Below, one piece after another: positions 1 to 64,000 of a stretch of 64,000 nucleotides of DNA. The translations under genes were made by a program, and so were the position numbers. The stretch lies in the NCBI RefSeq assembly GCF_000302595.1, contig NZ_JH947128.1:124001-188000 (forward strand), written 5' to 3'. Every line of letters begins with the position of its first letter. Positions within the stretch are counted from its first letter, which is position 1. Origin of the DNA: Pedobacter arcticus A12 (GTDB lineage Bacteria > Bacteroidota > Bacteroidia > Sphingobacteriales > Sphingobacteriaceae). Below the pieces are notes generated by a model that worked only from the letters and a program-made list of their open reading frames with translations, was not told the origin of the DNA and searched no databases.

Positions 1-1059
1 ATGCATTGCCGTGATCCGATCTGTTAACGATTGGCTGGTCTTTTTTAAATCCAAAAAATCATTAAACCGAAAAATATCTGTAACTGCATGTTTAAATACG
101 GGATACCAATCAGAAACTTGCAACGTATACCTAAATTCAAAACTTACAGTTTCTCCAGCTTTTAAGAAAGAGCCTTTTTCTCCTAAAACAGGGTGGTACA
201 AAGTAGGCATCAATTGCGACTGACGGTTCATCAGCGATAAACCCAAATCCCACTCGTTATGGGTGTTTTTATCATTAGTCCAGGGATTACGACCTACGCT
301 TGGATCAGGAATTACAGCCATTGTAATGCCGTTTTTTAAACTTATTAATGGTGACAATGTGCTAGCCGCTCTTTCTCTTACAACTACAGGTTTATGGGGT
401 ATTCCCTGGCCATATGCGTAAGCTTTTACAAAGTTTTTTTCTATTTTGTCTCCTTGAAAATAGCCTGGAAGTAAACCCCAAGAAAGTTGCTCCTTAGAAA
501 TTTTAGCAAGAGAAGGGCTTGCCATAGAAAAATATCCGTCTTTTTTTGCTATCAGCGTTAGCTTTACCAATACGTCTGTAGGATATTTTGGATCGATTTG
601 CCAGGTTGATTTTATAGTAGCAAACTCTGCTTCTTCAAAAAAAGAAAGATTTTTATTTTCACCATAATAAGCTTTCTTAGGGTAAAAATGATGTGCCTCG
701 CCGGCCGTATTTAATTGTACCGGACTGATGACCCCTTTCCAATGTGATGCAGCATAACGATATACTGGTTCGGGGAAATCTATTTTTTTACCATCAATAT
801 AAAGTACAGAATCAGTTATTGGTGGTTTTTTTTCGGAATATAATACTGTATATCCAGCATCAGCACCCGATACATCAATCCATTGACTTCTGCTTTTAAC
901 CTGTAAAACTGTTAATTTCCATCCTTCTGGTTTTTCTTCCCAACGCAAATTAAGTGTTGCGCCTTTAATTGCCATGGTTTTGTCAACCTGCCAACTTACT
1001 GTCGCTATTATAAAAAGGCCACACAATAGGCAAACAAACAAAAAGTACTTTCTTAACAT
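1..1059 (-). CDS. large exported protein of the SusCD locus, 3' end cut by window edge
   Basis: An open frame starts with ATG at 1059 and runs without a stop off the left edge, giving 353 residues. The N-terminus (MLRKYFLFVCLLCGLFIIAT) is a signal peptide or membrane anchor, so the product is probably periplasmic or surface bound. The visible part looks like an all-beta, aromatic-rich region (IDPKYPTDVLVKLTLIAKKDG and neighbours). I do not recognise the family. Position at the end of a GH3-SusC-SusD-DUF5017 run suggests a role in binding or cleaving the same glycan, for example the N-terminal sandwich of a six-hairpin glycosidase, but this is inference from context. It lies 156 bases after the DUF5017 gene, in the same direction. 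Confidence 0.7.
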   Translation of the reverse strand, partial: MLRKYFLFVCLLCGLFIIATVSWQVDKTMAIKGATLNLRWEEKPEGWKLTVLQVKSRSQWIDVSGADAGYTVLYSEKKPPITDSVLYIDGKKIDFPEPVYRYAASHWKGVISPVQLNTAGEAHHFYPKKAYYGENKNLSFFEEAEFATIKSTWQIDPKYPTDVLVKLTLIAKKDGYFSMASPSLAKISKEQLSWGLLPGYFQGDKIEKNFVKAYAYGQGIPHKPVVVRERAASTLSPLISLKNGITMAVIPDPSVGRNPWTNDKNTHNEWDLGLSLMNRQSQLMPTLYHPVLGEKGSFLKAGETVSFEFRYTLQVSDWYPVFKHAVTDIFRFNDFLDLKKTSQSLTDRITAMH

Positions 1060-1215
1060 TATATTAGTTATTGAATTGATGGGTTCTTGAATTCTTATTA
1101 AAGATTTTTCAAACCATTACATCTAAACCAATTGTTATCCGCATTAATAAAGAATAACAACCTGTGTGTATCATCAGTTAAACAAGAGGTTTTCTACTAA
1201 TTTATTATTAGCTAA

Positions 1216-2094
1216 CTAAGGCGTTATAGTGATGGTAAGTTCTTGAATTGCTTCTTTAAAAGTATCCCCAATTCGATTAGAAGCAAGAAAACTCACTTTA
1301 TAAACACCTGCTTTTAGGTATTTGTAAGTAAAATCTGATAGTGGAGCACTTATATTTTTTATAGCAAGGCCCACATCAGATTTAATCACATTTGGATCTA
1401 ATTGTTTTGAAACCACCCAATCTTCATTATCTTCAGAACCAACTGCTCCTCCGTACATTAACAATTGAGCAGAAGTAATAGTCCAAACTGCAGTAGGATT
1501 TTTAAAACTTACCCCTAACCATCCTGCATCAGCCATCACCGCTAAAGAGGTAATGGAGTTTTCGCGAACAGAAGATGCATTAAATGTTCTAATTACCCAT
1601 CTGTTTTGCTGTGCTGTAGTTTTCACATCCGTATATTTAAACGCAATTGTCACCGGCTTTCCAGTATCAGAAAAATCAGACAGGTCAATAATTCCTGAAG
1701 GCGTTTTATCAACGCCAGTTGAAAAAATCGCTCTAGAACTAACATCATCCCACTTTGCCGATTTTACCGTACTTGAATCTACCTTTCCGCTTATATCTGT
1801 AGTAACCATTAACGATAGGTTTTGCCTTAACCCTCTATCTACCAATGAAGTAAATTCAACTTGCAATTTACCAGGCAGAGATGTCCGGTTTCTGTATTCG
1901 TATTGGTTGCCTTCTTCTCCTGAATAAAATGTGATATTATCTGGATTTCCTTTAAAATCAAATTTAATTTCTTCTCCAACTTTATAGTTTAAAGTTGAAG
2001 TAGAAACACCAAACGACGGACGTTTTGCTTCGTCTTTTGAACATGAAGAAACAAGAACAAACAATGCTACTACGATAAAATTCAAATATTTCAT
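1216..2094 (-). CDS. DUF5017-type surface lipoprotein of the SusCD locus
   Basis: A 292-residue protein. The ATG at 2094 is chosen because it gives an immediate lipoprotein signal peptide ending VLVSSC, with Cys18 as the lipidation site. A start 11 codons upstream is open but would place charged residues before the signal. After the signal comes a beta-rich segment (PSFGVSTSTLNYKVGEEIKF, then FYSGEEGNQYEYRNRT) typical of the DUF5017 family found next to SusD genes in Bacteroidota. Such proteins are usually regarded as accessory surface glycan-binding lipoproteins; direct function is not known. It starts 26 bases after the SusD gene and is likely co-transcribed with it. Confidence 0.8.
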   Translation of the reverse strand: MKYLNFIVVALFVLVSSCSKDEAKRPSFGVSTSTLNYKVGEEIKFDFKGNPDNITFYSGEEGNQYEYRNRTSLPGKLQVEFTSLVDRGLRQNLSLMVTTDISGKVDSSTVKSAKWDDVSSRAIFSTGVDKTPSGIIDLSDFSDTGKPVTIAFKYTDVKTTAQQNRWVIRTFNASSVRENSITSLAVMADAGWLGVSFKNPTAVWTITSAQLLMYGGAVGSEDNEDWVVSKQLDPNVIKSDVGLAIKNISAPLSDFTYKYLKAGVYKVSFLASNRIGDTFKEAIQELTITITP

Positions 2095-2120
2095 CTTTCT
2101 AATATTTAATTTAAAATTTA

Positions 2121-3719
2121 TTACCATCCTGGATTTTGATCACTAACTTTTATATTCGGATTAAGCACTATTTCAGAATTAGGAATAGGCAAAAGCAGAT
2201 TTCTAACTGTGGTATTTTTACCTGCAGAAGATGCGTATCTCCATGTTGAAGGTGCTGTAGCTGTTATCTCTGTTGCTAAAGTGTTCATTTTAGTAACATA
2301 CAAACCCCAACGTTTTAAATCATGCTGTCTCATTCCTTCAAATGCAAATTCACGAGCTCTTTCATCCTGAATGGCTTCAAGAAACTTGGCCTCTAATAAT
2401 CCTGGAGTTACATCAACCGTAGGATCATTAGTGGTAATAGGTTTATTATGTCCTCTTCTTCTAACCCAATTCAAATATTTTTCCGCTAACTCACTTGGCC
2501 CACCGTCAGCGCCGTTAACTGCTTCTGCATACATCAACAACACGTCGGAATAACGTAACGCGGGAAAATTAACACTGTTATAACTTTTTGTCTTTGGAGT
2601 TACGCTTTCGTATTGACGACGCCACTTGCCTATATTGCGATCGTAAATTTGAGCCGACGTCCAATCAACAGCGGTTGTTACATTATTTGCGGTCACATAT
2701 CTAAATGGCGCTATACACCAATCACGACGTATATCGTTTACATCATATAAATTGTACAATCTGGCTGTTGTATTAATGCTACCTGTAGAATAGCCAGGAT
2801 TTGTTAAATTTGAACTTGTAATTCCGTTGCTTATACCCAAAGTACCTCCTTGCAATAAGTTACCGGTGTTATTTCCATAAAAACCTATTTCCCAAATGCA
2901 TTCTTTTGTATCGGTAATATCTTTGGCGGCATTAATAAAAATTTGTTTATAATCTGTATTTAAAGAATGTCTTCCTGATGTAATTACCGAGTCTGCCCAA
3001 TCCCTCGCTTCTGCATATTTTGACTCAATATTTAAAGGCTTTCCTGCCATTGTTAGACAAACCTTTGCTAATATTCCGGCAACTGCAGATTTTGTTATCC
3101 TCTCATTATACTCCAGTCCAGGCGTTGATTCACCTTTGGTAAGGTTTTGAACTAAGGGATAAGCTTGTGTCATATCCTTTAAGATTTGATCATAAACTTC
3201 TTTTACAGTAGATCTAGGCAGTGCTTTCTCTGCTGGGTTTTTAGTTGAGACTAATTTAAGCGGTACGCCTCCAAAATGATCCACCAGCAAAAAGTAATAG
3301 TATCCCCTTAAAAATAAAGCTTCGCCAAAAACAGCAGCCCTTTTATTTTCATCCATTTCAGGCTTATCAATATTTTCTATTAATGTGTTTGCCCTATCAA
3401 TTCCTTGGTAACAAGCTTCCCAAAATCGCCCAATGTCCACATGAGCCGCATCAAAATCCAAAACATAAATTGAATTTGTTGAAACATTTCTATAAAAAAA
3501 CTCATCACTAATGGATAAATAAGTAAAAAGACCTCTACGGTAGGTCCTTTCATCTCCTAACTGACTATACACACCTGTTAAAGCTATATCTAACTCACTC
3601 TCCGTGTTAAAGTAATTATCAACGGTTTTAAAATCTGTTGGTTCAACTTCTAGAAAATCTTTACAAGAGTTCAATGAAGTGATGAGCAATAGGCATAATA
3701 AATATTTAATACTTTTCAT
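2121..3719 (-). CDS. SusD/RagB-family nutrient-uptake outer membrane lipoprotein
   Basis: A 532-residue SusD-like protein. The lipoprotein signal ends SLNSC with Cys19, followed by KDFLEVEPT, the usual start of mature SusD proteins. The first half has helical TPR-like segments (for example ALFLRGYYYFLLVDHFGGVP). The C-terminal part has the family hallmarks RYSDVLLMYAEAVN and DERAREFAFEGMRQHDLKRW, and the chain ends DQNPGW. SusD proteins sit as a lid on the SusC channel at the cell surface and capture oligosaccharides. The gene follows susC after 15 bases, so the two are translated as a pair. Glycan specificity cannot be read from sequence. Confidence 0.96.
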   Translation of the reverse strand: MKSIKYLLCLLLITSLNSCKDFLEVEPTDFKTVDNYFNTESELDIALTGVYSQLGDERTYRRGLFTYLSISDEFFYRNVSTNSIYVLDFDAAHVDIGRFWEACYQGIDRANTLIENIDKPEMDENKRAAVFGEALFLRGYYYFLLVDHFGGVPLKLVSTKNPAEKALPRSTVKEVYDQILKDMTQAYPLVQNLTKGESTPGLEYNERITKSAVAGILAKVCLTMAGKPLNIESKYAEARDWADSVITSGRHSLNTDYKQIFINAAKDITDTKECIWEIGFYGNNTGNLLQGGTLGISNGITSSNLTNPGYSTGSINTTARLYNLYDVNDIRRDWCIAPFRYVTANNVTTAVDWTSAQIYDRNIGKWRRQYESVTPKTKSYNSVNFPALRYSDVLLMYAEAVNGADGGPSELAEKYLNWVRRRGHNKPITTNDPTVDVTPGLLEAKFLEAIQDERAREFAFEGMRQHDLKRWGLYVTKMNTLATEITATAPSTWRYASSAGKNTTVRNLLLPIPNSEIVLNPNIKVSDQNPGW

Positions 3720-3734
3720 ATAAATTGCTTTAAA

Positions 3735-6700
3735 TTATAAACTAAGATTGATACCAAAAGTGATTGTTTTTGCTTTTGGATAGGCAGACCAGTCGAATCC
3801 AGGTGTCAATGCAGAACCAAAAGTAGAGACATCTGGATCCAAACCTGTATAATTAGTCCATGTGTATAAATTTTGTCCAGATGCAAATATTTTAAACGTT
3901 TTTACTTTCAATTTCTTCATTAAAGTATTATTAAAAGAATAGCCTAAAGACACGGTTCTCAACTTAAGATAAGAACCGTCTTCTATCGTTCTTGAAGAAT
4001 AAACCAACGGACCTTGACCATAAACTTTGTATAAATCATTAGTCTGATTTTCTGGAGTCCAGCGATTTGCATAAGAAGCAAACATATTTAACGAACTTCT
4101 ATTCTCTCCTCCTTCAAATTCTATCCTATTTGCGTTTAACAAATCGTTACCATAAGACCATTGAAAAAATACGTTAAGATCAAATCCTTTGTAAGTAAAA
4201 TTATTACTAAAGCCTCCAATATGCGTTGGATTAGGATCACCAATAATAGTTTGGTCTAAGCCATCAACTTTCCCGTCGCCATTAATATCTTTATATTTTA
4301 CGAAGCCCGGTTGAACGATTGTTCTTGCCTGCCCGTTATTGGGGACGTTATCTTTTAGCACATAACTACCATTTGAAAGTTGGTTGAAATCTGAATACTG
4401 ATACACTCCATCCCACACATAGCCGTAAAACTGAGCAATGGGATGACCAGGAATTGCAATGTAAGGATAGGCATTAGTGAAATTACCCCAATTTATTCTT
4501 GATAAAATTGAAGGATCTTCTTCTGTTAGCTGTAAAACTTTGTTTCTATTAAATGAAATATTAAAACTTGAATTCCATGAGAATTTTTTATTTCTCACGT
4601 TCACGGTATTTACTGTAAACTCAAACCCTTTATTGGATACTTTACCCACATTTCTTAATCCAGTAAGATAGCCCTGAGAAGGTGCTAAAGAGGAATTCAA
4701 TAATAAATCATAAGTTTCTTTATTGTAATAATCAGCAACTAAAGAAATGCGCTGTTTAAATAATCCTACATCAATACCAATATTCGACTGCCCAGTTGTT
4801 TCCCATTTTAAATCCTCATTTCCAAGGAAGTAAGGAATGCTTCCATTTTGTGGCGAATTATCAAAATTATATCCTGAACTTGAATTAATACGCATGGCTA
4901 GCAAACTAGCAAAATCCGACACCCTGTTGTTTCCTGTAATTCCGTAACCTGCTCTTATTTTAGCGCTAGATATTAGAGGAAAATTATTTTTGATAAAATC
5001 TTCGTCACTTACCAACCATGCTACAGAACCAGAAGGGAAGTATGCCCACCTATTGCCCGCTGCAAACTTTGAAGAACCATCAGCCCTAAAGGAAGCGGTT
5101 AATAAATACCTGGATTTATAATTATAATTAATACGAGCTAAAAAAGACATTAATGAAGATTTAGAACTAGCTGACATCAATCTAAAAGGTATCCCTTCGT
5201 CTATTCCGCTAATACCTAGTGACTCGTTGGGTAACATTGTTCCTCCAAACCCAGAACTTGAACTATTAACTTCTTGAATGGTGTAACCTGCAACAGCATT
5301 TATATTATGGTATTTATTTATTTTCCGTTTATACGTTATAGTGTTTTCATTCAAAAAATTAGTTACATCATAGTTTTGGATAATACCATTAATACCATTG
5401 GCACTTGACAAAGGATTCCCAGCTCTTGTATTGGAGTTGTTAAAAATCTCTTTCCTCGTACTTCTTTTTATTATGCTTCCTGTTGTTCTAAAAATAAGGT
5501 TATTTTTAATTTTATATTCCGCATAAGTATTGGCAGAGAAAGCATTAACAAAAGAAGGATTGTATTCGTTACTTGTAGATAACACTGGGTTTATCCTATA
5601 TTCAACCAAGGGATCAATATCTGGATCAAAAGGCTGTTCCAAAAGTTGTTCATCCATTAAGGGATCGCCAGTTACTGGTCTATAACCCCAAACACTATAC
5701 ATTAGGCTAGCCGTTGCACTTCCATTTTGTTCCGTGGAGATAGTTCCAAAGGTTTTAGTGTTGGTATAGTTCGTATTTACGCCAACTTTTAATTTCGATG
5801 ATACCGTTTGATCCAGAACTATACGTCCTTGATACCGCCCAAAACCACTATTAATTATAATTCCGTCTTGATTTAAGATGGAACCTGAAACAGAATATCT
5901 AGTTTTATCTGTGCCTCCGTTAAGAGATAGAAAATGATTTTGCACCCCAGCCGCTCTAAATATCTTATCTTGCCAATTAATTCCTTTCACAGTTTTGTAA
6001 TAGTCTAAATCTCGTCCATCTTTAAAATATATAGGTGTAAAAACTGCCGAATTAAACTCAATTTGATATTTCACAAAGTCATACGGGCTCATCATTTCTT
6101 GTTGCCTTATATTTTGCTGAACACCAAAATAATTCTGATAAGAGATAGTTGGCAAGCCTATTTTTCCTTTTTTAGTAGTTATAATGATAACGCCATTTGC
6201 TCCTCTTGCTCCATAAATAGCTGTTGCAGACGCATCTTTTAGGATGTCTATAGACTCAATTTCGGCAGGGTTAACCGCATTATTTTCTGGGTCTTCAATT
6301 GGGAAACCATCAATTACGTACAATGGCGAATTATCTTGGGTCACTGAGTTATTACCTCTAATCACTATTTGCAAACTAGCACCAGGTTGGCCATCTGTTG
6401 CCGATACCTGAACACCAGCAACCCTACCAGCTAATGCATCTTCAAACGATGCAACTGGTGCTTTTTGAAGATCTGCCATATCTACCTGAGCGACAGCACC
6501 TGTTAAATCACGTTTTGTAGCTGTTCCGTAACCTATCACAACAACATCATCCAACATATTCATGCTAGGTTCAAGTTTAACGTCATAGGTTAAAGATTTA
6601 CTTATTACTATTTCTTTAGTAGTAAATCCGGTAAAGGAGAAAATCAAAGTCCCTTTAAGTTCAGGAATGGAAAATTTAAATACACCATTAATATTGGTTT

Positions 6701-6893
6701 GAGTAACTGTATTGAGCCCTTTTAGCTTCACTGTAACTCCTGGTAATGGTTCCCCTTTTTCATCGGTTACCGTACCTGAAACATAAATTTGCTGTGACTT
6801 TTGTGTCAGAACATTTTTGCCTTGATGTTTTTCAGCATGGACAATGCTTAGCAAGCCTAACATCGAACAGATTAATACAAAGTAAAATTTCAT
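3735..6893 (-). CDS. SusC/RagA-family TonB-linked outer membrane receptor
   Basis: A 1052-residue TonB-dependent transporter. After a signal peptide (ending IVHAE) comes a carboxypeptidase-regulatory-like domain (about 36-115, VSGTVTDEKGEPLPGVTVKL). Then come the DDVVVIGYGT segment that opens the plug in SusC proteins, the plug itself (RGNNSVTQDNSPLYVIDGFP, DASATAIYGARGANGVI), and a long beta-barrel ending in an aromatic/hydrophobic strand (TFGINLSL). It imports oligosaccharides into the periplasm using TonB energy and works with the SusD lipoprotein just downstream. No STN domain is present, so coupling to an anti-sigma factor is unlikely. This fits control by the divergent GntR protein. It lies 41 bases after the GH3 gene. 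Confidence 0.97.
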   Translation of the reverse strand: MKFYFVLICSMLGLLSIVHAEKHQGKNVLTQKSQQIYVSGTVTDEKGEPLPGVTVKLKGLNTVTQTNINGVFKFSIPELKGTLIFSFTGFTTKEIVISKSLTYDVKLEPSMNMLDDVVVIGYGTATKRDLTGAVAQVDMADLQKAPVASFEDALAGRVAGVQVSATDGQPGASLQIVIRGNNSVTQDNSPLYVIDGFPIEDPENNAVNPAEIESIDILKDASATAIYGARGANGVIIITTKKGKIGLPTISYQNYFGVQQNIRQQEMMSPYDFVKYQIEFNSAVFTPIYFKDGRDLDYYKTVKGINWQDKIFRAAGVQNHFLSLNGGTDKTRYSVSGSILNQDGIIINSGFGRYQGRIVLDQTVSSKLKVGVNTNYTNTKTFGTISTEQNGSATASLMYSVWGYRPVTGDPLMDEQLLEQPFDPDIDPLVEYRINPVLSTSNEYNPSFVNAFSANTYAEYKIKNNLIFRTTGSIIKRSTRKEIFNNSNTRAGNPLSSANGINGIIQNYDVTNFLNENTITYKRKINKYHNINAVAGYTIQEVNSSSSGFGGTMLPNESLGISGIDEGIPFRLMSASSKSSLMSFLARINYNYKSRYLLTASFRADGSSKFAAGNRWAYFPSGSVAWLVSDEDFIKNNFPLISSAKIRAGYGITGNNRVSDFASLLAMRINSSSGYNFDNSPQNGSIPYFLGNEDLKWETTGQSNIGIDVGLFKQRISLVADYYNKETYDLLLNSSLAPSQGYLTGLRNVGKVSNKGFEFTVNTVNVRNKKFSWNSSFNISFNRNKVLQLTEEDPSILSRINWGNFTNAYPYIAIPGHPIAQFYGYVWDGVYQYSDFNQLSNGSYVLKDNVPNNGQARTIVQPGFVKYKDINGDGKVDGLDQTIIGDPNPTHIGGFSNNFTYKGFDLNVFFQWSYGNDLLNANRIEFEGGENRSSLNMFASYANRWTPENQTNDLYKVYGQGPLVYSSRTIEDGSYLKLRTVSLGYSFNNTLMKKLKVKTFKIFASGQNLYTWTNYTGLDPDVSTFGSALTPGFDWSAYPKAKTITFGINLSL

Positions 6894-6934
6894 TATTTAA
6901 ATTGATTAGTATAAAACAGGAAACACATGAACAA

Positions 6935-9484
6935 TTATTTTATGAAGGTGGTCTTCTTTAAATTAATGGTTGCAGAAGACGAACCTACAAGAATGTCAAA
7001 CTCGCCAGCATCGTATGTAAATTTCTTCAAATTAACATCATAATAAGAGAAAGCAGATTTATCCAGTTTAATCGTTACCGTTTTTGTTTCTCCCTTTTTT
7101 AGAAATATTTTTGAAAAGCCCTTCAATTCTTTATCTGGTCTTGGTAAAGGAGCTACTAAATCTCTGACATAAAGTTGAGCTACCTCGGCTCCATCATAGT
7201 TACCTGTATTTTTAATTTTAAAGGTCACCGTTACATCTGGCGATTTAGTTTTTTTATTTACATTAACTTTTAAATCTGAATAACTGAACGATGTATAAGA
7301 TAAACCAAAGCCAAAAGGAAACATCGGTTCAACCTTCTTAGTATCATAATAACGATAGCCTATAAAAACACCTTCATTATATTTTACTCTTTTACTGTTT
7401 GTTGGGTCGTAATAATTATTAAACGCAGGGTTGTCCTCCCATTTTTTCTCAAAACTCACAGGAAGCTTACCGCTAGGATTAGTTTTACCGAAAAGTATTT
7501 CTCCTATAGCTTCTCCACCTTCTTGCCCAGGGTACCATGCATGCACTAATCCGGCTACATTAGGCAACCAATTCGTCATAGAAACGTTACCACCAGCATT
7601 TAAAACAACTATTGTTTTGGGATTAACTTTCGTTATCACATTAATTAAACTATCCTGATAATCTAATAATTCGAAAGAACGGTCATTACCTTCGCGTTCA
7701 CTGCTCTCATTAAAGCCGACACATATTATAGCAACATCGGCACTGCTCGCTGCTTTAATTGCTTCAGAAAAGTCTAACTTATCTAAGTGCCACGCAAAAC
7801 TAATATCTACAGGATGCGAATTTGCATAATACTCCAATCGTACGGTGTGTTCTTTGCCTGCCAATAAATCAAGCGATACACTTTTTGTAGTAATTCCCTG
7901 CTCTCGCCAAAGATTTACTACCTGCTCGCCATCTACATACAATCTAAAACCATCAAATCCTCTAACGGTAAATTTATATTTACCTGATTGCTGTGGTTTT
8001 ACAACTCCAGTCCAACGTACCGAGCAATGGTCAAAAGGAAAGCCTCTGCGGTCCGACGCCACATGCCAACCATTGTTTATACTTACAATTGTATCTATCC
8101 TGGTTTTAAAAGGAGCACCTTGTAACTTGATATTATTAAAATATTCTGCTTTTAACCCACGAACTGAAGATCCTTTTTCGATATAAAAAGTCGACTTTGA
8201 AACAAGATCGGAAAGTACGGGCAAACCTACAGAATGAACAATATCTGCATTTTGTGCATGTTTTTTTATTCCTTCTAAAGTTGTAACGGAACGGAAAGGA
8301 AAAGTATACGAACTACCTCCGCCAGCAATATACACGTCTGAATTTGGACCGATAACTGCTATTTTTTTAATATTAGTTGATAGCGGTAAAATATTGTTTT
8401 GATTCTTTAATAGTACAATTCCTCCTCTAGCAAGGTCAAGTGCTACTTTGGCGCCATCAGGATTGTCTTTTGGGATAGATAAATCTAACTGCTTATTATC
8501 ATAAAAACCAAACCTAAAAATAATGCGTAGAATTCTGCGAACTTTATCGTTTATCACTTCTTCTGTAAACACGCCATTTTTTATTGCCAACGCCATATCT
8601 TTTTTGTTCATATGAACCGCTCTTGACATTTCTAGATCTAATCCTCCTTTTGCTGCTTCAATACCGTTATATGTTGATGACCAATCCGACATTATAAAGC
8701 CATCAAATCCCCATTTTCCTTTAAGGATCTCGTTATTAAGATAATAATTTTGAGTGGTATAAATCCCGTTAACAGGATTATAGCTATTCATCACCGAACC
8801 CACTTCACCTTCTTGTACGGCAGCTTTAAATGCAGGCAAATAAATCTCTTGCAAAGTACGTTCATCAATATCAGAACTTATATTGTTACGATCCCACTCC
8901 TGATTATTAGCCAAATAATGCTTTACTGTGGCTACAACTTTCTCTTTTTGTAATCCCTTGATATAACTTACGCCAATTCTAGAATTAAGGAATGGGTCTT
9001 CACTAAAATATTCAAAGTTTCTACCACCCATAGGTGCTCTCAAAATATTAATCCCTGGCGCAAGCAATATATGCACACCTCGAGATCTAGAATCTCGACC
9101 TAATTCTTTACCTAGTTTTTTTATTAAAAGTGTATCCCATGTTGCCGCAGACAAAATACTTGCAGGGTAAGCAACCGCCTTTCCATCTTTATGTGTGCCA
9201 ACAGGGCCATCAGTAAGCTTTATTTCAGGCAAGCCTAACCTATCAACAGGTCTGATGTAAAATCCTTTGTAACCACCAATATAATCTAACTTTTCATCAA
9301 GAGTCATCTGAGAAAGAATATCTTTTACCCTATCTTCTACAGAAGCTTTTTTGTTTTTATAAATTTGAGCCTTAGCGTTGTTAAAATTGAATATTATTAG
9401 AACACCAAAAAATAGGGCTGAATTTTTAACTTTAAAAGAGAAAAATAATTTTTTCAAACAAATGGAAGTACATATATTATACAT
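6935..9484 (-). CDS. GH3-family glycosidase with PA14 insertion, secreted
   Basis: An 849-residue exo-acting glycoside hydrolase (beta-glucosidase or beta-xylosidase type). Start ATG 9484 is preferred over the open ATG at 9553, because a promoter lies between them and the shorter form begins close to the signal peptide (ending NNAKAQ). The GH3 N-terminal barrel includes KLTDGPVG, APGINILRAPMGGRNFEYFSEDP and KHYLANNQE. The nucleophile is the Asp in GFIMSDWSS, residue 267 from this start. The second GH3 domain is interrupted by a PA14 lectin-like domain (GLKAEYFNN to SFAWHLD), and a fibronectin-III-like domain ends the chain. It is the first gene of the locus and probably removes terminal sugars from imported oligosaccharides in the periplasm. 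Exact sugar specificity is not readable. Confidence 0.93.
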   Translation of the reverse strand: MYNICTSICLKKLFFSFKVKNSALFFGVLIIFNFNNAKAQIYKNKKASVEDRVKDILSQMTLDEKLDYIGGYKGFYIRPVDRLGLPEIKLTDGPVGTHKDGKAVAYPASILSAATWDTLLIKKLGKELGRDSRSRGVHILLAPGINILRAPMGGRNFEYFSEDPFLNSRIGVSYIKGLQKEKVVATVKHYLANNQEWDRNNISSDIDERTLQEIYLPAFKAAVQEGEVGSVMNSYNPVNGIYTTQNYYLNNEILKGKWGFDGFIMSDWSSTYNGIEAAKGGLDLEMSRAVHMNKKDMALAIKNGVFTEEVINDKVRRILRIIFRFGFYDNKQLDLSIPKDNPDGAKVALDLARGGIVLLKNQNNILPLSTNIKKIAVIGPNSDVYIAGGGSSYTFPFRSVTTLEGIKKHAQNADIVHSVGLPVLSDLVSKSTFYIEKGSSVRGLKAEYFNNIKLQGAPFKTRIDTIVSINNGWHVASDRRGFPFDHCSVRWTGVVKPQQSGKYKFTVRGFDGFRLYVDGEQVVNLWREQGITTKSVSLDLLAGKEHTVRLEYYANSHPVDISFAWHLDKLDFSEAIKAASSADVAIICVGFNESSEREGNDRSFELLDYQDSLINVITKVNPKTIVVLNAGGNVSMTNWLPNVAGLVHAWYPGQEGGEAIGEILFGKTNPSGKLPVSFEKKWEDNPAFNNYYDPTNSKRVKYNEGVFIGYRYYDTKKVEPMFPFGFGLSYTSFSYSDLKVNVNKKTKSPDVTVTFKIKNTGNYDGAEVAQLYVRDLVAPLPRPDKELKGFSKIFLKKGETKTVTIKLDKSAFSYYDVNLKKFTYDAGEFDILVGSSSATINLKKTTFIK

Positions 9485-9501
9485 AATATGAAAATATAAT
9501 T

Positions 9502-9521
9502 GGTTTGGTTTGGTTTGGTTT
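9502..9521. repeat. GGTTT pentanucleotide tandem repeat, four copies
   Basis: Four perfect head-to-tail copies of GGTTT on the plus strand (AAACC in the direction of transcription) lie between the GH3 promoter and its start codon. They would be transcribed as the first part of the GH3 leader. Confidence 0.9.
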
Positions 9522-9524
9522 AAA

Positions 9525-9554
9525 CAAACATAGGAAATATTTTGCATAATCAAA
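9525..9554 (-). promoter_or_regulatory. Bacteroidota-type promoter of the GH3-SusCD locus
   Basis: On the minus strand, TTTG (9551-9554) is followed after 18 bases by TATGTTTG (9525-9532). The second element matches the phylum's -7 consensus TAnnTTTG. The predicted transcript would start near 9518, downstream of the ATG at 9553. This argues for the GH3 start at 9484. Confidence 0.65.
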
Positions 9555-9682
9555 TTATTTTTTAAATTTTATTATAATAAGCACTTTATAAAAATTTATC
9601 CTATATAAAATGGAGCTTATAGCGAATCTAGTAGGGCTATTATCTGTTATGCCCCGATTTACTATAATTCAGAAATATCACT

Positions 9683-9690
9683 TAGTTTTG
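9683..9690 (+). promoter_or_regulatory. possible -7 element for the GntR-family regulator
   Basis: TAGTTTTG matches TAnnTTTG and ends 12 bases before the ATG at 9703. No good TTG is seen 17-23 bases upstream (only TTTA), so the promoter is tentative. If it is real, the mRNA has a very short leader or uses the internal ATG at 9772. Confidence 0.35.
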
Positions 9691-9702
9691 TAAAAAAAAC
9701 AT

Positions 9703-10746
9703 ATGCCTTTAAATACAAACAAGCTCAATAAAAAGAAATCGGATATTGCTCCAACTTCTTCTACTCACAGAATGAAATATCTTCAACTGGCAGAATATGT
9801 TAATAAGCTTATTGAGAATGAAGAACTTAAAATCAACGATAGACTGCCCTCTTTAAATCAATTAATAGAAATATTAAATATCAGTAAAGAAACAGCATTG
9901 AAGGGCCTAAATTATTTATCAGAAAAAGGAATTATTGAGGCTGAGTACAGAAAAGGGTATTATGTGAAGAAAAAAACGCAATATCATCCTTATAGAGTTT
10001 GCCTTATTTTGGACAAAATGAACATATTACGTGACCGCGTTTATCAATCTTTCCTTGCAACAATTAAAGATCAAGCAGATGTTGATGTTTATTTTCATCA
10101 TCATAACTTTAAAGTATTTGAGAAACTAATTGAAGAAAACCTAAACAATTATACCCATTTTGTAATCATCACTTTTTTTAAGGAAAAGGTAAGTGATATC
10201 TTAAATAAAATCCCTGCGCATAAAAGGGTAATTTTAGATTATCAGGAAAAAAACTTATCGGGTGAATATACCTGTATTTACCAAGACCACAGATCTGACA
10301 TTATAGAATCTCTTACTGAACTTTTACCACAAATAAAAAAATATAGTCGACTTGTTTTAATTGCTCCTTTAGAAGCTTTTCATGCTAAAAACATCATTGA
10401 TGGGTTCGAGGTTTTCTCAAAGAGACATGCTATACCTTACCGCATATTTAACATTATCGATGATAAAATAGCTAAACAAGGTGATGCATACATTACCTTC
10501 AGTCGATATGATCAAGATGATGTGGATATTATTAAGATTGCCCGCAAAAAAAATTGGCAGCTCGGAAAGGACATCGGATTAATATCTTATAATGACACTG
10601 CAGTTAAAGAGGTATTAGAAAATGGAATCACCGTAATCAGTACGGATTTTAATAAAATGGGGGAAGAAGCAGCGAAAGCGATTATAAATAAAAAAGTTAT
10701 AACAATGAGAGATCCTGCTAAAGTTATATTGAGGAATTCTCTTTAA
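9703..10746 (+). CDS. GntR-family transcriptional regulator with sugar-binding-like sensor domain
   Basis: A 347-residue regulator. Residues about 24-92 form a GntR winged helix-turn-helix (LPSLNQLIEILNISKETALK, then GIIEAEYRKGYYVKKK). The rest resembles a periplasmic-binding-protein-like (LacI-type) effector domain, with segments such as VCLILDKMN and ENGITVISTDFNKMGEEAAK. It is divergent from the GH3-SusC-SusD genes with about 220 bases between start codons, which suggests it controls that locus in response to a sugar. The start could also be the ATG at 9772, which lies just before the DNA-binding domain. Confidence 0.88.
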   Translation: MPLNTNKLNKKKSDIAPTSSTHRMKYLQLAEYVNKLIENEELKINDRLPSLNQLIEILNISKETALKGLNYLSEKGIIEAEYRKGYYVKKKTQYHPYRVCLILDKMNILRDRVYQSFLATIKDQADVDVYFHHHNFKVFEKLIEENLNNYTHFVIITFFKEKVSDILNKIPAHKRVILDYQEKNLSGEYTCIYQDHRSDIIESLTELLPQIKKYSRLVLIAPLEAFHAKNIIDGFEVFSKRHAIPYRIFNIIDDKIAKQGDAYITFSRYDQDDVDIIKIARKKNWQLGKDIGLISYNDTAVKEVLENGITVISTDFNKMGEEAAKAIINKKVITMRDPAKVILRNSL

Positions 10747-10783
10747 TTCATTTAGGTAAAAAATTAGAAATCTAATCAATTTT

Positions 10784-10897
10784 TTATCCGCATGAGTTAA
10801 CCAACATGGCAATCAATAATGCTCCAATAAAAATAGCGTATAAATTAAACCGGTAATCTGCGGAGCGTGTTAAAGGAAATGTAGTTTTTGTTTTCAT
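10784..10897 (-). CDS. putative 37-residue membrane peptide
   Basis: A short minus-strand frame reads MKTKTTFPLTRSADYRFNLY, then a hydrophobic stretch (AIFIGALLIAMLV) and the ending NSCG. One predicted membrane segment with a charged N-terminus is the shape of a genuine small membrane protein. No family is recognised and no strong promoter is seen. It fills most of the 303-base space between the GntR regulator and nadE, which otherwise holds nothing I can name. Confidence 0.4.
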   Translation of the reverse strand: MKTKTTFPLTRSADYRFNLYAIFIGALLIAMLVNSCG

Positions 10898-11049
10898 AGC
10901 ATGATATTTATAATATTAGCTATGCAATAAACAAACCAATTTTTCTTGTCTATAAATCCAGACGAAACCCATATCACTAATGAAACCTGCGAAAAGATGG
11001 TGGAGTAAAACTACCCGATAGTAAGGTGTAATCAGTATTCCTCAGAAAA

Positions 11050-12690
11050 TCAAGAAAGATACTTACCTACAATCGGCATACGACGCCCCATGCCAAATGC
11101 CTTTGATGATATCCTGAGTATTGGCGGAGTTTGATAGCGTTTAAATTCAGCGCTATTAACCATTTTTAAAATCCTATTTACCAAAGCTTCATCAAAACCA
11201 TCACTAACAATTTGCTTTGAGCTTTTCCGCATCTCTATATACTCATACAGTATTTTGTCTAAAACATCATAATCTGGCAAAGAATCAGAATCTTTTTGAT
11301 CTGGCCGTAGCTCTGCGGAAGGCGCTTTTGTAATGGTGTTTATAGGTATAATTTCTCTTTCCCTATTGATGTATTCGGCAAGTTGATAAACCTGAGTTTT
11401 ATAACAATCACCTATTACAGAAATTGCACCGCACATATCGCCATAAAGCGTTCCATAACCTACGGCACCCTCGCTTTTGTTTGAAGTATTTAATAAAATA
11501 TATCCGAATTTATTGGACATCGCCATCATAATCACTCCGCGAGAGCGGGCTTGAATATTTTCTTCGGCCAGGTTAGCTTCTAACCCTTTAAATTCCCCTG
11601 CTAAAGTTTCTTCAAAAGCATTGGTTACTGTTTCAATAGGAACGAAGGTGCTTTTACAGCCTAGGTTTTTAGCTAAGTCCTCCGCATCTTTAACAGAATG
11701 GTCTGATGAATATTTAGAAGGCATTAAAATACCCATTACGTTTTGCGCTCCTAAAGCCTTACAAGCTAAAGCACAAACTACAGCCGAATCTATTCCGCCG
11801 GACAAGCCCAAGGTTGCTTTTTCGAAGCCTGACTTTTTAAAATAATCTCTAATCCCTAAAACTAAAGCTTGATAAACCTGCTCTGTATTTGATCTCTTTT
11901 CTAGTTTTCTATTAAGAACAATTGAACTTTGAACTTGCTCAACATCAAACACGCACACTTCTTCTTTGAAATAATCAAGCTCGGCTACAATATCACCAGC
12001 CTTATCAAAAACTAAAGATCCACCATCAAAAATCAGCTCAGTTTGTGCACCAATATGATTTACATAAAACAGTGGCAAATTATACTTTCTACAGTTCTGT
12101 GAAAGTATAAAAATGCGTTCTTCATCATGCTTGTATGAAAACGGAGATGCTGCGATGTTGATCATAAAATCCGGGGATTCTTTAATCAACTCGTCCATTG
12201 GGCAAGTTTTATAAAGTGGGTTATCTCCGAAATTCCATAAATCTTCGCAAATAGTCAGTGCAATCTTATGACCTTTATAATTAACACATTTAAATTCATG
12301 TGCTGGCTCAAAATAACGATATTCATCAAAAACATCGTAAGTGGGTAAAAGTGCTTTTTTTATCACTTGTTGCACTTTGCCTTCCGCTATAAAATATGCT
12401 GCATTGCAAAGGTCTTTTCCTTCCACAACAGGATTTTGTATAGGTAAACCGATAATACATGCAATGTTTACACAAGCCAAAGCTACATCTTGCGCAGATT
12501 TTTCGCAAAGATCAATAAACTCAGCATATTCTAAAAAATCTCTTGGCGGGTAGCCAGAAATACATAGTTCAGAAAACACAACGAGGTCAGTTCCTTGTTG
12601 TTCCTGAGTTTTTAAGGTTTCAATTATTTTTCGGGTATTGGCCTCAAAATTACCAATATGATAGTTTAACTGAGCTAAAGCGATTTTCAT
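11050..12690 (-). CDS. nadE: glutamine-dependent NAD+ synthetase
   Basis: A 546-residue enzyme that makes NAD+ from nicotinic acid adenine dinucleotide, ATP and glutamine in the cytoplasm. The N-terminal nitrilase-fold glutaminase domain (about 1-260) shows the triad Glu41 (SELCISGYPP), Lys112 (KKALLPTYD) and Cys148 (LTICEDLW). The C-terminal synthetase domain has the PP-loop SGGIDS at 297-302 and the family stretches RSRGVIMMAMSN and LNTSNKSEGAVGYGTLYGD. Length and order match the two-domain bacterial form. It lies 20 bases downstream of an outer-membrane protein gene and may share its transcript. Confidence 0.97.
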   Translation of the reverse strand: MKIALAQLNYHIGNFEANTRKIIETLKTQEQQGTDLVVFSELCISGYPPRDFLEYAEFIDLCEKSAQDVALACVNIACIIGLPIQNPVVEGKDLCNAAYFIAEGKVQQVIKKALLPTYDVFDEYRYFEPAHEFKCVNYKGHKIALTICEDLWNFGDNPLYKTCPMDELIKESPDFMINIAASPFSYKHDEERIFILSQNCRKYNLPLFYVNHIGAQTELIFDGGSLVFDKAGDIVAELDYFKEEVCVFDVEQVQSSIVLNRKLEKRSNTEQVYQALVLGIRDYFKKSGFEKATLGLSGGIDSAVVCALACKALGAQNVMGILMPSKYSSDHSVKDAEDLAKNLGCKSTFVPIETVTNAFEETLAGEFKGLEANLAEENIQARSRGVIMMAMSNKFGYILLNTSNKSEGAVGYGTLYGDMCGAISVIGDCYKTQVYQLAEYINREREIIPINTITKAPSAELRPDQKDSDSLPDYDVLDKILYEYIEMRKSSKQIVSDGFDEALVNRILKMVNSAEFKRYQTPPILRISSKAFGMGRRMPIVGKYLS

Positions 12691-12710
12691 GAGTGGAAGA
12701 AAGGTTTTTA

Positions 12711-13352
12711 CTAAAAGTAAACAGCTAGGTTTAAGCCTAAGTAAGAACTTTTTATAGTTCCATTCCCCTTTTTAATATCAGTAAATCCGTTGTTAAAAGA
12801 CAGTCCAACATCTAACGCAGTTTTCTCGCCGATAGAAAATTGGGTACCGCCACCTATAATTAACGATGCTCTGTAAAAAGCTGTGCCCTTATAAATATTT
12901 TGATCTTCAACATTTGCTACGCCAGATACACCTTTTACATCTTGCTTTGCACCAACATTAAAAGCATTTCCTAAACCAAATTCGCCGTAAAATCTTAATC
13001 CATTTATATCTCCAGTAGCCAATTTAATCTTCGCTGGGATTTCAATATATTGAAGTTTGTAAATCTCCTGCTTTCCTTTATCCGGAGCAGCTTCATTTTG
13101 CGTCTGCCCATTAATGGTAGTCAATTTCAAACCTGTTGTAAAAGCATAATTGTCGGCAAAATAAAAATCGCCAATTATTCCATAACTAAACCCAGCTCTT
13201 AAACCATCTGATTTTACGCCATCAATTTCAGATTTCAACCAACCGAAATTTGGGTGTGCGGTAATTCCTAATTTAAATCCTTTATACGTGTCTTGCGCAA
13301 ACAGCATGGTAGTACATATCGTAAAAATAGCTGCGAATACTAACTTTTTCAT
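12711..13352 (-). CDS. outer membrane beta-barrel protein
   Basis: A 213-residue protein with a cleavable signal peptide (MKKLVFAAIFTICTTMLFAQ). It continues as alternating hydrophobic strands ending GLNLAVYF, with a C-terminal Phe typical of BamA-recognised barrels. It has the general look of the small porin/PorT-like family of Bacteroidota (GFKLGITAHPNFGW, FYGEFGLGNAFNVGA, GGGTQFSIGEKTALDVGLSF). A specific function is not evident. The start is divergent from gldB, with 31 bases between the start codons. Confidence 0.8.
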   Translation of the reverse strand: MKKLVFAAIFTICTTMLFAQDTYKGFKLGITAHPNFGWLKSEIDGVKSDGLRAGFSYGIIGDFYFADNYAFTTGLKLTTINGQTQNEAAPDKGKQEIYKLQYIEIPAKIKLATGDINGLRFYGEFGLGNAFNVGAKQDVKGVSGVANVEDQNIYKGTAFYRASLIIGGGTQFSIGEKTALDVGLSFNNGFTDIKKGNGTIKSSYLGLNLAVYF

Positions 13353-13383
13353 AACTTCGGGTTGTCTATTAATTTTTGTTCAA

Positions 13384-14424
13384 ATGAAATTTAACAATCT
13401 CGCCAAAATTACATTTTTTTTCGCAATCTACCTGTGTGTTAGCGCTTGCACCCAACAAAGCAAAATAGATACTAGTAATATCAAAGTGGATTTACAGATT
13501 GAACGTTTTGATCAAGACTTAGCTAAAATTAATCCAAGCCAACTTGCCGAAAAGCTACCTGCCCTGCAGAAAAACTACCCGGTATTTTATAAAGACTACT
13601 TTGAAAAAATACTGAATTTGGGAAGTACAGAAAACGCAGCATACATCAACATGTTGGAGCAGGTTTTAACCGGAAAGCCTTTTCAAGATCTACAACATGA
13701 GACTGATTCCGTTTACCCCAATTTGGATGCGCAAAAACCAGAATTAATTGATGCTTTTAAACACATTAAATACTATTATCCGGAATGGAAAACACCAAAA
13801 ATAATCACTTATATTTCTGGTTTTCAAGTTCAAACACCAATTGGAAGTGGATATGTAGGCATTGGTTTAGATATGTTTTTAGGTAAAAAATCAAAATTTT
13901 ATCCCGCTTTGGTCGAAACAATTCCTAGGTATATCAGCAGGCGCTTTACACCCAAAAATATTACACCAAGAGTAGTTGAAGTAATTACTAGAGAAGAGTT
14001 ATTCCCCGAATTAGCTAACGATAAAAGCTTGCTATCCAAAATGATATATAATGGAAAGCTGTTATATTTCATGAAAGCAGTGCAACCTGACCTAGCAGAC
14101 AGCACAATAATAGGTTACAATAAACAACAAATGGAATGGTCCACAAGTTTTGAATCAGACAGCTGGGCTTATTTTTTAGAGCAGGATTTATTGTACAATA
14201 GTGATTACATGAAAATTCAAAAATTTCTGGCGGAAGCACCTTTTACCCCTGGTTTGGGAGAAAAAAATGATTCGTCGCCAAAACTTGGACTGTTCATTGG
14301 TTGGCAAATCGTAAAAAAATACATGGAGAACAATCCAGAAATAGATTTGCAGCAGCTTATGTCGACTAAAGATGCCCAACAAATTTTAACAAAAGCCAAG
14401 TATCATCCAAATCAAAAAAAATAA
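13384..14424 (+). CDS. gldB: gliding motility lipoprotein GldB
   Basis: A 346-residue lipoprotein. ATG 13384 gives a direct lipoprotein signal (FAIYLCVSAC). A longer open frame from 13288 overlaps the divergent barrel gene and has no signal. Family features are IERFDQDL, YPVFYKDYFEKILNLG, YISGFQ, GIGLDMFLG and IGWQIVKKYMEN. GldB is required for gliding and T9SS-linked motility in Flavobacterium, and orthologs persist in many non-gliding members of the phylum. Here it stands next to nadE, a neighbour pairing I believe recurs in related genomes but cannot verify. A patatin-like gene follows 29 bases later. Confidence 0.88.
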   Translation: MKFNNLAKITFFFAIYLCVSACTQQSKIDTSNIKVDLQIERFDQDLAKINPSQLAEKLPALQKNYPVFYKDYFEKILNLGSTENAAYINMLEQVLTGKPFQDLQHETDSVYPNLDAQKPELIDAFKHIKYYYPEWKTPKIITYISGFQVQTPIGSGYVGIGLDMFLGKKSKFYPALVETIPRYISRRFTPKNITPRVVEVITREELFPELANDKSLLSKMIYNGKLLYFMKAVQPDLADSTIIGYNKQQMEWSTSFESDSWAYFLEQDLLYNSDYMKIQKFLAEAPFTPGLGEKNDSSPKLGLFIGWQIVKKYMENNPEIDLQQLMSTKDAQQILTKAKYHPNQKK

Positions 14425-14453
14425 ATTCGGGTCTTTTAAAAAATGATTTATCA

Positions 14454-15242
14454 ATGAATATAGGGATAGTTTTAAGCGGTGGCGGAATTAGAGGAATAGC
14501 ACATTTAGGAGTTTTAAAAGCCTTAACAGACAAAAAAATAAAGGTTTCGAAAATTACAGGAACAAGTGCAGGTGCAATTGTAGGTGCACTTTACGCAAAC
14601 AATATTGATCCTTATGATATATTACAGATTTTCAATAAATCTAAATTAATTAAACATTTGCGTCTCGCATTTAATACAACAGCACTATTAAATTTAGAAA
14701 CTGCTTTTTCTTTACTAAAAGAATATATACCGCACAACAGTTTCGAGCATTTAAAAACCCCTTTAACCATTACGGCTACCAATTTCAACAACGGTAAATT
14801 AATTTATTTTTCTGAAGGAGAATTGATCAGGAAAGTGCTTGCTTCTAGCTGTATTCCTGGTGTTTTTAACCCTATAATGATTGATGGCAAACTCTACGTT
14901 GATGGAGGCGTAATCAACAACTTCCCTGTAGAACCTTTACAAAACTGCTGTGAGGTGATAATTGGATCTTCTTGCAATCATTTACCCGACATTACCAGTG
15001 TAAGAAATATTAGGCATGCTTTGGAAAGAGCGGCAATGCTATCACTAAATCACACGCTCATTCAAAAATGTGAATTTATTGATGTACTAATAGAACCTAA
15101 AGGCTTAGGCGAAACCAGTATTTTCGACGTAAAAAAAGCAGAAGAAATTTTTTGGATAGCTTATGAAGAAACACTGAGCAAAGTTCCAAAAATTGAAGAG
15201 GCGATCAACGCTATAAAAACAAAAAAGGCGTCAATTAATTAA
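14454..15242 (+). CDS. patatin-like phospholipase family protein
   Basis: A 262-residue cytoplasmic acyl hydrolase of the bacterial patatin (RssA-like) type. It has the oxyanion motif SGGGIRG (8-14), the nucleophile elbow GTSAG with Ser38, and the catalytic Asp150 in VDGG, so the Ser-Asp dyad is intact. No signal peptide is present. It starts 29 bases after gldB and may be co-transcribed. The natural lipid substrate is unknown. Confidence 0.92.
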   Translation: MNIGIVLSGGGIRGIAHLGVLKALTDKKIKVSKITGTSAGAIVGALYANNIDPYDILQIFNKSKLIKHLRLAFNTTALLNLETAFSLLKEYIPHNSFEHLKTPLTITATNFNNGKLIYFSEGELIRKVLASSCIPGVFNPIMIDGKLYVDGGVINNFPVEPLQNCCEVIIGSSCNHLPDITSVRNIRHALERAAMLSLNHTLIQKCEFIDVLIEPKGLGETSIFDVKKAEEIFWIAYEETLSKVPKIEEAINAIKTKKASIN

Positions 15243-15247
15243 CGCCT
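15221..15247 (-). terminator. intrinsic terminator for the small membrane protein gene
   Basis: Read on the minus strand, AGGCGT and ACGCCT form a 6-bp stem around a 10-base loop and are followed by a run of six T. It sits 25 bases beyond the stop at 15272 and overlaps the last codons of the convergent patatin gene. Confidence 0.65.
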
Positions 15248-15271
15248 CTAAATATCATATATATAAAACTA

Positions 15272-15457
15272 TTAATCTTTCAAAATTCGCATAACGCCGA
15301 TAATTGAAATAGCCGCACCTATAAAAGTAACAGCCCAGCCCAATACATCAACTACAAAAGAATGATCAATTACTTGTTTGATGTAAACACCAAATAGCGT
15401 AACAAAAACACCAGCTATAATTAGTTTTACGTGTGAAGGGTTGTTTGCATTTACCAT
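15272..15457 (-). CDS. small two-helix membrane protein
   Basis: 61 residues from ATG 15457 (MVNANNPSH...). An upstream ATG at 15484 would add nine mostly charged residues. Two hydrophobic helices (LIIAGVFVTLFGVYI and VVDVLGWAVTFIGAAISIIG) predict an inner-membrane protein. No named domain is recognised. It is convergent with the patatin gene and has its own terminator, which supports it being real. Confidence 0.6.
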   Translation of the reverse strand: MVNANNPSHVKLIIAGVFVTLFGVYIKQVIDHSFVVDVLGWAVTFIGAAISIIGVMRILKD

Positions 15458-15771
15458 GTCGTCTTTTTTTTGTTTGAGACGCAAAATTAAAACTATTGTT
15501 GAAATATTACTATGAAACGGTGTTTTTTTTAATGCTTTCGAACTTCATTCCTTCTAATTGAACAGTTAGTCCTTAAAACCTAAGAAAACCAGTCTATTTA
15601 TTGATATTTTTTATTCTGACTTCTAAAAAAGTGAGAAAGCTAATCACAGTTCATACAACAAATAAGCTTGTGGAATATCGGAAAATCAAAAGAATAGTTG
15701 ATTTAAAGTCGCATTTTTTATAAAATCTATCTTTATAAATTGCTTTTGGTAAATTGCTCAAAATTATATAA
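15458..15771. other. intergenic region before GAPDH
   Basis: About 310 AT-rich bases between the divergent small membrane protein gene and the GAPDH gene. They should carry both promoters. The best candidate for GAPDH is TGCTTTTG (near 15741), one mismatch from TAnnTTTG. No coding potential or repeat is convincing here. Confidence 0.4.
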
Positions 15772-16773
15772 ATGAGGATTGCAATTAACGGTTTTGGAAG
15801 AATAGGCAGAACGGTATTTCGGTTATTAATGCAACAAAAAACAATTGAAGTTGTAGCCATAAATGATCTTACAAATACCGAAACTCTTGCACATCTTTTA
15901 AAATACGACTCGGTTCACGGAAATTTTAATGGTCTGATTTCAACGGATAGCAACAGCTTAATTGTAAATGGCAACCACATCCAAGTTTTTGCAAATACCA
16001 ATCCTGAACAGTTACCTTGGAAACAACTCGACATTGATCTAGTAATAGAATGCACCGGAAAATTTTTAACCGCTGATTTAGCTGAGAAACATTTAAAGGC
16101 CGGAGCAAAAAAGGTATTGCTTTCTGCGCCTTCACCAGACAAAAGCATTCCAACCGTCGTTTTAGGGGTAAATGATAACGATATAGATTGGGAAAGTAAA
16201 ATACTCTCTAATGCATCTTGCACTACAAATAATGTTGCTGCTTTAGTACAGGTATTAGATGATAATTGGGAAATCAAAGAAGGTTACATTACAACCGTAC
16301 ATTCAATGACAGGCGACCAGAACCTTCATGACGCACCCCATCGCGACTTACGAAGAGCTAGAGCAGCTTCTTCGTCCATCATTCCTACCACAACTGGCGC
16401 AGCTAAAGCCATTACCAGTATTTTTCCTCATTTAGAAGGAAATTTGGGAGGTGCTGGAATTAGAGTGCCCGTTTTAAATGGCTCGCTCACAGATTTCACC
16501 TGCATATTAAAGAAACAACCAAAATCTGTGGAAGAAATAAATCTAGCGTTCAAAAACGCCGCAAACGGAGCGCTGAAAAACATTTTGGAGTACACAGAAG
16601 ACCCTATTGTGTCTGTTGATATTATAAACAACCCTCATTCCTGTATTTTCGACTCAAAATTAACTTCTATTGTAGGAGGAATGATTAAAGTAGTAGGTTG
16701 GTACGATAACGAATTTGGCTATTCTAGCCGTCTAATGGATTTAACACTCAAATTAGCACAGTTAAAAGGATGA
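15772..16773 (+). CDS. gap: glyceraldehyde-3-phosphate dehydrogenase, type I
   Basis: A 333-residue glycolytic dehydrogenase converting glyceraldehyde 3-phosphate to 1,3-bisphosphoglycerate. It has the Rossmann start INGFGRIGR, Asp32 (IND, favouring NAD+), catalytic Cys150 in SNASCTTN and His177 in TTVHSMT. The phosphate-binding and C-terminal motifs (IRVPVLNGS, GWYDNEFGYSSR) are complete. Its stop overlaps the start of the next gene by four bases (ATGA), so the acetyltransferase is translationally coupled. Confidence 0.95.
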   Translation: MRIAINGFGRIGRTVFRLLMQQKTIEVVAINDLTNTETLAHLLKYDSVHGNFNGLISTDSNSLIVNGNHIQVFANTNPEQLPWKQLDIDLVIECTGKFLTADLAEKHLKAGAKKVLLSAPSPDKSIPTVVLGVNDNDIDWESKILSNASCTTNNVAALVQVLDDNWEIKEGYITTVHSMTGDQNLHDAPHRDLRRARAASSSIIPTTTGAAKAITSIFPHLEGNLGGAGIRVPVLNGSLTDFTCILKKQPKSVEEINLAFKNAANGALKNILEYTEDPIVSVDIINNPHSCIFDSKLTSIVGGMIKVVGWYDNEFGYSSRLMDLTLKLAQLKG

Positions 16774-17204
16774 TCAAGTTTTTACAAACAGCAGATGTAT
16801 TATCACTAAGAAACAAAATTCTTAGGAACGATAAACTAACGCTTGAGGAATGCATTTTGGAAAATGACAGCAAAGCCACAACGTTTCATATCGGATTTTT
16901 AGTCGAAAATGAAGCTGTTTGCATAGCTAGTTTTCATCAACAGCCTAAAGATGATTTCACTGGCTTAGGTTATCAGCTAAGAGGAATGGCGACTGATGAA
17001 GATTTCCAAGGAAAAGGTTATGGAAACCGCGTGATGAATTTTGCAATTGTTTACCTGCGTGGACAAAATGCTAACTATTTATGGTGCAACGCCCGCGAAA
17101 AAGCTTTCAAATTTTATTTAAGCCTAGGCTTTGAATTCATTGGCGATAAGTTTGAGATTCCCCATATAGGAACGCATAGCGTGATGTATTTGAAGATTAA
17201 ATAA
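16770..17204 (+). CDS. GNAT family N-acetyltransferase
   Basis: A 144-residue single-domain acetyltransferase. The acetyl-CoA-binding motif A is visible as RGMATDEDFQGKGYGNRVM, and the fold ends with NAREKAFKFYLSLGFEFIGD. Many short GNATs of this type act on small molecules. The substrate is not predictable. The four-base overlap with GAPDH suggests co-transcription, though not necessarily a shared pathway. Confidence 0.88.
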   Translation: MIKFLQTADVLSLRNKILRNDKLTLEECILENDSKATTFHIGFLVENEAVCIASFHQQPKDDFTGLGYQLRGMATDEDFQGKGYGNRVMNFAIVYLRGQNANYLWCNAREKAFKFYLSLGFEFIGDKFEIPHIGTHSVMYLKIK

Positions 17205-17262
17205 ACGAAACCGATATTAGACCAGCATCTTAAATCAGAAATAAACTTCAACTTCATACTTC

Positions 17263-18312
17263 TCAAATCCCTAGAATAGAACAATATCTATTTAATGCTG
17301 TAAGTTCTTCTTGCGCAATAAACAAATGGAAATCTTCTTTTTTTTCATCTACCTGAGCATTTTCTAACGTTTGGTAATAGCGCATCCTATTTTCTACATC
17401 GCCCTTTATATTTGCTATTACGTAACCATTTTTTAACAAAATTAAATTCATAATTAACCTCGAGGTTCTACCGTTTCCATCAATAAACGGATGTATAGTA
17501 ACCAACCTCTCACTTAGCTCAGCAGCCAATACAACGGGATGTAGGTGATTTTTATTAACCTCATACCAAAAAAATAAATCCTCCATTTGCTTTCTAATAA
17601 TAAAAGGTTGTGGTGGCAAATGCCGACTTCCCTTTATCATCACCTGTACATTTCTATATATACCCGCATTTTTTGCATCAATACCTTTTAAAATAAGCGT
17701 ATGTAACTGCAATAAATCTCGCTCACAAAAATCGTAATCTTTTTGAATCAACTCTTTTAAATAGGTTAATGCTTCTTTATGATTGATAGCTTCCAGATGC
17801 TCTCTCATTGATTTACCAGAAATTGTTATCCCTTCGTTCACCACCAAATCGGTTTCTTTTAGTGTTAAGGTATTTCCCTCTATCCTATTACTTTCAAAAG
17901 TATACTCTAACTCCAAGGCCTGTGCTATTCTGTAACTATCTAAATCTCGGTGCTTCTCAAGTTTAGCTTTAGCAACATCAATTTCCTGTAAAATCAAAGC
18001 TAAATCACTCTCTTGTAGAGGTAACTTCTCCTTTGTATGGTACTTAACTTTTTCTTCTGCAACGGAAAGAACTTCTAAAGCAAAATTTCCATACCCGATA
18101 TCGCCTACTATTTGATTGCTTAGCCAATCAACCAACAAGTCATGCGCATCTAATTCTAACAGGTAAGCGAGCTTAATAATTTGCTCTCTGGTAGGTTTAC
18201 GTACCCCCGCTTCAAACTTGCTTATTAAAGATGCATCAACCTTTAAGCACTCTGCTACCTCTCTTAGCTTTAGCCCTTTTTGTACTCTAGCGCTTCTGAT
18301 TTTATTTTCCAT
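17263..18312 (-). CDS. XRE-type HTH and Fic domain protein
   Basis: A 349-residue protein. Residues about 1-62 are an XRE helix-turn-helix (QKGLKLREVAECLKVDASLI). The C-terminal half is a Fic domain with the complete motif HPFIDGNGRTSR at 274-285, so AMP or other nucleotide transfer activity is expected. A candidate inhibitory-helix motif, (S/T)xxxE(G/N), is seen as SNRIEG at 141-146. That places it among Fic proteins whose N-terminal helix blocks the ATP site. The fused DNA-binding domain suggests autoregulation. No toxin-antitoxin partner gene is adjacent. Confidence 0.92.
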   Translation of the reverse strand: MENKIRSARVQKGLKLREVAECLKVDASLISKFEAGVRKPTREQIIKLAYLLELDAHDLLVDWLSNQIVGDIGYGNFALEVLSVAEEKVKYHTKEKLPLQESDLALILQEIDVAKAKLEKHRDLDSYRIAQALELEYTFESNRIEGNTLTLKETDLVVNEGITISGKSMREHLEAINHKEALTYLKELIQKDYDFCERDLLQLHTLILKGIDAKNAGIYRNVQVMIKGSRHLPPQPFIIRKQMEDLFFWYEVNKNHLHPVVLAAELSERLVTIHPFIDGNGRTSRLIMNLILLKNGYVIANIKGDVENRMRYYQTLENAQVDEKKEDFHLFIAQEELTALNRYCSILGI

Positions 18313-18397
18313 ATTTTATGACTAAAATAAACATGACAAATTTGGTCATTTTTTTAATTATATCAAAATTATATAGCACTTTAAAAATTATCGGCAC

Positions 18398-18425
18398 AAA
18401 AAAAACCATCCTATAAATAGAATGG
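18398..18425 (-). terminator. terminator of the str operon
   Basis: On the minus strand, CCATTCTA pairs with TAGGATGG (8 bp, one G-T pair) around a 4-base loop and is followed by eight T. It lies 24 bases past the rpsJ stop. Confidence 0.85.
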
Positions 18426-18448
18426 GTTCCTTATTAGTTCAAAATCTA

Positions 18449-18754
18449 TCAGACTTTAATTTCCACTTCAACACCTGAAGGTAATTCAAGCTTCATCAAA
18501 GCATCTACAGTTTTAGCAGAAGCGCTATAAATGTCTAACAATCTTTTGTAAGAGCATAATTGAAATTGCTCTCTAGCTTTTTTGTTAACGTGTGGAGAAC
18601 GTAATACAGTGTAAATTTTCTTCTCAGTTGGAAGAGGAATTGGACCACTAACTACTGCACCCGTAGGTTTAACAGTCTTTACAATTTTCTCAGCAGATTT
18701 ATCTACCAAGTTATAATCGTAAGATTTTAATTTGATTCTGATTCTTTGGCTCAT
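18449..18754 (-). CDS. rpsJ: 30S ribosomal protein S10
   Basis: 101 residues from ATG 18754 ([13 protein letters not shown]), the standard start and length of S10. An in-frame ATG seven codons upstream is ignored because the family does not have that extension. Conserved segments include [20 protein letters not shown] and [10 protein letters not shown]. It is the last gene of the rpsL-rpsG-fusA-rpsJ operon and is followed by a terminator. S10 forms part of the 30S head and also serves in transcription antitermination. Confidence 0.98.
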
Positions 18755-18815
18755 TATTTTTGTTTTATGCTTCACCGTTAGAGCTATTTGTAACGGGAAA
18801 CGGGTTTATTTTCTG

Positions 18816-18880
18816 AAGTTAAAAGTAGAAAGTTTAAGGTTTAAAGTCCTTTTAACTTTCCACTTTTGACTTTTAACTTA
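18816..18880. repeat. imperfect inverted repeat of AAGTTAAAAGT units
   Basis: AAGTTAAAAGT plus GAAAGTT on the left pairs with AACTTTC and ACTTTTAACTT on the right, with a bulge, across most of the fusA-rpsJ gap. Similar units recur at 34714-34763. Confidence 0.7.
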
Positions 18881-18881
18881 T

Positions 18882-20987
18882 TTAAGCGTTTGCTTTCGCT
18901 CCTTTAACCTTAGCAACCACTTCTTCCTGTACTCCTTTTGGAGCTGGTTCGTAGTGATCAAACTCCATTGTTGAAGTTGCTCTACCAGAAGTAATAGTAC
19001 GTAATTGAGTTACATAACCAAACATTTCAGAAAGTGGCACCAAAGCCTTGATTACCTGAGCACCTGCTCTTGTATCCATACCTTGTAGCTGACCTCTTCT
19101 TCTATTTAAATCACCCATTACATCACCCATGTTCTCTTCAGGAGTTAAGACCTCAATCTTCATGATTGGCTCCATCAATACCGGCTTACACTTAGGCAAT
19201 GCCTCACGGAAAGCGTTACGAGCAGCTAATTCGAAAGATAAAGCATCTGAATCGACAGCATGGAAAGATCCGTCAATCAAACGGACTTTCATACCGGTTA
19301 CAGGGTAACCAGCTAAAACACCATTCGTTAATGAACCTTCAAAACCTTTTTGTACAGATGGAATAAATTCACGAGGAATAGAACCACCAGAGATTTCGTT
19401 GATAAACTCTAATCCTACTTTACCTTCTTCAGCTGGAGAAATAATAACTTGGATATCCGCAAATTTACCACGACCACCAGTTTGCTTTTTGTAAGTTTCT
19501 CTGTGTTGAGTTTCCCCAGTGATAGCCTCTTTGTAAGCTACTTGTGGCGCACCTTGGTTAACTTCTACTTTAAATTCACGCTTTAAACGATCCATTAAAA
19601 TATCTAAGTGAAGCTCACCCATGCCTTGGATAATGGTTTGACCAGAATCTTCATCAGTATGAACTTTGAAAGTTGGATCTTCTTCAGCTAGTTTACCTAA
19701 ACCAACACCTAATTTATCAGCATCAGCTTGAGTTTTTGGCTCAATAGCTAAACCGATAACTGGATCTGGAAAATCCATAGATTCCAAAATAATTGGATTC
19801 TTTTCTTCGCAAAGCGTATCACCTGTTTTAATATCCTTAAATCCTACTACCGCAGCAATATCACCAGCTCCTACGTTAGGAATTGGGTTTTGCTTGTTAG
19901 CATGCATTTGGAATATACGTGAAATACGTTCTTTATTTTCTGAACGAGCATTATAAACGTAAGAACCCGCTTCTAAATTCCCAGAGTAAACTCTGATAAA
20001 ACACAAACGACCTACGAAAGGATCTGTTGCAATTTTAAAAGCTAAAGCTGCAAAAGGCTCTTTTTCTGATGGCTGACGAGTAATTGTTTCGCCAGTATCT
20101 GGGTGAGTTCCGGTGATTCCTTCAACGTCCATTGGAGAAGGCAATAATTCCATCACATAATCCAGCATGGTTTGTACACCTTTGTTTTTGAAAGATGAAC
20201 CACAAACCATAGGTACAATTTTAGCATCTAAAGTTGCTTTACGCAATGCATCTAAAACTTCACGCTCAGTAATAGTTTCTGGAGCGTCAAAGAATTTTTC
20301 CATCAAAGACTCATCATATTCAGCAACAGCCTCCAATAATTTCTCCCTCCATTCGGTAGCTTCTTCAATTGCATCTTCTGGAATTGGAACTTCAGTAAAA
20401 GTCATCCCTTTATCTGCTTCATTCCAAACAATACCTCTCCAGTTAATTAAATCAACCACACCTCTAAAACCTTCTTCAGCTCCAATTGGAATTTGCAAAG
20501 GAATAGCGTTTGATCCTAACATATCTTTAACCTGCTTAACAACTTTTAAGAAGTCAGCACCAGCTCTGTCCATTTTATTAACGAAACCTAAACGAGGTAC
20601 GTTGTAGTTATTAGCTAATCTCCAGTTGGTTTCTGATTGAGGCTCAACACCATCAACTGCTGAAAACAAGAATACCAATCCGTCCAATACACGTAAAGAT
20701 CTGTTTACCTCAACGGTAAAATCCACGTGTCCTGGAGTATCAATAATATTCATGTGGTACTTTTGCCCTCTGTAAGCCCAATCAACGGTTACCGCAGCAG
20801 AAGTAATAGTGATACCACGCTCTTGCTCTTGCGCCATCCAATCGGTGGTAGCAGAACCTTCGTGAGTTTCACCTAACTTGTGGTTTACACCAGAGTAGAA
20901 TAAAATACGCTCTGTTGTAGTGGTTTTACCAGCATCAATGTGCGCAGCAATACCGATATTTCTTGTGAATTTTAAATCTCTTGACAT
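18882..20987 (-). CDS. fusA: elongation factor G
   Basis: A 701-residue translational GTPase that drives ribosomal translocation. The G1 motif is AHIDAGKTT near the N-terminus. Next come the switch region [14 protein letters not shown]3 DTPGHVDF and G4 NKMDRAGAD. Domains II-V follow, with RDVM-type loops such as [15 protein letters not shown] and the C-terminal [20 protein letters not shown]. Length is standard. It sits between rpsG and rpsJ in the str operon. tuf is not adjacent, which is common in this phylum. Confidence 0.99.
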
Positions 20988-21022
20988 TTTAGTTTTTTTG
21001 TGATTTCACGGATTTAAAGATT

Positions 21023-21088
21023 ACACCAATTTTCACTTACGCAAAAACTGGTGTTTTAAAATCTGTGTAATCTTATAATCTGTGTAAT
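21023..21088. repeat. AATCTGTGTAAT direct repeats with small hairpin
   Basis: Two perfect copies of AATCTGTGTAAT (21060-21071 and 21077-21088) follow an ACACCA/TGGTGT inverted pair (21023-21028 and 21049-21054). They fill the rpsG-fusA gap. Confidence 0.65.
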
Positions 21089-21095
21089 TCTTATT

Positions 21096-21563
21096 CTAGA
21101 ATCTAAAGTGAGAGAATGCCTTGTTAGCCTCAGCCATTTTATGGGTATCTTCTTTTTTCTTCACCGCAGCACCTTCACCTTTTGCAGCAGAGATGATTTC
21201 ACCAGCTAACTTCTCAGTCATGGTTTTTTCACCACGCTTTCTGCTATAGCTAATTAACCATTTCATACCTAAAGCAATTTTACGCTCTGGTCTTACTTCA
21301 GTTGGCACTTGAAAGTTTGCACCACCCACACGTCTAGATTTAACCTCTACACCTGGGCTGATGTTATTTAATGCTTTTTTCCATTGCTCTAAACCGTTTT
21401 CGCTGGTTTTAGTTTCAACAATTTCAATAGCGCCGTAAAAAATATCGTAAGCGATAGATTTTTTTCCATCGTACATCATATTATTTACAAACCTGGTAAC
21501 CATAACGTCGTTAAACTTCGGGTCAGGCAGGATGATTCTCTTTTTTGGTTTCGATTTTCTCAT
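21096..21563 (-). CDS. rpsG: 30S ribosomal protein S7
   Basis: A 155-residue protein with the S7 signature region [20 protein letters not shown] near the start, the stretch [20 protein letters not shown], and the C-terminal [16 protein letters not shown]7 nucleates assembly of the 30S head by binding the 3' domain of 16S rRNA. It lies 19 bases after rpsL in the str operon. Confidence 0.98.
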
Positions 21564-21582
21564 TGTCTTGTCCTCCGTTTAA

Positions 21583-21996
21583 TTATTTCTTTTTACCTTT
21601 TGCTGGTGCAGCTGCCGCTTGTCCTGGTTTTGGCTTTTTAGTACCATACTTTGAACGACGTTGATTTCTACCTGCAACACCTGCTGTATCTAACGCACCA
21701 CGAACAATGTGGTAACGTACTCCAGGTAAATCTTTTACTCTTCCACCACGTACCAAAACAATAGAGTGTTCTTGTAAGTTGTGACCTTCCCCAGGAATGT
21801 AAGCGTTAATCTCTTTTCCGTTGGTTAAACGTACACGAGCAACTTTACGCATTGCTGAGTTTGGTTTTTTAGGGGTAGTAGTATATACACGTGTACATAC
21901 GCCTCTTCGCTGTGGACAGCTGTCCAACGCTGGGGATTTACTCTTATCCACCAGAGCTACTCTACCTTTCCTAACTAATTGTTGAATGGTTGGCAT
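21583..21996 (-). CDS. rpsL: 30S ribosomal protein S12
   Basis: A 137-residue protein with the universal segments [30 protein letters not shown] and [13 protein letters not shown]. Both loops where streptomycin-resistance changes occur (KKPNS and the Lys in [11 protein letters not shown]) carry the sensitive-type residues. The tail is a lysine/alanine-rich extension ending AKGKKK. It is the first gene of the str operon, with a clear promoter 80-110 bases upstream. Confidence 0.98.
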
Positions 21997-22077
21997 TAAG
22001 CTTTCTTTAAATTTGTTTTTTATTAATTATTTAATCCTTTGTACCAGAGCGCTTAACGCTCGTAATTAAAAGGACTG

Positions 22078-22108
22078 CAAAAGTAGGGTTTTATTTTTTG
22101 ATTTTCAA
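22078..22108 (-). promoter_or_regulatory. str operon promoter
   Basis: On the minus strand, TTG (22106-22108), a 20-base spacer and TACTTTTG (22078-22085) match the Bacteroidota TTG-N17-23-TAnnTTTG promoter. The leader of roughly 75 bases contains a short hairpin (GAGCG/CGCTC, about 22049-22063) that could act in autogenous control by ribosomal proteins. Confidence 0.8.
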
Positions 22109-22146
22109 TAGGTTGTGACTATTTTTTTAAGGAGGTAGTAAATAAG

Positions 22147-22156
22147 CCCCCCCCCC
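22147..22156. repeat. C10 homopolymer tract
   Basis: Ten consecutive C residues on the plus strand lie in otherwise AT-rich intergenic DNA between the str promoter and a small lipoprotein gene. The copy number may also be prone to sequencing error. Confidence 0.85.
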
Positions 22157-22249
22157 TTTAAATAAATTTAAGATCAACAAGTATGATAAGGAGAAATAAA
22201 AAACTAGAGCTATTGTTGGTAAATCAAATTTTTGAGTGATAGCTATTTT

Positions 22250-22277
22250 AATAAATACGTATTTCTACGTATTTATT
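22250..22277. promoter_or_regulatory. perfect 12-bp palindrome upstream of small lipoprotein gene
   Basis: AATAAATACGTA and TACGTATTTATT flank a 4-base loop (TTTC). It lies 112 bases before the lipoprotein start, in the 390-base space between rpsL and that gene. It could be a protein-binding site or an RNA hairpin. Neither side has a T-run strong enough to call a terminator. Confidence 0.6.
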
Positions 22278-22388
22278 TGCTTTTAGAATAACTCAATATT
22301 TGGGGGCTTGTTATTGTGGTCCAAAAAACAACCTAAAGTTATAGCAAGCTTTATTAAAAGTTAATTAAATATTTAAACCTTAAAAATT

Positions 22389-22685
22389 ATGAAAAGAAAC
22401 GCTCTAAAAATCGCAGTGGCTTTATTGTTAAGTTCCACTTTATTCTTTGGCTGCAAGAAAGAAGAAGCATCAGTAGCAGGTGGTTGTGGGACCGCTTCAG
22501 CATCAATTGTGAACGAATTACCTGTTTATCAAGCCGCGGTTACAAAATACAGTACCGATCCAAGTGTAGCAAACTGTAATGCGGTTTTAACATCGCTTAA
22601 AAAAATTATTAGCCAAGTTAAAGACTGTCCACAATTGACAACCACATACGAAGCATTTTTGAAAAATTATACTTGCGGAAAGTAA
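22389..22685 (+). CDS. small cysteine-containing lipoprotein
   Basis: A 98-residue protein with a lipoprotein signal ending LFFGC (Cys22), then KKEE. The mature part has four further cysteines (GGCGT, ANCNA, KDCPQ, YTCGK), enough for two disulfides, and otherwise looks alpha-helical. It is convergent with yjdM across a strong hairpin. I do not recognise the family. It is probably anchored in the outer membrane or facing the periplasm. Confidence 0.75.
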   Translation: MKRNALKIAVALLLSSTLFFGCKKEEASVAGGCGTASASIVNELPVYQAAVTKYSTDPSVANCNAVLTSLKKIISQVKDCPQLTTTYEAFLKNYTCGK

Positions 22686-22698
22686 GTAATAACTAAAT

Positions 22699-22739
22699 CA
22701 ATAAAGTCGGGTTACTTATATAATAGCTCGACTTTATTG
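22699..22739. terminator. bidirectional hairpin between convergent genes
   Basis: An 11-bp perfect stem (CAATAAAGTCG / CGACTTTATTG) with a 19-base loop lies between the lipoprotein gene and yjdM. The T-rich 3' arm could end transcription in either direction, though no long U-tract follows. Confidence 0.55.
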
Positions 22740-22782
22740 TAAAAAAATCTTTTAAAAATAAAATTGGATAGAATATGATCTA

Positions 22783-23121
22783 TTAAGCTTTCTTAACAAA
22801 TTCTGATTTCAAATTCATTGCTCCAAAACCATCGATTTTACAAGAAATATTGTGATCGCCATCTGTTAATCTGATGTTTTTTACTTTAGTTCCAGCTTTT
22901 AACGGCTTTGGCGCACCTTTAACTGGTAAATCTTTAATAACAATTACAGAATCCCCATTTACCAATTCGTTGCCGTTTGAGTCTAACACTTTATCAGTCG
23001 CTTCAGTCTCTATAATTTCCTCGCTAGGAGTCCATTCATGAAAGCATTGAGAACAAGTCATGTGATCTTGATCTTGGTAGGTAAATTCTGAATTACATTT
23101 TGGGCAGTTAATGATGCTCAT
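22783..23121 (-). CDS. yjdM: YjdM/PhnA-family zinc-ribbon protein
   Basis: A 112-residue protein with an N-terminal zinc ribbon (CPKC at 6-9 and CSQC at 23-26) followed by the PhnA domain ([31 protein letters not shown], ending [14 protein letters not shown]). The family is often named after the phosphonate operon but is not needed for phosphonate use. Its role is uncertain. Length and motif order are normal. Confidence 0.92.
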
Positions 23122-23256
23122 ATTTTTTGGATTTTAAAACGGCAAAGATAAGAAAACGAGACAACGGTTATGATATATAAGACCTGTTGTTCACGTAAAG
23201 TATTAATTGTTTCATGTGTTAAAAACGACTACCATTGACAGTTTAACTTACACATT

Positions 23257-24513
23257 TTAAGAAGTCAGCCTATTAATCAAAGCTGCGCTTTGTGCTCTTC
23301 CTTTCTCTAACAAAGGTTCAAAAAAAGCTTTCGCTTGCATAAAATGAGATTTGTAACCTTCCATATCTTTATAGTTAATCAAAGAAGCCCATTCTCGTAC
23401 TGCGGTATGAAATTCTAGATCATCACCTCGGATGCTTTTATCATAAAGCGCAGTTTGGATAGTTTTCTCCAATAATTCGTCATTTTTAAATAAATACTCA
23501 ACAATGCCCAATCTTAATTTGAATGGAGGAGTTTGGCACATCATATTGTCATAGGGGTTTATTTTTAGCTGGTGCCAAGCATCAACCATGGCCAACAGAC
23601 TAAGATGTGAATTGGACTTTTCAAATGTTTTATTGTTCCCAATGCTGAACTCTTTCATGATATCGTCATCAAAAAGAATAAGGTTATGTTGCCCGTGGAA
23701 AACAAAATCACGAGCCTCGTAAATCCGCTTTCTAAAACTCTCCTCATCTTCCTGAATCATCATTTTAAACAGGGCTGATTCGGATTGCGCATAGCCTTGA
23801 ATTTGCTTTGATGCATAAGGATTTAAAATTGCTAATCCTGCGTATATATGTGGCTTATAACTAAAAATTCTTAGCGTCGTTAAAATTTTCACGTTATCAA
23901 TTCCAGAAACATAAGCCCCACTCTCCCATGGATAAGTTCCTGCGTTTTTCCATGCAGTGCCCATGCTCTCAAAACCCATGTGGGTTACTGCCTGCGTATC
24001 TGCCATAATCTGATCATGCTGATGATAATCTTCAAGTTCTATGATTTCGGACTCAAGTGCTTGGAGTATTGCTAGCGCTTTCTGATAGTTCTCTTTCGTG
24101 ATTCTGTGCGGGGCAACAATCAACTTTTGTCCTTTGGTTGCAAAGCCTGGGCCATGTAAAGAATGGGTTAAAATGATTTCCGTGTCGTGGTTTAGGTACT
24201 TTTCAAAAGCGACAACTTCGGGTGTTTTTACAGACGTCATCCCGGTAACTAAAGATCCATTTTTTACGGATAAAGCTGTTTTTGCTACCACCTCGGCAAT
24301 TTTCTCCGCTTCAACAGCATAAAATATAAAATCGCTTGATCCTGCTACTTCGTTGGCAGTATGCAGAACAGTAATGCCGTAAGGAGAGAGCTCTGATGTG
24401 AGTTCTTCAAATTTATCTGGGAGGTCACAGCCTTGCACTGTTAACCCTGCTTTTGCAAAAGTAATTGCATAAAGCTTTCCCATATCCCCTAAACCAACAA
24501 TTCCAATTTTCAT
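23257..24513 (-). CDS. prephenate dehydrogenase, fungal TYR1-like
   Basis: A 418-residue oxidoreductase expected to convert prephenate to 4-hydroxyphenylpyruvate for tyrosine synthesis. The N-terminal Rossmann motif is GIVGLGDMGKLYA. Further on are TSVKTPEVVAFEKYL, THSLHGPGF, ADTQAVTHMGFESMGTAW and YAGLAILNPYA. From memory these align closely in order and wording with yeast Tyr1 (HSLHGP, ADTQAVTH, SMGSAW, YAGLAITNP), rather than with the short TyrA of most bacteria. No chorismate mutase or ACT domain is evident. The gene stands alone, about 290 bases before lepB. Confidence 0.8.
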   Translation of the reverse strand: MKIGIVGLGDMGKLYAITFAKAGLTVQGCDLPDKFEELTSELSPYGITVLHTANEVAGSSDFIFYAVEAEKIAEVVAKTALSVKNGSLVTGMTSVKTPEVVAFEKYLNHDTEIILTHSLHGPGFATKGQKLIVAPHRITKENYQKALAILQALESEIIELEDYHQHDQIMADTQAVTHMGFESMGTAWKNAGTYPWESGAYVSGIDNVKILTTLRIFSYKPHIYAGLAILNPYASKQIQGYAQSESALFKMMIQEDEESFRKRIYEARDFVFHGQHNLILFDDDIMKEFSIGNNKTFEKSNSHLSLLAMVDAWHQLKINPYDNMMCQTPPFKLRLGIVEYLFKNDELLEKTIQTALYDKSIRGDDLEFHTAVREWASLINYKDMEGYKSHFMQAKAFFEPLLEKGRAQSAALINRLTS

Positions 24514-24743
24514 ATCTGCTAAGATAATATAAACGTAAATTTTTTACGGCAAAAATAGAATAAAGACATTAGATGCCTCGGCCAACAATCAATTAAAAAT
24601 TATGCTCCGCTCAGTACCAAAAATTTAGTTTTTCTATCAAAAAAATCAGCAAAGCTTGCAAAACTTCATGTAAAAACACCTCCAGTTTTTATATTCTGAA
24701 TCAGAAAACAAGTGGCTTTTTTAGTTAAACCCGGAGTTGAGCG

Positions 24744-24780
24744 CAAAAAAAATGCGCTACCTTTAACAGATAGCGCATTT
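24744..24780 (-). terminator. terminator of the parA-lepB gene run
   Basis: On the minus strand, AAATGCGCTA pairs perfectly with TAGCGCATTT (10 bp, 11-base loop) and is followed by further T residues (eight in a row in total). It lies 22 bases after the lepB stop. Confidence 0.88.
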
Positions 24781-24801
24781 CGTATAGCTAATGGATATTG
24801 T

Positions 24802-25899
24802 TTAATGTATCCCTCTCAATAACCTGCTCCATCTAATTTTACTTAAAAAAGAACCATTCTCATCCCAACTCATCCAAATAAATAAAGCTTTACCTACAAT
24901 ATGGTCATCTGGCACAAAACCCCAATATCTCGAATCTAAAGAGTTGTGGCGGTTATCGCCCATCATCCAATAGTAGTTCATTTTAAAGATGTATGAATCT
25001 GTTTTTTGTCCGTTAATGGTAATATCGTTACCGTTAATCTCTAACTTATTGCCTTCGTAAATTGTAATTGCCCGTTGGTAAATTGGCAAAGTCAAGCTGT
25101 CAAGTTTAACCGTCCAACCTTTTTTAGGAATAATGATTGGTCCAAAATTATCTTGGTTCCAATTAAAATGTGGATCGTTAGGAAAAACCTGTTGTTCAAA
25201 AGCGCCTTGCTCTGCAACTACTGGTGTTAACACTTTAACATTTGAAAATGCTTTGATTTTGTCAACCTCGCCTTTAGGCATGGTCATTACGTATTCATCA
25301 TTGTTAACGCGTTCTACATCTGCTTTAACTTCTTTTAACGCCATTGGATTAAAATCGGTGCCATCTGTTTTTACGTAATATTGCGTTTGGCTCATCTTTG
25401 GTAAATCCGCAGGCTTGCCGTTAATGTAAACAACTGCATTCACAATTTTCAATGTATCACCACCGATTCCCAAACATCTTTTGATGTAGTTCTCTCTTTT
25501 ATCAACCGGGCGATTCAAAGGTGCGTCAGCGTCCATCGGGTAGTTAAAAACTACCACATCATTACGCTCAATAGTTCCAAATCCCGGTAAACGGTAGTAA
25601 GGCAACTGAATACCGTCCCAATAAGCCTTTGTACCCGTAATTGGCATAGTATGGTGGGCAAAAGGAAAAGCTACCGGTGTGATTGGCGTTCGGGCGCCAT
25701 AACTCATTTTACTTACAAATAAAAAATCGCCAACCAAAAGTGAGCGTTCCATTGAACCCGTAGGAATAGTGTAAGCCTCGATAAACAAACCTCTGATGAT
25801 TGTAGCCGCAATAACCGCAAAAACTACTGCATCTAACCATTCTCTACCAGCACTTTTCTTTTTATTTTCCTTACTTTTTTTCCAGAATTTCCAGTTCAT
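24802..25899 (-). CDS. lepB: signal peptidase I
   Basis: A 365-residue membrane protease that removes signal peptides. A hydrophobic anchor (about 22-40) leads into box B, TIPTGSMERSL, with nucleophile Ser49. The general base is Lys140 in NYIKRCLGIGGD. The C-terminal box MMGDNRHNSLDSRYWGFVPD is complete. The long insert between the catalytic boxes and the 365-residue length are usual for Bacteroidota. It starts 10 bases after dapB and ends the parA-parB-DUF5683-dapB-lepB run. Confidence 0.97.
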   Translation of the reverse strand: MNWKFWKKSKENKKKSAGREWLDAVVFAVIAATIIRGLFIEAYTIPTGSMERSLLVGDFLFVSKMSYGARTPITPVAFPFAHHTMPITGTKAYWDGIQLPYYRLPGFGTIERNDVVVFNYPMDADAPLNRPVDKRENYIKRCLGIGGDTLKIVNAVVYINGKPADLPKMSQTQYYVKTDGTDFNPMALKEVKADVERVNNDEYVMTMPKGEVDKIKAFSNVKVLTPVVAEQGAFEQQVFPNDPHFNWNQDNFGPIIIPKKGWTVKLDSLTLPIYQRAITIYEGNKLEINGNDITINGQKTDSYIFKMNYYWMMGDNRHNSLDSRYWGFVPDDHIVGKALFIWMSWDENGSFLSKIRWSRLLRGIH

Positions 25900-25909
25900 T
25901 TTTTGCTGA

Positions 25910-26653
25910 TTAAGCGTTAAAATTATACATCTCTTTTACCGAGTAAAAACCTTTTCTCCCCTTCAACCATTCGGCGGCGAGTACAGCGCCCAATGCAAAA
26001 CCTTGACGACCGTGAGCTACGTGTTTAAATTCTATTCTATCCACATCCGAATCGTAAATTACCGAATGTGTGCCTGGCACTTCGCCTTCTCTGTAAGAAG
26101 CTATGATTAGATGTTCTGGTTTATGATTTGTTACTTCATCCTCAGACTTAACATCTACCCACTCCGTTTTTTTGTCAAATTCTGCTATCACATCCTCTGC
26201 AATGGTAATTGCGGTTCCACTTGGCGAATCCAATTTATGGATATGGTGAATTTCCTCAATTGCAACATCGTACTGATCGGCAAAATTGTTCATCATTTTT
26301 GCCAATTGCTGGTTAAGGTTAAAGAATATATTTACGCCAACACTAAAGTTTGAACCATACATTACGGCCGTATCTGCACTTAGGCAATCGTCCTTTACTT
26401 TTTGCAAATGGCCATACCACCCTGTTGTACCTACAACTAAGGGAACGCCTGCTTTGATACAGGTTTCTATATTATTTAACACCGTATCTGGCGTACTAAA
26501 TTCTATGGCAACATCTGCTTTCTGCAGATTTTCTACGGTTAATTCGTCGGCGTTATTTTGGTCAATAATCAACACGATTTCATGATTTCTGTCTAAAGCG
26601 ATAGATTCAATCATTTTACCCATTTTTCCGTATCCGAGAAGGGCTAATTTCAT
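25910..26653 (-). CDS. dapB: 4-hydroxy-tetrahydrodipicolinate reductase
   Basis: A 247-residue enzyme of lysine and diaminopimelate synthesis, reducing the cyclic intermediate with NAD(P)H. The N-terminal nucleotide-binding motif is LLGYGKMGKMIE. The active-site signature is EIHHIHKLDSPSGTA, including the His-His pair and the catalytic Lys. VVGTTGW and ASYREGEVPGTHSV are also typical. It begins immediately after the DUF5683 gene, without a gap, which implies coupled translation. Confidence 0.97.
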   Translation of the reverse strand: MKLALLGYGKMGKMIESIALDRNHEIVLIIDQNNADELTVENLQKADVAIEFSTPDTVLNNIETCIKAGVPLVVGTTGWYGHLQKVKDDCLSADTAVMYGSNFSVGVNIFFNLNQQLAKMMNNFADQYDVAIEEIHHIHKLDSPSGTAITIAEDVIAEFDKKTEWVDVKSEDEVTNHKPEHLIIASYREGEVPGTHSVIYDSDVDRIEFKHVAHGRQGFALGAVLAAEWLKGRKGFYSVKEMYNFNA

Positions 26654-27331
26654 TTATTTAAATTTTAGGTTTAAAGTAAGCATTGGCGCTGGCCCGTAAA
26701 CGTATGCATTTCCGTAAGACGGGACGTAAATTGTAGGTTTAACCTGTAACGATAAATCATCACTCACATCAAACGTAGCTAATTTCGCGTCTATATAAGC
26801 ATCTACCATTTGCAAAAGATAAAAGCCAAATGTACTATATAAACTTAAATCTCTGTTGCGGCGGTAAAAATCTTTTGCGTTATAAATCTGCTCATCAGGG
26901 TATCCCTGATACTGAATAAATTTGAAACGATCTTTTAAAGGAATATTAGGGTTTGCTTTCCTATACTGGCTTTCTGTCAAAAGCTCTTTATAAAACCTAT
27001 TATTAAACTCGTAAACCAAGCCCAAGCCTACAAAACCGCCGTAAACCAAGGGAACTTTCCACCATTTACCGTTGCGGGCCTGCCCCCAACCCGGTAAAAT
27101 TGCCGAACGTAAAACAGCTTTTCGCGGGTTTTGCAATTTTGTACTGTCTTTAAACAACAAACCAACTTCTTTACCAAAGTTGCTTGCTTTTTCTTTAAAG
27201 CTAGGTTTTTCTGCGGTGTCTTTAACAATGATGGTATCTTTTTGAGGAGCTTTAGAAAGACTATCCTTTTGCTGAGCTGTTGCCTGCACTAATCCTAAAA
27301 AAAAAACAAAAACGACAGCGTATTTGAACAT
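26654..27331 (-). CDS. DUF5683 membrane-associated protein
   Basis: A 225-residue protein with a signal peptide (ending QATAQ), a Lys/Asp-rich linker, and the DUF5683 core. The core begins LRSAILPGWGQARNGKWWKVP and contains hydrophobic segments (LVYGGFVGLGLVYEF, YSTFGFYLLQMVDAYIDA). This family is regularly found between parB and dapB or lepB in Bacteroidota; its function is unknown. The stop of parB and this start share one base (TAATG), so expression is coupled to chromosome-partition genes. Confidence 0.88.
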   Translation of the reverse strand: MFKYAVVFVFFLGLVQATAQQKDSLSKAPQKDTIIVKDTAEKPSFKEKASNFGKEVGLLFKDSTKLQNPRKAVLRSAILPGWGQARNGKWWKVPLVYGGFVGLGLVYEFNNRFYKELLTESQYRKANPNIPLKDRFKFIQYQGYPDEQIYNAKDFYRRNRDLSLYSTFGFYLLQMVDAYIDAKLATFDVSDDLSLQVKPTIYVPSYGNAYVYGPAPMLTLNLKFK

Positions 27332-28260
27332 TACCAGTCTAAAAGTTCCAAAATTCGACTTAAATCATCGTCAGACAAAAACGGGATTTCGATACTTCCT
27401 TTTCCGCCTGCCTGCACTTTCATTTTAATTTTTGTAGCGAATTTAGAAGACAGATCGTCCTGAACTTTCTGGTATTGGAAAGAAATCCCATCCGCCTTTT
27501 TATCTTTTCCTTCGGGTTTGGTTATGCCGTTTTTCATCTGGCGCACCATTTCTTCTACTTTTCTTACAGAAAGGTCTTTATCTAAAATCTCCTGAAAAAT
27601 AAAAAGTTGAGCTTCTAAGTTTGCCACATTAATCAATGCCCTGGCATGCCCCATAGAAATCCGATTATCTCTAATTGCTGCTTGGATAGTTGGCGGTAGT
27701 TTTAACAAGCGCAGGTAATTGGTAACTGTTGATCTGTTTTTAGAAACACGATCGCCCAATTCTTCTGGGTTAATCTCGCACTCATCAATCATCCGCTGAA
27801 AGCTCAACGCAACTTCTATTGCATTTAAGTTTTCTCGCTGAATGTTTTCAATCAATGCCATTTCCAACATCTGCTGGTCATCTGCAGTGCGGATATAAGC
27901 TGGTATTTCGGTAATTCCAGCTAGTTTAGATGCTCTTAATCTCCGCTCGCCAGATATTAACTGATAGCTGTTATGACCCGTTTGCCTTACGGTGATGGGC
28001 TGAATTAAACCTTGTAGCTGTATAGATTCTGAAAGTTCTTTTAAGGCAGTTTCGTCAAATTCAAACCTTGGCTGAAAAGGGTTTACCGCTACCTGGTTCA
28101 CTTTCACATGGCTTATTGCGCCAAGCGCTGCCGATGGATTATCTGTTACTGAAGAATTTCCGTTTGTATTTGTTTGGTTTCTCTCCCTGCTCATATCAGG
28201 CGAATCGCTTAACAATGCGCCCAAACCTCTGCCTAATCCAAATTTTCTGTCTTTACTCAT
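27331..28260 (-). CDS. parB: chromosome-partitioning protein ParB
   Basis: A 309-residue ParB/Spo0J. The N-terminal CTP-binding domain has NPFQPR, the SIQLQGLIQPITVR segment and ISGERRLRASKLAG. The helix-turn-helix region includes RVSKNRSTVTNYLRLLKLP and ISMGHARALI. A short C-terminal dimerisation region ends ILELLDW. It loads on parS sites and slides as a clamp to organise the origin region. It overlaps parA by four bases. No convincing parS was found in the window. Confidence 0.97.
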   Translation of the reverse strand: MSKDRKFGLGRGLGALLSDSPDMSRERNQTNTNGNSSVTDNPSAALGAISHVKVNQVAVNPFQPRFEFDETALKELSESIQLQGLIQPITVRQTGHNSYQLISGERRLRASKLAGITEIPAYIRTADDQQMLEMALIENIQRENLNAIEVALSFQRMIDECEINPEELGDRVSKNRSTVTNYLRLLKLPPTIQAAIRDNRISMGHARALINVANLEAQLFIFQEILDKDLSVRKVEEMVRQMKNGITKPEGKDKKADGISFQYQKVQDDLSSKFATKIKMKVQAGGKGSIEIPFLSDDDLSRILELLDW

Positions 28261-29069
28261 TTCTTCAATACCTTTTTGGGGTTAGCCTCTGGGTTTTCTA
28301 CTGTTAAACCGTTTTTATGGATAATCTCTCGGGCCAAGTTCAAATAATTGATTGCTCCTTTTGAGTTTGCATCATGCATAATAACTGAAATACCAAAACT
28401 TGGCGCTTCGCTCAAGCGAGTATTACGGGCAATAATGGTATTAAAAACCAAATCTTCAAAATGCGAACGAACTTCTTCAACTACTTGGTTTGATAAGCGC
28501 AAACGCACATCGTACATGGTTAATAAAATACCCTCAATCTGTAAATTTGGGTTTAACCTGTTCTGCACAATTTTTATGGTGTTTAGTAATTTACCTAAAC
28601 CTTCTAAGGCAAAATACTCGCACTGTACCGGAATAATTACCGAATGTGCAGCGGTTAAAGCATTAATGGTAATTAAACCCAAAGATGGCGAACAATCAAT
28701 AATAATAAAATCGTAATCGTCTTTAACCTGCTCTAAAACCGCTTTCATTTTATACTCACGCTCATGCAAATTGATCATCTCAATCTCTGCACCTACCAAA
28801 TCAATATGGGCTGGCAGTAAATCTAAATTTGGCGTATCGGTTTTTTGTATGGCTTCTCTTGCGGTAACATCATTGATAATACATTCGTAAATGCTATGTT
28901 TGATGGTACGCGGATCAAATCCAATACCCGATGTAGAATTTGCTTGCGGATCTGCATCCACAATTAAAGTCTTAAACTCTAAAACGGCTAAACTGGCGGC
29001 TAAATTTATGGAAGTTGTGGTTTTACCCACGCCTCCTTTTTGATTGGCAATTGCTATGATTTTACTCAT
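28257..29069 (-). CDS. parA: chromosome-partitioning ATPase ParA
   Basis: A 270-residue Soj-like ATPase with the deviant Walker A motif KGGVGKTT at about 11-18, the Walker A' region VDADPQANSTSG, and IIDCSPSLGLITINAL. The short form without an N-terminal DNA-binding domain is the chromosomal type. It forms DNA-bound gradients that pull ParB-origin complexes. First gene of the run down to lepB. The 168 bases upstream, shared with the divergent flavin reductase gene, should contain its promoter. Confidence 0.97.
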   Translation of the reverse strand: MSKIIAIANQKGGVGKTTTSINLAASLAVLEFKTLIVDADPQANSTSGIGFDPRTIKHSIYECIINDVTAREAIQKTDTPNLDLLPAHIDLVGAEIEMINLHEREYKMKAVLEQVKDDYDFIIIDCSPSLGLITINALTAAHSVIIPVQCEYFALEGLGKLLNTIKIVQNRLNPNLQIEGILLTMYDVRLRLSNQVVEEVRSHFEDLVFNTIIARNTRLSEAPSFGISVIMHDANSKGAINYLNLAREIIHKNGLTVENPEANPKKVLKK

Positions 29070-29237
29070 CTAAAAAATTCTCTGTTTTGAAACTTTTACT
29101 TTGATTCGCTGTTTATAAAAAAATATTCGTTTTTTGTAGTTTGAGAGCAAATTATTAATCTTTTTTAACAGGGTTGCAAGATACAAATTTAAACAATATC
29201 TATTTCCACACGTTAAGCTATTTATAAACAAATAAAC

Positions 29238-29759
29238 ATGACAATTATTGTTTCGAGCACCAACCGACCAAACAGCAATACCGCAAAAATATCGGAATAT
29301 TACCAAAAAATTTTGGCCACAAAAGGTTTAAAAACTGAGATACTTTACCTTACTGACTTACCAGAAACCATCATAAAAACCGATTTATTTGGACAAAGAA
29401 GTGAGGCTTTTCAGCCCATACAAGATCAAATCACAGCCGCAGACAAATTTATTTTTGTTGTTCCAGAATATAACGGCAGTTTCCCCGGAATTTTAAAGCT
29501 CTTTATTGATTGCTGTAAATTTCCGGATTCATTTTACGACAAAAAAGTTGCCTTGGTAGGGCACTCGACAGGTAAATACGGAAACATCAGAGGGATAGAT
29601 CACCTAACCGGCATATGCAATTACATTAATTTACATGTGATGCCTTTAAAAATTCATATCCCTCATATACATACAGAGTTAAATGAAGCCGGTGATCTTT
29701 TTAAAGAGGATACCCTGAAGTTTACAAATCAACAGATGGATAAGTTTATCGCTTTTTAA
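29238..29759 (+). CDS. NADPH-dependent FMN reductase family protein
   Basis: A 173-residue flavodoxin-fold protein with the phosphate-binding start IIVSSTNRPNSNTAKIS and the family stretch FVVPEYNGSFPGILKLFIDC, which contacts FMN and forms the dimer. Such enzymes reduce free flavin, quinones or azo compounds with NAD(P)H. The physiological substrate is not known. It is divergent from parA. Confidence 0.9.
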   Translation: MTIIVSSTNRPNSNTAKISEYYQKILATKGLKTEILYLTDLPETIIKTDLFGQRSEAFQPIQDQITAADKFIFVVPEYNGSFPGILKLFIDCCKFPDSFYDKKVALVGHSTGKYGNIRGIDHLTGICNYINLHVMPLKIHIPHIHTELNEAGDLFKEDTLKFTNQQMDKFIAF

Positions 29760-29816
29760 GCATATACTTTTGGCGTTTCCCCGATGAAAGATCGGGATCG
29801 GGCTTTCCGTTTCAAT

Positions 29817-29884
29817 CTTTTTTGTTGTTCTTCGTCTCCCTCTTCGACTCCGCTCAGAGAATAATTCTCAGAACAACAAAAAAG
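29817..29884. repeat. intergenic hairpin element with 14-bp perfect arms
   Basis: CTTTTTTGTTGTTC (29817-29830) and its exact complement (29871-29884) flank a loop that contains TTCGACTCCGCTCAG and a nested GAGAAT/ATTCTC palindrome. The flanks carry GATCGGGATCGGGC and GGATTTCCACTGC. Elements like TTCGACTCCGCTCAG are familiar dispersed intergenic sequences in this phylum, so it is probably one copy of a genome-wide family. Confidence 0.65.
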
Positions 29885-29930
29885 GATTTCCACTGCTATC
29901 CCTAACACAGATTTATCGTGTTATAAAAAA

Positions 29931-29938
29931 TAATTTTG
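29931..29938 (+). promoter_or_regulatory. possible -7 element of the DUF1398 gene
   Basis: TAATTTTG fits TAnnTTTG and lies 30 bases before the ATG. A clear TTG at the expected upstream distance is absent. Confidence 0.4.
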
Positions 29939-29967
29939 GATATATTTACATCAATAAATCCAAAGAA

Positions 29968-30357
29968 ATGTTCACGGTAGCACAAATTAAAGAAGCTCAT
30001 AGGAAAGTAAAATCAGGCGCTGATTTCCCTAAGTATATTCAAGAAATCAAAAGGTTAGGGGTTAAAGCTTTTGAAACTTGGGTAAAAGACAGCCATACCG
30101 AATATTTTGGCGAAGCAGGTTTTTCTACCAAATCTGAATCCATGTATGGCACTTTAACCATTGCAGAAAAAAGCAACAAAGAATCTTTTGAAAACCGATT
30201 AAGAATTCATCAACAAGGACAAACCGATTATTTTACCTTTTGCAATGATTGTGCTGAAACAGGAATTGAAAAGTGGTTTGCCGATTTGGATAAAATGACC
30301 TGTACTTATTTTGATTTAGCAGGGAACACAATTTTGGTAGAGAAGATTCCAACTTAG
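29968..30357 (+). CDS. DUF1398 family protein
   Basis: A 129-residue soluble protein matching the DUF1398 (YbcV-like) family: MFTVAQIKEAHRKVKSGADF at the start, then YIQEIKRLGVKAFETWV, HQQGQTDYFTFCNDCAETGI and FDLAGNTILVEKIP. Family members are found in phages and bacteria without an established function. It is monocistronic and convergent with the GH31-like gene. Confidence 0.85.
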   Translation: MFTVAQIKEAHRKVKSGADFPKYIQEIKRLGVKAFETWVKDSHTEYFGEAGFSTKSESMYGTLTIAEKSNKESFENRLRIHQQGQTDYFTFCNDCAETGIEKWFADLDKMTCTYFDLAGNTILVEKIPT

Positions 30358-30399
30358 CATTGGTTTCACCGTTCAGAAGATTTCGTAATTGTAAGTTTG

Positions 30400-31107
30400 T
30401 TAAGGCAACTGAACTTTGATCAGATCTAAATTTCTTTTGATTTCATCCGTATTCCCGCTTAAAAAGTAAAACGTATTGAGCGAGCTGTCCAACTCAAATT
30501 TAATTTGATGATTTACTGCTGTGCTTATCTTTGTTTTTTCCTTTGAAGCGCTTTTAACAAACAAAGCATAACCTTTCGGCGAGATCAATAACGGGTTACA
30601 CATCTTCTTTTTTCCGATAAAGGGCTTATCTTTATTAAGCTTGACCGATCTTATTTTATTGCCCTCAAAAAGATTAGGTGTATCATCAGCGCTAAGCGAA
30701 AAACCTATATTATGGCTTTGATTAGCTAAAAAGAAACTGGAGTTTTTAACTAGCAATTCTTCGTTTTTCTTTTTCAAAAACCTTACGGATAAATCATATT
30801 TGCTAACAATTACCCATAAAGAATCCGTCGCAAAAAAGATGTCGTCCAAATTTTGGGTAACCCTAATATTCAATGGACTTCCTGAAGAAGAAACAATATT
30901 TGAATCTGTTTTTACATCACTAAAAGTTAATTTAATCACATTTGCGCTGTACGCAGTAATATTTAAACTCCCGCTATCACTTTTGATTTTTAAAGTATTA
31001 TTTACTAAATTCTTACTGTTGTAAATTGGAATAAGCTGTGATTGCGCATCAACCAGTTGCGTAGAAAGCAACCAGAGAAATGTAGCAGCAATTATCCTAT
31101 AAATCAT
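30400..31107 (-). CDS. orphan GH31 N-terminal-domain-like exported protein
   Basis: A 235-residue protein with a signal peptide (ending QLVDAQ). The mature part resembles the galactose-mutarotase-like N-terminal sandwich of GH31 alpha-glucosidases: SLNITAYSANVIKLTFSDV, SVRFLKKKNEEL, GYALFVKS, and the ending FYFLSGNTDEIKRNLDLI. That last segment corresponds to the strand just before the catalytic barrel in GH31 enzymes. The chain stops there, so the catalytic domain is absent. It follows the mscS gene with a four-base overlap. It may be a binding protein or an evolutionary remnant; both are inference. Confidence 0.6.
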   Translation of the reverse strand: MIYRIIAATFLWLLSTQLVDAQSQLIPIYNSKNLVNNTLKIKSDSGSLNITAYSANVIKLTFSDVKTDSNIVSSSGSPLNIRVTQNLDDIFFATDSLWVIVSKYDLSVRFLKKKNEELLVKNSSFFLANQSHNIGFSLSADDTPNLFEGNKIRSVKLNKDKPFIGKKKMCNPLLISPKGYALFVKSASKEKTKISTAVNHQIKFELDSSLNTFYFLSGNTDEIKRNLDLIKVQLP

Positions 31108-32288
31108 TTGTTTGTAGTAATTGATAGAGCTTTATTGCCAAACTCGTGGTAAACCGTATTAGACGGAAATGCAAAATCGGCACCATTATGCAACACAATA
31201 TCCATAATTTTATAGTTGATTTCTTCTTTGATTGTTAAGTAAATAGCGTAGTCCACAATTTCTATATAATATAAAATCTGGATATTGAGCGCAGACCCAC
31301 CAAAGTTATCGAAGTTAACATACGTGTCCATGTTTGTTTCGTTACGCTCATCTATGTAGGCTTTAATCTCGTCGCATATCTTCTTCAATACTTCTGGCGG
31401 AGTGCCGTACAACAGACCGATCTCAAACTTCACCCTTCGTAAATTCCTCAAAGTAAGATTCTCTAACGGACCGTCAATCATCTTTTTATTGGGAATAATA
31501 ACCAAAGTTTTATCCACCGTTCGTACTACGGTACTTCTAAAACCCACTTTTTCAACTACAGCATCATAACCCATCACACGTACAGAATCACCAACCACAA
31601 AAGGTTTATCAGCAAATATGGTAAAAGAGCCCAACAAATTTTGCAAAGTATCCTGAGCGGCCAATGCAATGGCAATACCACCAATACCTAAGCCTGCTAT
31701 AATTGCTGCAATGTTCATATTAAATACTATGCCCATCACCACAAAAACACCAATAATGATCACCACTATTTTACTAAACTCACGTAAAAACGACACCAAC
31801 TGATCGTCTGATTTAGATTCTGTCAAACTAGCTTTATATGCAAACACATGCGACACAAAATCTATCAGCCTTAACAAAATGCGGAAGCTAGAAATGATCA
31901 TCAGAAATAGAAAGACTTTATCTATAACCTCTATTACCTTAACCGTGTAAACTGCTTTTTGAACGGTTCGTTTAAAAACCACCACATCTAATGGATAGCT
32001 TAACTGGTTAATAGCTATGTATAAAAATATTATGGTAATTAAAAACTCTATGGGTTTTAGCAATAGCTCCAAAAACTTATCAACCTTAATGCTTTTTGCT
32101 AATTTTTGAAAAAACAGGAAAAGAAGCTTTCCTAAATATTTAGAAATTAACCGTTTTAGTAAAAAGCCAAAAAGCAGAATAGCAAAAAAAAGCACATAAC
32201 TTTTTAAGCTATTGCCAAGTATTACTTGATTTAAAAAATCTAAATTCATTGTCGTCAAATTACTCATTCTACCCGAAATTTTTGACAC
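31104..32288 (-). CDS. MscS-family mechanosensitive channel
   Basis: A 394-residue inner-membrane protein with five or so hydrophobic segments. It then has the MscS pore helix and core (NIAAIIAGLGIGGIAIALAAQDTLQNLLGS) and the beta domain signature FVVGDSVRVMGYDAVVEKVG. The cytoplasmic alpha/beta part carries LVIIPNKKMIDGPLENLTLR. It opens under membrane tension to relieve osmotic stress. The first ATG is used here; the ATG 13 codons in (MNLDFLNQVILG) is an equally good start. A terminator for rplS lies at its 5' boundary. Confidence 0.93.
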   Translation of the reverse strand: MSKISGRMSNLTTMNLDFLNQVILGNSLKSYVLFFAILLFGFLLKRLISKYLGKLLFLFFQKLAKSIKVDKFLELLLKPIEFLITIIFLYIAINQLSYPLDVVVFKRTVQKAVYTVKVIEVIDKVFLFLMIISSFRILLRLIDFVSHVFAYKASLTESKSDDQLVSFLREFSKIVVIIIGVFVVMGIVFNMNIAAIIAGLGIGGIAIALAAQDTLQNLLGSFTIFADKPFVVGDSVRVMGYDAVVEKVGFRSTVVRTVDKTLVIIPNKKMIDGPLENLTLRNLRRVKFEIGLLYGTPPEVLKKICDEIKAYIDERNETNMDTYVNFDNFGGSALNIQILYYIEIVDYAIYLTIKEEINYKIMDIVLHNGADFAFPSNTVYHEFGNKALSITTNK

Positions 32289-32318
32289 AAAAAAAACCTC
32301 CCGAAGATAATCGGAAGG
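32289..32318 (-). terminator. terminator of the rimM-rplS gene run
   Basis: On the minus strand, CCTTCCGA pairs with TCGGGAGG (8 bp, one G-T pair) and is followed by eight T. It lies 22 bases beyond the rplS stop and directly before the mscS start. Confidence 0.85.
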
Positions 32319-32339
32319 CCTCTTTTATATATCGTTAAA

Positions 32340-32687
32340 CTAAACTCTTCTTGTTTTAATACGGGCAGCTTTACCAGTAAGCGCTCGTAGGTAGTACAAC
32401 TTAGCTCTACGTACTTTACCGTGACTGTTTACTTCTACTTTATCAATGTTTGGCGAGTGTATTGGAAAAATACGCTCAACACCAATTCCGTTAGATATTT
32501 TACGAACAGTAAAAGTTTCTGTAGCGTTTGCGCTATTTCTTTGAATAACAACACCTTGGTAAACTTGAATACGTTCTTTATTTCCTTCGCGGATTTTATA
32601 GTGAACACTTACCGTATCTCCAGCCTTAAACTCAGGTAAAGATGCTTTTACAATTACCTGCTCTTCTACAAATTTTACTAAATCCAT
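32340..32687 (-). CDS. rplS: 50S ribosomal protein L19
   Basis: A 115-residue protein with [42 protein letters not shown] and the C-terminal [20 protein letters not shown]19 sits at the 30S-50S interface. It is separated from trmD by 176 bases, with its own possible promoter and leader hairpin, so it may be expressed independently. Confidence 0.98.
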
Positions 32688-32707
32688 GATTTTTTTTGCG
32701 ATTTATA

Positions 32708-32729
32708 ACGATAAAAAAATGATTATCGT
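32708..32729 (-). promoter_or_regulatory. hairpin in the rplS leader
   Basis: ACGATAA and TTATCGT form a 7-bp stem around an 8-base loop, 20 bases upstream of the rplS start. TAATATTG, one mismatch from the TAnnTTTG promoter element, lies further upstream at about 32749-32756. The arrangement would suit autogenous control by L19 but is only suggestive. Confidence 0.4.
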
Positions 32730-32863
32730 CCCCTAAATTTGGGAGTGCAATATTAGTGAATAATTTTTAGAATTAAAAACGAATTTTAAAATTAAGTTGT
32801 ATTTTTTTTCAACTTCAATATCTACTTACGCTTTTTATAATGCACTCGTATCCAACACTTCAT

Positions 32864-33541
32864 TTACTCCAACAAATCCGGCCTTCTTTCTTGCGTTCTT
32901 TTCAAAGCTTCATCATGTCGCCAATTTTCAATTTTGGCTTGGTCTCCACTCAACAGAATTGCCGGCACCTTATGGCCGTTCCAATCTGCCGGACGAGAAT
33001 ACACAGGCGCATCCAATAATTCTCCTTGGAAAGAATCAGAAAGTGCTGAAGTCTCATCGTTAAGCACACCTGGAATCAGCCTAACCACAGCATCCACCAC
33101 AATGGCCGCGGGCAACTCTCCGCCAGATAAAACATAATCACCAACGGAAAGCTCGCGGGTAACGTAAATATCTCTTATACGTTGATCTATACCCTTGTAG
33201 TGTCCGCACAAAACCATAATATTTCCTTTGCTTGAAAGTTCGTTAGCTATAGTTTGCGTTAGCGTTACCCCGTCTGGTGTCATAAAAATGATTTCGTCAT
33301 AATCCCGCTCAGATTTTAATTTCTCTATACATTTTGCAAAAGGCTCTATCTGCATCACCATCCCACTACCGCCACCGTAAGGATAATCGTCTACACTTTT
33401 TTGCTTATTATGGGCGTACTCTCTAAGGTTGTGCACTACAATTTCTGCTTTGCCTTTAGTTTGTGCTCTTTGCAAAATCGAATGCGCAAATGGACTTTGC
33501 AACAATCCCGGTAAAACGGTTATAATATCAAAACGAATCAT
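32864..33541 (-). CDS. trmD: tRNA (guanine37-N1)-methyltransferase
   Basis: A 225-residue SPOUT methyltransferase that methylates G37 next to the anticodon using SAM. Features are the N-terminal [14 protein letters not shown]-binding knot segments [13 protein letters not shown] and [12 protein letters not shown], and [13 protein letters not shown]. Length is normal for a short TrmD. It overlaps the upstream acetyltransferase gene by 14 bases, which implies translational coupling. Confidence 0.97.
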
Positions 33542-34088
33542 TTAATTTCTGTTTATTCCAATCTATATGATTGATTGCGAATTCGAAATGGCGGTTTTCT
33601 ACACCATTATCTCTTTTGGTAAACTCTTTTATTTTTACCGCTCCAAGTTTTTCAACAGCTTTTTGCGATCGTAGGTTAGTAGCACCGATATGAAAAATTA
33701 AATTTTCAATACCTTGTTCAAAGGCATAGTTTATCATCAATGTTTTTAGCGCTCTGTTAACCGCGGTTCCCCAGTATTTTCTTGCCATAAAGGTGTAGCC
33801 AATTGCAACGGTTTTATTTTCGGGGACATAATCGTAAAATCTGCTGGAGCCAATGACATCATGATTTTGTGAATCGATGATTATAAAAGCAGAATTAGAC
33901 TGCAAAGCCTTTTTAAAAAATCTTCTGAAAACATCTTTTTTATATCGGTTAAAAGACGGATGTTGTTCCCATATCAAGGGATCAGAAGCAACTTCATACA
34001 ATGCTCTAAAATCATAATCTTTCAGCGGAACTAAAGTAACCAAATAGTTGTCAAGATGCTGAGGTTGCCAGTTTACAGTTATTTTCAT
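33528..34088 (-). CDS. RimJ/RimL-type GNAT acetyltransferase
   Basis: A 186-residue acetyltransferase of the RimJ/RimL-like (Acetyltransf_3) group: [20 protein letters not shown] at the start, [20 protein letters not shown] in the acetyl-CoA motif, and [19 protein letters not shown] near the end. These enzymes acetylate protein N-termini or small molecules. Its place between rimM and trmD, with an overlap into trmD, is unusual for this ribosome-maturation cluster. Target unknown. Confidence 0.9.
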
Positions 34089-34149
34089 TTTTATGAGCTT
34101 TGGTTTCTACGCTTGTTTGGTTAAGTGGGAAAATCTCTATCCCCGATAT

Positions 34150-34665
34150 CTACAAATCCAAAAGTCCATCGGGTAAATCAAAGTGCACCGCTTTTTTATC
34201 CATGTCTATCTCGGCGATAAAAGCCTCATTAAGGGGAATCATCACCTCTTTTTCTTGATATTTAAGGGTTGCTATAAATTGCTGAGGGTATTCTTGCACA
34301 TCTAAAATCTCGCCTAAATCGCCTTTATGCAAATCATCTGCAGTAAAGCCAATTAAATCTGTAAAAAAGAATTCTCCTTTTTTGCGCTTGGGTTTTAACT
34401 TATTTGGTAAAAATATTTTCCGCTTGGTGATGATGCTTGCTTTATCAATATGATCAATATCTTCAAAATTGAAATAACCGATCATTGGCATGGGGATTTT
34501 GTAATTGCTTACAAAATACGGCACCAGTTTATTACTAATCTCAATAAAAACAGCACTTATCTTCAGTTTTTCGGGCTCGCTAAAGGTAAATGCAACCTGC
34601 ACCTCTCCTTTTAATCCTCTGGTTTTACTGATGTAACCTATCTCAAAACAATCTTCAACTTTCAT
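34150..34665 (-). CDS. rimM: ribosome maturation factor RimM
   Basis: A 171-residue protein with an N-terminal RimM domain (EIGYISKTRGLKGEVQVAF) and a C-terminal PRC-barrel domain (FFTDLIGFTADDLHKGDLG, MIPLNEAFIAEIDMDKKAVH, ending LPDGLLDL). It assists 30S head assembly by binding S19. In many bacteria rpsP lies just upstream; here the upstream neighbour is an acyltransferase, so rpsP must be elsewhere. Confidence 0.96.
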   Translation of the reverse strand: MKVEDCFEIGYISKTRGLKGEVQVAFTFSEPEKLKISAVFIEISNKLVPYFVSNYKIPMPMIGYFNFEDIDHIDKASIITKRKIFLPNKLKPKRKKGEFFFTDLIGFTADDLHKGDLGEILDVQEYPQQFIATLKYQEKEVMIPLNEAFIAEIDMDKKAVHFDLPDGLLDL

Positions 34666-34713
34666 TTTACAAGCAAGGCCACGTTATTTTCCTTGAGACT
34701 GCGAAGATACGAT

Positions 34714-34763
34714 AAAGTTAAAAGTCGAAAGTTAAAAGTAGAGAGTTAAAAGTTAAAAGTCGA
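34714..34763. repeat. tandem AAAGTTAAAAGT-type oligomers
   Basis: Four or so imperfect units of the form (A/G)AGTTAAAAGT with CGAA or AGAG spacers lie just upstream of rimM. The same unit appears in the fusA-rpsJ gap. Confidence 0.75.
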
Positions 34764-34820
34764 ATTAGGTTACAAAAAACCTTCCCTCACTTAGATGACA
34801 GGAGTGTTATTGATTATTTT

Positions 34821-35915
34821 TTATCTGGCACTAGCTTTTAATTTATCGGTTAAATAACTCCGTATAGGAAAATCGAGTACTCTAAATACTAAATAAGCCA
34901 AGCCGATGAGCAATAGCAAAGAAACAGGAATTACCCAGTACAACTCATGAATACTTGGGGTTTTTACGGTCACATAATTTGCAAATACCCACATGAAAGG
35001 ATAATGAGTCATGTAAAGCGGGTAAGAGATGTCGCCAGAAAACTTATTTATTTTATCATGTTTAGAAGCTAAACTTGCACCGGCACCTAATGAAACAAGC
35101 AATGGAAAATATATTGTAACGATAATAAAATCAACTAACCAATTCCATTGAGGGCTGTAAGGAGTTAAAAACGCTATCAGCAATAAGGCACTCATGCCCA
35201 ATAAACCTAACTTATTTTTAATTATCCAGTTAGAACGGAAAATCAACATCCCCATTAAAAAAGAAAAAGAGATGCGAGCTAAGCCATCGAAAAATGTTTC
35301 ACCGCTCCAACCGCCCAACAAGTGACCAGAACTATAACTTACATAAAAAAGACAAGCAGCTGCTATCAACAACAGTGGCGTTAGCATCTTTTTGGTAGCT
35401 TTAAATAACACCATTGCATAAGCTAAGTTGGCAACGTATTCCCAAAACAACGACCAACTAGGTGCGTTTAAATTAAACAGGTTGAAATACCGTTCGGCTA
35501 CTACCGGGTATGGAATTAGCAGAAACGATGTTATAAAAATCAATGCAGTTTCTTTAAAACCATATACGGCAAACAAATTACTATAAGGATCAAATAAAAA
35601 GGTGAGCAGACCTAAAATAGAGCCTATGATGACTAAAGGATGCAAACGGATTAGCCTTAGTTTAATAAAAGTTTTTAAGCCCATGCCAGCTATACGGTTA
35701 TCATAGGCATATGCAATTACAAAACCAGACAAACAGAAAAAGAAATCTACCGCTAAATAACCATGCGAAATGAAATTTTTACTGAAATCGGTAATCACAA
35801 TTTCCATAAAATGAAAAATGACGACCACTACAGCGGCTAAACCTCTTAATCCGTCTAATATCTCAAAATGTGGTTTACTTTTTAAAAGCTTTGGGTCTAA
35901 AGTTTGGCCTTGCAT
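34821..35915 (-). CDS. acyltransferase family 3 membrane protein
   Basis: A 364-residue integral membrane protein with about ten hydrophobic helices. It has the family 3 (OafA/YrhL) signature near the N-terminus: ILDGLRGLAAVVVVIFHF, with the catalytic-type His, then HGYLAVDFFFCLSGFVIAYA. Later segments include LSGDISYPLYMTHYP-like text. Such proteins O-acylate surface polysaccharides, lipids or secondary metabolites. There is no C-terminal SGNH domain. No glycosyltransferase cluster is adjacent, so the acceptor is unknown. Confidence 0.93.
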   Translation of the reverse strand: MQGQTLDPKLLKSKPHFEILDGLRGLAAVVVVIFHFMEIVITDFSKNFISHGYLAVDFFFCLSGFVIAYAYDNRIAGMGLKTFIKLRLIRLHPLVIIGSILGLLTFLFDPYSNLFAVYGFKETALIFITSFLLIPYPVVAERYFNLFNLNAPSWSLFWEYVANLAYAMVLFKATKKMLTPLLLIAAACLFYVSYSSGHLLGGWSGETFFDGLARISFSFLMGMLIFRSNWIIKNKLGLLGMSALLLIAFLTPYSPQWNWLVDFIIVTIYFPLLVSLGAGASLASKHDKINKFSGDISYPLYMTHYPFMWVFANYVTVKTPSIHELYWVIPVSLLLLIGLAYLVFRVLDFPIRSYLTDKLKASAR

Positions 35916-36367
35916 TGTTTTTCATTTTTTAAAAGAGATTCTTTGAATGGTGGTTTTGCCAAATTACCTGTTTTTCTTATATAGTTATGTTGTTTATAGA
36001 TTTCTAAAACATAAAAAAAACGGTTAGTTAACGTAAATTTTACCGCTGATGCCTTTTCAGCACAACCTTTCCTGCCCTCATGCCGGGCAATGGCAGGCAC
36101 TTTTTTCCGAAAAAAGTACCCAAAAACTCTCGACTACGCCCTTTGCTAAAAAGGAAGTGCTTTTACTCTCTTCATCTTTACCGCAAAGTTCTGATGTCGA
36201 AAATAGGGTGAACTTTGGTCTGTGCTTAGGCTGGACTGAATGGGAAACAACCGTAATTTGCATTATTCTGCCATGATTTACTACAAATCTATTGGCAATC
36301 AACCTGTTATACCCAAAAATCACGTTAATTATAAAACCGCATAAAAATTCTTTTTAAAAACGAGAGT
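35916..36367. other. intergenic region with palindromes
   Basis: About 450 bases without a convincing gene. They contain ACTTTTTTC-C-GAAAAAAGT, a 9-bp perfect palindrome around one base (36099-36117), and a GCCCTCATGCCGGGC segment just before it. Short frames on both strands lack recognisable features and look like non-coding dispersed-repeat DNA. Confidence 0.5.
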
Positions 36368-37657
36368 CTACCTATCCAGAGCATCATTAACCAATTGCTC
36401 AAATTGGTTAAAAAGCTGTTTTTTATGGATAGCTGGGTAAACTTGTGTCATTAAAACAGCGATTGATTTTCTTTCTGGATCTATCCAAAACATGGTATTA
36501 AATGCCCCCGTCCAACCCAATTTACCAACTTTTGCACCGTTTTTCAAGCCATCTATTGTGGCAATTTCAAAACCTAAACCAAACTTATTTTTACCAACGT
36601 TCAGATCTCCAATTTGATTGGTAGTCATCTCTTTAACAGATTCTGGCTTTAAAATCTGCTTCCCTGCAAAACTTCCGTTGTTTAAAATCATCTGCAAAAA
36701 TTTTGCATAATCTTCCACATTGGAGGTTAATCCCGAGCCTCCAGAAAAATAGGTTTTAGCGCCAGCAATTGGAAAATTGACATTATAACCTTGGCTAATC
36801 ACCGGTAAACGCTCTAATCTTCCAGTGCTGGTTTCTCCGTACATTACGGCTAAACGCGTTGTTTTTTCGATGGGTAAAAAGAAATAAGTATCAAGCATAC
36901 CTAAAGGTTTCAAAATACTTTCTGTTACATAAACATCTAATTTCTTGTCGCTTGCACACTCAATTACAGCTCCTAAAACATCAATTCCCAATCCGTAAAA
37001 AAACTGAGATTCTGGCTGTACACCCAATGGCAGCTTTGCTAAGGTTTTTACCTTGTTTAGGATAAAAATGCTATCTGCCACAGCTAAATCTGGAATTCCG
37101 TTTTTCTTATAAATTGCGGCCAAGCGCTTATCTGCAAATCCATAACCAATACCAGAAGTATGGGTCATCAAATCTTTAATTGTAATTTCTTTACCGGCGT
37201 TCACCGTAGAATAAGTAGTGTCTTTTTCGTTAAAACTTAGTAAAACCTGTGGATTTGCAAACTCGGGAATGTATTTCGAAACCTTATCATCAAGTTTTAA
37301 CTTTCCTTCTTCTACTAATTTCATTGCGGCCGCAGTGATAATAGGTTTGGTCATAGACGCAATTCTAAACTCGGTAGTTGGTCTTATTAAAGCTTTTGTT
37401 TCCCGATCTCTAAAACCAAAACCTTTATCGTAAATTACTTTTCCATTTACTGCCACCAATGCGGTAGCACCAGCCATCCAATTATTAACCAAACCGGTTG
37501 CAATCAAACTATCAATACGATCAAGATTTGCTTCCTCGACACCTAATTTTTTAAGATTTGAAGCGGCAACCAAGCCGTTGGAAGCCTTTTGCGAACATCC
37601 GGAAAGGACAAAAAGTGTTGCAAAAACAAACGCAAAATATTTCAATTTACTATTCAT
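36368..37657 (-). CDS. serine hydrolase, beta-lactamase class C family lipoprotein
   Basis: A 429-residue protein with a lipoprotein signal (FVLSGC, Cys21) and a penicillin-binding/class C fold. The nucleophile motif is SMTK (Ser101-Lys104), followed by MKLVEEGKLKLDDKVSKYIPEF and LMTHTSGIGYGF. The Tyr motif region is FFYGLGIDVLGAVIE. A GGSGL segment and the C-terminal KLGWTGAFNTMFWIDPE are typical of esterase/DD-peptidase-like members (EstB type) rather than true beta-lactamases. The stop is two bases before the next upstream gene's region, so it probably shares a transcript with the AsmA-like gene. Substrate unknown. Confidence 0.9.
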   Translation of the reverse strand: MNSKLKYFAFVFATLFVLSGCSQKASNGLVAASNLKKLGVEEANLDRIDSLIATGLVNNWMAGATALVAVNGKVIYDKGFGFRDRETKALIRPTTEFRIASMTKPIITAAAMKLVEEGKLKLDDKVSKYIPEFANPQVLLSFNEKDTTYSTVNAGKEITIKDLMTHTSGIGYGFADKRLAAIYKKNGIPDLAVADSIFILNKVKTLAKLPLGVQPESQFFYGLGIDVLGAVIECASDKKLDVYVTESILKPLGMLDTYFFLPIEKTTRLAVMYGETSTGRLERLPVISQGYNVNFPIAGAKTYFSGGSGLTSNVEDYAKFLQMILNNGSFAGKQILKPESVKEMTTNQIGDLNVGKNKFGLGFEIATIDGLKNGAKVGKLGWTGAFNTMFWIDPERKSIAVLMTQVYPAIHKKQLFNQFEQLVNDALDR

Positions 37658-37659
37658 AA

Positions 37660-39456
37660 TTATTTACTATTTCTCTCTTCTCTTCTTTTAATGCGCTCTT
37701 CTTTCCGTTTCCCACGATCAGATTTACTCTGCTTAAACTTATCAGCCCGCTCCTTAAGCTTGTTCTCTTTATCTTTAGTGATGCCCACACTGGTTTTCAA
37801 ACCCTCAAAAACTGTTTTCCACATCAAATTAAAAAAGGAGGCCTCGCGGGGTCTTTCATAAACAGGGTACGCAATCTTTAACGGGTCTTTCCCTTTCGGG
37901 TTAGCGCTATCCAAAAGTAACGCATTTGCTAAGAAAGAAATTATCCCCGATTTTTTCAAATTATCGTCACCATCTTTTTTCATGATGGCAATGTTCAAAT
38001 CTGTGTATCTTAAAACCAAGCGTCCTTGAGCGCCATCAACATTACCTTTAATGTTGAATTCCATGCCTTGCACCTCTCCACTTTTAGTAGAAAGCATTGC
38101 CATAGGCTTAGTCAACGGATTTAAAGCTGTAAAACTCATTGGCCCTAAAGTACCATCGTAAGAAAATGCTCCTTTCTTATCTACTAAATTAAAAGCAATA
38201 TGGATGTCTATTTTGCCTTTTCCCATAATATAGGTTTGCAAGTAGGCATCAGCCGTATGTTTTTTTATTAACGAAGCAGAATCATTGGTTACATTAAAAA
38301 TTCGCCCGCTTAAATCTTTAAAATGAACCGTTCCGTTAGCCTGTGTTTTCGGGTTGTATTCTGTATACGCAATGTTGGTGCTTTTAATTACAACAGTGTC
38401 TGCAATTACGTCCCACTTTAATCGCCGTAAAGCTAAATGAGGGAAATTAATACCTTTGTCAATTGTTTTTTGTGGTTTTCCACGATTTAAAAAAACGGCA
38501 ACACTTCCGTTGTCTAACGTTACATTACTGCTCTTAACTCTTCTCCTATCAATCAATTCGTGAAATTGAATATCTTTAACAATTATGGAGTCAAAGGAGA
38601 TCTTATACCGTTCATTCTGTCTTTTAAACTGATTGGCAAAAGCCATTTCACTTAACCGAGGTTTTAATTCCATACCGCCAATGGTCAACTTTTTTTTCTG
38701 CGATGACACATAGGCATGATGGATATTGATATGGTACAGAGAATCTGCTGTTGCGTAGCTATAATTGTTGATTTCGGCGATGATATCTCTAGTGTTAAAA
38801 ACGCGGTTGGTATCTAAGGCTGACAGTGAGTCGACCAGGATATCGTTTAAACGAATATTCATCTGATCAAAAGCTGTTATTTTAGGTTTCTTGTACGACT
38901 GATCTATATATTTAAACTTAACATCTGTTAAAAAGATACTGGCAATTTTTAGTTCTTTCAAAGTCTTTTTCATTCGCTCGAAAGGTGTTCTGTTATCCTC
39001 TTTTTTCTGAATCTGGTTATTAAGTTTAGTGTAATAAACCGACAATTCGGGGTTTTGGATGGTGATGTTTTTTATATCGAGTTTTTTCTGTTGGTAAACT
39101 TTTAAGGGCTTAATATTCTTTAGCGACAGCTTAAAAACTTTTAAGGAGAAAATATTTTCTGGAGCTACTTGGTGAGCTTTCATTTTCTCATAAATATCGA
39201 GATTTGGTATAATCTCAATGCTATCAACTGTTGCGCTACCCAAAAGGATATTTACTTCAATATCAGAAAATTTTACGGTGTACAAGCTGTCACTTGCATC
39301 TATTAAAGCACCTTGAATGGCGGTAGTTAATAAAGGTTTCCACTTTGCACTGATATACCAAGCGGCACCACCTACCAGTAAAATGATTACACCAATAATG
39401 GAGATGACCCATTTTAAAACTGTATGCTTTTTTTTAGGAGTAGCTATTTGATTCAT
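37660..39456 (-). CDS. AsmA-like envelope protein
   Basis: A 598-residue protein with one N-terminal membrane helix (VLKWVISIIGVIILLVGGAA) and a long beta-rich body, ending in a lysine/arginine-rich tail. The opening segment after the anchor (VKFSDIEVNILLGSATVDSI) and repeated strands resemble AsmA/TamB/DUF748-type bridges that lie in the periplasm and help lipids or proteins reach the outer membrane. The assignment is by general shape, not by a strict signature. It is followed after two bases by the serine hydrolase gene. Confidence 0.65.
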   Translation of the reverse strand: MNQIATPKKKHTVLKWVISIIGVIILLVGGAAWYISAKWKPLLTTAIQGALIDASDSLYTVKFSDIEVNILLGSATVDSIEIIPNLDIYEKMKAHQVAPENIFSLKVFKLSLKNIKPLKVYQQKKLDIKNITIQNPELSVYYTKLNNQIQKKEDNRTPFERMKKTLKELKIASIFLTDVKFKYIDQSYKKPKITAFDQMNIRLNDILVDSLSALDTNRVFNTRDIIAEINNYSYATADSLYHINIHHAYVSSQKKKLTIGGMELKPRLSEMAFANQFKRQNERYKISFDSIIVKDIQFHELIDRRRVKSSNVTLDNGSVAVFLNRGKPQKTIDKGINFPHLALRRLKWDVIADTVVIKSTNIAYTEYNPKTQANGTVHFKDLSGRIFNVTNDSASLIKKHTADAYLQTYIMGKGKIDIHIAFNLVDKKGAFSYDGTLGPMSFTALNPLTKPMAMLSTKSGEVQGMEFNIKGNVDGAQGRLVLRYTDLNIAIMKKDGDDNLKKSGIISFLANALLLDSANPKGKDPLKIAYPVYERPREASFFNLMWKTVFEGLKTSVGITKDKENKLKERADKFKQSKSDRGKRKEERIKRREERNSK

Positions 39457-39493
39457 AAAATTAAATTAGATAACAGATAAATCAATTATTATG

Positions 39494-41317
39494 CTACAAA
39501 TTAGGATAAACAATCAAATAACCATTAAAGTAAATATTGATAGGCGGCACACGTTCTTTTTCTGGATAATAAGCACTCAACTCTTCCAGTCTTAATTTAA
39601 AAGTATAATTATGAAAGCGGTGTGTAATAATTAACCGATCATTTGGAACAGTATGCTTAGAAGGCACATTAGCCGATATTTTAAGTGATTTGTTGTGATA
39701 TAGTGACTTTAAAATTTCACTAACATTAAAAACAACCTTTGTGTTTTTAGCATCACTTAACACCAAATTATCGGCAGCGTCAATAACAAGCGAAAAACTG
39801 CTGCCATCTACAGCAAAGTCGATTTTCTTATTACTACCAGCTGCAAAGATAGAGCCTACTTCTATTACCTGGGAAGCGCCTTTCACAGAAAACCTGCCTT
39901 CTTCTGCATTGATATAATTCTTCTGCTGCTCGTCTAAAACCTGGGCTCTCGAAACAGCACTAATATTTAAGCTTTTTAAAACAGTGTCGGCAATTTCTCT
40001 TTGTACACTCCACTGCGCTACTTCTTTTCCTACTATTTTTTTCCGTTTTTGCGATTCAATCGACTGTAAATCTATTTTAACGAAATTTTGTAGGCTTTGG
40101 CTTCCATAATTATTATTTAAATGGCGAACCAAATTACGGATTTCTTCATCTCGTTTGTATGATGATTTTTGTTTTAGGTAAGTTGCCAAACGTGTGCTTT
40201 GCGACCGCAACGAAACAGACCTCATATTCCAAGGCCCTATCACAATAAGAAGAGAAAAAACAAATAAGCTGATGGGGATAATGCGTATATGCTCACGACC
40301 TTTGATTAAAAAATAAATGGTGATAAAGGCTAGCCATAACGAAAGCGCAATGAGCAGATAACGACTTTCGGTAATGCCATAATCGGATATTCGCTTGCAA
40401 ATAGCAACTGCTAAAAGTAACAGCAAAGGTACCATCAATATATAGAAGCTTTTGCTATAGAGCTGAATCCATTTGTTGCCTTCGTTATTTCTAACTGGAT
40501 GTACCAACAGTATGGATAGGATACCGAAAACAGCATATCCTAAAATCAAAATGGCGACTGAGCTGGTTGGCAAACTCCATTGTAAAATTATTTTCACCTC
40601 ATAGGCTAGTAAAATCATCAAATAGATGCTAGCTAGGGGAATTAACACGTATTGGGTAAAAACTTTTAGGGTCTTTGGGTAATTATTTTCTTCATTAAGT
40701 GCATTTAATGGCGCAGGAATGCCAGCTAAAAAGAAAACAGTATTAAAAAGACCGACAATAATTATCCATAAACGGATGTAAATATCCCCATCCCAACGGA
40801 TATTGAACAAGGTTTTGATACTTAACAAAGCAATGCTTAAGCCTATAAAAAGTACTGTACTGTACAATATGGAGGTTGCAAACCTAAGGAAGAATACTTT
40901 GTTGATTTGCCAAAAACCCACCTCTTTATCATTACCAGCGAACGCAGAAAAAGAAACTAATAAATGACAAGCAAAGCCCAAAGCCAGCAGTATAAAAACA
41001 TCGGCCTGCCGGATTGCGGGTTGTAATGTAACGTAGATTAAAACAAGGATGAGCAGGATTGCGAGGTTTGCAATCGTCTTTTTTGTAAAACTAGCAGGAT
41101 TTGTTTCGGCGTAAAGCGAAAAGGCAATAGATAGGGCTAAACCAAAATTACCCAAGTAAATGAGCTTTCCTAATATCTGTTCATTTTCAAAACCACTTTT
41201 ATAAGAAAGCAATAAAGCTGCAACTGTAGCAAAAAACGCATACAAAATTGGGATACCAAATCTTTTACAAACCGCCAAAAAAGACTGCCAAAGCTGAGTT
41301 ACCGAAGGAAATTCCAT
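39494..41317 (-). CDS. DUF4153 multi-pass membrane protein
   Basis: A 607-residue protein with about a dozen hydrophobic helices in the first 390 residues, and a soluble C-terminal part (from about 400) ending INIYFNGYLIVYPNL. The layout and segments such as LYLGNFGLALSIAF-like text match the DUF4153 family of Bacteroidota. Function is unknown. It is transcribed towards the AsmA-like gene 37 bases away, so the three genes may form an envelope-related unit. Confidence 0.8.
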   Translation of the reverse strand: MEFPSVTQLWQSFLAVCKRFGIPILYAFFATVAALLLSYKSGFENEQILGKLIYLGNFGLALSIAFSLYAETNPASFTKKTIANLAILLILVLIYVTLQPAIRQADVFILLALGFACHLLVSFSAFAGNDKEVGFWQINKVFFLRFATSILYSTVLFIGLSIALLSIKTLFNIRWDGDIYIRLWIIIVGLFNTVFFLAGIPAPLNALNEENNYPKTLKVFTQYVLIPLASIYLMILLAYEVKIILQWSLPTSSVAILILGYAVFGILSILLVHPVRNNEGNKWIQLYSKSFYILMVPLLLLLAVAICKRISDYGITESRYLLIALSLWLAFITIYFLIKGREHIRIIPISLFVFSLLIVIGPWNMRSVSLRSQSTRLATYLKQKSSYKRDEEIRNLVRHLNNNYGSQSLQNFVKIDLQSIESQKRKKIVGKEVAQWSVQREIADTVLKSLNISAVSRAQVLDEQQKNYINAEEGRFSVKGASQVIEVGSIFAAGSNKKIDFAVDGSSFSLVIDAADNLVLSDAKNTKVVFNVSEILKSLYHNKSLKISANVPSKHTVPNDRLIITHRFHNYTFKLRLEELSAYYPEKERVPPINIYFNGYLIVYPNL

Positions 41318-41769
41318 GGGTGTTTAATTTCCTTAAATATAATAATTTTAGCTTAGCAATAAATATATCTTCCCGCTAAGTATCAATCAGTATAATACTC
41401 CATATTTGCTAGAATTAGTACTCATTTAAGCTACATAGCAAATAATTAGAATTTTACTTGGAGAGTATTTAGCCAAAAGCCTCTGTTTATTTTACTTTTA
41501 AGAAATCACTAATATATTCGGCATCAGAAAGCTGCTTTTTCCGAGTCCAACTCGTTAAGTCTGTTGCTTTCGTGATATCATCTGCTATAAGCTAAAACGC
41601 ACCGTATCATTTGAGGTTAAAAGGGTATCTGAAAATACCTAAACATTACTGAAGCTCAGTATAATAATGATTCACTATGGGCTAGTTTCGGACAGAGATA
41701 AGTAGTTCTTCCCCCCTATGGTTCATTTAGAAATGATCCGAAAAACTGATTACAACACAATAACCCAGT
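41318..41769. other. intergenic region between DUF4153 gene and the deoxysugar cluster
   Basis: About 450 bases. The only notable content is a short decayed coding remnant on the minus strand (41487-41591, listed separately). The rest is AT-rich with stop codons in all frames. Confidence 0.5.
41487..41591 (-). pseudogene. C-terminal remnant of an unidentified protein
   Basis: A 34-codon open stretch ending in TAA translates to protein-like text (ADDITKATDLTSWTRKKQLS, then DAEYISDFLKVK). It is bounded upstream by an in-frame TAG and has no start codon. Further upstream, other frames also give short protein-like pieces. This looks like the last piece of a gene that has been lost. I cannot name the family. 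Confidence 0.45.
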
Positions 41770-42114
41770 TTATTTTACAGGCCCTCCTAAGGAAAATATA
41801 CTTTCCATCAAAACCCATTTCTCACCCACTTTTGCGCCAGGTATCTGTTGCTGATATTTCCACATAATTTCCTCCCATTCTTGCACTTTATCATTTCCAG
41901 CATCCATAATTGCCTTCTTTTCAAAAGAAAATGAATCTTCAGTTTCCATAATCATAAACAGTCTATTATTAAATCTATAAATCGACATAGCTATGATACC
42001 TGAATTCGTGATGCTTTCAACTATCTCTGGCCAAACGTTCTCATGCCATTCTACATATTCTTTTATAAGTGTAGAATCTTCTTTTAAATCAAGTGCTAAG
42101 CAGTATTTTTTCAT
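41770..42114 (-). CDS. L-rhamnose/L-fucose mutarotase (RhaM family), copy 2
   Basis: A 114-residue ferredoxin-like-fold protein of the RhaM family. ATG 42114 (MKKYCLALDLKEDS) is the family start; an ATG 15 codons upstream only adds unrelated residues. Typical features are EYVEWHENVWPEIVESI, with the catalytic-type His, MSIYRFNNRLFMIMET, and KWVLMESIFSL. It interconverts alpha and beta anomers of a 6-deoxyhexose before oxidation. It is the last gene of the cluster; a paralog lies near the first (50037-50372). Confidence 0.92.
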   Translation of the reverse strand: MKKYCLALDLKEDSTLIKEYVEWHENVWPEIVESITNSGIIAMSIYRFNNRLFMIMETEDSFSFEKKAIMDAGNDKVQEWEEIMWKYQQQIPGAKVGEKWVLMESIFSLGGPVK

Positions 42115-42151
42115 AATATGGGGTAAGTTTTGATTAACGCCGAGTCCTTCA

Positions 42152-42736
42152 TCACACAAAAAACACTTTCATACTTTTTGGCCCGTGGGCACCCAATACC
42201 AAACTCTGTTCAATATCAGCAGTTTTCGATGGCCCGGCAATAAACGCAGCGTAGGCATAGTCTTTAGTAGCTATTAATGCATAAGCCTGGTTCATGGTAG
42301 CAACAACGTTTTCTTTCTTTACAATAAGTATTAAATGCTGTGGAATAAAAGGCATTATTGGATCTGCAAATAACTCACTACTGATCCAACAAGCACCATT
42401 TTCGGCAACTGCAAAATGAGCAGGCAAAATCATCAATTCCACATCGGCAAGTTCATGATTATCTGTACCGGTGTAAGGTTTGGCTATTGCCGAAAACTCG
42501 GGCAAATCAGACACTACTCTTTTACCTTCTAATAGAAAATCATACTTAATCTGGGCAATAATTTCCGAGTAATCATTCACCTCGTAAGCCTTCCCTCCGA
42601 TAGCTTCCAACACCTTTGAAAAACTTGCTATATCCGAAGGGTTTTCTGTCTCAAAAAACAGATCCAATGCTGGCAAATCAATCAGTTCTGGCTGATTTTG
42701 TTTAACAGCTGCTAATATCTCGTCTCTGCTAGTCAT
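42152..42736 (-). CDS. lutC: lactate utilisation protein C (LUD domain)
   Basis: A 194-residue LUD/DUF162 protein. ATG 42736 (MTSRDEILAAVKQNQP) is chosen because it gives the normal family N-terminus and an 8-base overlap with lutB. An ATG 11 codons upstream is open. Features are YTGTDNHELADVELMILPAH, AENGACWISSEL, PQHLILIVKKENVV and FIAGPSKTADIEQSLVLGAHGPKS (in two parts). Together with LutA and LutB it forms the iron-sulfur L-lactate dehydrogenase complex that oxidises L-lactate to pyruvate. Confidence 0.94.
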   Translation of the reverse strand: MTSRDEILAAVKQNQPELIDLPALDLFFETENPSDIASFSKVLEAIGGKAYEVNDYSEIIAQIKYDFLLEGKRVVSDLPEFSAIAKPYTGTDNHELADVELMILPAHFAVAENGACWISSELFADPIMPFIPQHLILIVKKENVVATMNQAYALIATKDYAYAAFIAGPSKTADIEQSLVLGAHGPKSMKVFFV

Positions 42737-44105
42737 TGTTCTTTCTGTTTTTCTGATACCATTCTCCAAAAGAACTTTTGGGCACTTCTGGCATTTCCCT
42801 GTGTAAGTACCAAGCGTTAAACTTGTTGTTTACCACAAAAGGCGCATATTTAAGAGTTGTTCTTGCCGCTTTTCCAGCCAAACGGTATAGCGTTGGTGAG
42901 GCTAGTGCTTTTGCCATCACCTCCATCGCAACCTTTTTTGCTGGGTCTACGTAACCTTCTTTCACAATTACCTGTCGCCATTTATATAACTGGTCATGAA
43001 TATCTATTTTTACCGGACATACGTTTGAGCATGAGCCACAAAGTGTAGACGCAAATGGTAAATCTGCATGTTCTTTCATATCCAAGTTTGGCGCAAGAAT
43101 TGAACCTATTGGACCTGCGATTACGTTATGATAGCTGTGTCCGCCACTTCGGCGGTAAACCGGACAAGTGTTCATACAAGCGCCACAGCGGATACATTTT
43201 AATGAATTTCTAAAATCCGCTCTACCCAACTGTCTGGTTCTGCCATTATCTACCAAAATAATATGCATTTCTTTTCCAGCTCCTGGTTTTTTAAAATGAC
43301 TGGAATAAGTAGTTATGGGTTGCCCGGTAGCGCTTCTGGTCAGTATCCTTAAAAAAACGCCTAAGTGCTTCCTTTGCGGGATCAACTTTTCTATACCCAT
43401 GCTGGCAATATGGACATCGGCTAAATGTACGCCCATATCTGCATTTCCCTCATTGGTTGCTACCACTATTTCTCCGGTTTCTGCAATTGCAAAATTTACC
43501 CCGGTAAGTGCGGCTTTAAAATTAAGAAAGGTATTTCTTAAACTTTCCCTAGCGGCAGCGGTTAAAAACTGCGGATCGGCATTTCCTGCTGGCGTACCCA
43601 GATGCTCGTGAAAAAGTTCGCCTATCTCTTCCTTTTTCATATGGATACAAGGCAATACAATATGACTTGGCGTGTCTTTAGCCAATTGCAAAATACGCTC
43701 GCCCAAATCAGAATCAATAACTTCTACCTCATTTTCTTCTAAAAAATGGTTCAAATGGCACTCTTCAGTCAGCATAGACTTACTTTTTACCATCTGATTT
43801 ATCTTGTTCTTTTTTAAGATTTCGAGCACAATTTGATTATGCGCTGCCCCGTCTTTTGCCCAATGTACGGTAACACCGTTAGCCGTTGCATTTTTCTCAA
43901 ATTCTTGAAGGTAATAGTGTAGGTTAGAAAGCGTATGCGCTTTAATCTGTGATGCGGTATTGCGAAGCTCTTCCCATTCTGGGATCTGATGAATGGTTTT
44001 ATCTCGCTTCCCCCTTACAAACCAAAGCGTTTCATCATGCCAATCTACTCGGTCAACGTCTTTATTAAATATTCTTGAACGTTCTGCATGGTCTGCAACT
44101 TTCAT
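42729..44105 (-). CDS. lutB: lactate utilisation iron-sulfur protein B
   Basis: A 458-residue protein with an N-terminal LUD domain (KSKSMLTEECHLNHFLEEN, VVATNEGNADMGVHLADVHI) and two [4Fe-4S]-type cysteine clusters in the second half: CIRCGACMNTCPVYRRSGG and CGSCSNVCPVKIDI. It is the electron-transfer subunit of the LutABC L-lactate oxidation system. Stop and start overlaps with both neighbours (4 bases with lutA, 8 with lutC) show tight coupling. Here it would use the L-lactate released by the deoxysugar pathway encoded upstream. Confidence 0.96.
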   Translation of the reverse strand: MKVADHAERSRIFNKDVDRVDWHDETLWFVRGKRDKTIHQIPEWEELRNTASQIKAHTLSNLHYYLQEFEKNATANGVTVHWAKDGAAHNQIVLEILKKNKINQMVKSKSMLTEECHLNHFLEENEVEVIDSDLGERILQLAKDTPSHIVLPCIHMKKEEIGELFHEHLGTPAGNADPQFLTAAARESLRNTFLNFKAALTGVNFAIAETGEIVVATNEGNADMGVHLADVHIASMGIEKLIPQRKHLGVFLRILTRSATGQPITTYSSHFKKPGAGKEMHIILVDNGRTRQLGRADFRNSLKCIRCGACMNTCPVYRRSGGHSYHNVIAGPIGSILAPNLDMKEHADLPFASTLCGSCSNVCPVKIDIHDQLYKWRQVIVKEGYVDPAKKVAMEVMAKALASPTLYRLAGKAARTTLKYAPFVVNNKFNAWYLHREMPEVPKSSFGEWYQKNRKNND

Positions 44106-44842
44106 TTTGTACCTCCGTTTAAAATTTCTGCAAGGTGTATAATTTTAACATTGCTTTTTTGTCTTTTCAGAATCCCTTCCATATGCATCAAGCATGACAT
44201 ATCTACACCTGTAATATATTCCGCTTCATGCTGGATATGATCTGCTACCCTATCCTGCCCCATTTTTACGGATACTGCTTCTTCGGCAACGCAAAATGTG
44301 CCCCCAAACCCACAGCATTCATCAACCCTGCCTAAATGGATAATTTCAATATCCTTTACCATATTTAGTAGTTGGGCAGGTTTAGAAAAATCGGGTGCAT
44401 TTAATTCACTCATTTGCGCCAATTTTAAACCCCGCAATCCGTGGCAACTTTGGTGCATGCCCACTTTATGCGGAAAGCTTGCATTGAGTTCTTTCACTTT
44501 TAAAATATCGGTTAAAAAACTGATGAGCTCATAAGTGGTTTCTCTAATTTTTTTCGCTTCCTCCGGATCATCTTCATCGTGGAGATGCTCTCGGATATGC
44601 AACACACAGCTTCCAGAAGGCGCAACAATATAATCGTAACCTTTAAAGTTGTTTACAAAGTTTCTATCACAGCCACCCGTTAAATGCTCAAAACCAGAGT
44701 TCGCCATGGGTTGGCCACAACAGGTTTGGTTTTTAGGGTAGCTTACCTCGCACCCGTATTTCTCTAATAACTCCAAAGTAGCTATTGCCACATTAGGATA
44801 AAATTGATCTACATAACAAGGGATAAATAATGCGACTTTCAT
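44102..44842 (-). CDS. lutA: lactate utilisation protein A
   Basis: A 246-residue protein with two CCG (cysteine-rich) domains, QTCCGQPMANSG and DECCGFGGTFC, the usual layout of LutA/GlcF-type subunits. ATG 44842 (MKVALFIPCYVDQFYPNV) is the family start; an ATG 21 codons earlier overlaps the upstream dehydrogenase gene. The cysteine-rich domains bind an iron-sulfur cluster and pass electrons in L-lactate oxidation. It lies 13 bases after the dehydrogenase gene. Confidence 0.95.
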   Translation of the reverse strand: MKVALFIPCYVDQFYPNVAIATLELLEKYGCEVSYPKNQTCCGQPMANSGFEHLTGGCDRNFVNNFKGYDYIVAPSGSCVLHIREHLHDEDDPEEAKKIRETTYELISFLTDILKVKELNASFPHKVGMHQSCHGLRGLKLAQMSELNAPDFSKPAQLLNMVKDIEIIHLGRVDECCGFGGTFCVAEEAVSVKMGQDRVADHIQHEAEYITGVDMSCLMHMEGILKRQKSNVKIIHLAEILNGGTK

Positions 44843-44855
44843 TTTCTTATAGGGT

Positions 44856-45644
44856 TTACGCGTTGGCCAAAGCTCGGTCCAAATGTACATAACCACCGTC
44901 AACATGTAAAATTTGACCTGTGGTGTGGCTTGATTTATTACTTAGCAAAAATGCAACCGTATTTCCTATCTCTTCAATCGTAGTCATTCGGTTTTCTAAC
45001 GGAATGTTTGCCGTGATTTTTGCTAAAATCTCTTCCGGATTATCTAGTGTTTTAATCCAGTTTTCGTACTGTGGTGTCCAGCATTCGGCAACAACCAAAG
45101 CATTTACTCTGATACCGTACTTCAGCAATTCAACCGCCCATTCTCTGGTTAAGGCATTTCTACCACCGTTTGATGCGGCATAAGCGGAGGTGTTTCCTTG
45201 CCCGGTTTCTCCGGTTTTGGAAGAAATATTAACAATATTTCCTTTTGATTTAATCAGTTCGGGCAAAGCATGATGCGCCATTAAATAATAATGAATTAGG
45301 TTACGATGTAGGCTTAATACAAAATCCTCATAGTTTCCGTTCTGTAAACCAACGCCATCATTTAAACCTGCATTGTTTACCAAACCGTCAATTTTCCCGA
45401 ACTGCGCTATCGCTTTTTTTACTGCGTTTTCGCATGCTTCGGGGCTGGTTAATTCGGCTTCGATACCAAAAGCTTTACCCCCTGTTTCGGTAATTAAATC
45501 AATTGCCTTTTGGTTATCAGCTTGTTTTCTCCCAATAATTACTGCAATTGCACCTTCTTTAGCTACGGTTTCTGCTATCCCGAAACCGATACCTTTGGCA
45601 CCGCCAGTGATTAAAATAACCTTATCCTTTAAGTTTAAATCCAT
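44856..45644 (-). CDS. SDR-family sugar dehydrogenase, candidate L-fucose dehydrogenase
   Basis: A 262-residue short-chain dehydrogenase from ATG 45644 (MDLNLKDKVILITGGAKGIG). The NAD(P)-binding motif TGGAKGIG and NNAG (LVNNAGLND) are intact. The active-site strand is NIVNISSKTGE, and the Tyr motif reads YAASN: Tyr155 is present but the usual Lys four residues later is Asn159. By context it oxidises the free 6-deoxyhexose to its lactone, the first step of the pathway. It follows the lactonase gene by four bases. The missing lysine makes the catalytic details uncertain. Confidence 0.82.
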   Translation of the reverse strand: MDLNLKDKVILITGGAKGIGFGIAETVAKEGAIAVIIGRKQADNQKAIDLITETGGKAFGIEAELTSPEACENAVKKAIAQFGKIDGLVNNAGLNDGVGLQNGNYEDFVLSLHRNLIHYYLMAHHALPELIKSKGNIVNISSKTGETGQGNTSAYAASNGGRNALTREWAVELLKYGIRVNALVVAECWTPQYENWIKTLDNPEEILAKITANIPLENRMTTIEEIGNTVAFLLSNKSSHTTGQILHVDGGYVHLDRALANA

Positions 45645-45648
45645 TATT

Positions 45649-46479
45649 TTACAATTTATAGCATTTGATAGCGTTCGAGCTCCAGAATTTCTCTTGCTCA
45701 TTTAAAGATAAATTACTCACCTGTTGCGCTACAACACGCATCACTTTTTGATAATTGCCGGCAAGGTTACATACCGGCCAATCTGAACCAAACATTACCC
45801 TATCCATACCGAATGCAGAAAAAACCACATCCATATAAGGTATAAAGTCTGGGTAACTCCAATTATTCCAATCGGCTTCTGTAATCATTCCCGACACTTT
45901 GCAGTGCACATTTTCATGCTTTGCCAAAGCGGTTATAGCTGTTTTCCATTGATTAATTTCACCTGATTTTATCGCTGGTTTTGCCAAATGATCCAATACG
46001 AAAACCTGATTTGGAAACTGGTTTACCAACTGCTCTGCGTATTTCAATTGATCGGGAAACACTAAAAGTTCATAAACAAAGTCGTAGGCATTCATCGCTA
46101 CAATACCTCTGATAAACTCTTTGCTCAAAATCAGATCTCTTTGCGCTTTATCCTGAAGGATATACCTAAAGCCCTTAATGGTTTTAAAATCGTTATAGTA
46201 GGCTAACCTGTCAGAAATATCCGCACTTAAAAAATCTACCCAACCAATTATCCCTTTGATAAAATCGTTTTCTTTGGCTAATGCTAACAAGAATTCATTC
46301 TCGCCCTCATCCTCGTCTGTTTGCACTGCAATACAACCGTTTACATCTGCATTTTTTAGCACTGGCTGTAAATCAAGTGGCATAAAATCCTTTTGGATTA
46401 CCGCCATTTCCTGATTTATCCAAGCATGCTTAACGGGATTGTATTTCCAAAAATGCTGATGCGTATCAAGCTTTAGCAT
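45649..46479 (-). CDS. amidohydrolase-family lactonase, candidate L-fucono-lactonase
   Basis: A 276-residue amidohydrolase-2 (COG3618-like) protein from ATG 46479 (MLKLDTHQHFWKY). Motifs are the metal-type THQHFW at the start, HAWINQEM, VLDHLAKPAIKSGEI and MFGSDWPVCNL with the catalytic-type Asp. This group includes L-fuconolactonase and L-rhamnono-lactonase, which open the sugar lactone to the aldonate. It overlaps the FAA hydrolase gene by 14 bases, and the next gene starts after four bases, so it is embedded in the operon. Confidence 0.88.
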   Translation of the reverse strand: MLKLDTHQHFWKYNPVKHAWINQEMAVIQKDFMPLDLQPVLKNADVNGCIAVQTDEDEGENEFLLALAKENDFIKGIIGWVDFLSADISDRLAYYNDFKTIKGFRYILQDKAQRDLILSKEFIRGIVAMNAYDFVYELLVFPDQLKYAEQLVNQFPNQVFVLDHLAKPAIKSGEINQWKTAITALAKHENVHCKVSGMITEADWNNWSYPDFIPYMDVVFSAFGMDRVMFGSDWPVCNLAGNYQKVMRVVAQQVSNLSLNEQEKFWSSNAIKCYKL

Positions 46480-47323
46480 AAGGTACAACCGTTTGTTTCG
46501 CTTCTCCCAAACCGTCTATTCCTAATTCAATTACATCACCCGCTTTTAAATAAAGTGGTGGATTAAAGCCTAAACCAACCCCATGTGGAGTTCCGGTAGA
46601 GATTACATCGCCAGGTAAAAGCGTCATAAATTCGCTGAGGTAAGACACAACATGAGCGATATCAAAGATAAAATCATCGGTATTACCGTCTTGCATCATT
46701 TTATCATTCAGTTTTAACCAAAGACGTAGATTATTTGGATCGGCAATCTCATCTTTTGTAACCAACCACGGGCCAAGTGGCGCAAAAGTATCGCAACCTT
46801 TCCCTTTAGCCCATTGTCCGCCACGTTCCAATTGGAAAGCCCGCTCGCTTACGTCGTTATGTAAAACATACCCTGCAACATAATCCAAAGCTTCTTCTTT
46901 AGAAACATAGCTCGCTTTTTTACCAATTACAAAAGCCAATTCTACTTCCCAATCTGTTTTTACAGAATCTTTTGGGAGCATGATGTTATCATTTGGCCCT
47001 ACAACAGATGTGGTAGATTTAAAAAAGATAATAGGTTCTTTAGGGATTGGCGCATTGGTTTCTTGTGCGTGTTTTGCATAATTTAAACCGATACAAACTA
47101 TTTTTGAAGGACGACCGATTGGTGACCCTAATCTTTCTGTATCTGAAACTGCCGGGAGACTTGCTTTATTTTTTTCAACAAAAGATGCTAATCTATTGAT
47201 GCCATCTGTTTCGAAAAATTTTTCATCATAATCTTCCCCAAAAGCAGAGGTATCGTACTTTTTACCGTCGATTACTACTCCTGTTTTCTCTTGTCCTAAT
47301 GCTCCGTATCTTATTAGTTTCAT
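46466..47323 (-). CDS. fumarylacetoacetate hydrolase-family protein, candidate 2,4-diketo-3-deoxy-fuconate hydrolase
   Basis: A 285-residue FAH-fold protein. The core is KIVCIGLNYAKHAQETNAP, then FFKSTTSVVGPNDNI, a metal-binding DWEVELAFVIGKK and ending STGTPHGVGLGFNPP. FAH-like hydrolases cleave beta-diketo acids; in non-phosphorylative deoxysugar pathways they split the 2,4-diketo-3-deoxy acid into pyruvate and L-lactate. The LutABC genes downstream support that product. It starts 119 bases after the second dehydrogenase gene; the spacer holds short ACTTAATACTTA-like oligomers only. Confidence 0.88.
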   Translation of the reverse strand: MKLIRYGALGQEKTGVVIDGKKYDTSAFGEDYDEKFFETDGINRLASFVEKNKASLPAVSDTERLGSPIGRPSKIVCIGLNYAKHAQETNAPIPKEPIIFFKSTTSVVGPNDNIMLPKDSVKTDWEVELAFVIGKKASYVSKEEALDYVAGYVLHNDVSERAFQLERGGQWAKGKGCDTFAPLGPWLVTKDEIADPNNLRLWLKLNDKMMQDGNTDDFIFDIAHVVSYLSEFMTLLPGDVISTGTPHGVGLGFNPPLYLKAGDVIELGIDGLGEAKQTVVPYAKA

Positions 47324-47443
47324 ATTGCTTTTTATTTAATGATTGAATTTTGAATGAGAGAATTTTTGAATATTCTAAACCATTTCATTCATAGTTTGTT
47401 CTTTCTACTTGTTACTTAATACTTAAAACCTACTACCTAGGAC

Positions 47444-48205
47444 TTAATTATTCAATTTAATAAATCCACCATCAATCGGGTAATCATTACCAGTAATAAA
47501 GCCGGCTTCATCAGAACAAAGATAAAGCGCTAATGCGGCAATTTCTTCTGGCTTTGCCATACGCCCAATGGGCTGACTTTTAGATAGTTTTTCAAACATT
47601 TCCTCCTGATTATCAGGATAGCTTTTCGCGATAAAACCATCAACAAACGGCGTATGTACCCTTGCTGGGGAAATACTATTGCTCCGGATACCATCTGTAA
47701 TAAAATCGCGGGCTACGGACATGCTCATCGCATAAATTGCGCCTTTACTCATTGAATAAGCAAAACGATCTGCAATACCCACTACGGAAGCAATAGAGGC
47801 CATATTTAAGACTGCACCACCTCCCGATTTTTTCATCAAAGGAATAGCTGCGTATAAACAATTGTAGGCCCCTTTAACATTCACTTGGTAAACTTTTTCA
47901 AAATCTGCTTCCGCAGTTTTCTCTAAATTTCCAATGTGTGCAATGCCCGCATTATTCACCAAAATATCTACTTTACCTATTTTGCTAAATGTTGCCAAAA
48001 CTTGATCTTGCTTGCTTACATCGCATGAAAATGCTTGAGCTTCGCCAAATTGATTAATCTCTGCTACGGCTTGTTTTGCAGATTGCTCATTTAATTCTAA
48101 AATATAGACTTTTGCTCCTTGTTTTGCAAACAATACCGCTATTGCCTTGCCAATTCCGCTACCGCCACCTGTAATTACTGCTGATTTTCCTTTTAAACTA
48201 AACAC
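47444..48205 (-). CDS. SDR-family dehydrogenase, candidate 2-keto-3-deoxy-L-fuconate dehydrogenase
   Basis: A 253-residue classical short-chain dehydrogenase with TGGGSGIGKA near the N-terminus, NNAG (ILVNNAGIAH), Ser in NMASIAS, and an intact YSMSK catalytic motif. PIGRMAKPEEIAALALYLC and IDGG at the end are typical. In the proposed pathway it oxidises the 4-hydroxyl of the 2-keto-3-deoxy acid, just before FAH cleavage. The alternative is that this enzyme, with a complete catalytic set, performs the first sugar oxidation. Confidence 0.88.
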   Translation of the reverse strand: MFSLKGKSAVITGGGSGIGKAIAVLFAKQGAKVYILELNEQSAKQAVAEINQFGEAQAFSCDVSKQDQVLATFSKIGKVDILVNNAGIAHIGNLEKTAEADFEKVYQVNVKGAYNCLYAAIPLMKKSGGGAVLNMASIASVVGIADRFAYSMSKGAIYAMSMSVARDFITDGIRSNSISPARVHTPFVDGFIAKSYPDNQEEMFEKLSKSQPIGRMAKPEEIAALALYLCSDEAGFITGNDYPIDGGFIKLNN

Positions 48206-48254
48206 AATATTTCTTTTATTTTGGATTTAAAATTCAATTATTTTAAGAAATCCC

Positions 48255-48344
48255 GTCACCTCGAGGAAACGAGAGGTCTCACAAGCAAGATATGCTCACA
48301 TAATGGCTACCTGTTTGTGAGATGTCTCCTATCGTCGACATGAC
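48255..48344. repeat. large imperfect inverted repeat
   Basis: Two 30-base arms (48255-48284 and 48315-48344), about 70% complementary, start GTCACCTCGAGG and end GTCGACATGAC. They form a hairpin in the 183-base gap between the dehydratase and dehydrogenase genes. The GTCA...TCGA...TGAC outline resembles dispersed intergenic palindromes common in this phylum. Confidence 0.7.
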
Positions 48345-48388
48345 GAAATCGCTTCAGTTTATGTATTTTCATCTTTTTAAATATTCAA

Positions 48389-50032
48389 TTATAAACTGAC
48401 ACCTCTTTTCCAAGGGATAAAATCATCCTGGTTTAGCGCAACTGCTTTTGGGATAACTTCGCCACTTGCAACCTTGATACAGAACTCTAAAATCTCCTCT
48501 CCCATTTGGGCGATTGATTTTTCACCTCTAATAATGGCTCCTGTATCAATATCGATAATATCGGACATACGATTTGCTAATTCGGTATTCGTGGCCACTT
48601 TAATAACGGGACAAACGGGGTTTCCGGTTGGCGTACCTAAACCAGTTGTAAATAAAATCAAGTTAGCGCCACTAGCTGCTTTACCTGTGGTTGCTTCTAC
48701 ATCGTTTCCTGGAGTACAAACCAAACTTAAACCGGGTTTCACGGCTTGTTCCGTATAATCCAGCACATCAACTACCGGAGAAGTACCTCCCTTTTTTGCA
48801 GCACCGGTACTTTTAATGGCATCTGTAATTAAACCGTCTTTAATATTACCTGGCGAAGGATTCATGAAAAAGCCAGAACCTACAGCATGTGCCTGTGCAT
48901 CATAGGTTCGCATTAAATGGATAAACTTCTCTGCTGTTTCTTTACTTTCACAACGGTCTATCATATTCTGCTCTGCGCCACATAATTCTGGAAACTCTGC
49001 CAATAAAACCTTTCCGCCTAAAGTGACCAGCAAATCTGCAGTATAACCTACTGCAGGATTGGCTGATATCCCACTAAAGCCATCACTGCCACCACATTTT
49101 ACACCTACGGTTAGGTGCTTTAAGGAAGCTGGCTTTCGTTCAATTTTATTAATTTGTACTAAACCCTGTATGGTTTGCTGTATAGCGCCCTTAATTAAAG
49201 CCTCTTCGCTCTGCGTTTTTTGCTGTTCAAAAATCAGCATCGGTTTGTCAAAGTTTGGATGATATTTTTTGATATCTGCCAAAAAGTTGCTTACCTGCAA
49301 ATGCTGACATCCCAAACTTAAAAGTGTAACACCGGCAACATTTGGATGGTTTGCATAAGAAGCCAGCAATTTACCCAACATCTCAGAATCTTGCCTTGTT
49401 CCACCGCAACCTCCCTGATGGTTTAAAAACTTGATACCATCAACATTTTTGAAATATCGGTTTTGACGTGGTTCTTCTGATGGCGAAAAATCAACGTCAT
49501 TAATTGCCTTTCCATCTTTTAGGTTCTGCAGCAGCTGTTCCGAAAAAAGCTTGTATTTATCGGTTACGGCATAGCCCAATGTTTGGTATAAAGCTTCTTT
49601 GATCACATCCATGTTTCTGTTTTCACAGAACACGGTTGGTATAAAAAGCCAGTAATTGGCTGTTCCTACATTTCCGTCGTTTCTGTGATAACCATTAAAT
49701 GTGCGATTAGTAAATTTAGAAACGTCTGGCTTATGCCATTGATAATCTACTTCGCGGTAATCGTAGGGTTCTGCAGCATGTCTTGTATTTTCGGTAGTCA
49801 TCCGTTCACCGCTTTTAACAGCGTACTGCACTTTCCCCACCAAAACACCATACATTATAATCTCATCACCCGCTTCCATATCGTTGATAAAAACTTTATG
49901 TTTTGCCGGAATTTTATCTTTAATAATTACTGATGAACCTTGGAAAACGATATCCATTCCAGGCATTAAATCCTGCAAGGCAACCAATACATTATCTTTT
50001 TTATCGAGTTGTAAAATTAGATGTGCTGACAT
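48389..50032 (-). CDS. UxaA-family (altronate-type) sugar acid dehydratase
   Basis: A 547-residue protein with an N-terminal SAF domain (about 1-90, LPGMDIVFQGSSVIIKDKIP-like region) and a long UxaA/GarD dehydratase body. Hallmarks include GYHRNDGNVGTANYWLFIP, HQGGCGGTRQDSEML, GVKCGGSDGFSGISANPAVG and TTGLGTPTGNPVCPVIK. Known members dehydrate altronate or galactarate using iron. Here context points to L-fuconate or another 6-deoxy aldonate as substrate, giving the 2-keto-3-deoxy acid. The known fuconate dehydratases I recall belong to the enolase superfamily, so this would be a non-homologous replacement. It lies four bases after the mutarotase gene. Confidence 0.9.
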   Translation of the reverse strand: MSAHLILQLDKKDNVLVALQDLMPGMDIVFQGSSVIIKDKIPAKHKVFINDMEAGDEIIMYGVLVGKVQYAVKSGERMTTENTRHAAEPYDYREVDYQWHKPDVSKFTNRTFNGYHRNDGNVGTANYWLFIPTVFCENRNMDVIKEALYQTLGYAVTDKYKLFSEQLLQNLKDGKAINDVDFSPSEEPRQNRYFKNVDGIKFLNHQGGCGGTRQDSEMLGKLLASYANHPNVAGVTLLSLGCQHLQVSNFLADIKKYHPNFDKPMLIFEQQKTQSEEALIKGAIQQTIQGLVQINKIERKPASLKHLTVGVKCGGSDGFSGISANPAVGYTADLLVTLGGKVLLAEFPELCGAEQNMIDRCESKETAEKFIHLMRTYDAQAHAVGSGFFMNPSPGNIKDGLITDAIKSTGAAKKGGTSPVVDVLDYTEQAVKPGLSLVCTPGNDVEATTGKAASGANLILFTTGLGTPTGNPVCPVIKVATNTELANRMSDIIDIDTGAIIRGEKSIAQMGEEILEFCIKVASGEVIPKAVALNQDDFIPWKRGVSL

Positions 50033-50036
50033 TTTA

Positions 50037-50372
50037 TTATTGATTTAAATCAAATATTTTATTCATTAAAACCCATTTTTCACCGGGTTTTGCATAGCTC
50101 AAAGGTTCTTGAAACTCTAACATCAAGGCGTTCCATTCTTGTACTTTTTTATTGGATGATTCTAATGAGGCTTTCTTCTCGAAACTGAAAGATGTATCAA
50201 CCTCTATAATCATAAACAAGCGGGTGTTTATCCTATAAATCTGCATTTCTCTTATCCCACAAGAGATCATATTATGGATTACATGAGGCCAAACCTTTGC
50301 ATGCCAATCATCATAGGCTTTTATGCTCTCCGCATTATTTTTTAAATCGAGTGTTAAACAATGCCTGATCAT
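50037..50372 (-). CDS. L-rhamnose/L-fucose mutarotase (RhaM family), copy 1
   Basis: A 111-residue RhaM-like protein: MIRHCLTLDLKNNAESI, YDDWHAKVWPHVIHNMI with the catalytic-type His, MQIYRINTRLFMIIEVD and the ending KWVLMNKIFDLNQ. It is clearly paralogous to 41770-42114 (same length and same KWVLM-IF ending). It overlaps the permease gene by four bases, which suits immediate anomer conversion of the imported sugar. Confidence 0.93.
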   Translation of the reverse strand: MIRHCLTLDLKNNAESIKAYDDWHAKVWPHVIHNMISCGIREMQIYRINTRLFMIIEVDTSFSFEKKASLESSNKKVQEWNALMLEFQEPLSYAKPGEKWVLMNKIFDLNQ

Positions 50373-51622
50373 AAACTAGCTTTTAAAGGTTTTACCTTAT
50401 GACCGAAAAGACCGAAACAAAGGATAACAACGAAACATACCAAAGGCACAATATAACCGTACTGGATATTGTGGTAAATATCACTAATATGACCAAAAAC
50501 AGGAGGTAATAAAGCGCCTCCAACAATTGACATAATGATTAAACTACTGCCAAACTTTGTATCGGCACCTAAATCTTTGATACCCAAAGAAAATATGGTT
50601 GGAAACATTACCGACATAAAGAAAGCCGTTGTTATAACCACAAATATTGCAAGCATGCCTCCAGCAAACATGGCAACAACACTCAGCAACACGCAGATCA
50701 ATGCATATATGCTCAATAACTTTACTGGGCTTATATATCGCATAAAAAATGTACCTACGAACCGCCCAATCATAAATGCCATACCCACGCCAAAGCCTGC
50801 GTAACTGGCAGCTTCAAGTTCGGTAATTCCGGCAGCTTCTGTAGCATAAAGAATAAAAAAACTAAACACACATACCTGCGCACCCACGTAAAAAAACTGA
50901 GAAGCAATTGCCCACCTTAGATGACTGTGCCTTAATGCACTAGAAATACTTACGCCAGTTGATGATTCTTCCTTTATTTGAGGGAGTTTGATGAACCAAA
51001 ATATGATGGCAACTACTAAAATAACGGAACCTAAAATTAAGTAAGGAAGCTTAACTGATGAAGCCTCGGTAGCTAAAGCTATTGCCCTAGCTTGTGGCTC
51101 CATACTTTGCAAAATTGCCTCGGGTACACCTTCTGTGAGAATAATTTTAGCGCCAATAATAGGAGCAATTGTAGCGGCCAAACCATTGAACGACTGCGCT
51201 AAATTTAATCGCTGTACGGCAGTTTCTGGATCACCCAATAGAGATGCGAAAGGGTTCGCCGCTGTTTCTAGAATTGTTAATCCACAAGCAATCACGAACA
51301 GGGCTACCAAAAAGAAACCATACGATTGTGTATTTGCAGACGGAATAAAAAGATAGGAACCTATTGCAAAAAACAACAGCCCGACGATGATACCCGCCTT
51401 GTAACCGTATTTTCTCATAATCAATCCGGCCGGAAGTGCCATCACAAAATAGGCTATAAACACAGCAGAGTCTACCAACGATGCTTGTAATGTGGTTAAG
51501 CTAAATGCTTTTTTTAAATGAGGAATTAGAATTGGATCAAGATTGTGCACAAATCCCCATAAAAAGAATAGCGACGTGATCATTACAAAGGCGAACTTTG
51601 TAGAACTTTTAGAATTGGTCAT
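50369..51622 (-). CDS. fucP: FucP-type MFS sugar permease
   Basis: A 417-residue major facilitator with 12 predicted helices, of the fucose/glucose/galactose porter group (FucP/GluP). Signatures are FFLWGFVHNLDPILIPHLKK, DSAVFIAYFVMALPAGLIM, and GLTILETAANPFASLLGDPE. In E. coli FucP the residues in the HNLDPILIP-like region and the ETAANP loop are part of the L-fucose/H+ symporter. First gene of the cluster; it is divergent from the IclR regulator with a palindrome between. The substrate is probably L-fucose, but GluP-like hexose transport is possible. Confidence 0.88.
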   Translation of the reverse strand: MTNSKSSTKFAFVMITSLFFLWGFVHNLDPILIPHLKKAFSLTTLQASLVDSAVFIAYFVMALPAGLIMRKYGYKAGIIVGLLFFAIGSYLFIPSANTQSYGFFLVALFVIACGLTILETAANPFASLLGDPETAVQRLNLAQSFNGLAATIAPIIGAKIILTEGVPEAILQSMEPQARAIALATEASSVKLPYLILGSVILVVAIIFWFIKLPQIKEESSTGVSISSALRHSHLRWAIASQFFYVGAQVCVFSFFILYATEAAGITELEAASYAGFGVGMAFMIGRFVGTFFMRYISPVKLLSIYALICVLLSVVAMFAGGMLAIFVVITTAFFMSVMFPTIFSLGIKDLGADTKFGSSLIIMSIVGGALLPPVFGHISDIYHNIQYGYIVPLVCFVVILCFGLFGHKVKPLKASL

Positions 51623-51666
51623 TTATAATCTGGCTTAAGATATTAACAAAGTAAATAATTACGTTT

Positions 51667-51688
51667 ATATAAAGCAAAAACTTTATAT
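51667..51688. promoter_or_regulatory. candidate operator in the fucP-IclR divergent region
   Basis: ATATAAAG and CTTTATAT form a perfect 8-bp inverted repeat with a 6-base spacer, flanked by two ACGTTT copies (51661-51666 and 51695-51700). On the minus strand a TTG followed after about 21 bases by TACTTTG near 51648-51654 could be the fucP promoter, close to the palindrome. Confidence 0.5.
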
Positions 51689-51726
51689 TGTGGAACGTTT
51701 TAAGTACATCTGATTAAAATTAAGGT

Positions 51727-52452
51727 ATGATACAAGTTATAAACCGCTCGATAGACATTTTAGAATACGTTGCACAAGAGGTAAATAAACCTAAACTAAT
51801 GGGGAATATTGCCCAGGATTTAAACTTGAACACTAGCACCTGCGCTAATATTATAAAAACCTTGGTAAGCCGTGGTTTGTTAAAAAGGGCCGAGGATGAA
51901 AAGGGATATCTAATAGGTTCACGGTTGCTCGAAATCAGCAACGGGAGTTTAGGTTTCAGCGATTTGATAGAACGGACAAACCATCTGTTCGTTGACAAAC
52001 CCAAAGCATTTGATGAAAATTGCCTGATAGCCATTTTAAAAGATGATAAACGCCAGGTCATTTTTAACAAACCGAGCTCACAGCTCATACAAGCTACTAC
52101 CCCGACAGAAAAAACAGCTTATGATTCATCTACAGGAAGACTGCTGATTGCTTTTTTAGAAGAGAAAGACTTACTGCTTTATATCAAAAAATACGGCTTA
52201 CCCAATAAAAACACCTGGCCTAAAGCAACATCAAGAATTGGTTTGTTTGAGGAAATCAAAAGAATAAAAAACCAGGGATATGCCCTGATTGAAGATAGTG
52301 TGCAGGTGGTAGGCGTTGCAACGCCAATTTATAAGGGCAAAAAAGTGATTGCCAGTTTTAGTATTTATTTACCGTCGTTTAGGTTTAATAACTCGGTTAG
52401 AGAAGACATTGTAAAACTGGCATTGGAGACATCGGAAAAGCTAGCTGAATAG
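51727..52452 (+). CDS. IclR-family transcriptional regulator
   Basis: A 241-residue regulator. The N-terminal winged helix-turn-helix is seen as VINRSIDILEYVAQEVNKPK and DLNLNTSTCANIIKTLVSRG. The C-terminal IclR effector domain includes TAYDSSTGRLLIAFLEEKD, QGYALIEDSVQVVGVATPIY and ASFSIYLPSFRF. It is divergent from fucP (104 bases between start codons), so it most likely controls the deoxysugar catabolic run in response to a pathway acid or sugar. Repressor or activator cannot be told. Confidence 0.92.
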   Translation: MIQVINRSIDILEYVAQEVNKPKLMGNIAQDLNLNTSTCANIIKTLVSRGLLKRAEDEKGYLIGSRLLEISNGSLGFSDLIERTNHLFVDKPKAFDENCLIAILKDDKRQVIFNKPSSQLIQATTPTEKTAYDSSTGRLLIAFLEEKDLLLYIKKYGLPNKNTWPKATSRIGLFEEIKRIKNQGYALIEDSVQVVGVATPIYKGKKVIASFSIYLPSFRFNNSVREDIVKLALETSEKLAE

Positions 52453-52652
52453 ATTCCGCTGTTAAAGAATTTTGGATGATTAAAACCGTTGACGATTTGA
52501 GTTTTTGATGGAAGTAAAGGATATATAAAACAACCTGTATTATTTTAATTTAAAATTAAGTCGAGATTTTGAATAAATAATCTATACTAACAGTCCCTAA
52601 CGCAATGTAAGGGGAATAAAATTGAAAATTTAATACAAGTTTTTAACCAAAA
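52453..52652. other. spacer before tRNA-Asp
   Basis: 200 AT-rich bases between the IclR gene and the tRNA. They should hold the tRNA promoter, but I see no clear TAnnTTTG element and no coding signal. Confidence 0.4.
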
Positions 52653-52729
52653 GGAGTGGTAGTTCAGCTCGTTAGAATGCCTGCCTGTCACGCAGGAGGT
52701 CGCGGGTTCGAATCCCTTCCATTCCGCCA
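52653..52729 (+). tRNA. tRNA-Asp (anticodon GTC)
   Basis: A 77-base cloverleaf with the CCA end encoded. The acceptor stem is GGAGTGG/CCATTCC with one G-T pair. The anticodon stem CCTGC/GCAGG encloses loop CTGTCAC, giving anticodon GTC. The T arm contains GGTTCGAATCC. Discriminator base is G, as expected for aspartate. Confidence 0.96.
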
Positions 52730-52749
52730 AATACATTTCAAAAATGTGC

Positions 52750-52786
52750 AAAAGCCTTCAAGTCGCATGATTTGAAGGCTTTTTTG
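52750..52786 (+). terminator. terminator of tRNA-Asp
   Basis: AAAGCCTTCAA pairs with TTGAAGGCTTT (11 bp) around an 8- to 10-base loop and runs into a T tract. It begins about 20 bases after the tRNA. Confidence 0.9.
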
Positions 52787-52852
52787 TTTAATAACCTTAA
52801 CAAAATATATCAATATCCGTTTTTCCCTTCTTTATCAATTATTGATTACCGT

Positions 52853-53161
52853 TCAATTTTTAGATTTAGGATAATTAACAGGAAAAATAGTATAAGTTTT
52901 GCCTTTTCCAGTTTTAAAATTAATTAAATATCCTTTTCCAATAGCTAAATCTTGCTGGCATTTTTACCATTCCAAAAGATGGGATAAATGGAACTACTTA
53001 CAACGGATTTAAATTTCCGTTATTCAAATCAATTACCCGTAACACAACTTTACGAATATTACTGTTCTCAAACGGCAATCGCCTCCCAATTTAGCGTAAT
53101 TCTTAGGTTAGTTTGCCTTTTCCCAAGCAACATCTACTATAACATTTCCTCTAGCTTGAAT
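52853..53161 (-). pseudogene. decayed C-terminal fragment resembling GH95 alpha-L-fucosidase
   Basis: Minus-strand DNA reads as protein in pieces separated by stops and frameshifts: IQARGNVIVDVAWEKAN, stop, then PKNYAKLGGDCRLRT; a second frame gives RKVVLRVIDLNNGNLNPL; a third gives QQDLAIGKGYLINFKTGKGK and TYTIFPVNYPKSKN before TGA. The order of an ARGN-VDV-WEKG-like strand, a GG-CRLRT strand and a final GKTYTI strand is what I recall from the C-terminal domain of GH95 alpha-L-fucosidases. No upstream catalytic part remains. The family assignment is moderate; the decay itself is plain. The fragment lies between tRNA-Asp and the AraC gene, in a 580-base region with no intact gene. Confidence 0.5.
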
Positions 53162-53366
53162 TAAAGTTAATTAAGCTTTCCTCTACTTTCTTAGGTAAGT
53201 GTAGAACCAATAATCGCATTGCTAAAAAACACTATTTATATTTTATTAGAAATATTACCCTTCAAAAATTAGGCAGAATAAAAAACTTGCTAGACAAGCA
53301 ATATGTATATGTTCCGTTTTTACATATTTGGTTATATTTACGTTGAACCTTTTATAATAAAGCAAG

Positions 53367-54239
53367 ATGAAACCTGTTTTAATGCGCCATACCGAAATAG
53401 TTGAGCAATCTTTTAAAGTTTGGGAAAACAGCAATCCGTATATACACAATCCTTGGCATTACCATCCAGAGTGTGAGATAACTTATATTGAAAATGCCCA
53501 AGGAACCTTGATTATTGGAGATAAGGCAATTGATTATACGAGTGACTCATTAATTTTTATCGGTTCAAATTTACCTCATGAATTTAGAGGCATAAACAAG
53601 GAAACACCAGATCTTAAATCAAAATCATACTCCGTACATTTTCAGAAAAATTTTCCGGGTAAGGATTTCTACAAAATGCCTGAACTTGCAGTAATTAATC
53701 AATTATTCGATATTTCTGCCAGAGGGATTAAGATACATGACCAAAAAAGCAAAGACTTAGCAAAGAAATATCTTCTTAAACTTTTCAAATCTGAGGGCGT
53801 AGAAAGAGTTGGCCATTTATTAAAACTATTAAATATCATCTCACTCTCTCCAAAATTAGAAATCCTCTCGAGTCAAATATTTGGACAATCACCAGAATTA
53901 CCACAAAATCAAAGGATTAACCAGGTTTGCAAATATGTTATGGACAATTTCAGAAATGAAATTACCATAGAACAATTGGTAACACATTTTCACATGACCC
54001 CAACTTCCTTTTCCAGATTTTTTAAAAAAAGGACTAATAAATCTTTCACACAATATGTAAACGAGATTAGAATTGGTTATGCCTGCAAACTGATGTTCCA
54101 AGAAAACTTTAGCATCTCGCAAATCGCATTTGAATGCGGGTTCGGGAATTTATCTAACTTTAATCAACAGTTTAAAAAAATTAAGCTAATAACTCCTTCT
54201 CAATTTATAGCTCAACTTTCTAAAAAGGATGTATTATAG
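53367..54239 (+). CDS. AraC-family transcriptional regulator
   Basis: A 290-residue regulator with an N-terminal cupin sensor domain (NPWHYHPECEITYIENAQGT, then DSLIFIGSNLPHEF) and two C-terminal AraC helix-turn-helix motifs: IEQLVTHFHMTPTSFSRFFK and FSISQIAFECGFGNLSNFNQ. It is convergent with the BNR gene at 54390 and lies nearest the sugar-acid and glycosidase genes of region 7, which it may control. The inducer is unknown. Confidence 0.93.
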   Translation: MKPVLMRHTEIVEQSFKVWENSNPYIHNPWHYHPECEITYIENAQGTLIIGDKAIDYTSDSLIFIGSNLPHEFRGINKETPDLKSKSYSVHFQKNFPGKDFYKMPELAVINQLFDISARGIKIHDQKSKDLAKKYLLKLFKSEGVERVGHLLKLLNIISLSPKLEILSSQIFGQSPELPQNQRINQVCKYVMDNFRNEITIEQLVTHFHMTPTSFSRFFKKRTNKSFTQYVNEIRIGYACKLMFQENFSISQIAFECGFGNLSNFNQQFKKIKLITPSQFIAQLSKKDVL

Positions 54240-54389
54240 TGGGAGTTTGATTATAAAAAAAACATGCGCAATGCAAATCTCTTTAAAGTTTAAAAAAAAC
54301 GGAAAGAGCGACTTAATTTTTAACGATAACTACCTAATATAAGCCGATCCGATAAACTCAGCGAAAAATCAAAATACTTTTCGTTGAGT

Positions 54390-56153
54390 TTATTGAGTTA
54401 CTTCGCCACCTACTTTTATATAACTTAGTGTGGCAAGTTGATTATCTGTGACGGCCCCACCCCAAAGATACAGTCGGAATATTATTGCTTTATCAGCCGA
54501 TATCTTCTGAAGGTCTTTTAAACCAGAAAGATATAAAACAGACTTCGGGTCTGCCTGGCTTTCTATTGGGAAATCGTAATTTGTGATATCCACAAAATTA
54601 TTACCTCCATCTACACTGTAACTCCATTTGCATTTTTTAGACCTATCATTAGTAACCTCTTTTATTTCATAATCCAAACTAGTGACTGAAAGTTTTGTGT
54701 TTTTTTGTGAGTGAAGCTGGAACTGAATATACTGATTGTTCTCCCTAGCTTTAGTACGACTTTTTGTTGGCTTATTGGCTTTAAAACTAAGTCCTTTAGT
54801 TCCGTTTACAAACGTAAGCCCATCTCCAAAAACTAATTCAGAAACTTCCAGGTTTTTATTGACGATTATTGGTCTAGTACGCTCATTTTTATCAAAACTC
54901 CAATAAGCAATTTCTTTCGTTTTTGTTATTGCGAGTAAATCTTTAGGCGAGTCTTCCACTTTCTTATTCCTGAAGTTTTCTATCCGATGAAAAGTAATCA
55001 TATTAGCATCATGGTACCTTGCCCCATACCACGATGTACGACTTACAGCAACAATATCATCACCTTCAATCAGCCAATCTGCGTATTGAAAACCGAAGAC
55101 ATCCCATGTTTTAATTTGATAGCCTTCATTCCAACGCAATATTTTGTATTGCATTTCCCAATTTTTTAAATCTTTTGATGAGTAAAGGCATAAAACATTT
55201 CTTTGGTGCCAATTGCCATTGTAGGTTTCCAAGCCATTTTGAAAAGTAGAAATTTTGTTCACAATAGTCCAATATTTACCCGATACCTTATCATAACGGA
55301 TGGTAAACTTTGACTCTGCACCAGGGAAATGGACGTACTCGGCCGGCTTATTATTAAAAGTCACTACCTTTCCATCATTGCTAATGCTGATTATTGCTGC
55401 TACTTCATTTCTGGGGATACCGGTAGCCGAACCTTCTAAACTATAGTTGCCTTTTTCCCCTTGCCAGCTATCCATACGCATAAAATCTACCAAGTCTCCA
55501 TTTGGGGTAACCACTATATTACCCTCAAACCAATTTGGTCTTTTGGCATTTATCCATGTTTCATCAAAACGAATACTATTAGACCTAGTCCAGCTAGATG
55601 CTTTTAATAAATCTGCACCTACTGGCGCAGAAATAACAAGCGCATGAAAATCTCTATGCTTACTATCGTCAACTATTTCCTCAAACGCTCGCCATATTCT
55701 GCCTTTATGAACCACCACTGGAACAGGTGCTGTATGGTATTTCCCTTTAAAAATAACTCCCGAATTTTCATCTTTTGAAGCAGTCCAGGTATAGCCACCA
55801 TCATTAGATTTATGTATGATAATGTCACCAAATGAATTGGATATACCCATTAAATACAAACTACCTTCATTTACAAATAAACCTGCCCAATGCCCTACCA
55901 AAACTTTAGTGATAAATTTCCAGGTTTTTCCTTTGTCCTCAGACCTATATATTCCCGAACCTTTTGGCATATCATGCGATACAACGTAGGTACCGTCTGG
56001 AAGAATAGCAATACTTGGCGATGCTGCTCTAACTTTTAAAGGATCGGGGCTTTGATAGATTACTGTACCGGGGAAAACCGGTTGCGCCTTAACATCAAAG
56101 TTTACTAAAAAAAATACAAATAGTAGCGAAATACCTTTAATAAGTCTTCTCAT
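54390..56153 (-). CDS. sialidase-like BNR/Asp-box exo-glycosidase with C-terminal module
   Basis: A 587-residue secreted protein (signal peptide ending DVKAQ). Residues about 25-415 form a sialidase-type beta-propeller with Asp boxes SEDKGKTW and SNDGGYTW. From about 425 the chain carries a separate beta-sandwich-like module (AYWSFDKN, WSYSVDGGNNFVDIT, IIFRLYLWGGA) that also makes up most of the two following proteins. True sialidase activity is not shown; propellers of this kind also occur in rhamnosidases and lyases. No lipobox is present. The gene is the last of the minus-strand run in region 7. Confidence 0.8.
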   Translation of the reverse strand: MRRLIKGISLLFVFFLVNFDVKAQPVFPGTVIYQSPDPLKVRAASPSIAILPDGTYVVSHDMPKGSGIYRSEDKGKTWKFITKVLVGHWAGLFVNEGSLYLMGISNSFGDIIIHKSNDGGYTWTASKDENSGVIFKGKYHTAPVPVVVHKGRIWRAFEEIVDDSKHRDFHALVISAPVGADLLKASSWTRSNSIRFDETWINAKRPNWFEGNIVVTPNGDLVDFMRMDSWQGEKGNYSLEGSATGIPRNEVAAIISISNDGKVVTFNNKPAEYVHFPGAESKFTIRYDKVSGKYWTIVNKISTFQNGLETYNGNWHQRNVLCLYSSKDLKNWEMQYKILRWNEGYQIKTWDVFGFQYADWLIEGDDIVAVSRTSWYGARYHDANMITFHRIENFRNKKVEDSPKDLLAITKTKEIAYWSFDKNERTRPIIVNKNLEVSELVFGDGLTFVNGTKGLSFKANKPTKSRTKARENNQYIQFQLHSQKNTKLSVTSLDYEIKEVTNDRSKKCKWSYSVDGGNNFVDITNYDFPIESQADPKSVLYLSGLKDLQKISADKAIIFRLYLWGGAVTDNQLATLSYIKVGGEVTQ

Positions 56154-56222
56154 TGTTCTGAATTAAAGTTTGATTACCTGTTTATTAAAATATCATAAAT
56201 AGCTATTAAAACAAGTATTTGC

Positions 56223-57992
56223 TTACCAAATAAATTTAGTGATCAATGCTTTTTTATTGTTCGTTAGTTTAGCTACATAGATGCCTTTGCTATTCCCTAA
56301 AAAAGAAATTTTAAAACTATTGTTAGCACTGCCGTTTAAATCAACATGCTGTTTATAAACAATACGACCGTTAACATCACTTATCTGAAGCAGTCCCTTT
56401 CCACTTACCTCACCCTGCACACTTAGTTCAATAGAATTGTCATTTTGATAAGCTCTCATCTCAGCATTAGCGTTTATGCTATTGTTTATTGAGATAATTT
56501 TAGAGTCTTCGTACTTTCCGTCTCGATCTACCTGGCGCAACTGATAGTAATTTACCCCAGCTAATGGCTCATAATCAAACAAACTGTAATTATTAACGGT
56601 TGTTGCGTTACCTGCCCCGCTAACTGTACCCACTAAAATATTCGGTTTTACATTTGATGATCTGTAAACTTCGAAGTGAGAATTATTTTTCTCGGAAACG
56701 GTTTTCCAAGATAATTTGATTCCATTAAGTTCTTTTTTAGCAGTGAACGATGTTAATGTTACGGGTAAAGTCCCCATATCCTCTACCGTTCCGTAAGTAC
56801 TTAAACTACTTTCACCAGCAACTAAATTTCTACCTAAACCAAACACAGAGGTAATATCGGTTGCTCCCCATAAATAAATCCTAAATTCTACATTATTAAC
56901 ATCAGTTAGATTTTGTAAATCTACTATAGTACTTACATCCATATCTGCTAATACAGTACCATCATCTGTTGCACTTATTACTCCATTAGCCCCTGGAACT
57001 AATGTAACTGCCCCGCCGTCTTTCACGTAAGCAAGCTGGTAATTATTGGCACCAGTTGCTTTTCTACGGTACTTAAAATTAAGTGCACTAACGTTTATTT
57101 TAACATCTATTTTGGGCTGCAAATTAAAACTGTAATATTCGTTATTATTAGATGCATCAATATAAGAAGCACTTAGGTTTTTAGAGGTAGCAACAAATCC
57201 TCGGGATAAACTACTTAACTCCAACCCCGGCCCGCGTGTTAATGTAGAGGCATTGAGTGCCGGACTTAAAGCAGTAACACCAAAACTAGCTGTGCTACTT
57301 GGCGCACTATACAAACTCCACTCTAAAAGTAAAGGCTTATTGGTGACATTTGCCATTAGAGATAAAACCTCCCGCTCTGAAGTATTACTTTTTCCAAATC
57401 CAAACCCACTATTGCCTCCGCTAACACTGGCGCCCCAAGCGTATATTCTAAAATAAACCGTTTTCCCAGGCGCAATTGACTGCAGCGCTAAGATATTGGA
57501 AACATCTTCTGATCTATCTTCTCCCTGCGTATCTGTTAGCCCAATACTATTGTCTGTACTACCAATTTCTTTAAAAGCACTCTCCGCTAGGTCATCTATA
57601 CTATATTTCCATCTATAGTTTGTCACAGATTGAGCAGTTGCTGTCCTTAACCTAGCATTTATTGTAGTAAAAGACATATACTTCCCCGCTTCTGCGGTGA
57701 CTGCAAGCTGATAATAAGACCCAGCAGTATAAGCTTGTGCTTTAGTTTCACCGTTTGTAAAATTAGCAACGTAAGAATAAGTTGAATTGCTGGCGTAGAT
57801 AATACCTGGCCCACGACTTAAAGTTACTGCATTAATATCTGCTGTTTTAAAATTAGCTGAGATAGGATTATCTTGCCCTGCTAGCAATACCGTTGTAGCT
57901 TGATAAAAAGAAGCGATTTTGGTCTGTGAAAAACCATTTACACTAAACATCAGCAGTAGTGATGCGAAAAAAACAAAGTAACTTTTTTTCAT
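56223..57992 (-). CDS. T9SS-secreted protein with two repeated modules
   Basis: A 589-residue protein with a signal peptide (ending NGFSQ). Two copies of the region-7 module occupy about 22-215 (LSRGPG, YRWKYSIDD, FRIYAWGAS, FGFGKS) and 216-405 (LTRGPG, YYSFNL, FRIYLWGAT, FGLGRN). They are followed by a fibronectin-like stretch (LPVTLTSFTAKKELNGIKLS) and a type A T9SS C-terminal sorting domain ending KGIYVAKLTNNKKALITKFI-type text. It is expected to be exported and attached to the cell surface. No catalytic motif is seen, so glycan binding or adhesion is more likely than catalysis. Confidence 0.8.
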   Translation of the reverse strand: MKKSYFVFFASLLLMFSVNGFSQTKIASFYQATTVLLAGQDNPISANFKTADINAVTLSRGPGIIYASNSTYSYVANFTNGETKAQAYTAGSYYQLAVTAEAGKYMSFTTINARLRTATAQSVTNYRWKYSIDDLAESAFKEIGSTDNSIGLTDTQGEDRSEDVSNILALQSIAPGKTVYFRIYAWGASVSGGNSGFGFGKSNTSEREVLSLMANVTNKPLLLEWSLYSAPSSTASFGVTALSPALNASTLTRGPGLELSSLSRGFVATSKNLSASYIDASNNNEYYSFNLQPKIDVKINVSALNFKYRRKATGANNYQLAYVKDGGAVTLVPGANGVISATDDGTVLADMDVSTIVDLQNLTDVNNVEFRIYLWGATDITSVFGLGRNLVAGESSLSTYGTVEDMGTLPVTLTSFTAKKELNGIKLSWKTVSEKNNSHFEVYRSSNVKPNILVGTVSGAGNATTVNNYSLFDYEPLAGVNYYQLRQVDRDGKYEDSKIISINNSINANAEMRAYQNDNSIELSVQGEVSGKGLLQISDVNGRIVYKQHVDLNGSANNSFKISFLGNSKGIYVAKLTNNKKALITKFIW

Positions 57993-58163
57993 AATATTTA
58001 TTTTAAATTTTAATAATTAATTGATTTTATATACTACTTGCAGGCTAATTTTCCGATAATAATTAAGACTTCAGGTTGTGCTAAATAGCAACCAACGTAA
58101 GGTTTTTGGTTTTTTTTTAAATCTATTCGTTTTTAAACACCCTATAACAAACTACGTAGCCAA

Positions 58164-58823
58164 CTAATTTACTGGACTTACCAAGCCTTTAACGGCTAGT
58201 ACATTGCTTCCTTTCATATTTGATTTTCCAAAACCAAAAGATCTTTGGTCGCCTGTATTAGCAGTAGCTCCCCAAGTGTAAATTCGAATAGTAATTATTT
58301 TTGATGATGACACATCTTGCAATTCTTTATACTGAGCCAGACTAACTGAGGGTTGTTTCGCACCGTTATTGTTGAGATCTTCTACAGTAATATCTGCTTT
58401 GCCAATTTCTGTAAAATCTTGACCGTCCAAACTGTACATCCAACGGTAAACGTATGGCGATTGCAACTGTCTTCTCAGCACCGCATCAATAGATGTTAAC
58501 GAAACCTTAAATCCTTTTTTAGCCTGCACAGTAAATTGATAGTATGCATTTGATTTCTTGGATTCTTCTTTTGTTGTATTTACTGGAAAAGTAGCACTAA
58601 ATCCCCTCGTATTTCCTTGCTTTTTCGGATCCGCTGCTGCTCCTCTTGTTAATACAGATTGCTCTAAGTTAGGATCAATCGTAGTTGCTTTTGCTGTAAC
58701 ATCTTGCCCTTTTGATGGCTCAGGCAAAGAAAATTGCCACGCAGCCACTTGGCTATAACCCGCCGAACTTATCAGCGTAAATAAGCCTATCATAAATGCT
58801 TTACCAAAATTTATCTTTTTCAT
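58164..58823 (-). CDS. secreted single-module protein
   Basis: A 219-residue protein from ATG 58823 (MKKINFGKAFMIGLFTLISS). An ATG 19 codons upstream is open but would bury the signal peptide. After the signal (ending GYSQ) the whole chain is one copy of the module shared with its neighbours: VAAWQFSLP, SVLTRGAA, YYQFTVQ, YRWMYSLDGQDFTEIG, TIRIYTWGAT and FGFGKSN. It has no T9SS sorting domain and no lipobox, so it may stay in the periplasm or depend on a partner. Function unknown; carbohydrate binding is a guess from context. Confidence 0.75.
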   Translation of the reverse strand: MKKINFGKAFMIGLFTLISSAGYSQVAAWQFSLPEPSKGQDVTAKATTIDPNLEQSVLTRGAAADPKKQGNTRGFSATFPVNTTKEESKKSNAYYQFTVQAKKGFKVSLTSIDAVLRRQLQSPYVYRWMYSLDGQDFTEIGKADITVEDLNNNGAKQPSVSLAQYKELQDVSSSKIITIRIYTWGATANTGDQRSFGFGKSNMKGSNVLAVKGLVSPVN

Positions 58824-58959
58824 AATTTTCAAATTTATTTTTGTATTTCTAATCTTGTTAATGGCTTTTACATATATCAAATCAGTCTTTGAAGGTTAAA
58901 AATTAAAGACTTGCGTTGTTTTTTTTAAAGAAAAACAGTTTTATAACTCCCATACGTCG

Positions 58960-60156
58960 CTATTTATTGACTCTAGTTTTAAAAACAGCTTTTGCATTTC
59001 CATCAATAATATCCTGCTCGGTTACACTACAATAGTTTATCTCTTTTGCCCCTTTTCTATCTCTATCAAATGTGATGTGTATTTTACCATTACTATCTTC
59101 ATCAGCGTCTGGATATGATACGTTTTCTCTGTTGTCTAACAGTAATTTATAAGGCCAGGTTTCTCCTCCATCTTTCGAGATAAAAGCGGTCATATTAGTC
59201 CGTTTTTCATTATCGTTTAAGATTAGCAATAAATTACCCGAGCGTAATTTCCCTACATAAAAACGACTGGCTGTGGTTGGCCCTGTAGTTGTAAAAGGTT
59301 GCAAAACAGTCCAAGACTTACCATAGTCTTTACTTTTAGAAAAATAGACGCCTTTTTTTGTACGTACCAAACAAAGGAAATCTCCTGCATTATTAATTTG
59401 GACAAGTTGATGTTCGTCAAAAGTTCTTAATTTATTTGGCAAGGTGTTTATGGAAGAATGCTCATTTAGGTAGCCCAGTTTTTTACCTTTTTTATAAGAA
59501 TAATTATATATAAATGTACCATCTGGGATATAATTAGGTTCTTTGGTGAAATTTTTACCTAACTGCCATATTGAAACAGGAAAAAGCACTTCATCTATTT
59601 GTGGAACGTATACCGGTTTATTCATCATAACACCGTAAGAAAGTAGTTTTGGTTTTTCCCAAGCAATTTTTTTACCGTCCCAAGCAACTGGTATTGCATT
59701 AACGCCATCTCTCAAATCAAAGTGCATGTTATTCATTGATACTGCATAAAACAGCCACACTTTGCCAAACTTATCTCGCCACAATACTGGATCAAAAAAT
59801 CTGCTGGTAGTATCTTTTGGATAAACAACCAACTCATCATTTTTCCAGCTGTGTCCGCCATCTGTACTCACGGATAACGTAACATAATTGCCCGGCCCCT
59901 CGCCCGGACCGCCCGTATACCATGCTAAATAAATTACTTTTCCATCTTCAGAAGTTGCGATAGAAGAAACCAACTCGTGTTGGCGGTTTAACACCCTGAT
60001 ATCGGTATATGGTTTTTCTAATATAATGGCTGCGTTTGCTCTATTTTTATCAAGCTGTACGCCGTTTACCTGCGCAGTTGAATTGTAATTAAATACCAAT
60101 AAAAGAGGGAGAAATAAAAAATTTGGTTTTACAAATACGGTAAAATTTAGTTTCAT
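58960..60156 (-). CDS. BNR/Asp-box family secreted exo-glycosidase-like protein
   Basis: A 398-residue protein with a signal peptide (ending YNSTAQ) and a single sialidase-type beta-propeller. Asp boxes are STDGGHSW, SKDYGKSW and SKDGGETW. Other features are YLAWYTGGPGEGPGN, DPVLWRDKFGKVWLFYAVS and SYPDADEDSNGKIHITFDRD. BNR proteins of this compact type accompany plant or algal polysaccharide loci and include enzymes acting on several sugars. Substrate is not assigned. It lies 160 bases after the transporter gene. Confidence 0.82.
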   Translation of the reverse strand: MKLNFTVFVKPNFLFLPLLLVFNYNSTAQVNGVQLDKNRANAAIILEKPYTDIRVLNRQHELVSSIATSEDGKVIYLAWYTGGPGEGPGNYVTLSVSTDGGHSWKNDELVVYPKDTTSRFFDPVLWRDKFGKVWLFYAVSMNNMHFDLRDGVNAIPVAWDGKKIAWEKPKLLSYGVMMNKPVYVPQIDEVLFPVSIWQLGKNFTKEPNYIPDGTFIYNYSYKKGKKLGYLNEHSSINTLPNKLRTFDEHQLVQINNAGDFLCLVRTKKGVYFSKSKDYGKSWTVLQPFTTTGPTTASRFYVGKLRSGNLLLILNDNEKRTNMTAFISKDGGETWPYKLLLDNRENVSYPDADEDSNGKIHITFDRDRKGAKEINYCSVTEQDIIDGNAKAVFKTRVNK

Positions 60157-60316
60157 GAGCGCTTTATAAAAGTTAGGTTTTGGTTAGTTTAAAAAACTTA
60201 TATTTTTTAAACAATTGCTTAGTCAATATTAACAATTCGTTTGATGCGTAGCTTTTAGAAAACTATCAGATACTAATGAAAATATATCCTTATTAGTGTT
60301 ACATTTTAAATACTTG

Positions 60317-61606
60317 TTACTTTAAGGGTTTTAGGGTCTGCTTTTTTGTAAGTAGATAAATGATAAGCCAAGCAAATAGATAAGTAAAGCCGCAGATGGT
60401 AAATAATAGGTTATAGCCTCCTGCTAAGTTTCCCTGCATCTTATAGCTATCTAATAAGTAACCAATCAATATTGGAAAAAGGATTCCACCTAAGGCACCT
60501 GCCATACCCCCTATACCCACAACAGAGCTTACCGTTTCTTTTGGAAACATATCTGAAGCAAGTGTAAATATATTTGTAGCCCAGGCTTGGTGTACTGCAA
60601 CGGCCAAACTTATCAATCCTACGGCAACCCAAATATCTGTTGCAAATTGAGCCAGTATAATAGAGATTTCTAACACTGCAAATATGAGTAAAGCAATACG
60701 TCTGGCTTTTAAAGTAGGCAAACCTCTTTTTATTAACCATGATGAAAAATAACCGCCCCCTATACTACCTACCGTGGTTGCCGCATAAATAAGCATTAAT
60801 TGCGGGCTTGGTTTAGTGAGGTCGAGATTAAATGTTGATGAGAAATAGGAAGGCAACCAGAATAAGAAAAACCAGTAGATAGGATCTATTAACAGCTTAC
60901 CAGTAATAAATGCCCAGGTTTGAGGCATTGAGAATAGGCTTGACCATTTTATCTTTTCTCCAGCTATTTCTTGGCTAGTAGCATTTTCATTTTGATCATT
61001 CTGTATTAAATTTAATTCCTCGGCAGTTATTCTTTTTTGTTTCGATGGAATTTCATAAAGTACCAACCAAAAAATCAACCACACAAAACCTAAAGCTCCA
61101 GTAATCCAAAATACTTCTTGCCAGCCATGATGGGCTAATATCCAGGGCACAACAAAAAGAGCAACTACAACACCAACACTTGTTCCAGCATTAAAAATCC
61201 CGGTTGCAATGGCTCTTTCTTTTTTTGGAAACCATTCTGCCACTGCTTTCATTGCAGCAGGGAAATTACCCGCTTCGCCAACTCCCAAACCTACTCTCGC
61301 CAAGCCAAAGCCAAAAGCACTCCTGGCAACAGCATGCAACATGCCAGCAACACTCCAAAATACTACAGAAATAGAGTATCCTATTTTTGTACCCACTTTA
61401 TCTATTATTCTACCAAAAACCAAAAGTCCAATGGCATAAGCTGCGGTAAAGGCCATCACAATGTGTGCAAAATCTGTTTCTGACCAATCGAACTCTTTTT
61501 CGAGCGTAGGTTTTAGTAGCCCAATAATCTGGCGATCCATATAATTGATAGTTGTAGCAATAAATAATAGCGCAACTACAATCCATCGATAATTTCTTAT
61601 TTTCAT
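60317..61606 (-). CDS. MFS transporter of the hexuronate (ExuT-like) family
   Basis: A 429-residue permease with 12 predicted helices. ATG 61606 (MKIRNYRWIVVALLFIATT) is preferred over an ATG three codons earlier. The anion:cation symporter group is shown by INYMDRQIIGLLKPTLEKEF, GRIIDKVGTKIGYSISVVFW, GEAGNFPAAMKAVAEWFPKK and FNAGTSVGVVVA. ExuT-like members carry hexuronates or aldonates into the cytoplasm. That suits the ketodeoxy-sugar kinase and aldolase encoded just upstream. It starts 33 bases after the aldolase gene. Confidence 0.9.
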   Translation of the reverse strand: MKIRNYRWIVVALLFIATTINYMDRQIIGLLKPTLEKEFDWSETDFAHIVMAFTAAYAIGLLVFGRIIDKVGTKIGYSISVVFWSVAGMLHAVARSAFGFGLARVGLGVGEAGNFPAAMKAVAEWFPKKERAIATGIFNAGTSVGVVVALFVVPWILAHHGWQEVFWITGALGFVWLIFWLVLYEIPSKQKRITAEELNLIQNDQNENATSQEIAGEKIKWSSLFSMPQTWAFITGKLLIDPIYWFFLFWLPSYFSSTFNLDLTKPSPQLMLIYAATTVGSIGGGYFSSWLIKRGLPTLKARRIALLIFAVLEISIILAQFATDIWVAVGLISLAVAVHQAWATNIFTLASDMFPKETVSSVVGIGGMAGALGGILFPILIGYLLDSYKMQGNLAGGYNLLFTICGFTYLFAWLIIYLLTKKQTLKPLK

Positions 61607-61638
61607 ATTGAACATCTGGTATCTTGATTAATGAGAAA

Positions 61639-62283
61639 CTAGGCAGTTATTTTTTTTACGAAATCTTCAAAATGCGAACTCAACGCACCCCAATCCTTTG
61701 CTTCGATATGTTTTTTGTTAAACAAAGGACTTCCAATACCAAAACCACTTGCACCCGCTTGGTAAAACTCTTGGATATTATCAATACTTACGCCGCCTGT
61801 AGGCAATAGCTTTATTTGATTAAACGGTCCTTTAATATCTTTTATGAAATTTGCACCCAACGCTGTTGCTGGAAAAACTTTTACCATATCAGCTCCAGCT
61901 TTCCACGCTTTGTGAATTTCTGTTGGCGTAAATGCACCCGAAAATATTGGTATGCTTCTTACTTTACAGGTCTTAATAATTTTTTTATCCACTATTGGCG
62001 TTACGATAAACTGTGCTCCGTAAGCCATTGCGGTATCTAAATCTTTTAAACTACAAACCGTTCCTACGCCAATGTTTAAATCAGAATAATTTTCAACAGC
62101 ATAACGAATACTTTTCTCCGCATCAGAACTGTTTAATGTAATTTCTAAAGTATTTAAACCTGCCTTTTTATATACTGGCAAAATTTCTTTCACTAGCTCA
62201 AAAGGAATGTTACGCATAATTCCAATAATCGGCACTAGACGAAATACCTCCCAGCTGAATCGATTTTCAATATTTGACATCAT
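61639..62283 (-). CDS. 2-dehydro-3-deoxy-phospho-gluconate/galactonate aldolase
   Basis: A 214-residue class I aldolase of the KDPG/KHG family. It has the substrate-binding LVPIIGIMRN, the Glu in LNTLEITLNSSDA, VGTVCSLKDLD, and the Schiff-base Lys in ADMVKVFPATALG. LLPTGGVSIDNIQEF completes the site. It cleaves a 2-keto-3-deoxy-6-phospho acid to pyruvate and glyceraldehyde 3-phosphate. Because the adjacent kinase is DgoK-like, the galactonate version (DgoA) is likely. The first 17 bases overlap the kinase gene. Confidence 0.92.
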   Translation of the reverse strand: MMSNIENRFSWEVFRLVPIIGIMRNIPFELVKEILPVYKKAGLNTLEITLNSSDAEKSIRYAVENYSDLNIGVGTVCSLKDLDTAMAYGAQFIVTPIVDKKIIKTCKVRSIPIFSGAFTPTEIHKAWKAGADMVKVFPATALGANFIKDIKGPFNQIKLLPTGGVSIDNIQEFYQAGASGFGIGSPLFNKKHIEAKDWGALSSHFEDFVKKITA

Positions 62284-63280
62284 GATATTTGGATTGGTAG
62301 ATTTTGATCTGGCCTAAAATCGTTGCATCTGTCATAGCTTCAGGTAAAACAAAATGAGCCACTGAGCCCATACCGAGTTCTTCAATTGCTTTTTTATAAA
62401 GTTCAAACAGCTTATTGCCACTGCACAATATTATTTTCTCCCAATTTCCATTAAGAACTGACCTAAGCTCTGTGCCAATTAACAAACCACTTAAATAAAA
62501 ATAATTTTGCCGCTTATTGCGATGCTGAAATAGCTCTCCCGTTCTAACGCTAAACAAATTCTTTAGTAGGTTAAACGATGCTGACTTTTGGATGCCATAA
62601 GAAAACGCGTCGAAATCATCTAGAGTTAGGTCGCCTGTTGGCATTTCTATAGCTTGTTTCAACAAACTATTTTTTTGCAGAACCGAAAACAGTTCACCCG
62701 TCATATAAGTATTAAAATCAACCATCTTACCGTCTATCACTCTAATGTGTTTAGAGTGCGTACCTGTCATAATCAGTAAAGAATTTGAAATACCATCTAA
62801 AGATTGTATGATTTGTTCTAACCCTATAAATTGTGTCTCTTCTCCCCTCATTACATCAATGTTTGATTGTACTCCCGAAACCAGCAAAATACTATGGGGG
62901 AAAATTTCCGACTCTTCGATTACACAAATACCTGCTTTTTCTCCGCTTAAATCAAACGGCAATACGCTATATGGCAGTTCTACCATTCCAATTGAGGATG
63001 AAGCCATACCAGATATAACCAATGGAACGCTTTTTAAAGAAAGATTTATAGCGCTAGAAATATTGTCGATATGAATTTTTAAACGGCTTTGATAAAAAGG
63101 CAATCGCTCTACTTCGCTAGTTTCTTTCCACTCATTAAAAACCTTAGACACACCATCCTCGGCGTTACTGGTTGCAACGGTTTTGCTGGAAATTATATCT
63201 ACTAATTGCAATCTGAGCGAAGAGGTTCCCCAATCACAACATAAAAGGTAAGATTCCGCTGCCAAACTTGAATAACTCAT
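62267..63280 (-). CDS. dgoK: 2-dehydro-3-deoxygalactonokinase
   Basis: A 337-residue kinase of the DgoK family, phosphorylating 2-keto-3-deoxygalactonate at O6 with ATP. Features are the phosphate-binding LLCCDWGTSSLRLQLVD, VISGMASSSIGMVELPY, VSGVQSNIDVMRGEETQFIG and MTGTHSKHIRVIDGKMVDF-type text (LLIMTGTHSKHIRV). It is the first gene of the kinase-aldolase-transporter run and overlaps the aldolase gene by 17 bases. No galactonate dehydratase or galactose dehydrogenase is in the window, so the upstream steps must be encoded elsewhere or beyond the right edge. Confidence 0.92.
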   Translation of the reverse strand: MSYSSLAAESYLLCCDWGTSSLRLQLVDIISSKTVATSNAEDGVSKVFNEWKETSEVERLPFYQSRLKIHIDNISSAINLSLKSVPLVISGMASSSIGMVELPYSVLPFDLSGEKAGICVIEESEIFPHSILLVSGVQSNIDVMRGEETQFIGLEQIIQSLDGISNSLLIMTGTHSKHIRVIDGKMVDFNTYMTGELFSVLQKNSLLKQAIEMPTGDLTLDDFDAFSYGIQKSASFNLLKNLFSVRTGELFQHRNKRQNYFYLSGLLIGTELRSVLNGNWEKIILCSGNKLFELYKKAIEELGMGSVAHFVLPEAMTDATILGQIKIYQSKYHDVKY

Positions 63281-63615
63281 TTAAAATAGATTAACACGGT
63301 ATTGCTTTAAATAATGTTTACTGATTATTCTCCGTTTCTACTTAGAAAAAAAACGGTGGTTTAATATTACAATAATCGCAAATAGCAGAGGTTAATACTT
63401 ATGAAAAGCTATCCATTGCTAATGAATTTATATCTAAAAATTGGTTAAGTAATTGAGCTTGTTTTTTGATTACATTTTTATTTCTCGATTTAAAATGCTT
63501 CCCTGAATTAGCAAAGAGGGTGTTTTGAGAATATCTCTTTAATATCGAACAATAAATGTTTGGTTGTTTAAGCTTTTCGGCAAAAACCAAAGGACAAAAA
63601 ATCAGTGATTTTCAA
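63281..63615. other. intergenic region upstream of dgoK
   Basis: About 330 AT-rich bases that should contain the dgoK promoter. No clear TTG-TAnnTTTG pair is seen. A 63-codon minus-strand frame (63399-63590) has no recognisable features and is not called. Confidence 0.4.
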
Positions 63616-63668
63616 ACAACACAAAAAGAGCCATTCATGTGCGTAATGAATGGCTCTTTTTGTGTTGT
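63616..63668. terminator. very strong hairpin terminator after ribulokinase gene
   Basis: A perfect 23-bp stem (63616-63638 with 63646-63668) around a 7-base loop, with GAGCCATTCAT/ATGAATGGCTC at its core and an A-tract/T-tract flank that gives a U-run on either strand. It lies 66 bases past the stop at 63735. Confidence 0.85.
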
Positions 63669-63734
63669 GTAACTAAGCCTTTATATTGAACGTTTTAAAA
63701 TTTAAGCAGTTTTAAGGAAACTGTAATATGTTAT

Positions 63735-64000
63735 TTAAACAACTGCCAATTTTGAGTATTTCTGATATAAAACTTCGTAGGTTCTAACTTTATCAACTTC
63801 TGGAGTGTAAACTTTATCAAAACCAGAAGTCATTTGAGCTTGTGCCTCGCTAACATTATTGTAAATACCAGCTACAGTAGCTGCAAACATAGCAGCGCCT
63901 AATGCACATGCTTGTTCACTGGTAACTACCTTTATTTTTGTATTGAGTACGTTGGCTAAGGTTTGCATCACAAAGTCAGATTTTTTTGTAATTCCACCTA
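63735..64000 (-). CDS. araB: ribulokinase, C-terminal part (5' end outside window)
   Basis: 88 codons of the C-terminus are visible, beginning GGITKKSDFVMQTLANVLNT at the right edge. The family signature SEQACALGAAMFAATVAGIY follows, and the chain ends YEVLYQKYSKLAVV. FGGY-family ribulokinases have exactly this GG-KS-MQ and EQACALGAAM pattern. The enzyme phosphorylates L-ribulose in L-arabinose use. The frame is open to the window end, so the gene is cut, not truncated. It probably begins an arabinose operon to the right. Confidence 0.9.
   Translation of the reverse strand, partial: GGITKKSDFVMQTLANVLNTKIKVVTSEQACALGAAMFAATVAGIYNNVSEAQAQMTSGFDKVYTPEVDKVRTYEVLYQKYSKLAVV

Follow-up and report, generated by a model that had tools for sequence, protein, structure and literature searches.

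SusE/SGBP-type proteins are the surface glycan-binding lipoproteins of the polysaccharide utilisation loci (PULs) of Bacteroidota. In the sialidase of Micromonospora viridifaciens (1eut, 2bzd), a propeller and a galactose-binding carbohydrate-binding module (CBM) are parts of one protein. Another accessory domain, CBM93 (PF14873), occurs in GH33 sialidases of Bacteroidota such as Tannerella NanH; the excerpted source describes it as N-terminal, with a novel antiparallel fold (PMC9472817). In Riemerella, a protein with DUF5689 and DUF5017 is required for natural transformation, according to the excerpt of PMC8459023.

The window, i.e. the whole stretch of DNA that was analysed, comprises 64,000 nucleotides of the genome of Pedobacter arcticus A12. 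A module of about 185 residues occurs four times at 54390-58823 on the minus strand, across three neighbouring genes, at the places where a first-pass annotation of the sequence had recognised it. The features of this region are:

53367..54239, plus strand: AraC-type regulator adjoining the module genes (PF12833, 73.6 bits)
54390..56153, minus strand: BNR protein, 587 aa, with a Sec signal, a sialidase-fold propeller and a module tail; T9SS domain not found
54393..54911, minus strand: module copy 1, the divergent C-terminal tail of the BNR protein (profile match at residues 418-572, 160 bits)
54954..56081, minus strand: propeller part of the BNR protein, about residues 25-400, with two Asp-boxes; closest fold that of sialidases, no RIP motif
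56223..57992, minus strand: tandem two-module T9SS protein, 589 aa (ORF, domain profile and TIGR04183)
56229..56450, minus strand: T9SS type A sorting domain, residues 515-588 of the tandem protein (TIGR04183, 31.2 bits, cut-off 23)
56775..57329, minus strand: module copy 2, the second copy in the tandem protein (domain profile)
57336..57890, minus strand: module copy 3, the first copy in the tandem protein (domain profile)
58164..58823, minus strand: stand-alone single-module protein, 219 aa, with a Sec signal; lipobox not flagged, T9SS domain not found
58170..58751, minus strand: module copy 4, almost the entire mature stand-alone protein (domain profile, AlphaFold2 model)
58960..60156, minus strand: second BNR protein, 398 aa, without module, upstream and in the same direction (PF13088, 82.9 bits, cut-off 31.4)
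60317..61615, minus strand: MFS transporter, same direction (PF07690, 224.8 bits)
61639..62283, minus strand: KDPG/KHG aldolase family (PF01081, 134.5 bits)
62267..63280, minus strand: 2-keto-3-deoxygalactonokinase family (PF05035, 189.6 bits)

The stand-alone protein starts at the ATG at 58823; the mechanical ORF begins further upstream, at a TTG at 58880. The module spans residues 47-234 of this protein (numbering of the long ORF), and residues 38-216 and 225-403 of the tandem protein. When the genome is searched with the stand-alone protein alone, the other three copies of the window are found at E values of 1.5e-20, 3.5e-13 and 5.4e-13, so that the similarity is not due to chance. Their identities to the stand-alone copy are 32, 26 and 26%. 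The E values, together with the AlphaFold2 model described below, rule out a chance likeness or a low-complexity linker. The overall pattern of conserved landmarks holds (LxRGxG, YSxDG and FRLYAWG over about 185 residues), but not every landmark attributed to each copy is there: the BNR tail has LVFGDG in place of LxRGxG and lacks the FGFGKS segment, and the second tandem copy reads YQLAYVKDG where Y-W-YSxDG was expected.

The true set is larger than the four copies noticed at first. With the stand-alone protein as query, the whole genome contains 17 copies in 12 exported proteins, all located at 178444-236220 of contig C4, a 58-kb block which begins inside the window. One further, distant match lies on contig C3, in a protein of 687 aa. 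No model of Pfam or NCBIfam covers the module, and no Pfam family scores above its cut-off. No description of the module was found in the open-access literature, searched by title and start of abstract; this is weak evidence, because the search was restricted to open-access articles and an unnamed domain offers no name to search for.

The comparison of predicted structures with CBMs that had been proposed at the outset gave a CBM-like fold. AlphaFold2, run on the module with 85 copies as input, predicts a beta jelly roll for the stand-alone copy (pLDDT 96.8, pTM 0.92). The enzyme-tail copy, the other one covered by structure prediction, is predicted, mostly with high confidence, to have the same strand order. 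Among the best 50 structures listed by VIA, about 32 are by their titles CBMs or CBM-bearing enzymes, at 5-13% identity and with Z scores of 8.2-9.7, which are middling values, as models without clear relatives usually score 7-8. The top CBM is a CBM4 (3k4z, Z 9.7, rmsd 3.5, 142 aligned residues), and other matches include CBM22 (4xup, Z 9.1), CBM15 (1gny, Z 8.9), CBM6 (2cdp, Z 8.7) and CBM29 (1wcu, Z 8.7). The same list of 50 includes proteins of like fold that are not sugar-binding (meprin, IFT25, BcsB).

CBM32 comes first in Foldseek at a low TM score (0.33; 0.22-0.41 among the matches listed), and the VIA matches listed belong mostly to other CBM families. CBM32 is also the best match of a profile search against the PDB (E 0.011). 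The F5_F8_type_C family (PF00754) matches 14 of the 85 copies weakly (best E 0.00069), and its gathering score is not reached (19.1 bits against a cut-off of 28.2, in the module region of locus L022). As expected of a CBM, the module appears to be an independent, non-catalytic beta-sandwich of CBM type, given the confident model and its existence as a protein of its own, although the Z scores are middling. It is also attached to putative enzymes: it forms the tail of sialidase-fold BNR proteins in the PUL and, in locus L084, it is joined to a protein related to the SASA esterase of the block. The module is a good candidate for a new CBM family. Residues R36, Y70, R93, R156, Y158 and W160 are conserved and may belong to a binding site, mapped from the sequence and the predicted strands alone.

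The genomic context of the module is that of a PUL. The block contains two of the 37 SusC genes above cut-off in the genome (C4 210928 and 226109) with their SusD partners (C4 209535 and 225423), both pairs lying past the end of the window, together with exported glycan-active genes. It also encodes several sialidase-fold (BNR) proteins, a DUF5017 protein, a DUF5689 protein and a SASA-type esterase. Within the block, the module is carried by a DUF5689 lipoprotein beside SusC/SusD, by T9SS tandem proteins, by sialidase-fold proteins and by the stand-alone protein. The module genes are part of a glycan-utilisation region, and this region recurs in other genera.

The neighbouring genes were considered as a guide to the ligand, but their signals diverge and give no single answer. 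The kinase of the block is an L-ribulokinase, scoring 733 bits against a cut-off of 428, and hints at L-arabinose. Catabolic genes in the window are of types that hint at a deoxy-hexose or sugar-acid pathway, and the KDPG aldolase and 2-keto-3-deoxygalactonokinase families hint at a 2-keto-3-deoxy acid. The sialic-acid locus found further along the contig hints at sialic acid. Genes of the DHDPS family, which likewise hint at 2-keto-3-deoxy acids, are present among the neighbours of module relatives, in six of the 32 unlabelled ORFs that were scanned out of 41 (of the other nine, one was scanned separately and the rest lie near locus ends). Of four that were compared with NCBIfam, three have dapA as their best match and the fourth has no match at 1e-10; no cut-off is reached. 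Two were compared with solved structures and match dihydrodipicolinate synthases.

The first-pass annotation had called the BNR enzyme "sialidase-like", which holds for the fold only. The model of the BNR propeller, in which residues 226-353 mostly have a low pLDDT, matches sialidases in VIA with Z scores of 17.7-19.3 (rmsd of 3.3-4.1 Å over 247-274 residues, single-domain matches), so that the protein is predicted to have the propeller fold of GH33 sialidases. The RIP motif, which contains the catalytic arginine, is absent from all 28 domains examined in the BNR family of the window, a few of which are incomplete. The protein also remains below the cut-off of BNR_2 (PF13088; 23.8 bits against 31.4). 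Sequence comparison of the BNR part with solved structures gave weak matches only, to arabinanases (E 0.028-0.053), and was not used to assign a family.

Could the block then be a sialoglycan system, with BNR proteins that act as sialidases and a module that binds sialic acid or sialoglycans, like CBM40 or CBM93 in function? Besides the fold of the propeller, the SASA-type esterase of the block is in keeping with this, as is an apparently complete sialic-acid locus 15-28 kb beyond the last module copy on the contig. That locus encodes a GH33 with BNR_assoc_N, NanM, a Nan lyase relative, an MFS transporter, a GDSL+SASA protein, SusC, SusD and a GlcNAc 2-epimerase; NanE (PF04131) has no match above cut-off in the genome. 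However, this GH33 (locus L118) has the FRIP motif, whereas the BNR family of the window lacks RIP, and it carries BNR_assoc_N (PF14873) instead of the module, the module search having given no match at that position. Moreover, the L-ribulokinase of the block and the genes of sugar-acid or deoxy-sugar type in the window point to sugars other than sialic acid. A sialoglycan system is the least probable of the explanations considered here.

Similar gene sets are found in other Sphingobacteriaceae and, in part, in Alistipes and one Bacteroidales genome. The order SusC, SusD, DUF5689+module, single module, tandem, BNR_2+module is shared by the P. arcticus A12 genome and loci L016 and L017. Locus L018 lacks the tandem gene, and loci L032 and L041 agree with this order in its first part. 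Among 29 module loci picked by hand, several of them from one genome, 25 contain a SusC relative (at least 40% identity) and 18 a BNR relative, compared to one of 20 control stretches in each case. The module is not general in the family: 216 of the 251 Sphingobacteriaceae genomes have no match at E 1e-10.

A tree of 104 modules places all 22 from the six loci of type 1 in a single branch (91/98), within which the BNR-tail, DUF5689 and tandem copies have sub-branches of their own. On this tree, locus type changes three times, compared to about 33 times in shuffles, which ignore relatedness. The 14 modules of loci L021, L096 and L097, which have DUF5689-type genes, fall outside the type-1 branch. 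The four copies of the window lie in four separate branches, each shared with copies from other genomes, which makes them old paralogues. A tandem duplication inside the window is rejected, since forcing the four copies into one clade costs 122 log-likelihood units (p-AU 8.3e-8).

The module is nonetheless not confined to glycan loci. More than 100 copies were seen, in Bacteroidota and in a small number of further phyla, including, as the first-pass annotation had remarked, unnamed segments of T9SS proteins in other genomes. Copies outside glycan loci are common: SusC/SusD relatives accompany one of the 17 other core loci (L027), and SusD relatives as well as SusC relatives of 40% are absent from all 35 distant loci, several of which lie on short contigs. 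The partners there are nuclease or phosphatase domains and Patescibacteria repeat proteins. The first-pass annotation had named a generic linker in unrelated proteins as evidence against its proposal, and this applies in part: the module does occur in unrelated proteins, but it matches the domain profile there too and is no short linker.

This distribution could also mean that the module is a generic beta-sandwich which stabilises exported proteins of Bacteroidota, binds no sugar and has spread by domain shuffling. The distant copy in the C3 protein of the same genome fits with this, and so do R156, Y158 and W160, the most invariant residues of the module, which are invariant even when copies outside glycan loci are included, and whose conservation may be structural. 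On the contrary, the 17 copies are confined to one block, whereas the 52 T9SS-tail matches are spread over the genome and SusC genes number 37. In addition, a protein which consists of the module alone is retained in the glycan loci of several genera, which would not be expected for a purely structural role. A stability domain is considered unlikely.

Regarding location, the tandem protein is T9SS-sorted, as had been proposed, since TIGR04183 recognises its C-terminus, also in the genome scan. A lipobox pattern is present in all six proteins of the DUF5689+module form (about 437 aa). The stand-alone protein carries a Sec signal but no convincing lipobox, and TIGR04183 matches none of the three copies of this form in the same genome. 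No sorting domain or lipobox is recognised on it, so that the T9SS tandem proteins alone are indicated to lie at the surface, possibly together with the lipoproteins.

The idea of a scaffold which recruits the enzyme is therefore unsupported, because the BNR enzyme bears its own copy of the module and no surface signal is recognised on the stand-alone protein. A wider form of this idea is that the module is a protein-protein docking domain, whose copies bind one another or a common partner to form a non-cellulosomal surface complex recruiting the BNR enzyme. Indeed, a single locus places the module on an enzyme, a lipoprotein, a T9SS tandem protein and a free protein, and the tree shows that these positions are conserved across genera. 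Yet no complementary domain family, comparable to the cohesin-dockerin pair, was recognised among the scanned proteins, and the best 50 structures listed are mostly sugar-binding modules. With a free copy devoid of a recognised surface signal, docking seems improbable, more so than a stability domain.

The explanation that is favoured here, and that is somewhat likely to be correct, is that the module is an uncatalogued jelly roll of CBM type, the common accessory of one class of PUL in this genome and in some relatives. Each copy would bind the glycan, or the product, of its own locus. Those on the T9SS tandem proteins and the lipoproteins would anchor the polymer to the cell surface, and those on the enzymes would tether the hydrolase to its substrate. 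The stand-alone protein would capture the oligosaccharides set free, in the periplasm, or outside if it is exported by another route, and SusC/SusD would then import the products. A more far-reaching proposal combines a new carbohydrate-binding family, with the same binder in every compartment (a T9SS tandem copy capturing outside the cell, a copy on the DUF5689 lipoprotein at the SusC/SusD gate, copies on the enzymes and a free copy that carries the product in the periplasm), with a new sialidase-fold glycoside hydrolase family devoid of the FRIP arginine. It is rather doubtful as a whole.

If the module binds glycans, it represents a CBM-type family outside the Pfam and NCBIfam models searched, and many segments that lack an annotation would gain a function, given the number of copies in Bacteroidota and some further phyla. 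An uncharacterised family of sialidase-fold enzymes is also suggested by the loci, as is a class of PUL that retains a free single-domain binder. If it does not bind glycans, a repeated pattern missed by annotation is still explained.

Compared with the known systems, the DUF5689+module lipoprotein resembles SusE/SGBP-type proteins in being a lipoprotein with an accessory domain encoded right behind SusC/SusD; it differs in its DUF5689, for which no glycan role was found. Like CBM93 as described in the excerpted source, the module is an accessory domain on a sialidase-fold propeller of Bacteroidota. However, CBM93 is N-terminal and has its own antiparallel fold, and PF14873 is absent among the 16 families that match any of the 85 copies at E 0.1. 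The Micromonospora viridifaciens sialidase shares the order of the parts with the window BNR protein, the match covering the propeller and the C-terminal domain (Z about 18 over about 25..585), but the joint superposition is poor (rmsd 11-13) and the RIP motif is missing in the BNR protein. The galactose-binding-like CBMs (CBM4, CBM22, CBM6, CBM29, CBM32/F5_F8 type C) differ from the module, a predicted binder, by the low identity in VIA, by its own conserved pattern and by the lack of a Pfam match above cut-off. They resemble it in the predicted jelly roll, which aligns end to end with theirs, and the module is likewise located in exported proteins, some of which have a sialidase fold.

The three genes to which the first-pass annotation assigned a shared module are all present, on the minus strand:

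54390-56153, minus strand, BNR protein of 587 aa
56223-57992, minus strand, tandem protein of 589 aa
ATG at 58823 (likely start), minus strand, small stand-alone protein

By an iterated profile, the module spans residues 418-572 in the BNR protein; in the tandem protein it spans 38-216 and 225-403, and in the long ORF of the stand-alone protein 47-234. In a whole-genome search, the stand-alone protein alone matches the other window copies with E-values of 1.5e-20, 3.5e-13 and 5.4e-13. The sequence landmarks that had been quoted for all four copies are not uniform: the BNR-tail copy has neither the RG pair nor the FGFGKS segment. Pfam scans found no family for the module, nor did NCBIfam scans of those proteins of this genome that were scanned. 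In the module tail of a 597-aa BNR protein (L011:6568-7080), a 13-residue stretch (TLRCYIVGGSKTG) occurs twice as a direct repeat at the strand that is most conserved.

The whole-genome search with the stand-alone query gave 17 matches, all at C4 178444-236220, a block which begins inside the window and extends past its end; the window itself corresponds to C4 124001-188000 of the 4.23-Mb genome. These 17 copies are spread over 12 proteins:

stand-alone, three proteins
tandem, three proteins
BNR with a module tail, three proteins
BNR (by profile) carrying three modules plus a T9SS tail, one protein
DUF5689 lipoprotein with a module, one protein
N-terminal module with a T9SS tail, one protein

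A profile of the 17 copies finds one further distant copy at C3 960123 (E 4.2e-10), in a 687-aa protein (L119:6998-9061) whose end looks, by eye, fused to an unrelated lipoprotein-like start. Two of the 37 SusC genes of the genome above the TIGR04056 cut-off lie in the block (C4 210928 and 226109), each with a SusD partner (PF12771 at 209535 and PF14322 at 225423). The genome contains 52 T9SS-tail matches; the confinement of the module to the block is therefore not due to a scarcity of exported proteins. A small gene beside the block (L012:6100-6546) looks, by eye, like an IS200/IS605-type transposase. The gene at L010:5952-7997 encodes a formylglycine-generating-enzyme-like (FGE-like) domain joined to a BNR_2 propeller, and its relatives are similarly placed in five other loci (L016, L017, L018, L032 and L041).

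The first-pass annotation suggested that the module may form a glycan-binding scaffold recruiting the sialidase-like enzyme, and the predicted fold was compared with carbohydrate-binding modules (CBMs). The AlphaFold2 model of the module, based on 85 copies (pLDDT 96.8, pTM 0.92), is nearly all-beta with a single short helix. About 32 of the 50 VIA-align matches listed are CBMs or CBM-bearing enzymes, judged by title; CBM4 comes first (Z 9.7), followed by CBM22, CBM15, CBM6, CBM29 and CBM35, and the non-CBM matches listed include meprin, IFT25 and BcsB. The Z-scores of these 50 matches (8.2-9.7, at 5-13% identity) are to be read against the Z of 7-8 typical of models without clear relatives. 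The top Foldseek match is a CBM32 (TM 0.33), a profile search weakly matches a CBM32 of B. thetaiotaomicron (E 0.011), and F5_F8_type_C is weakly matched by 14 of the 85 copies (best E 0.00069). The divergent BNR-tail copy, predicted within the whole BNR protein (overall pLDDT only 69.5), has the same strand order, mostly at high confidence, so that the same fold is predicted for two of the four window copies (stand-alone and BNR-tail). By its predicted fold the module appears to be a CBM-like jelly roll; we do not claim the class CBM for it. Two points count here against glycan binding: the structural scores are middling, and the invariant residues may be structural.

The module recurs in 15 of 18 genomes of the genus (E 0.001) and, at E 1e-10, in 35 of 251 genomes and 7 of 25 genera of the family; a contig scan gave 65 module loci, among which two types recur. 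Outside this genome, gene labels come from BLAST against its proteins, and T9SS domains were scanned in this genome only. Type 1 comprises SusC, SusD, DUF5689+module, stand-alone, tandem and BNR_2+module proteins, and a protein in which an FGE-sulfatase-like domain is fused to a BNR_2 propeller. It is found in this genome, in L016 and L017, and in L018 without the tandem gene; an Alistipes locus (L032) and a Bacteroidales genome (L041) have its first parts only. Type 2 combines, in varying ways, SusC, SusD, DUF5017-type proteins and the BNR family of the window, with or without modules, and further a stand-alone, a multi-module protein, FG-GAP proteins and SASA-like esterases.

SusC relatives sharing 40% identity or more occur in 25 of 29 chosen module loci versus 1 of 20 control stretches drawn from these genomes, and BNR relatives in 18 of 29 versus 1 of 20, the 29 loci (13 from the core set and 16 from a second set, four duplicates left out) being hand-picked for clear gene sets, several from one genome, with labels and BNR profiles derived from the same loci. 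In the core set, a SusC-like gene is present in 13 of 30 loci, 12 of them among the 13 chosen and 1 among the 17 others (several of those contigs being short). The 35 more distant loci lack both SusD relatives and SusC relatives of 40%. In L084:16940-19075, a module ends a 711-aa protein related to the SASA esterase of the block. Pairs of ~520-aa and ~312-aa genes lie beside module loci (L014:5163-7701, L080:4035-6554, L083:15615-18167 and L085:4754-7366); the longer gene is of the sodium/solute symporter family, as confirmed in L014, and the shorter one of the DHDPS family, as confirmed in L014 and L080.

A tree was built from 104 modules of 27 loci and the block, leaving out the divergent L094 and L095. 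All 22 modules from six type-1 loci group on one branch, whose support of 91/98 falls slightly short of the strict mark. Within it, BNR-tail, DUF5689 and tandem copies have sub-branches that cross genera, and the stand-alone copies are found at the base, not as one group. Against a simple rule, the 14 modules from three more loci that have DUF5689-type genes (L021, L096 and L097) are placed elsewhere on the tree. Locus labels (type 1, type-1-like or rest, assigned by the analyst from gene content) change 3 times on the tree versus 33 on average over 200 shuffles, which ignore relatedness; architecture changes 26 times versus 63, and locus of origin 72 versus 83. A single group of the four window copies is rejected (p-AU 8.3e-8). 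The history is likely one of old duplication, partly within one locus type, each copy having kept its place since.

The propeller of the BNR protein, whose model is poorly predicted in its middle part, resembles sialidases (Z 17.7-19.3; rmsd 3.3-4.1 Å in single-domain matches), and the protein scores 23.8 bits with Pfam BNR_2, under the cut-off of 31.4. The FRIP motif, with the catalytic arginine, is described as common in bacterial sialidases in a passage of PMC9472817. The pattern [FYVIL]RIP matches none of 28 domains of the window's BNR family, a few of them incomplete, and FRIP is present in a GH33 protein ~74 kb away. Ten residues are at least 95% conserved in the family (H140, E158, E210, R226, D288, R318, D328, D359, R372 and H381), which suggests an enzyme, though not a standard sialidase.

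T9SS sorting domains were found above cut-off in 5 of the 12 module proteins in the genome scan, including a 593-aa tandem protein which scores 22.5 against a cut-off of 23 in a direct scan. A simple pattern detects a lipobox in all six ~437-aa DUF5689+module proteins, in 4 of 4 type-1 and 4 of 9 type-2 BNR+module proteins, and not in a 666-aa DUF5689+module ORF of L097 with an uncertain start. The stand-alone proteins begin with a Sec-type signal; among 18 of them the pattern reports a lipobox in two, neither convincing by eye, and a T9SS domain is absent from all three in this genome. Judged from their sequences, they would remain periplasmic by known routes, and this is the chief argument against a scaffold bound purely to the surface.

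Glycan binding has also to be weighed against module copies outside such loci. In L027 they adjoin nuclease/phosphatase domains, and in L037 the module is found in Patescibacteria repeat proteins, together with InlB-like repeats and a peptidoglycan-binding domain. The module is likewise present in L097, a locus of phosphoesterase type, where two nuclease/phosphatase-domain proteins, carrying four modules and one (L097:5408-13867), adjoin a DUF5689+module protein and a SusC/SusD pair. Patescibacteria-type bins (by title) with the module are L034, L037, L039 and L040, the last three with three copies each; transfer or mis-binning is possible.

The window and block contain an L-ribulokinase, KDPG aldolase and KDGal kinase families, a Fucose_iso_C relative below its cut-off, a deoxy-sugar-acid-type gene set and a SASA esterase. 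Further along lies what appears to be a full sialic-acid locus, which has a GH33 of its own. These genes point to different sugars. The gene sets in question are:

42152-51622, minus strand, catabolic cluster by family matches: LUD/LutB-like genes, amidohydrolase, FAA hydrolase, SDR, altronate/galactarate dehydratase family, rhaM-type mutarotase, MFS permease
51727-52452, plus strand, IclR-type gene
L118:221-12217 (C4 252221-264217 of this genome) and L012:18050-19231, sialic-acid-type locus: SusC, SusD, a lyase closest to N-acetylneuraminate lyases, NanM, MFS, GH33 with BNR_assoc_N, GDSL+SASA, GlcNAc 2-epimerase

The minus-strand cluster, together with the IclR-type gene, looks like a non-phosphorylating pathway of the L-fucose type.

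The copies share one domain, a CBM-like predicted fold, a common locus and an old, conserved placement. We propose that each copy would bind the glycan of its locus: tandem and lipoprotein copies may capture it at the surface, enzyme-borne copies may hold the substrate, and the free single-module copy could have a soluble role. The libraries searched hold no model of the module family, and among the open-access papers listed by literature searches, judged by title and opening of the abstract, none was found that describes one module on the lipoprotein, tandem T9SS proteins, enzymes and free protein of one locus. The components themselves are of known kinds: a CBM-like jelly roll, a sialidase-fold propeller, a PUL and T9SS cargo.
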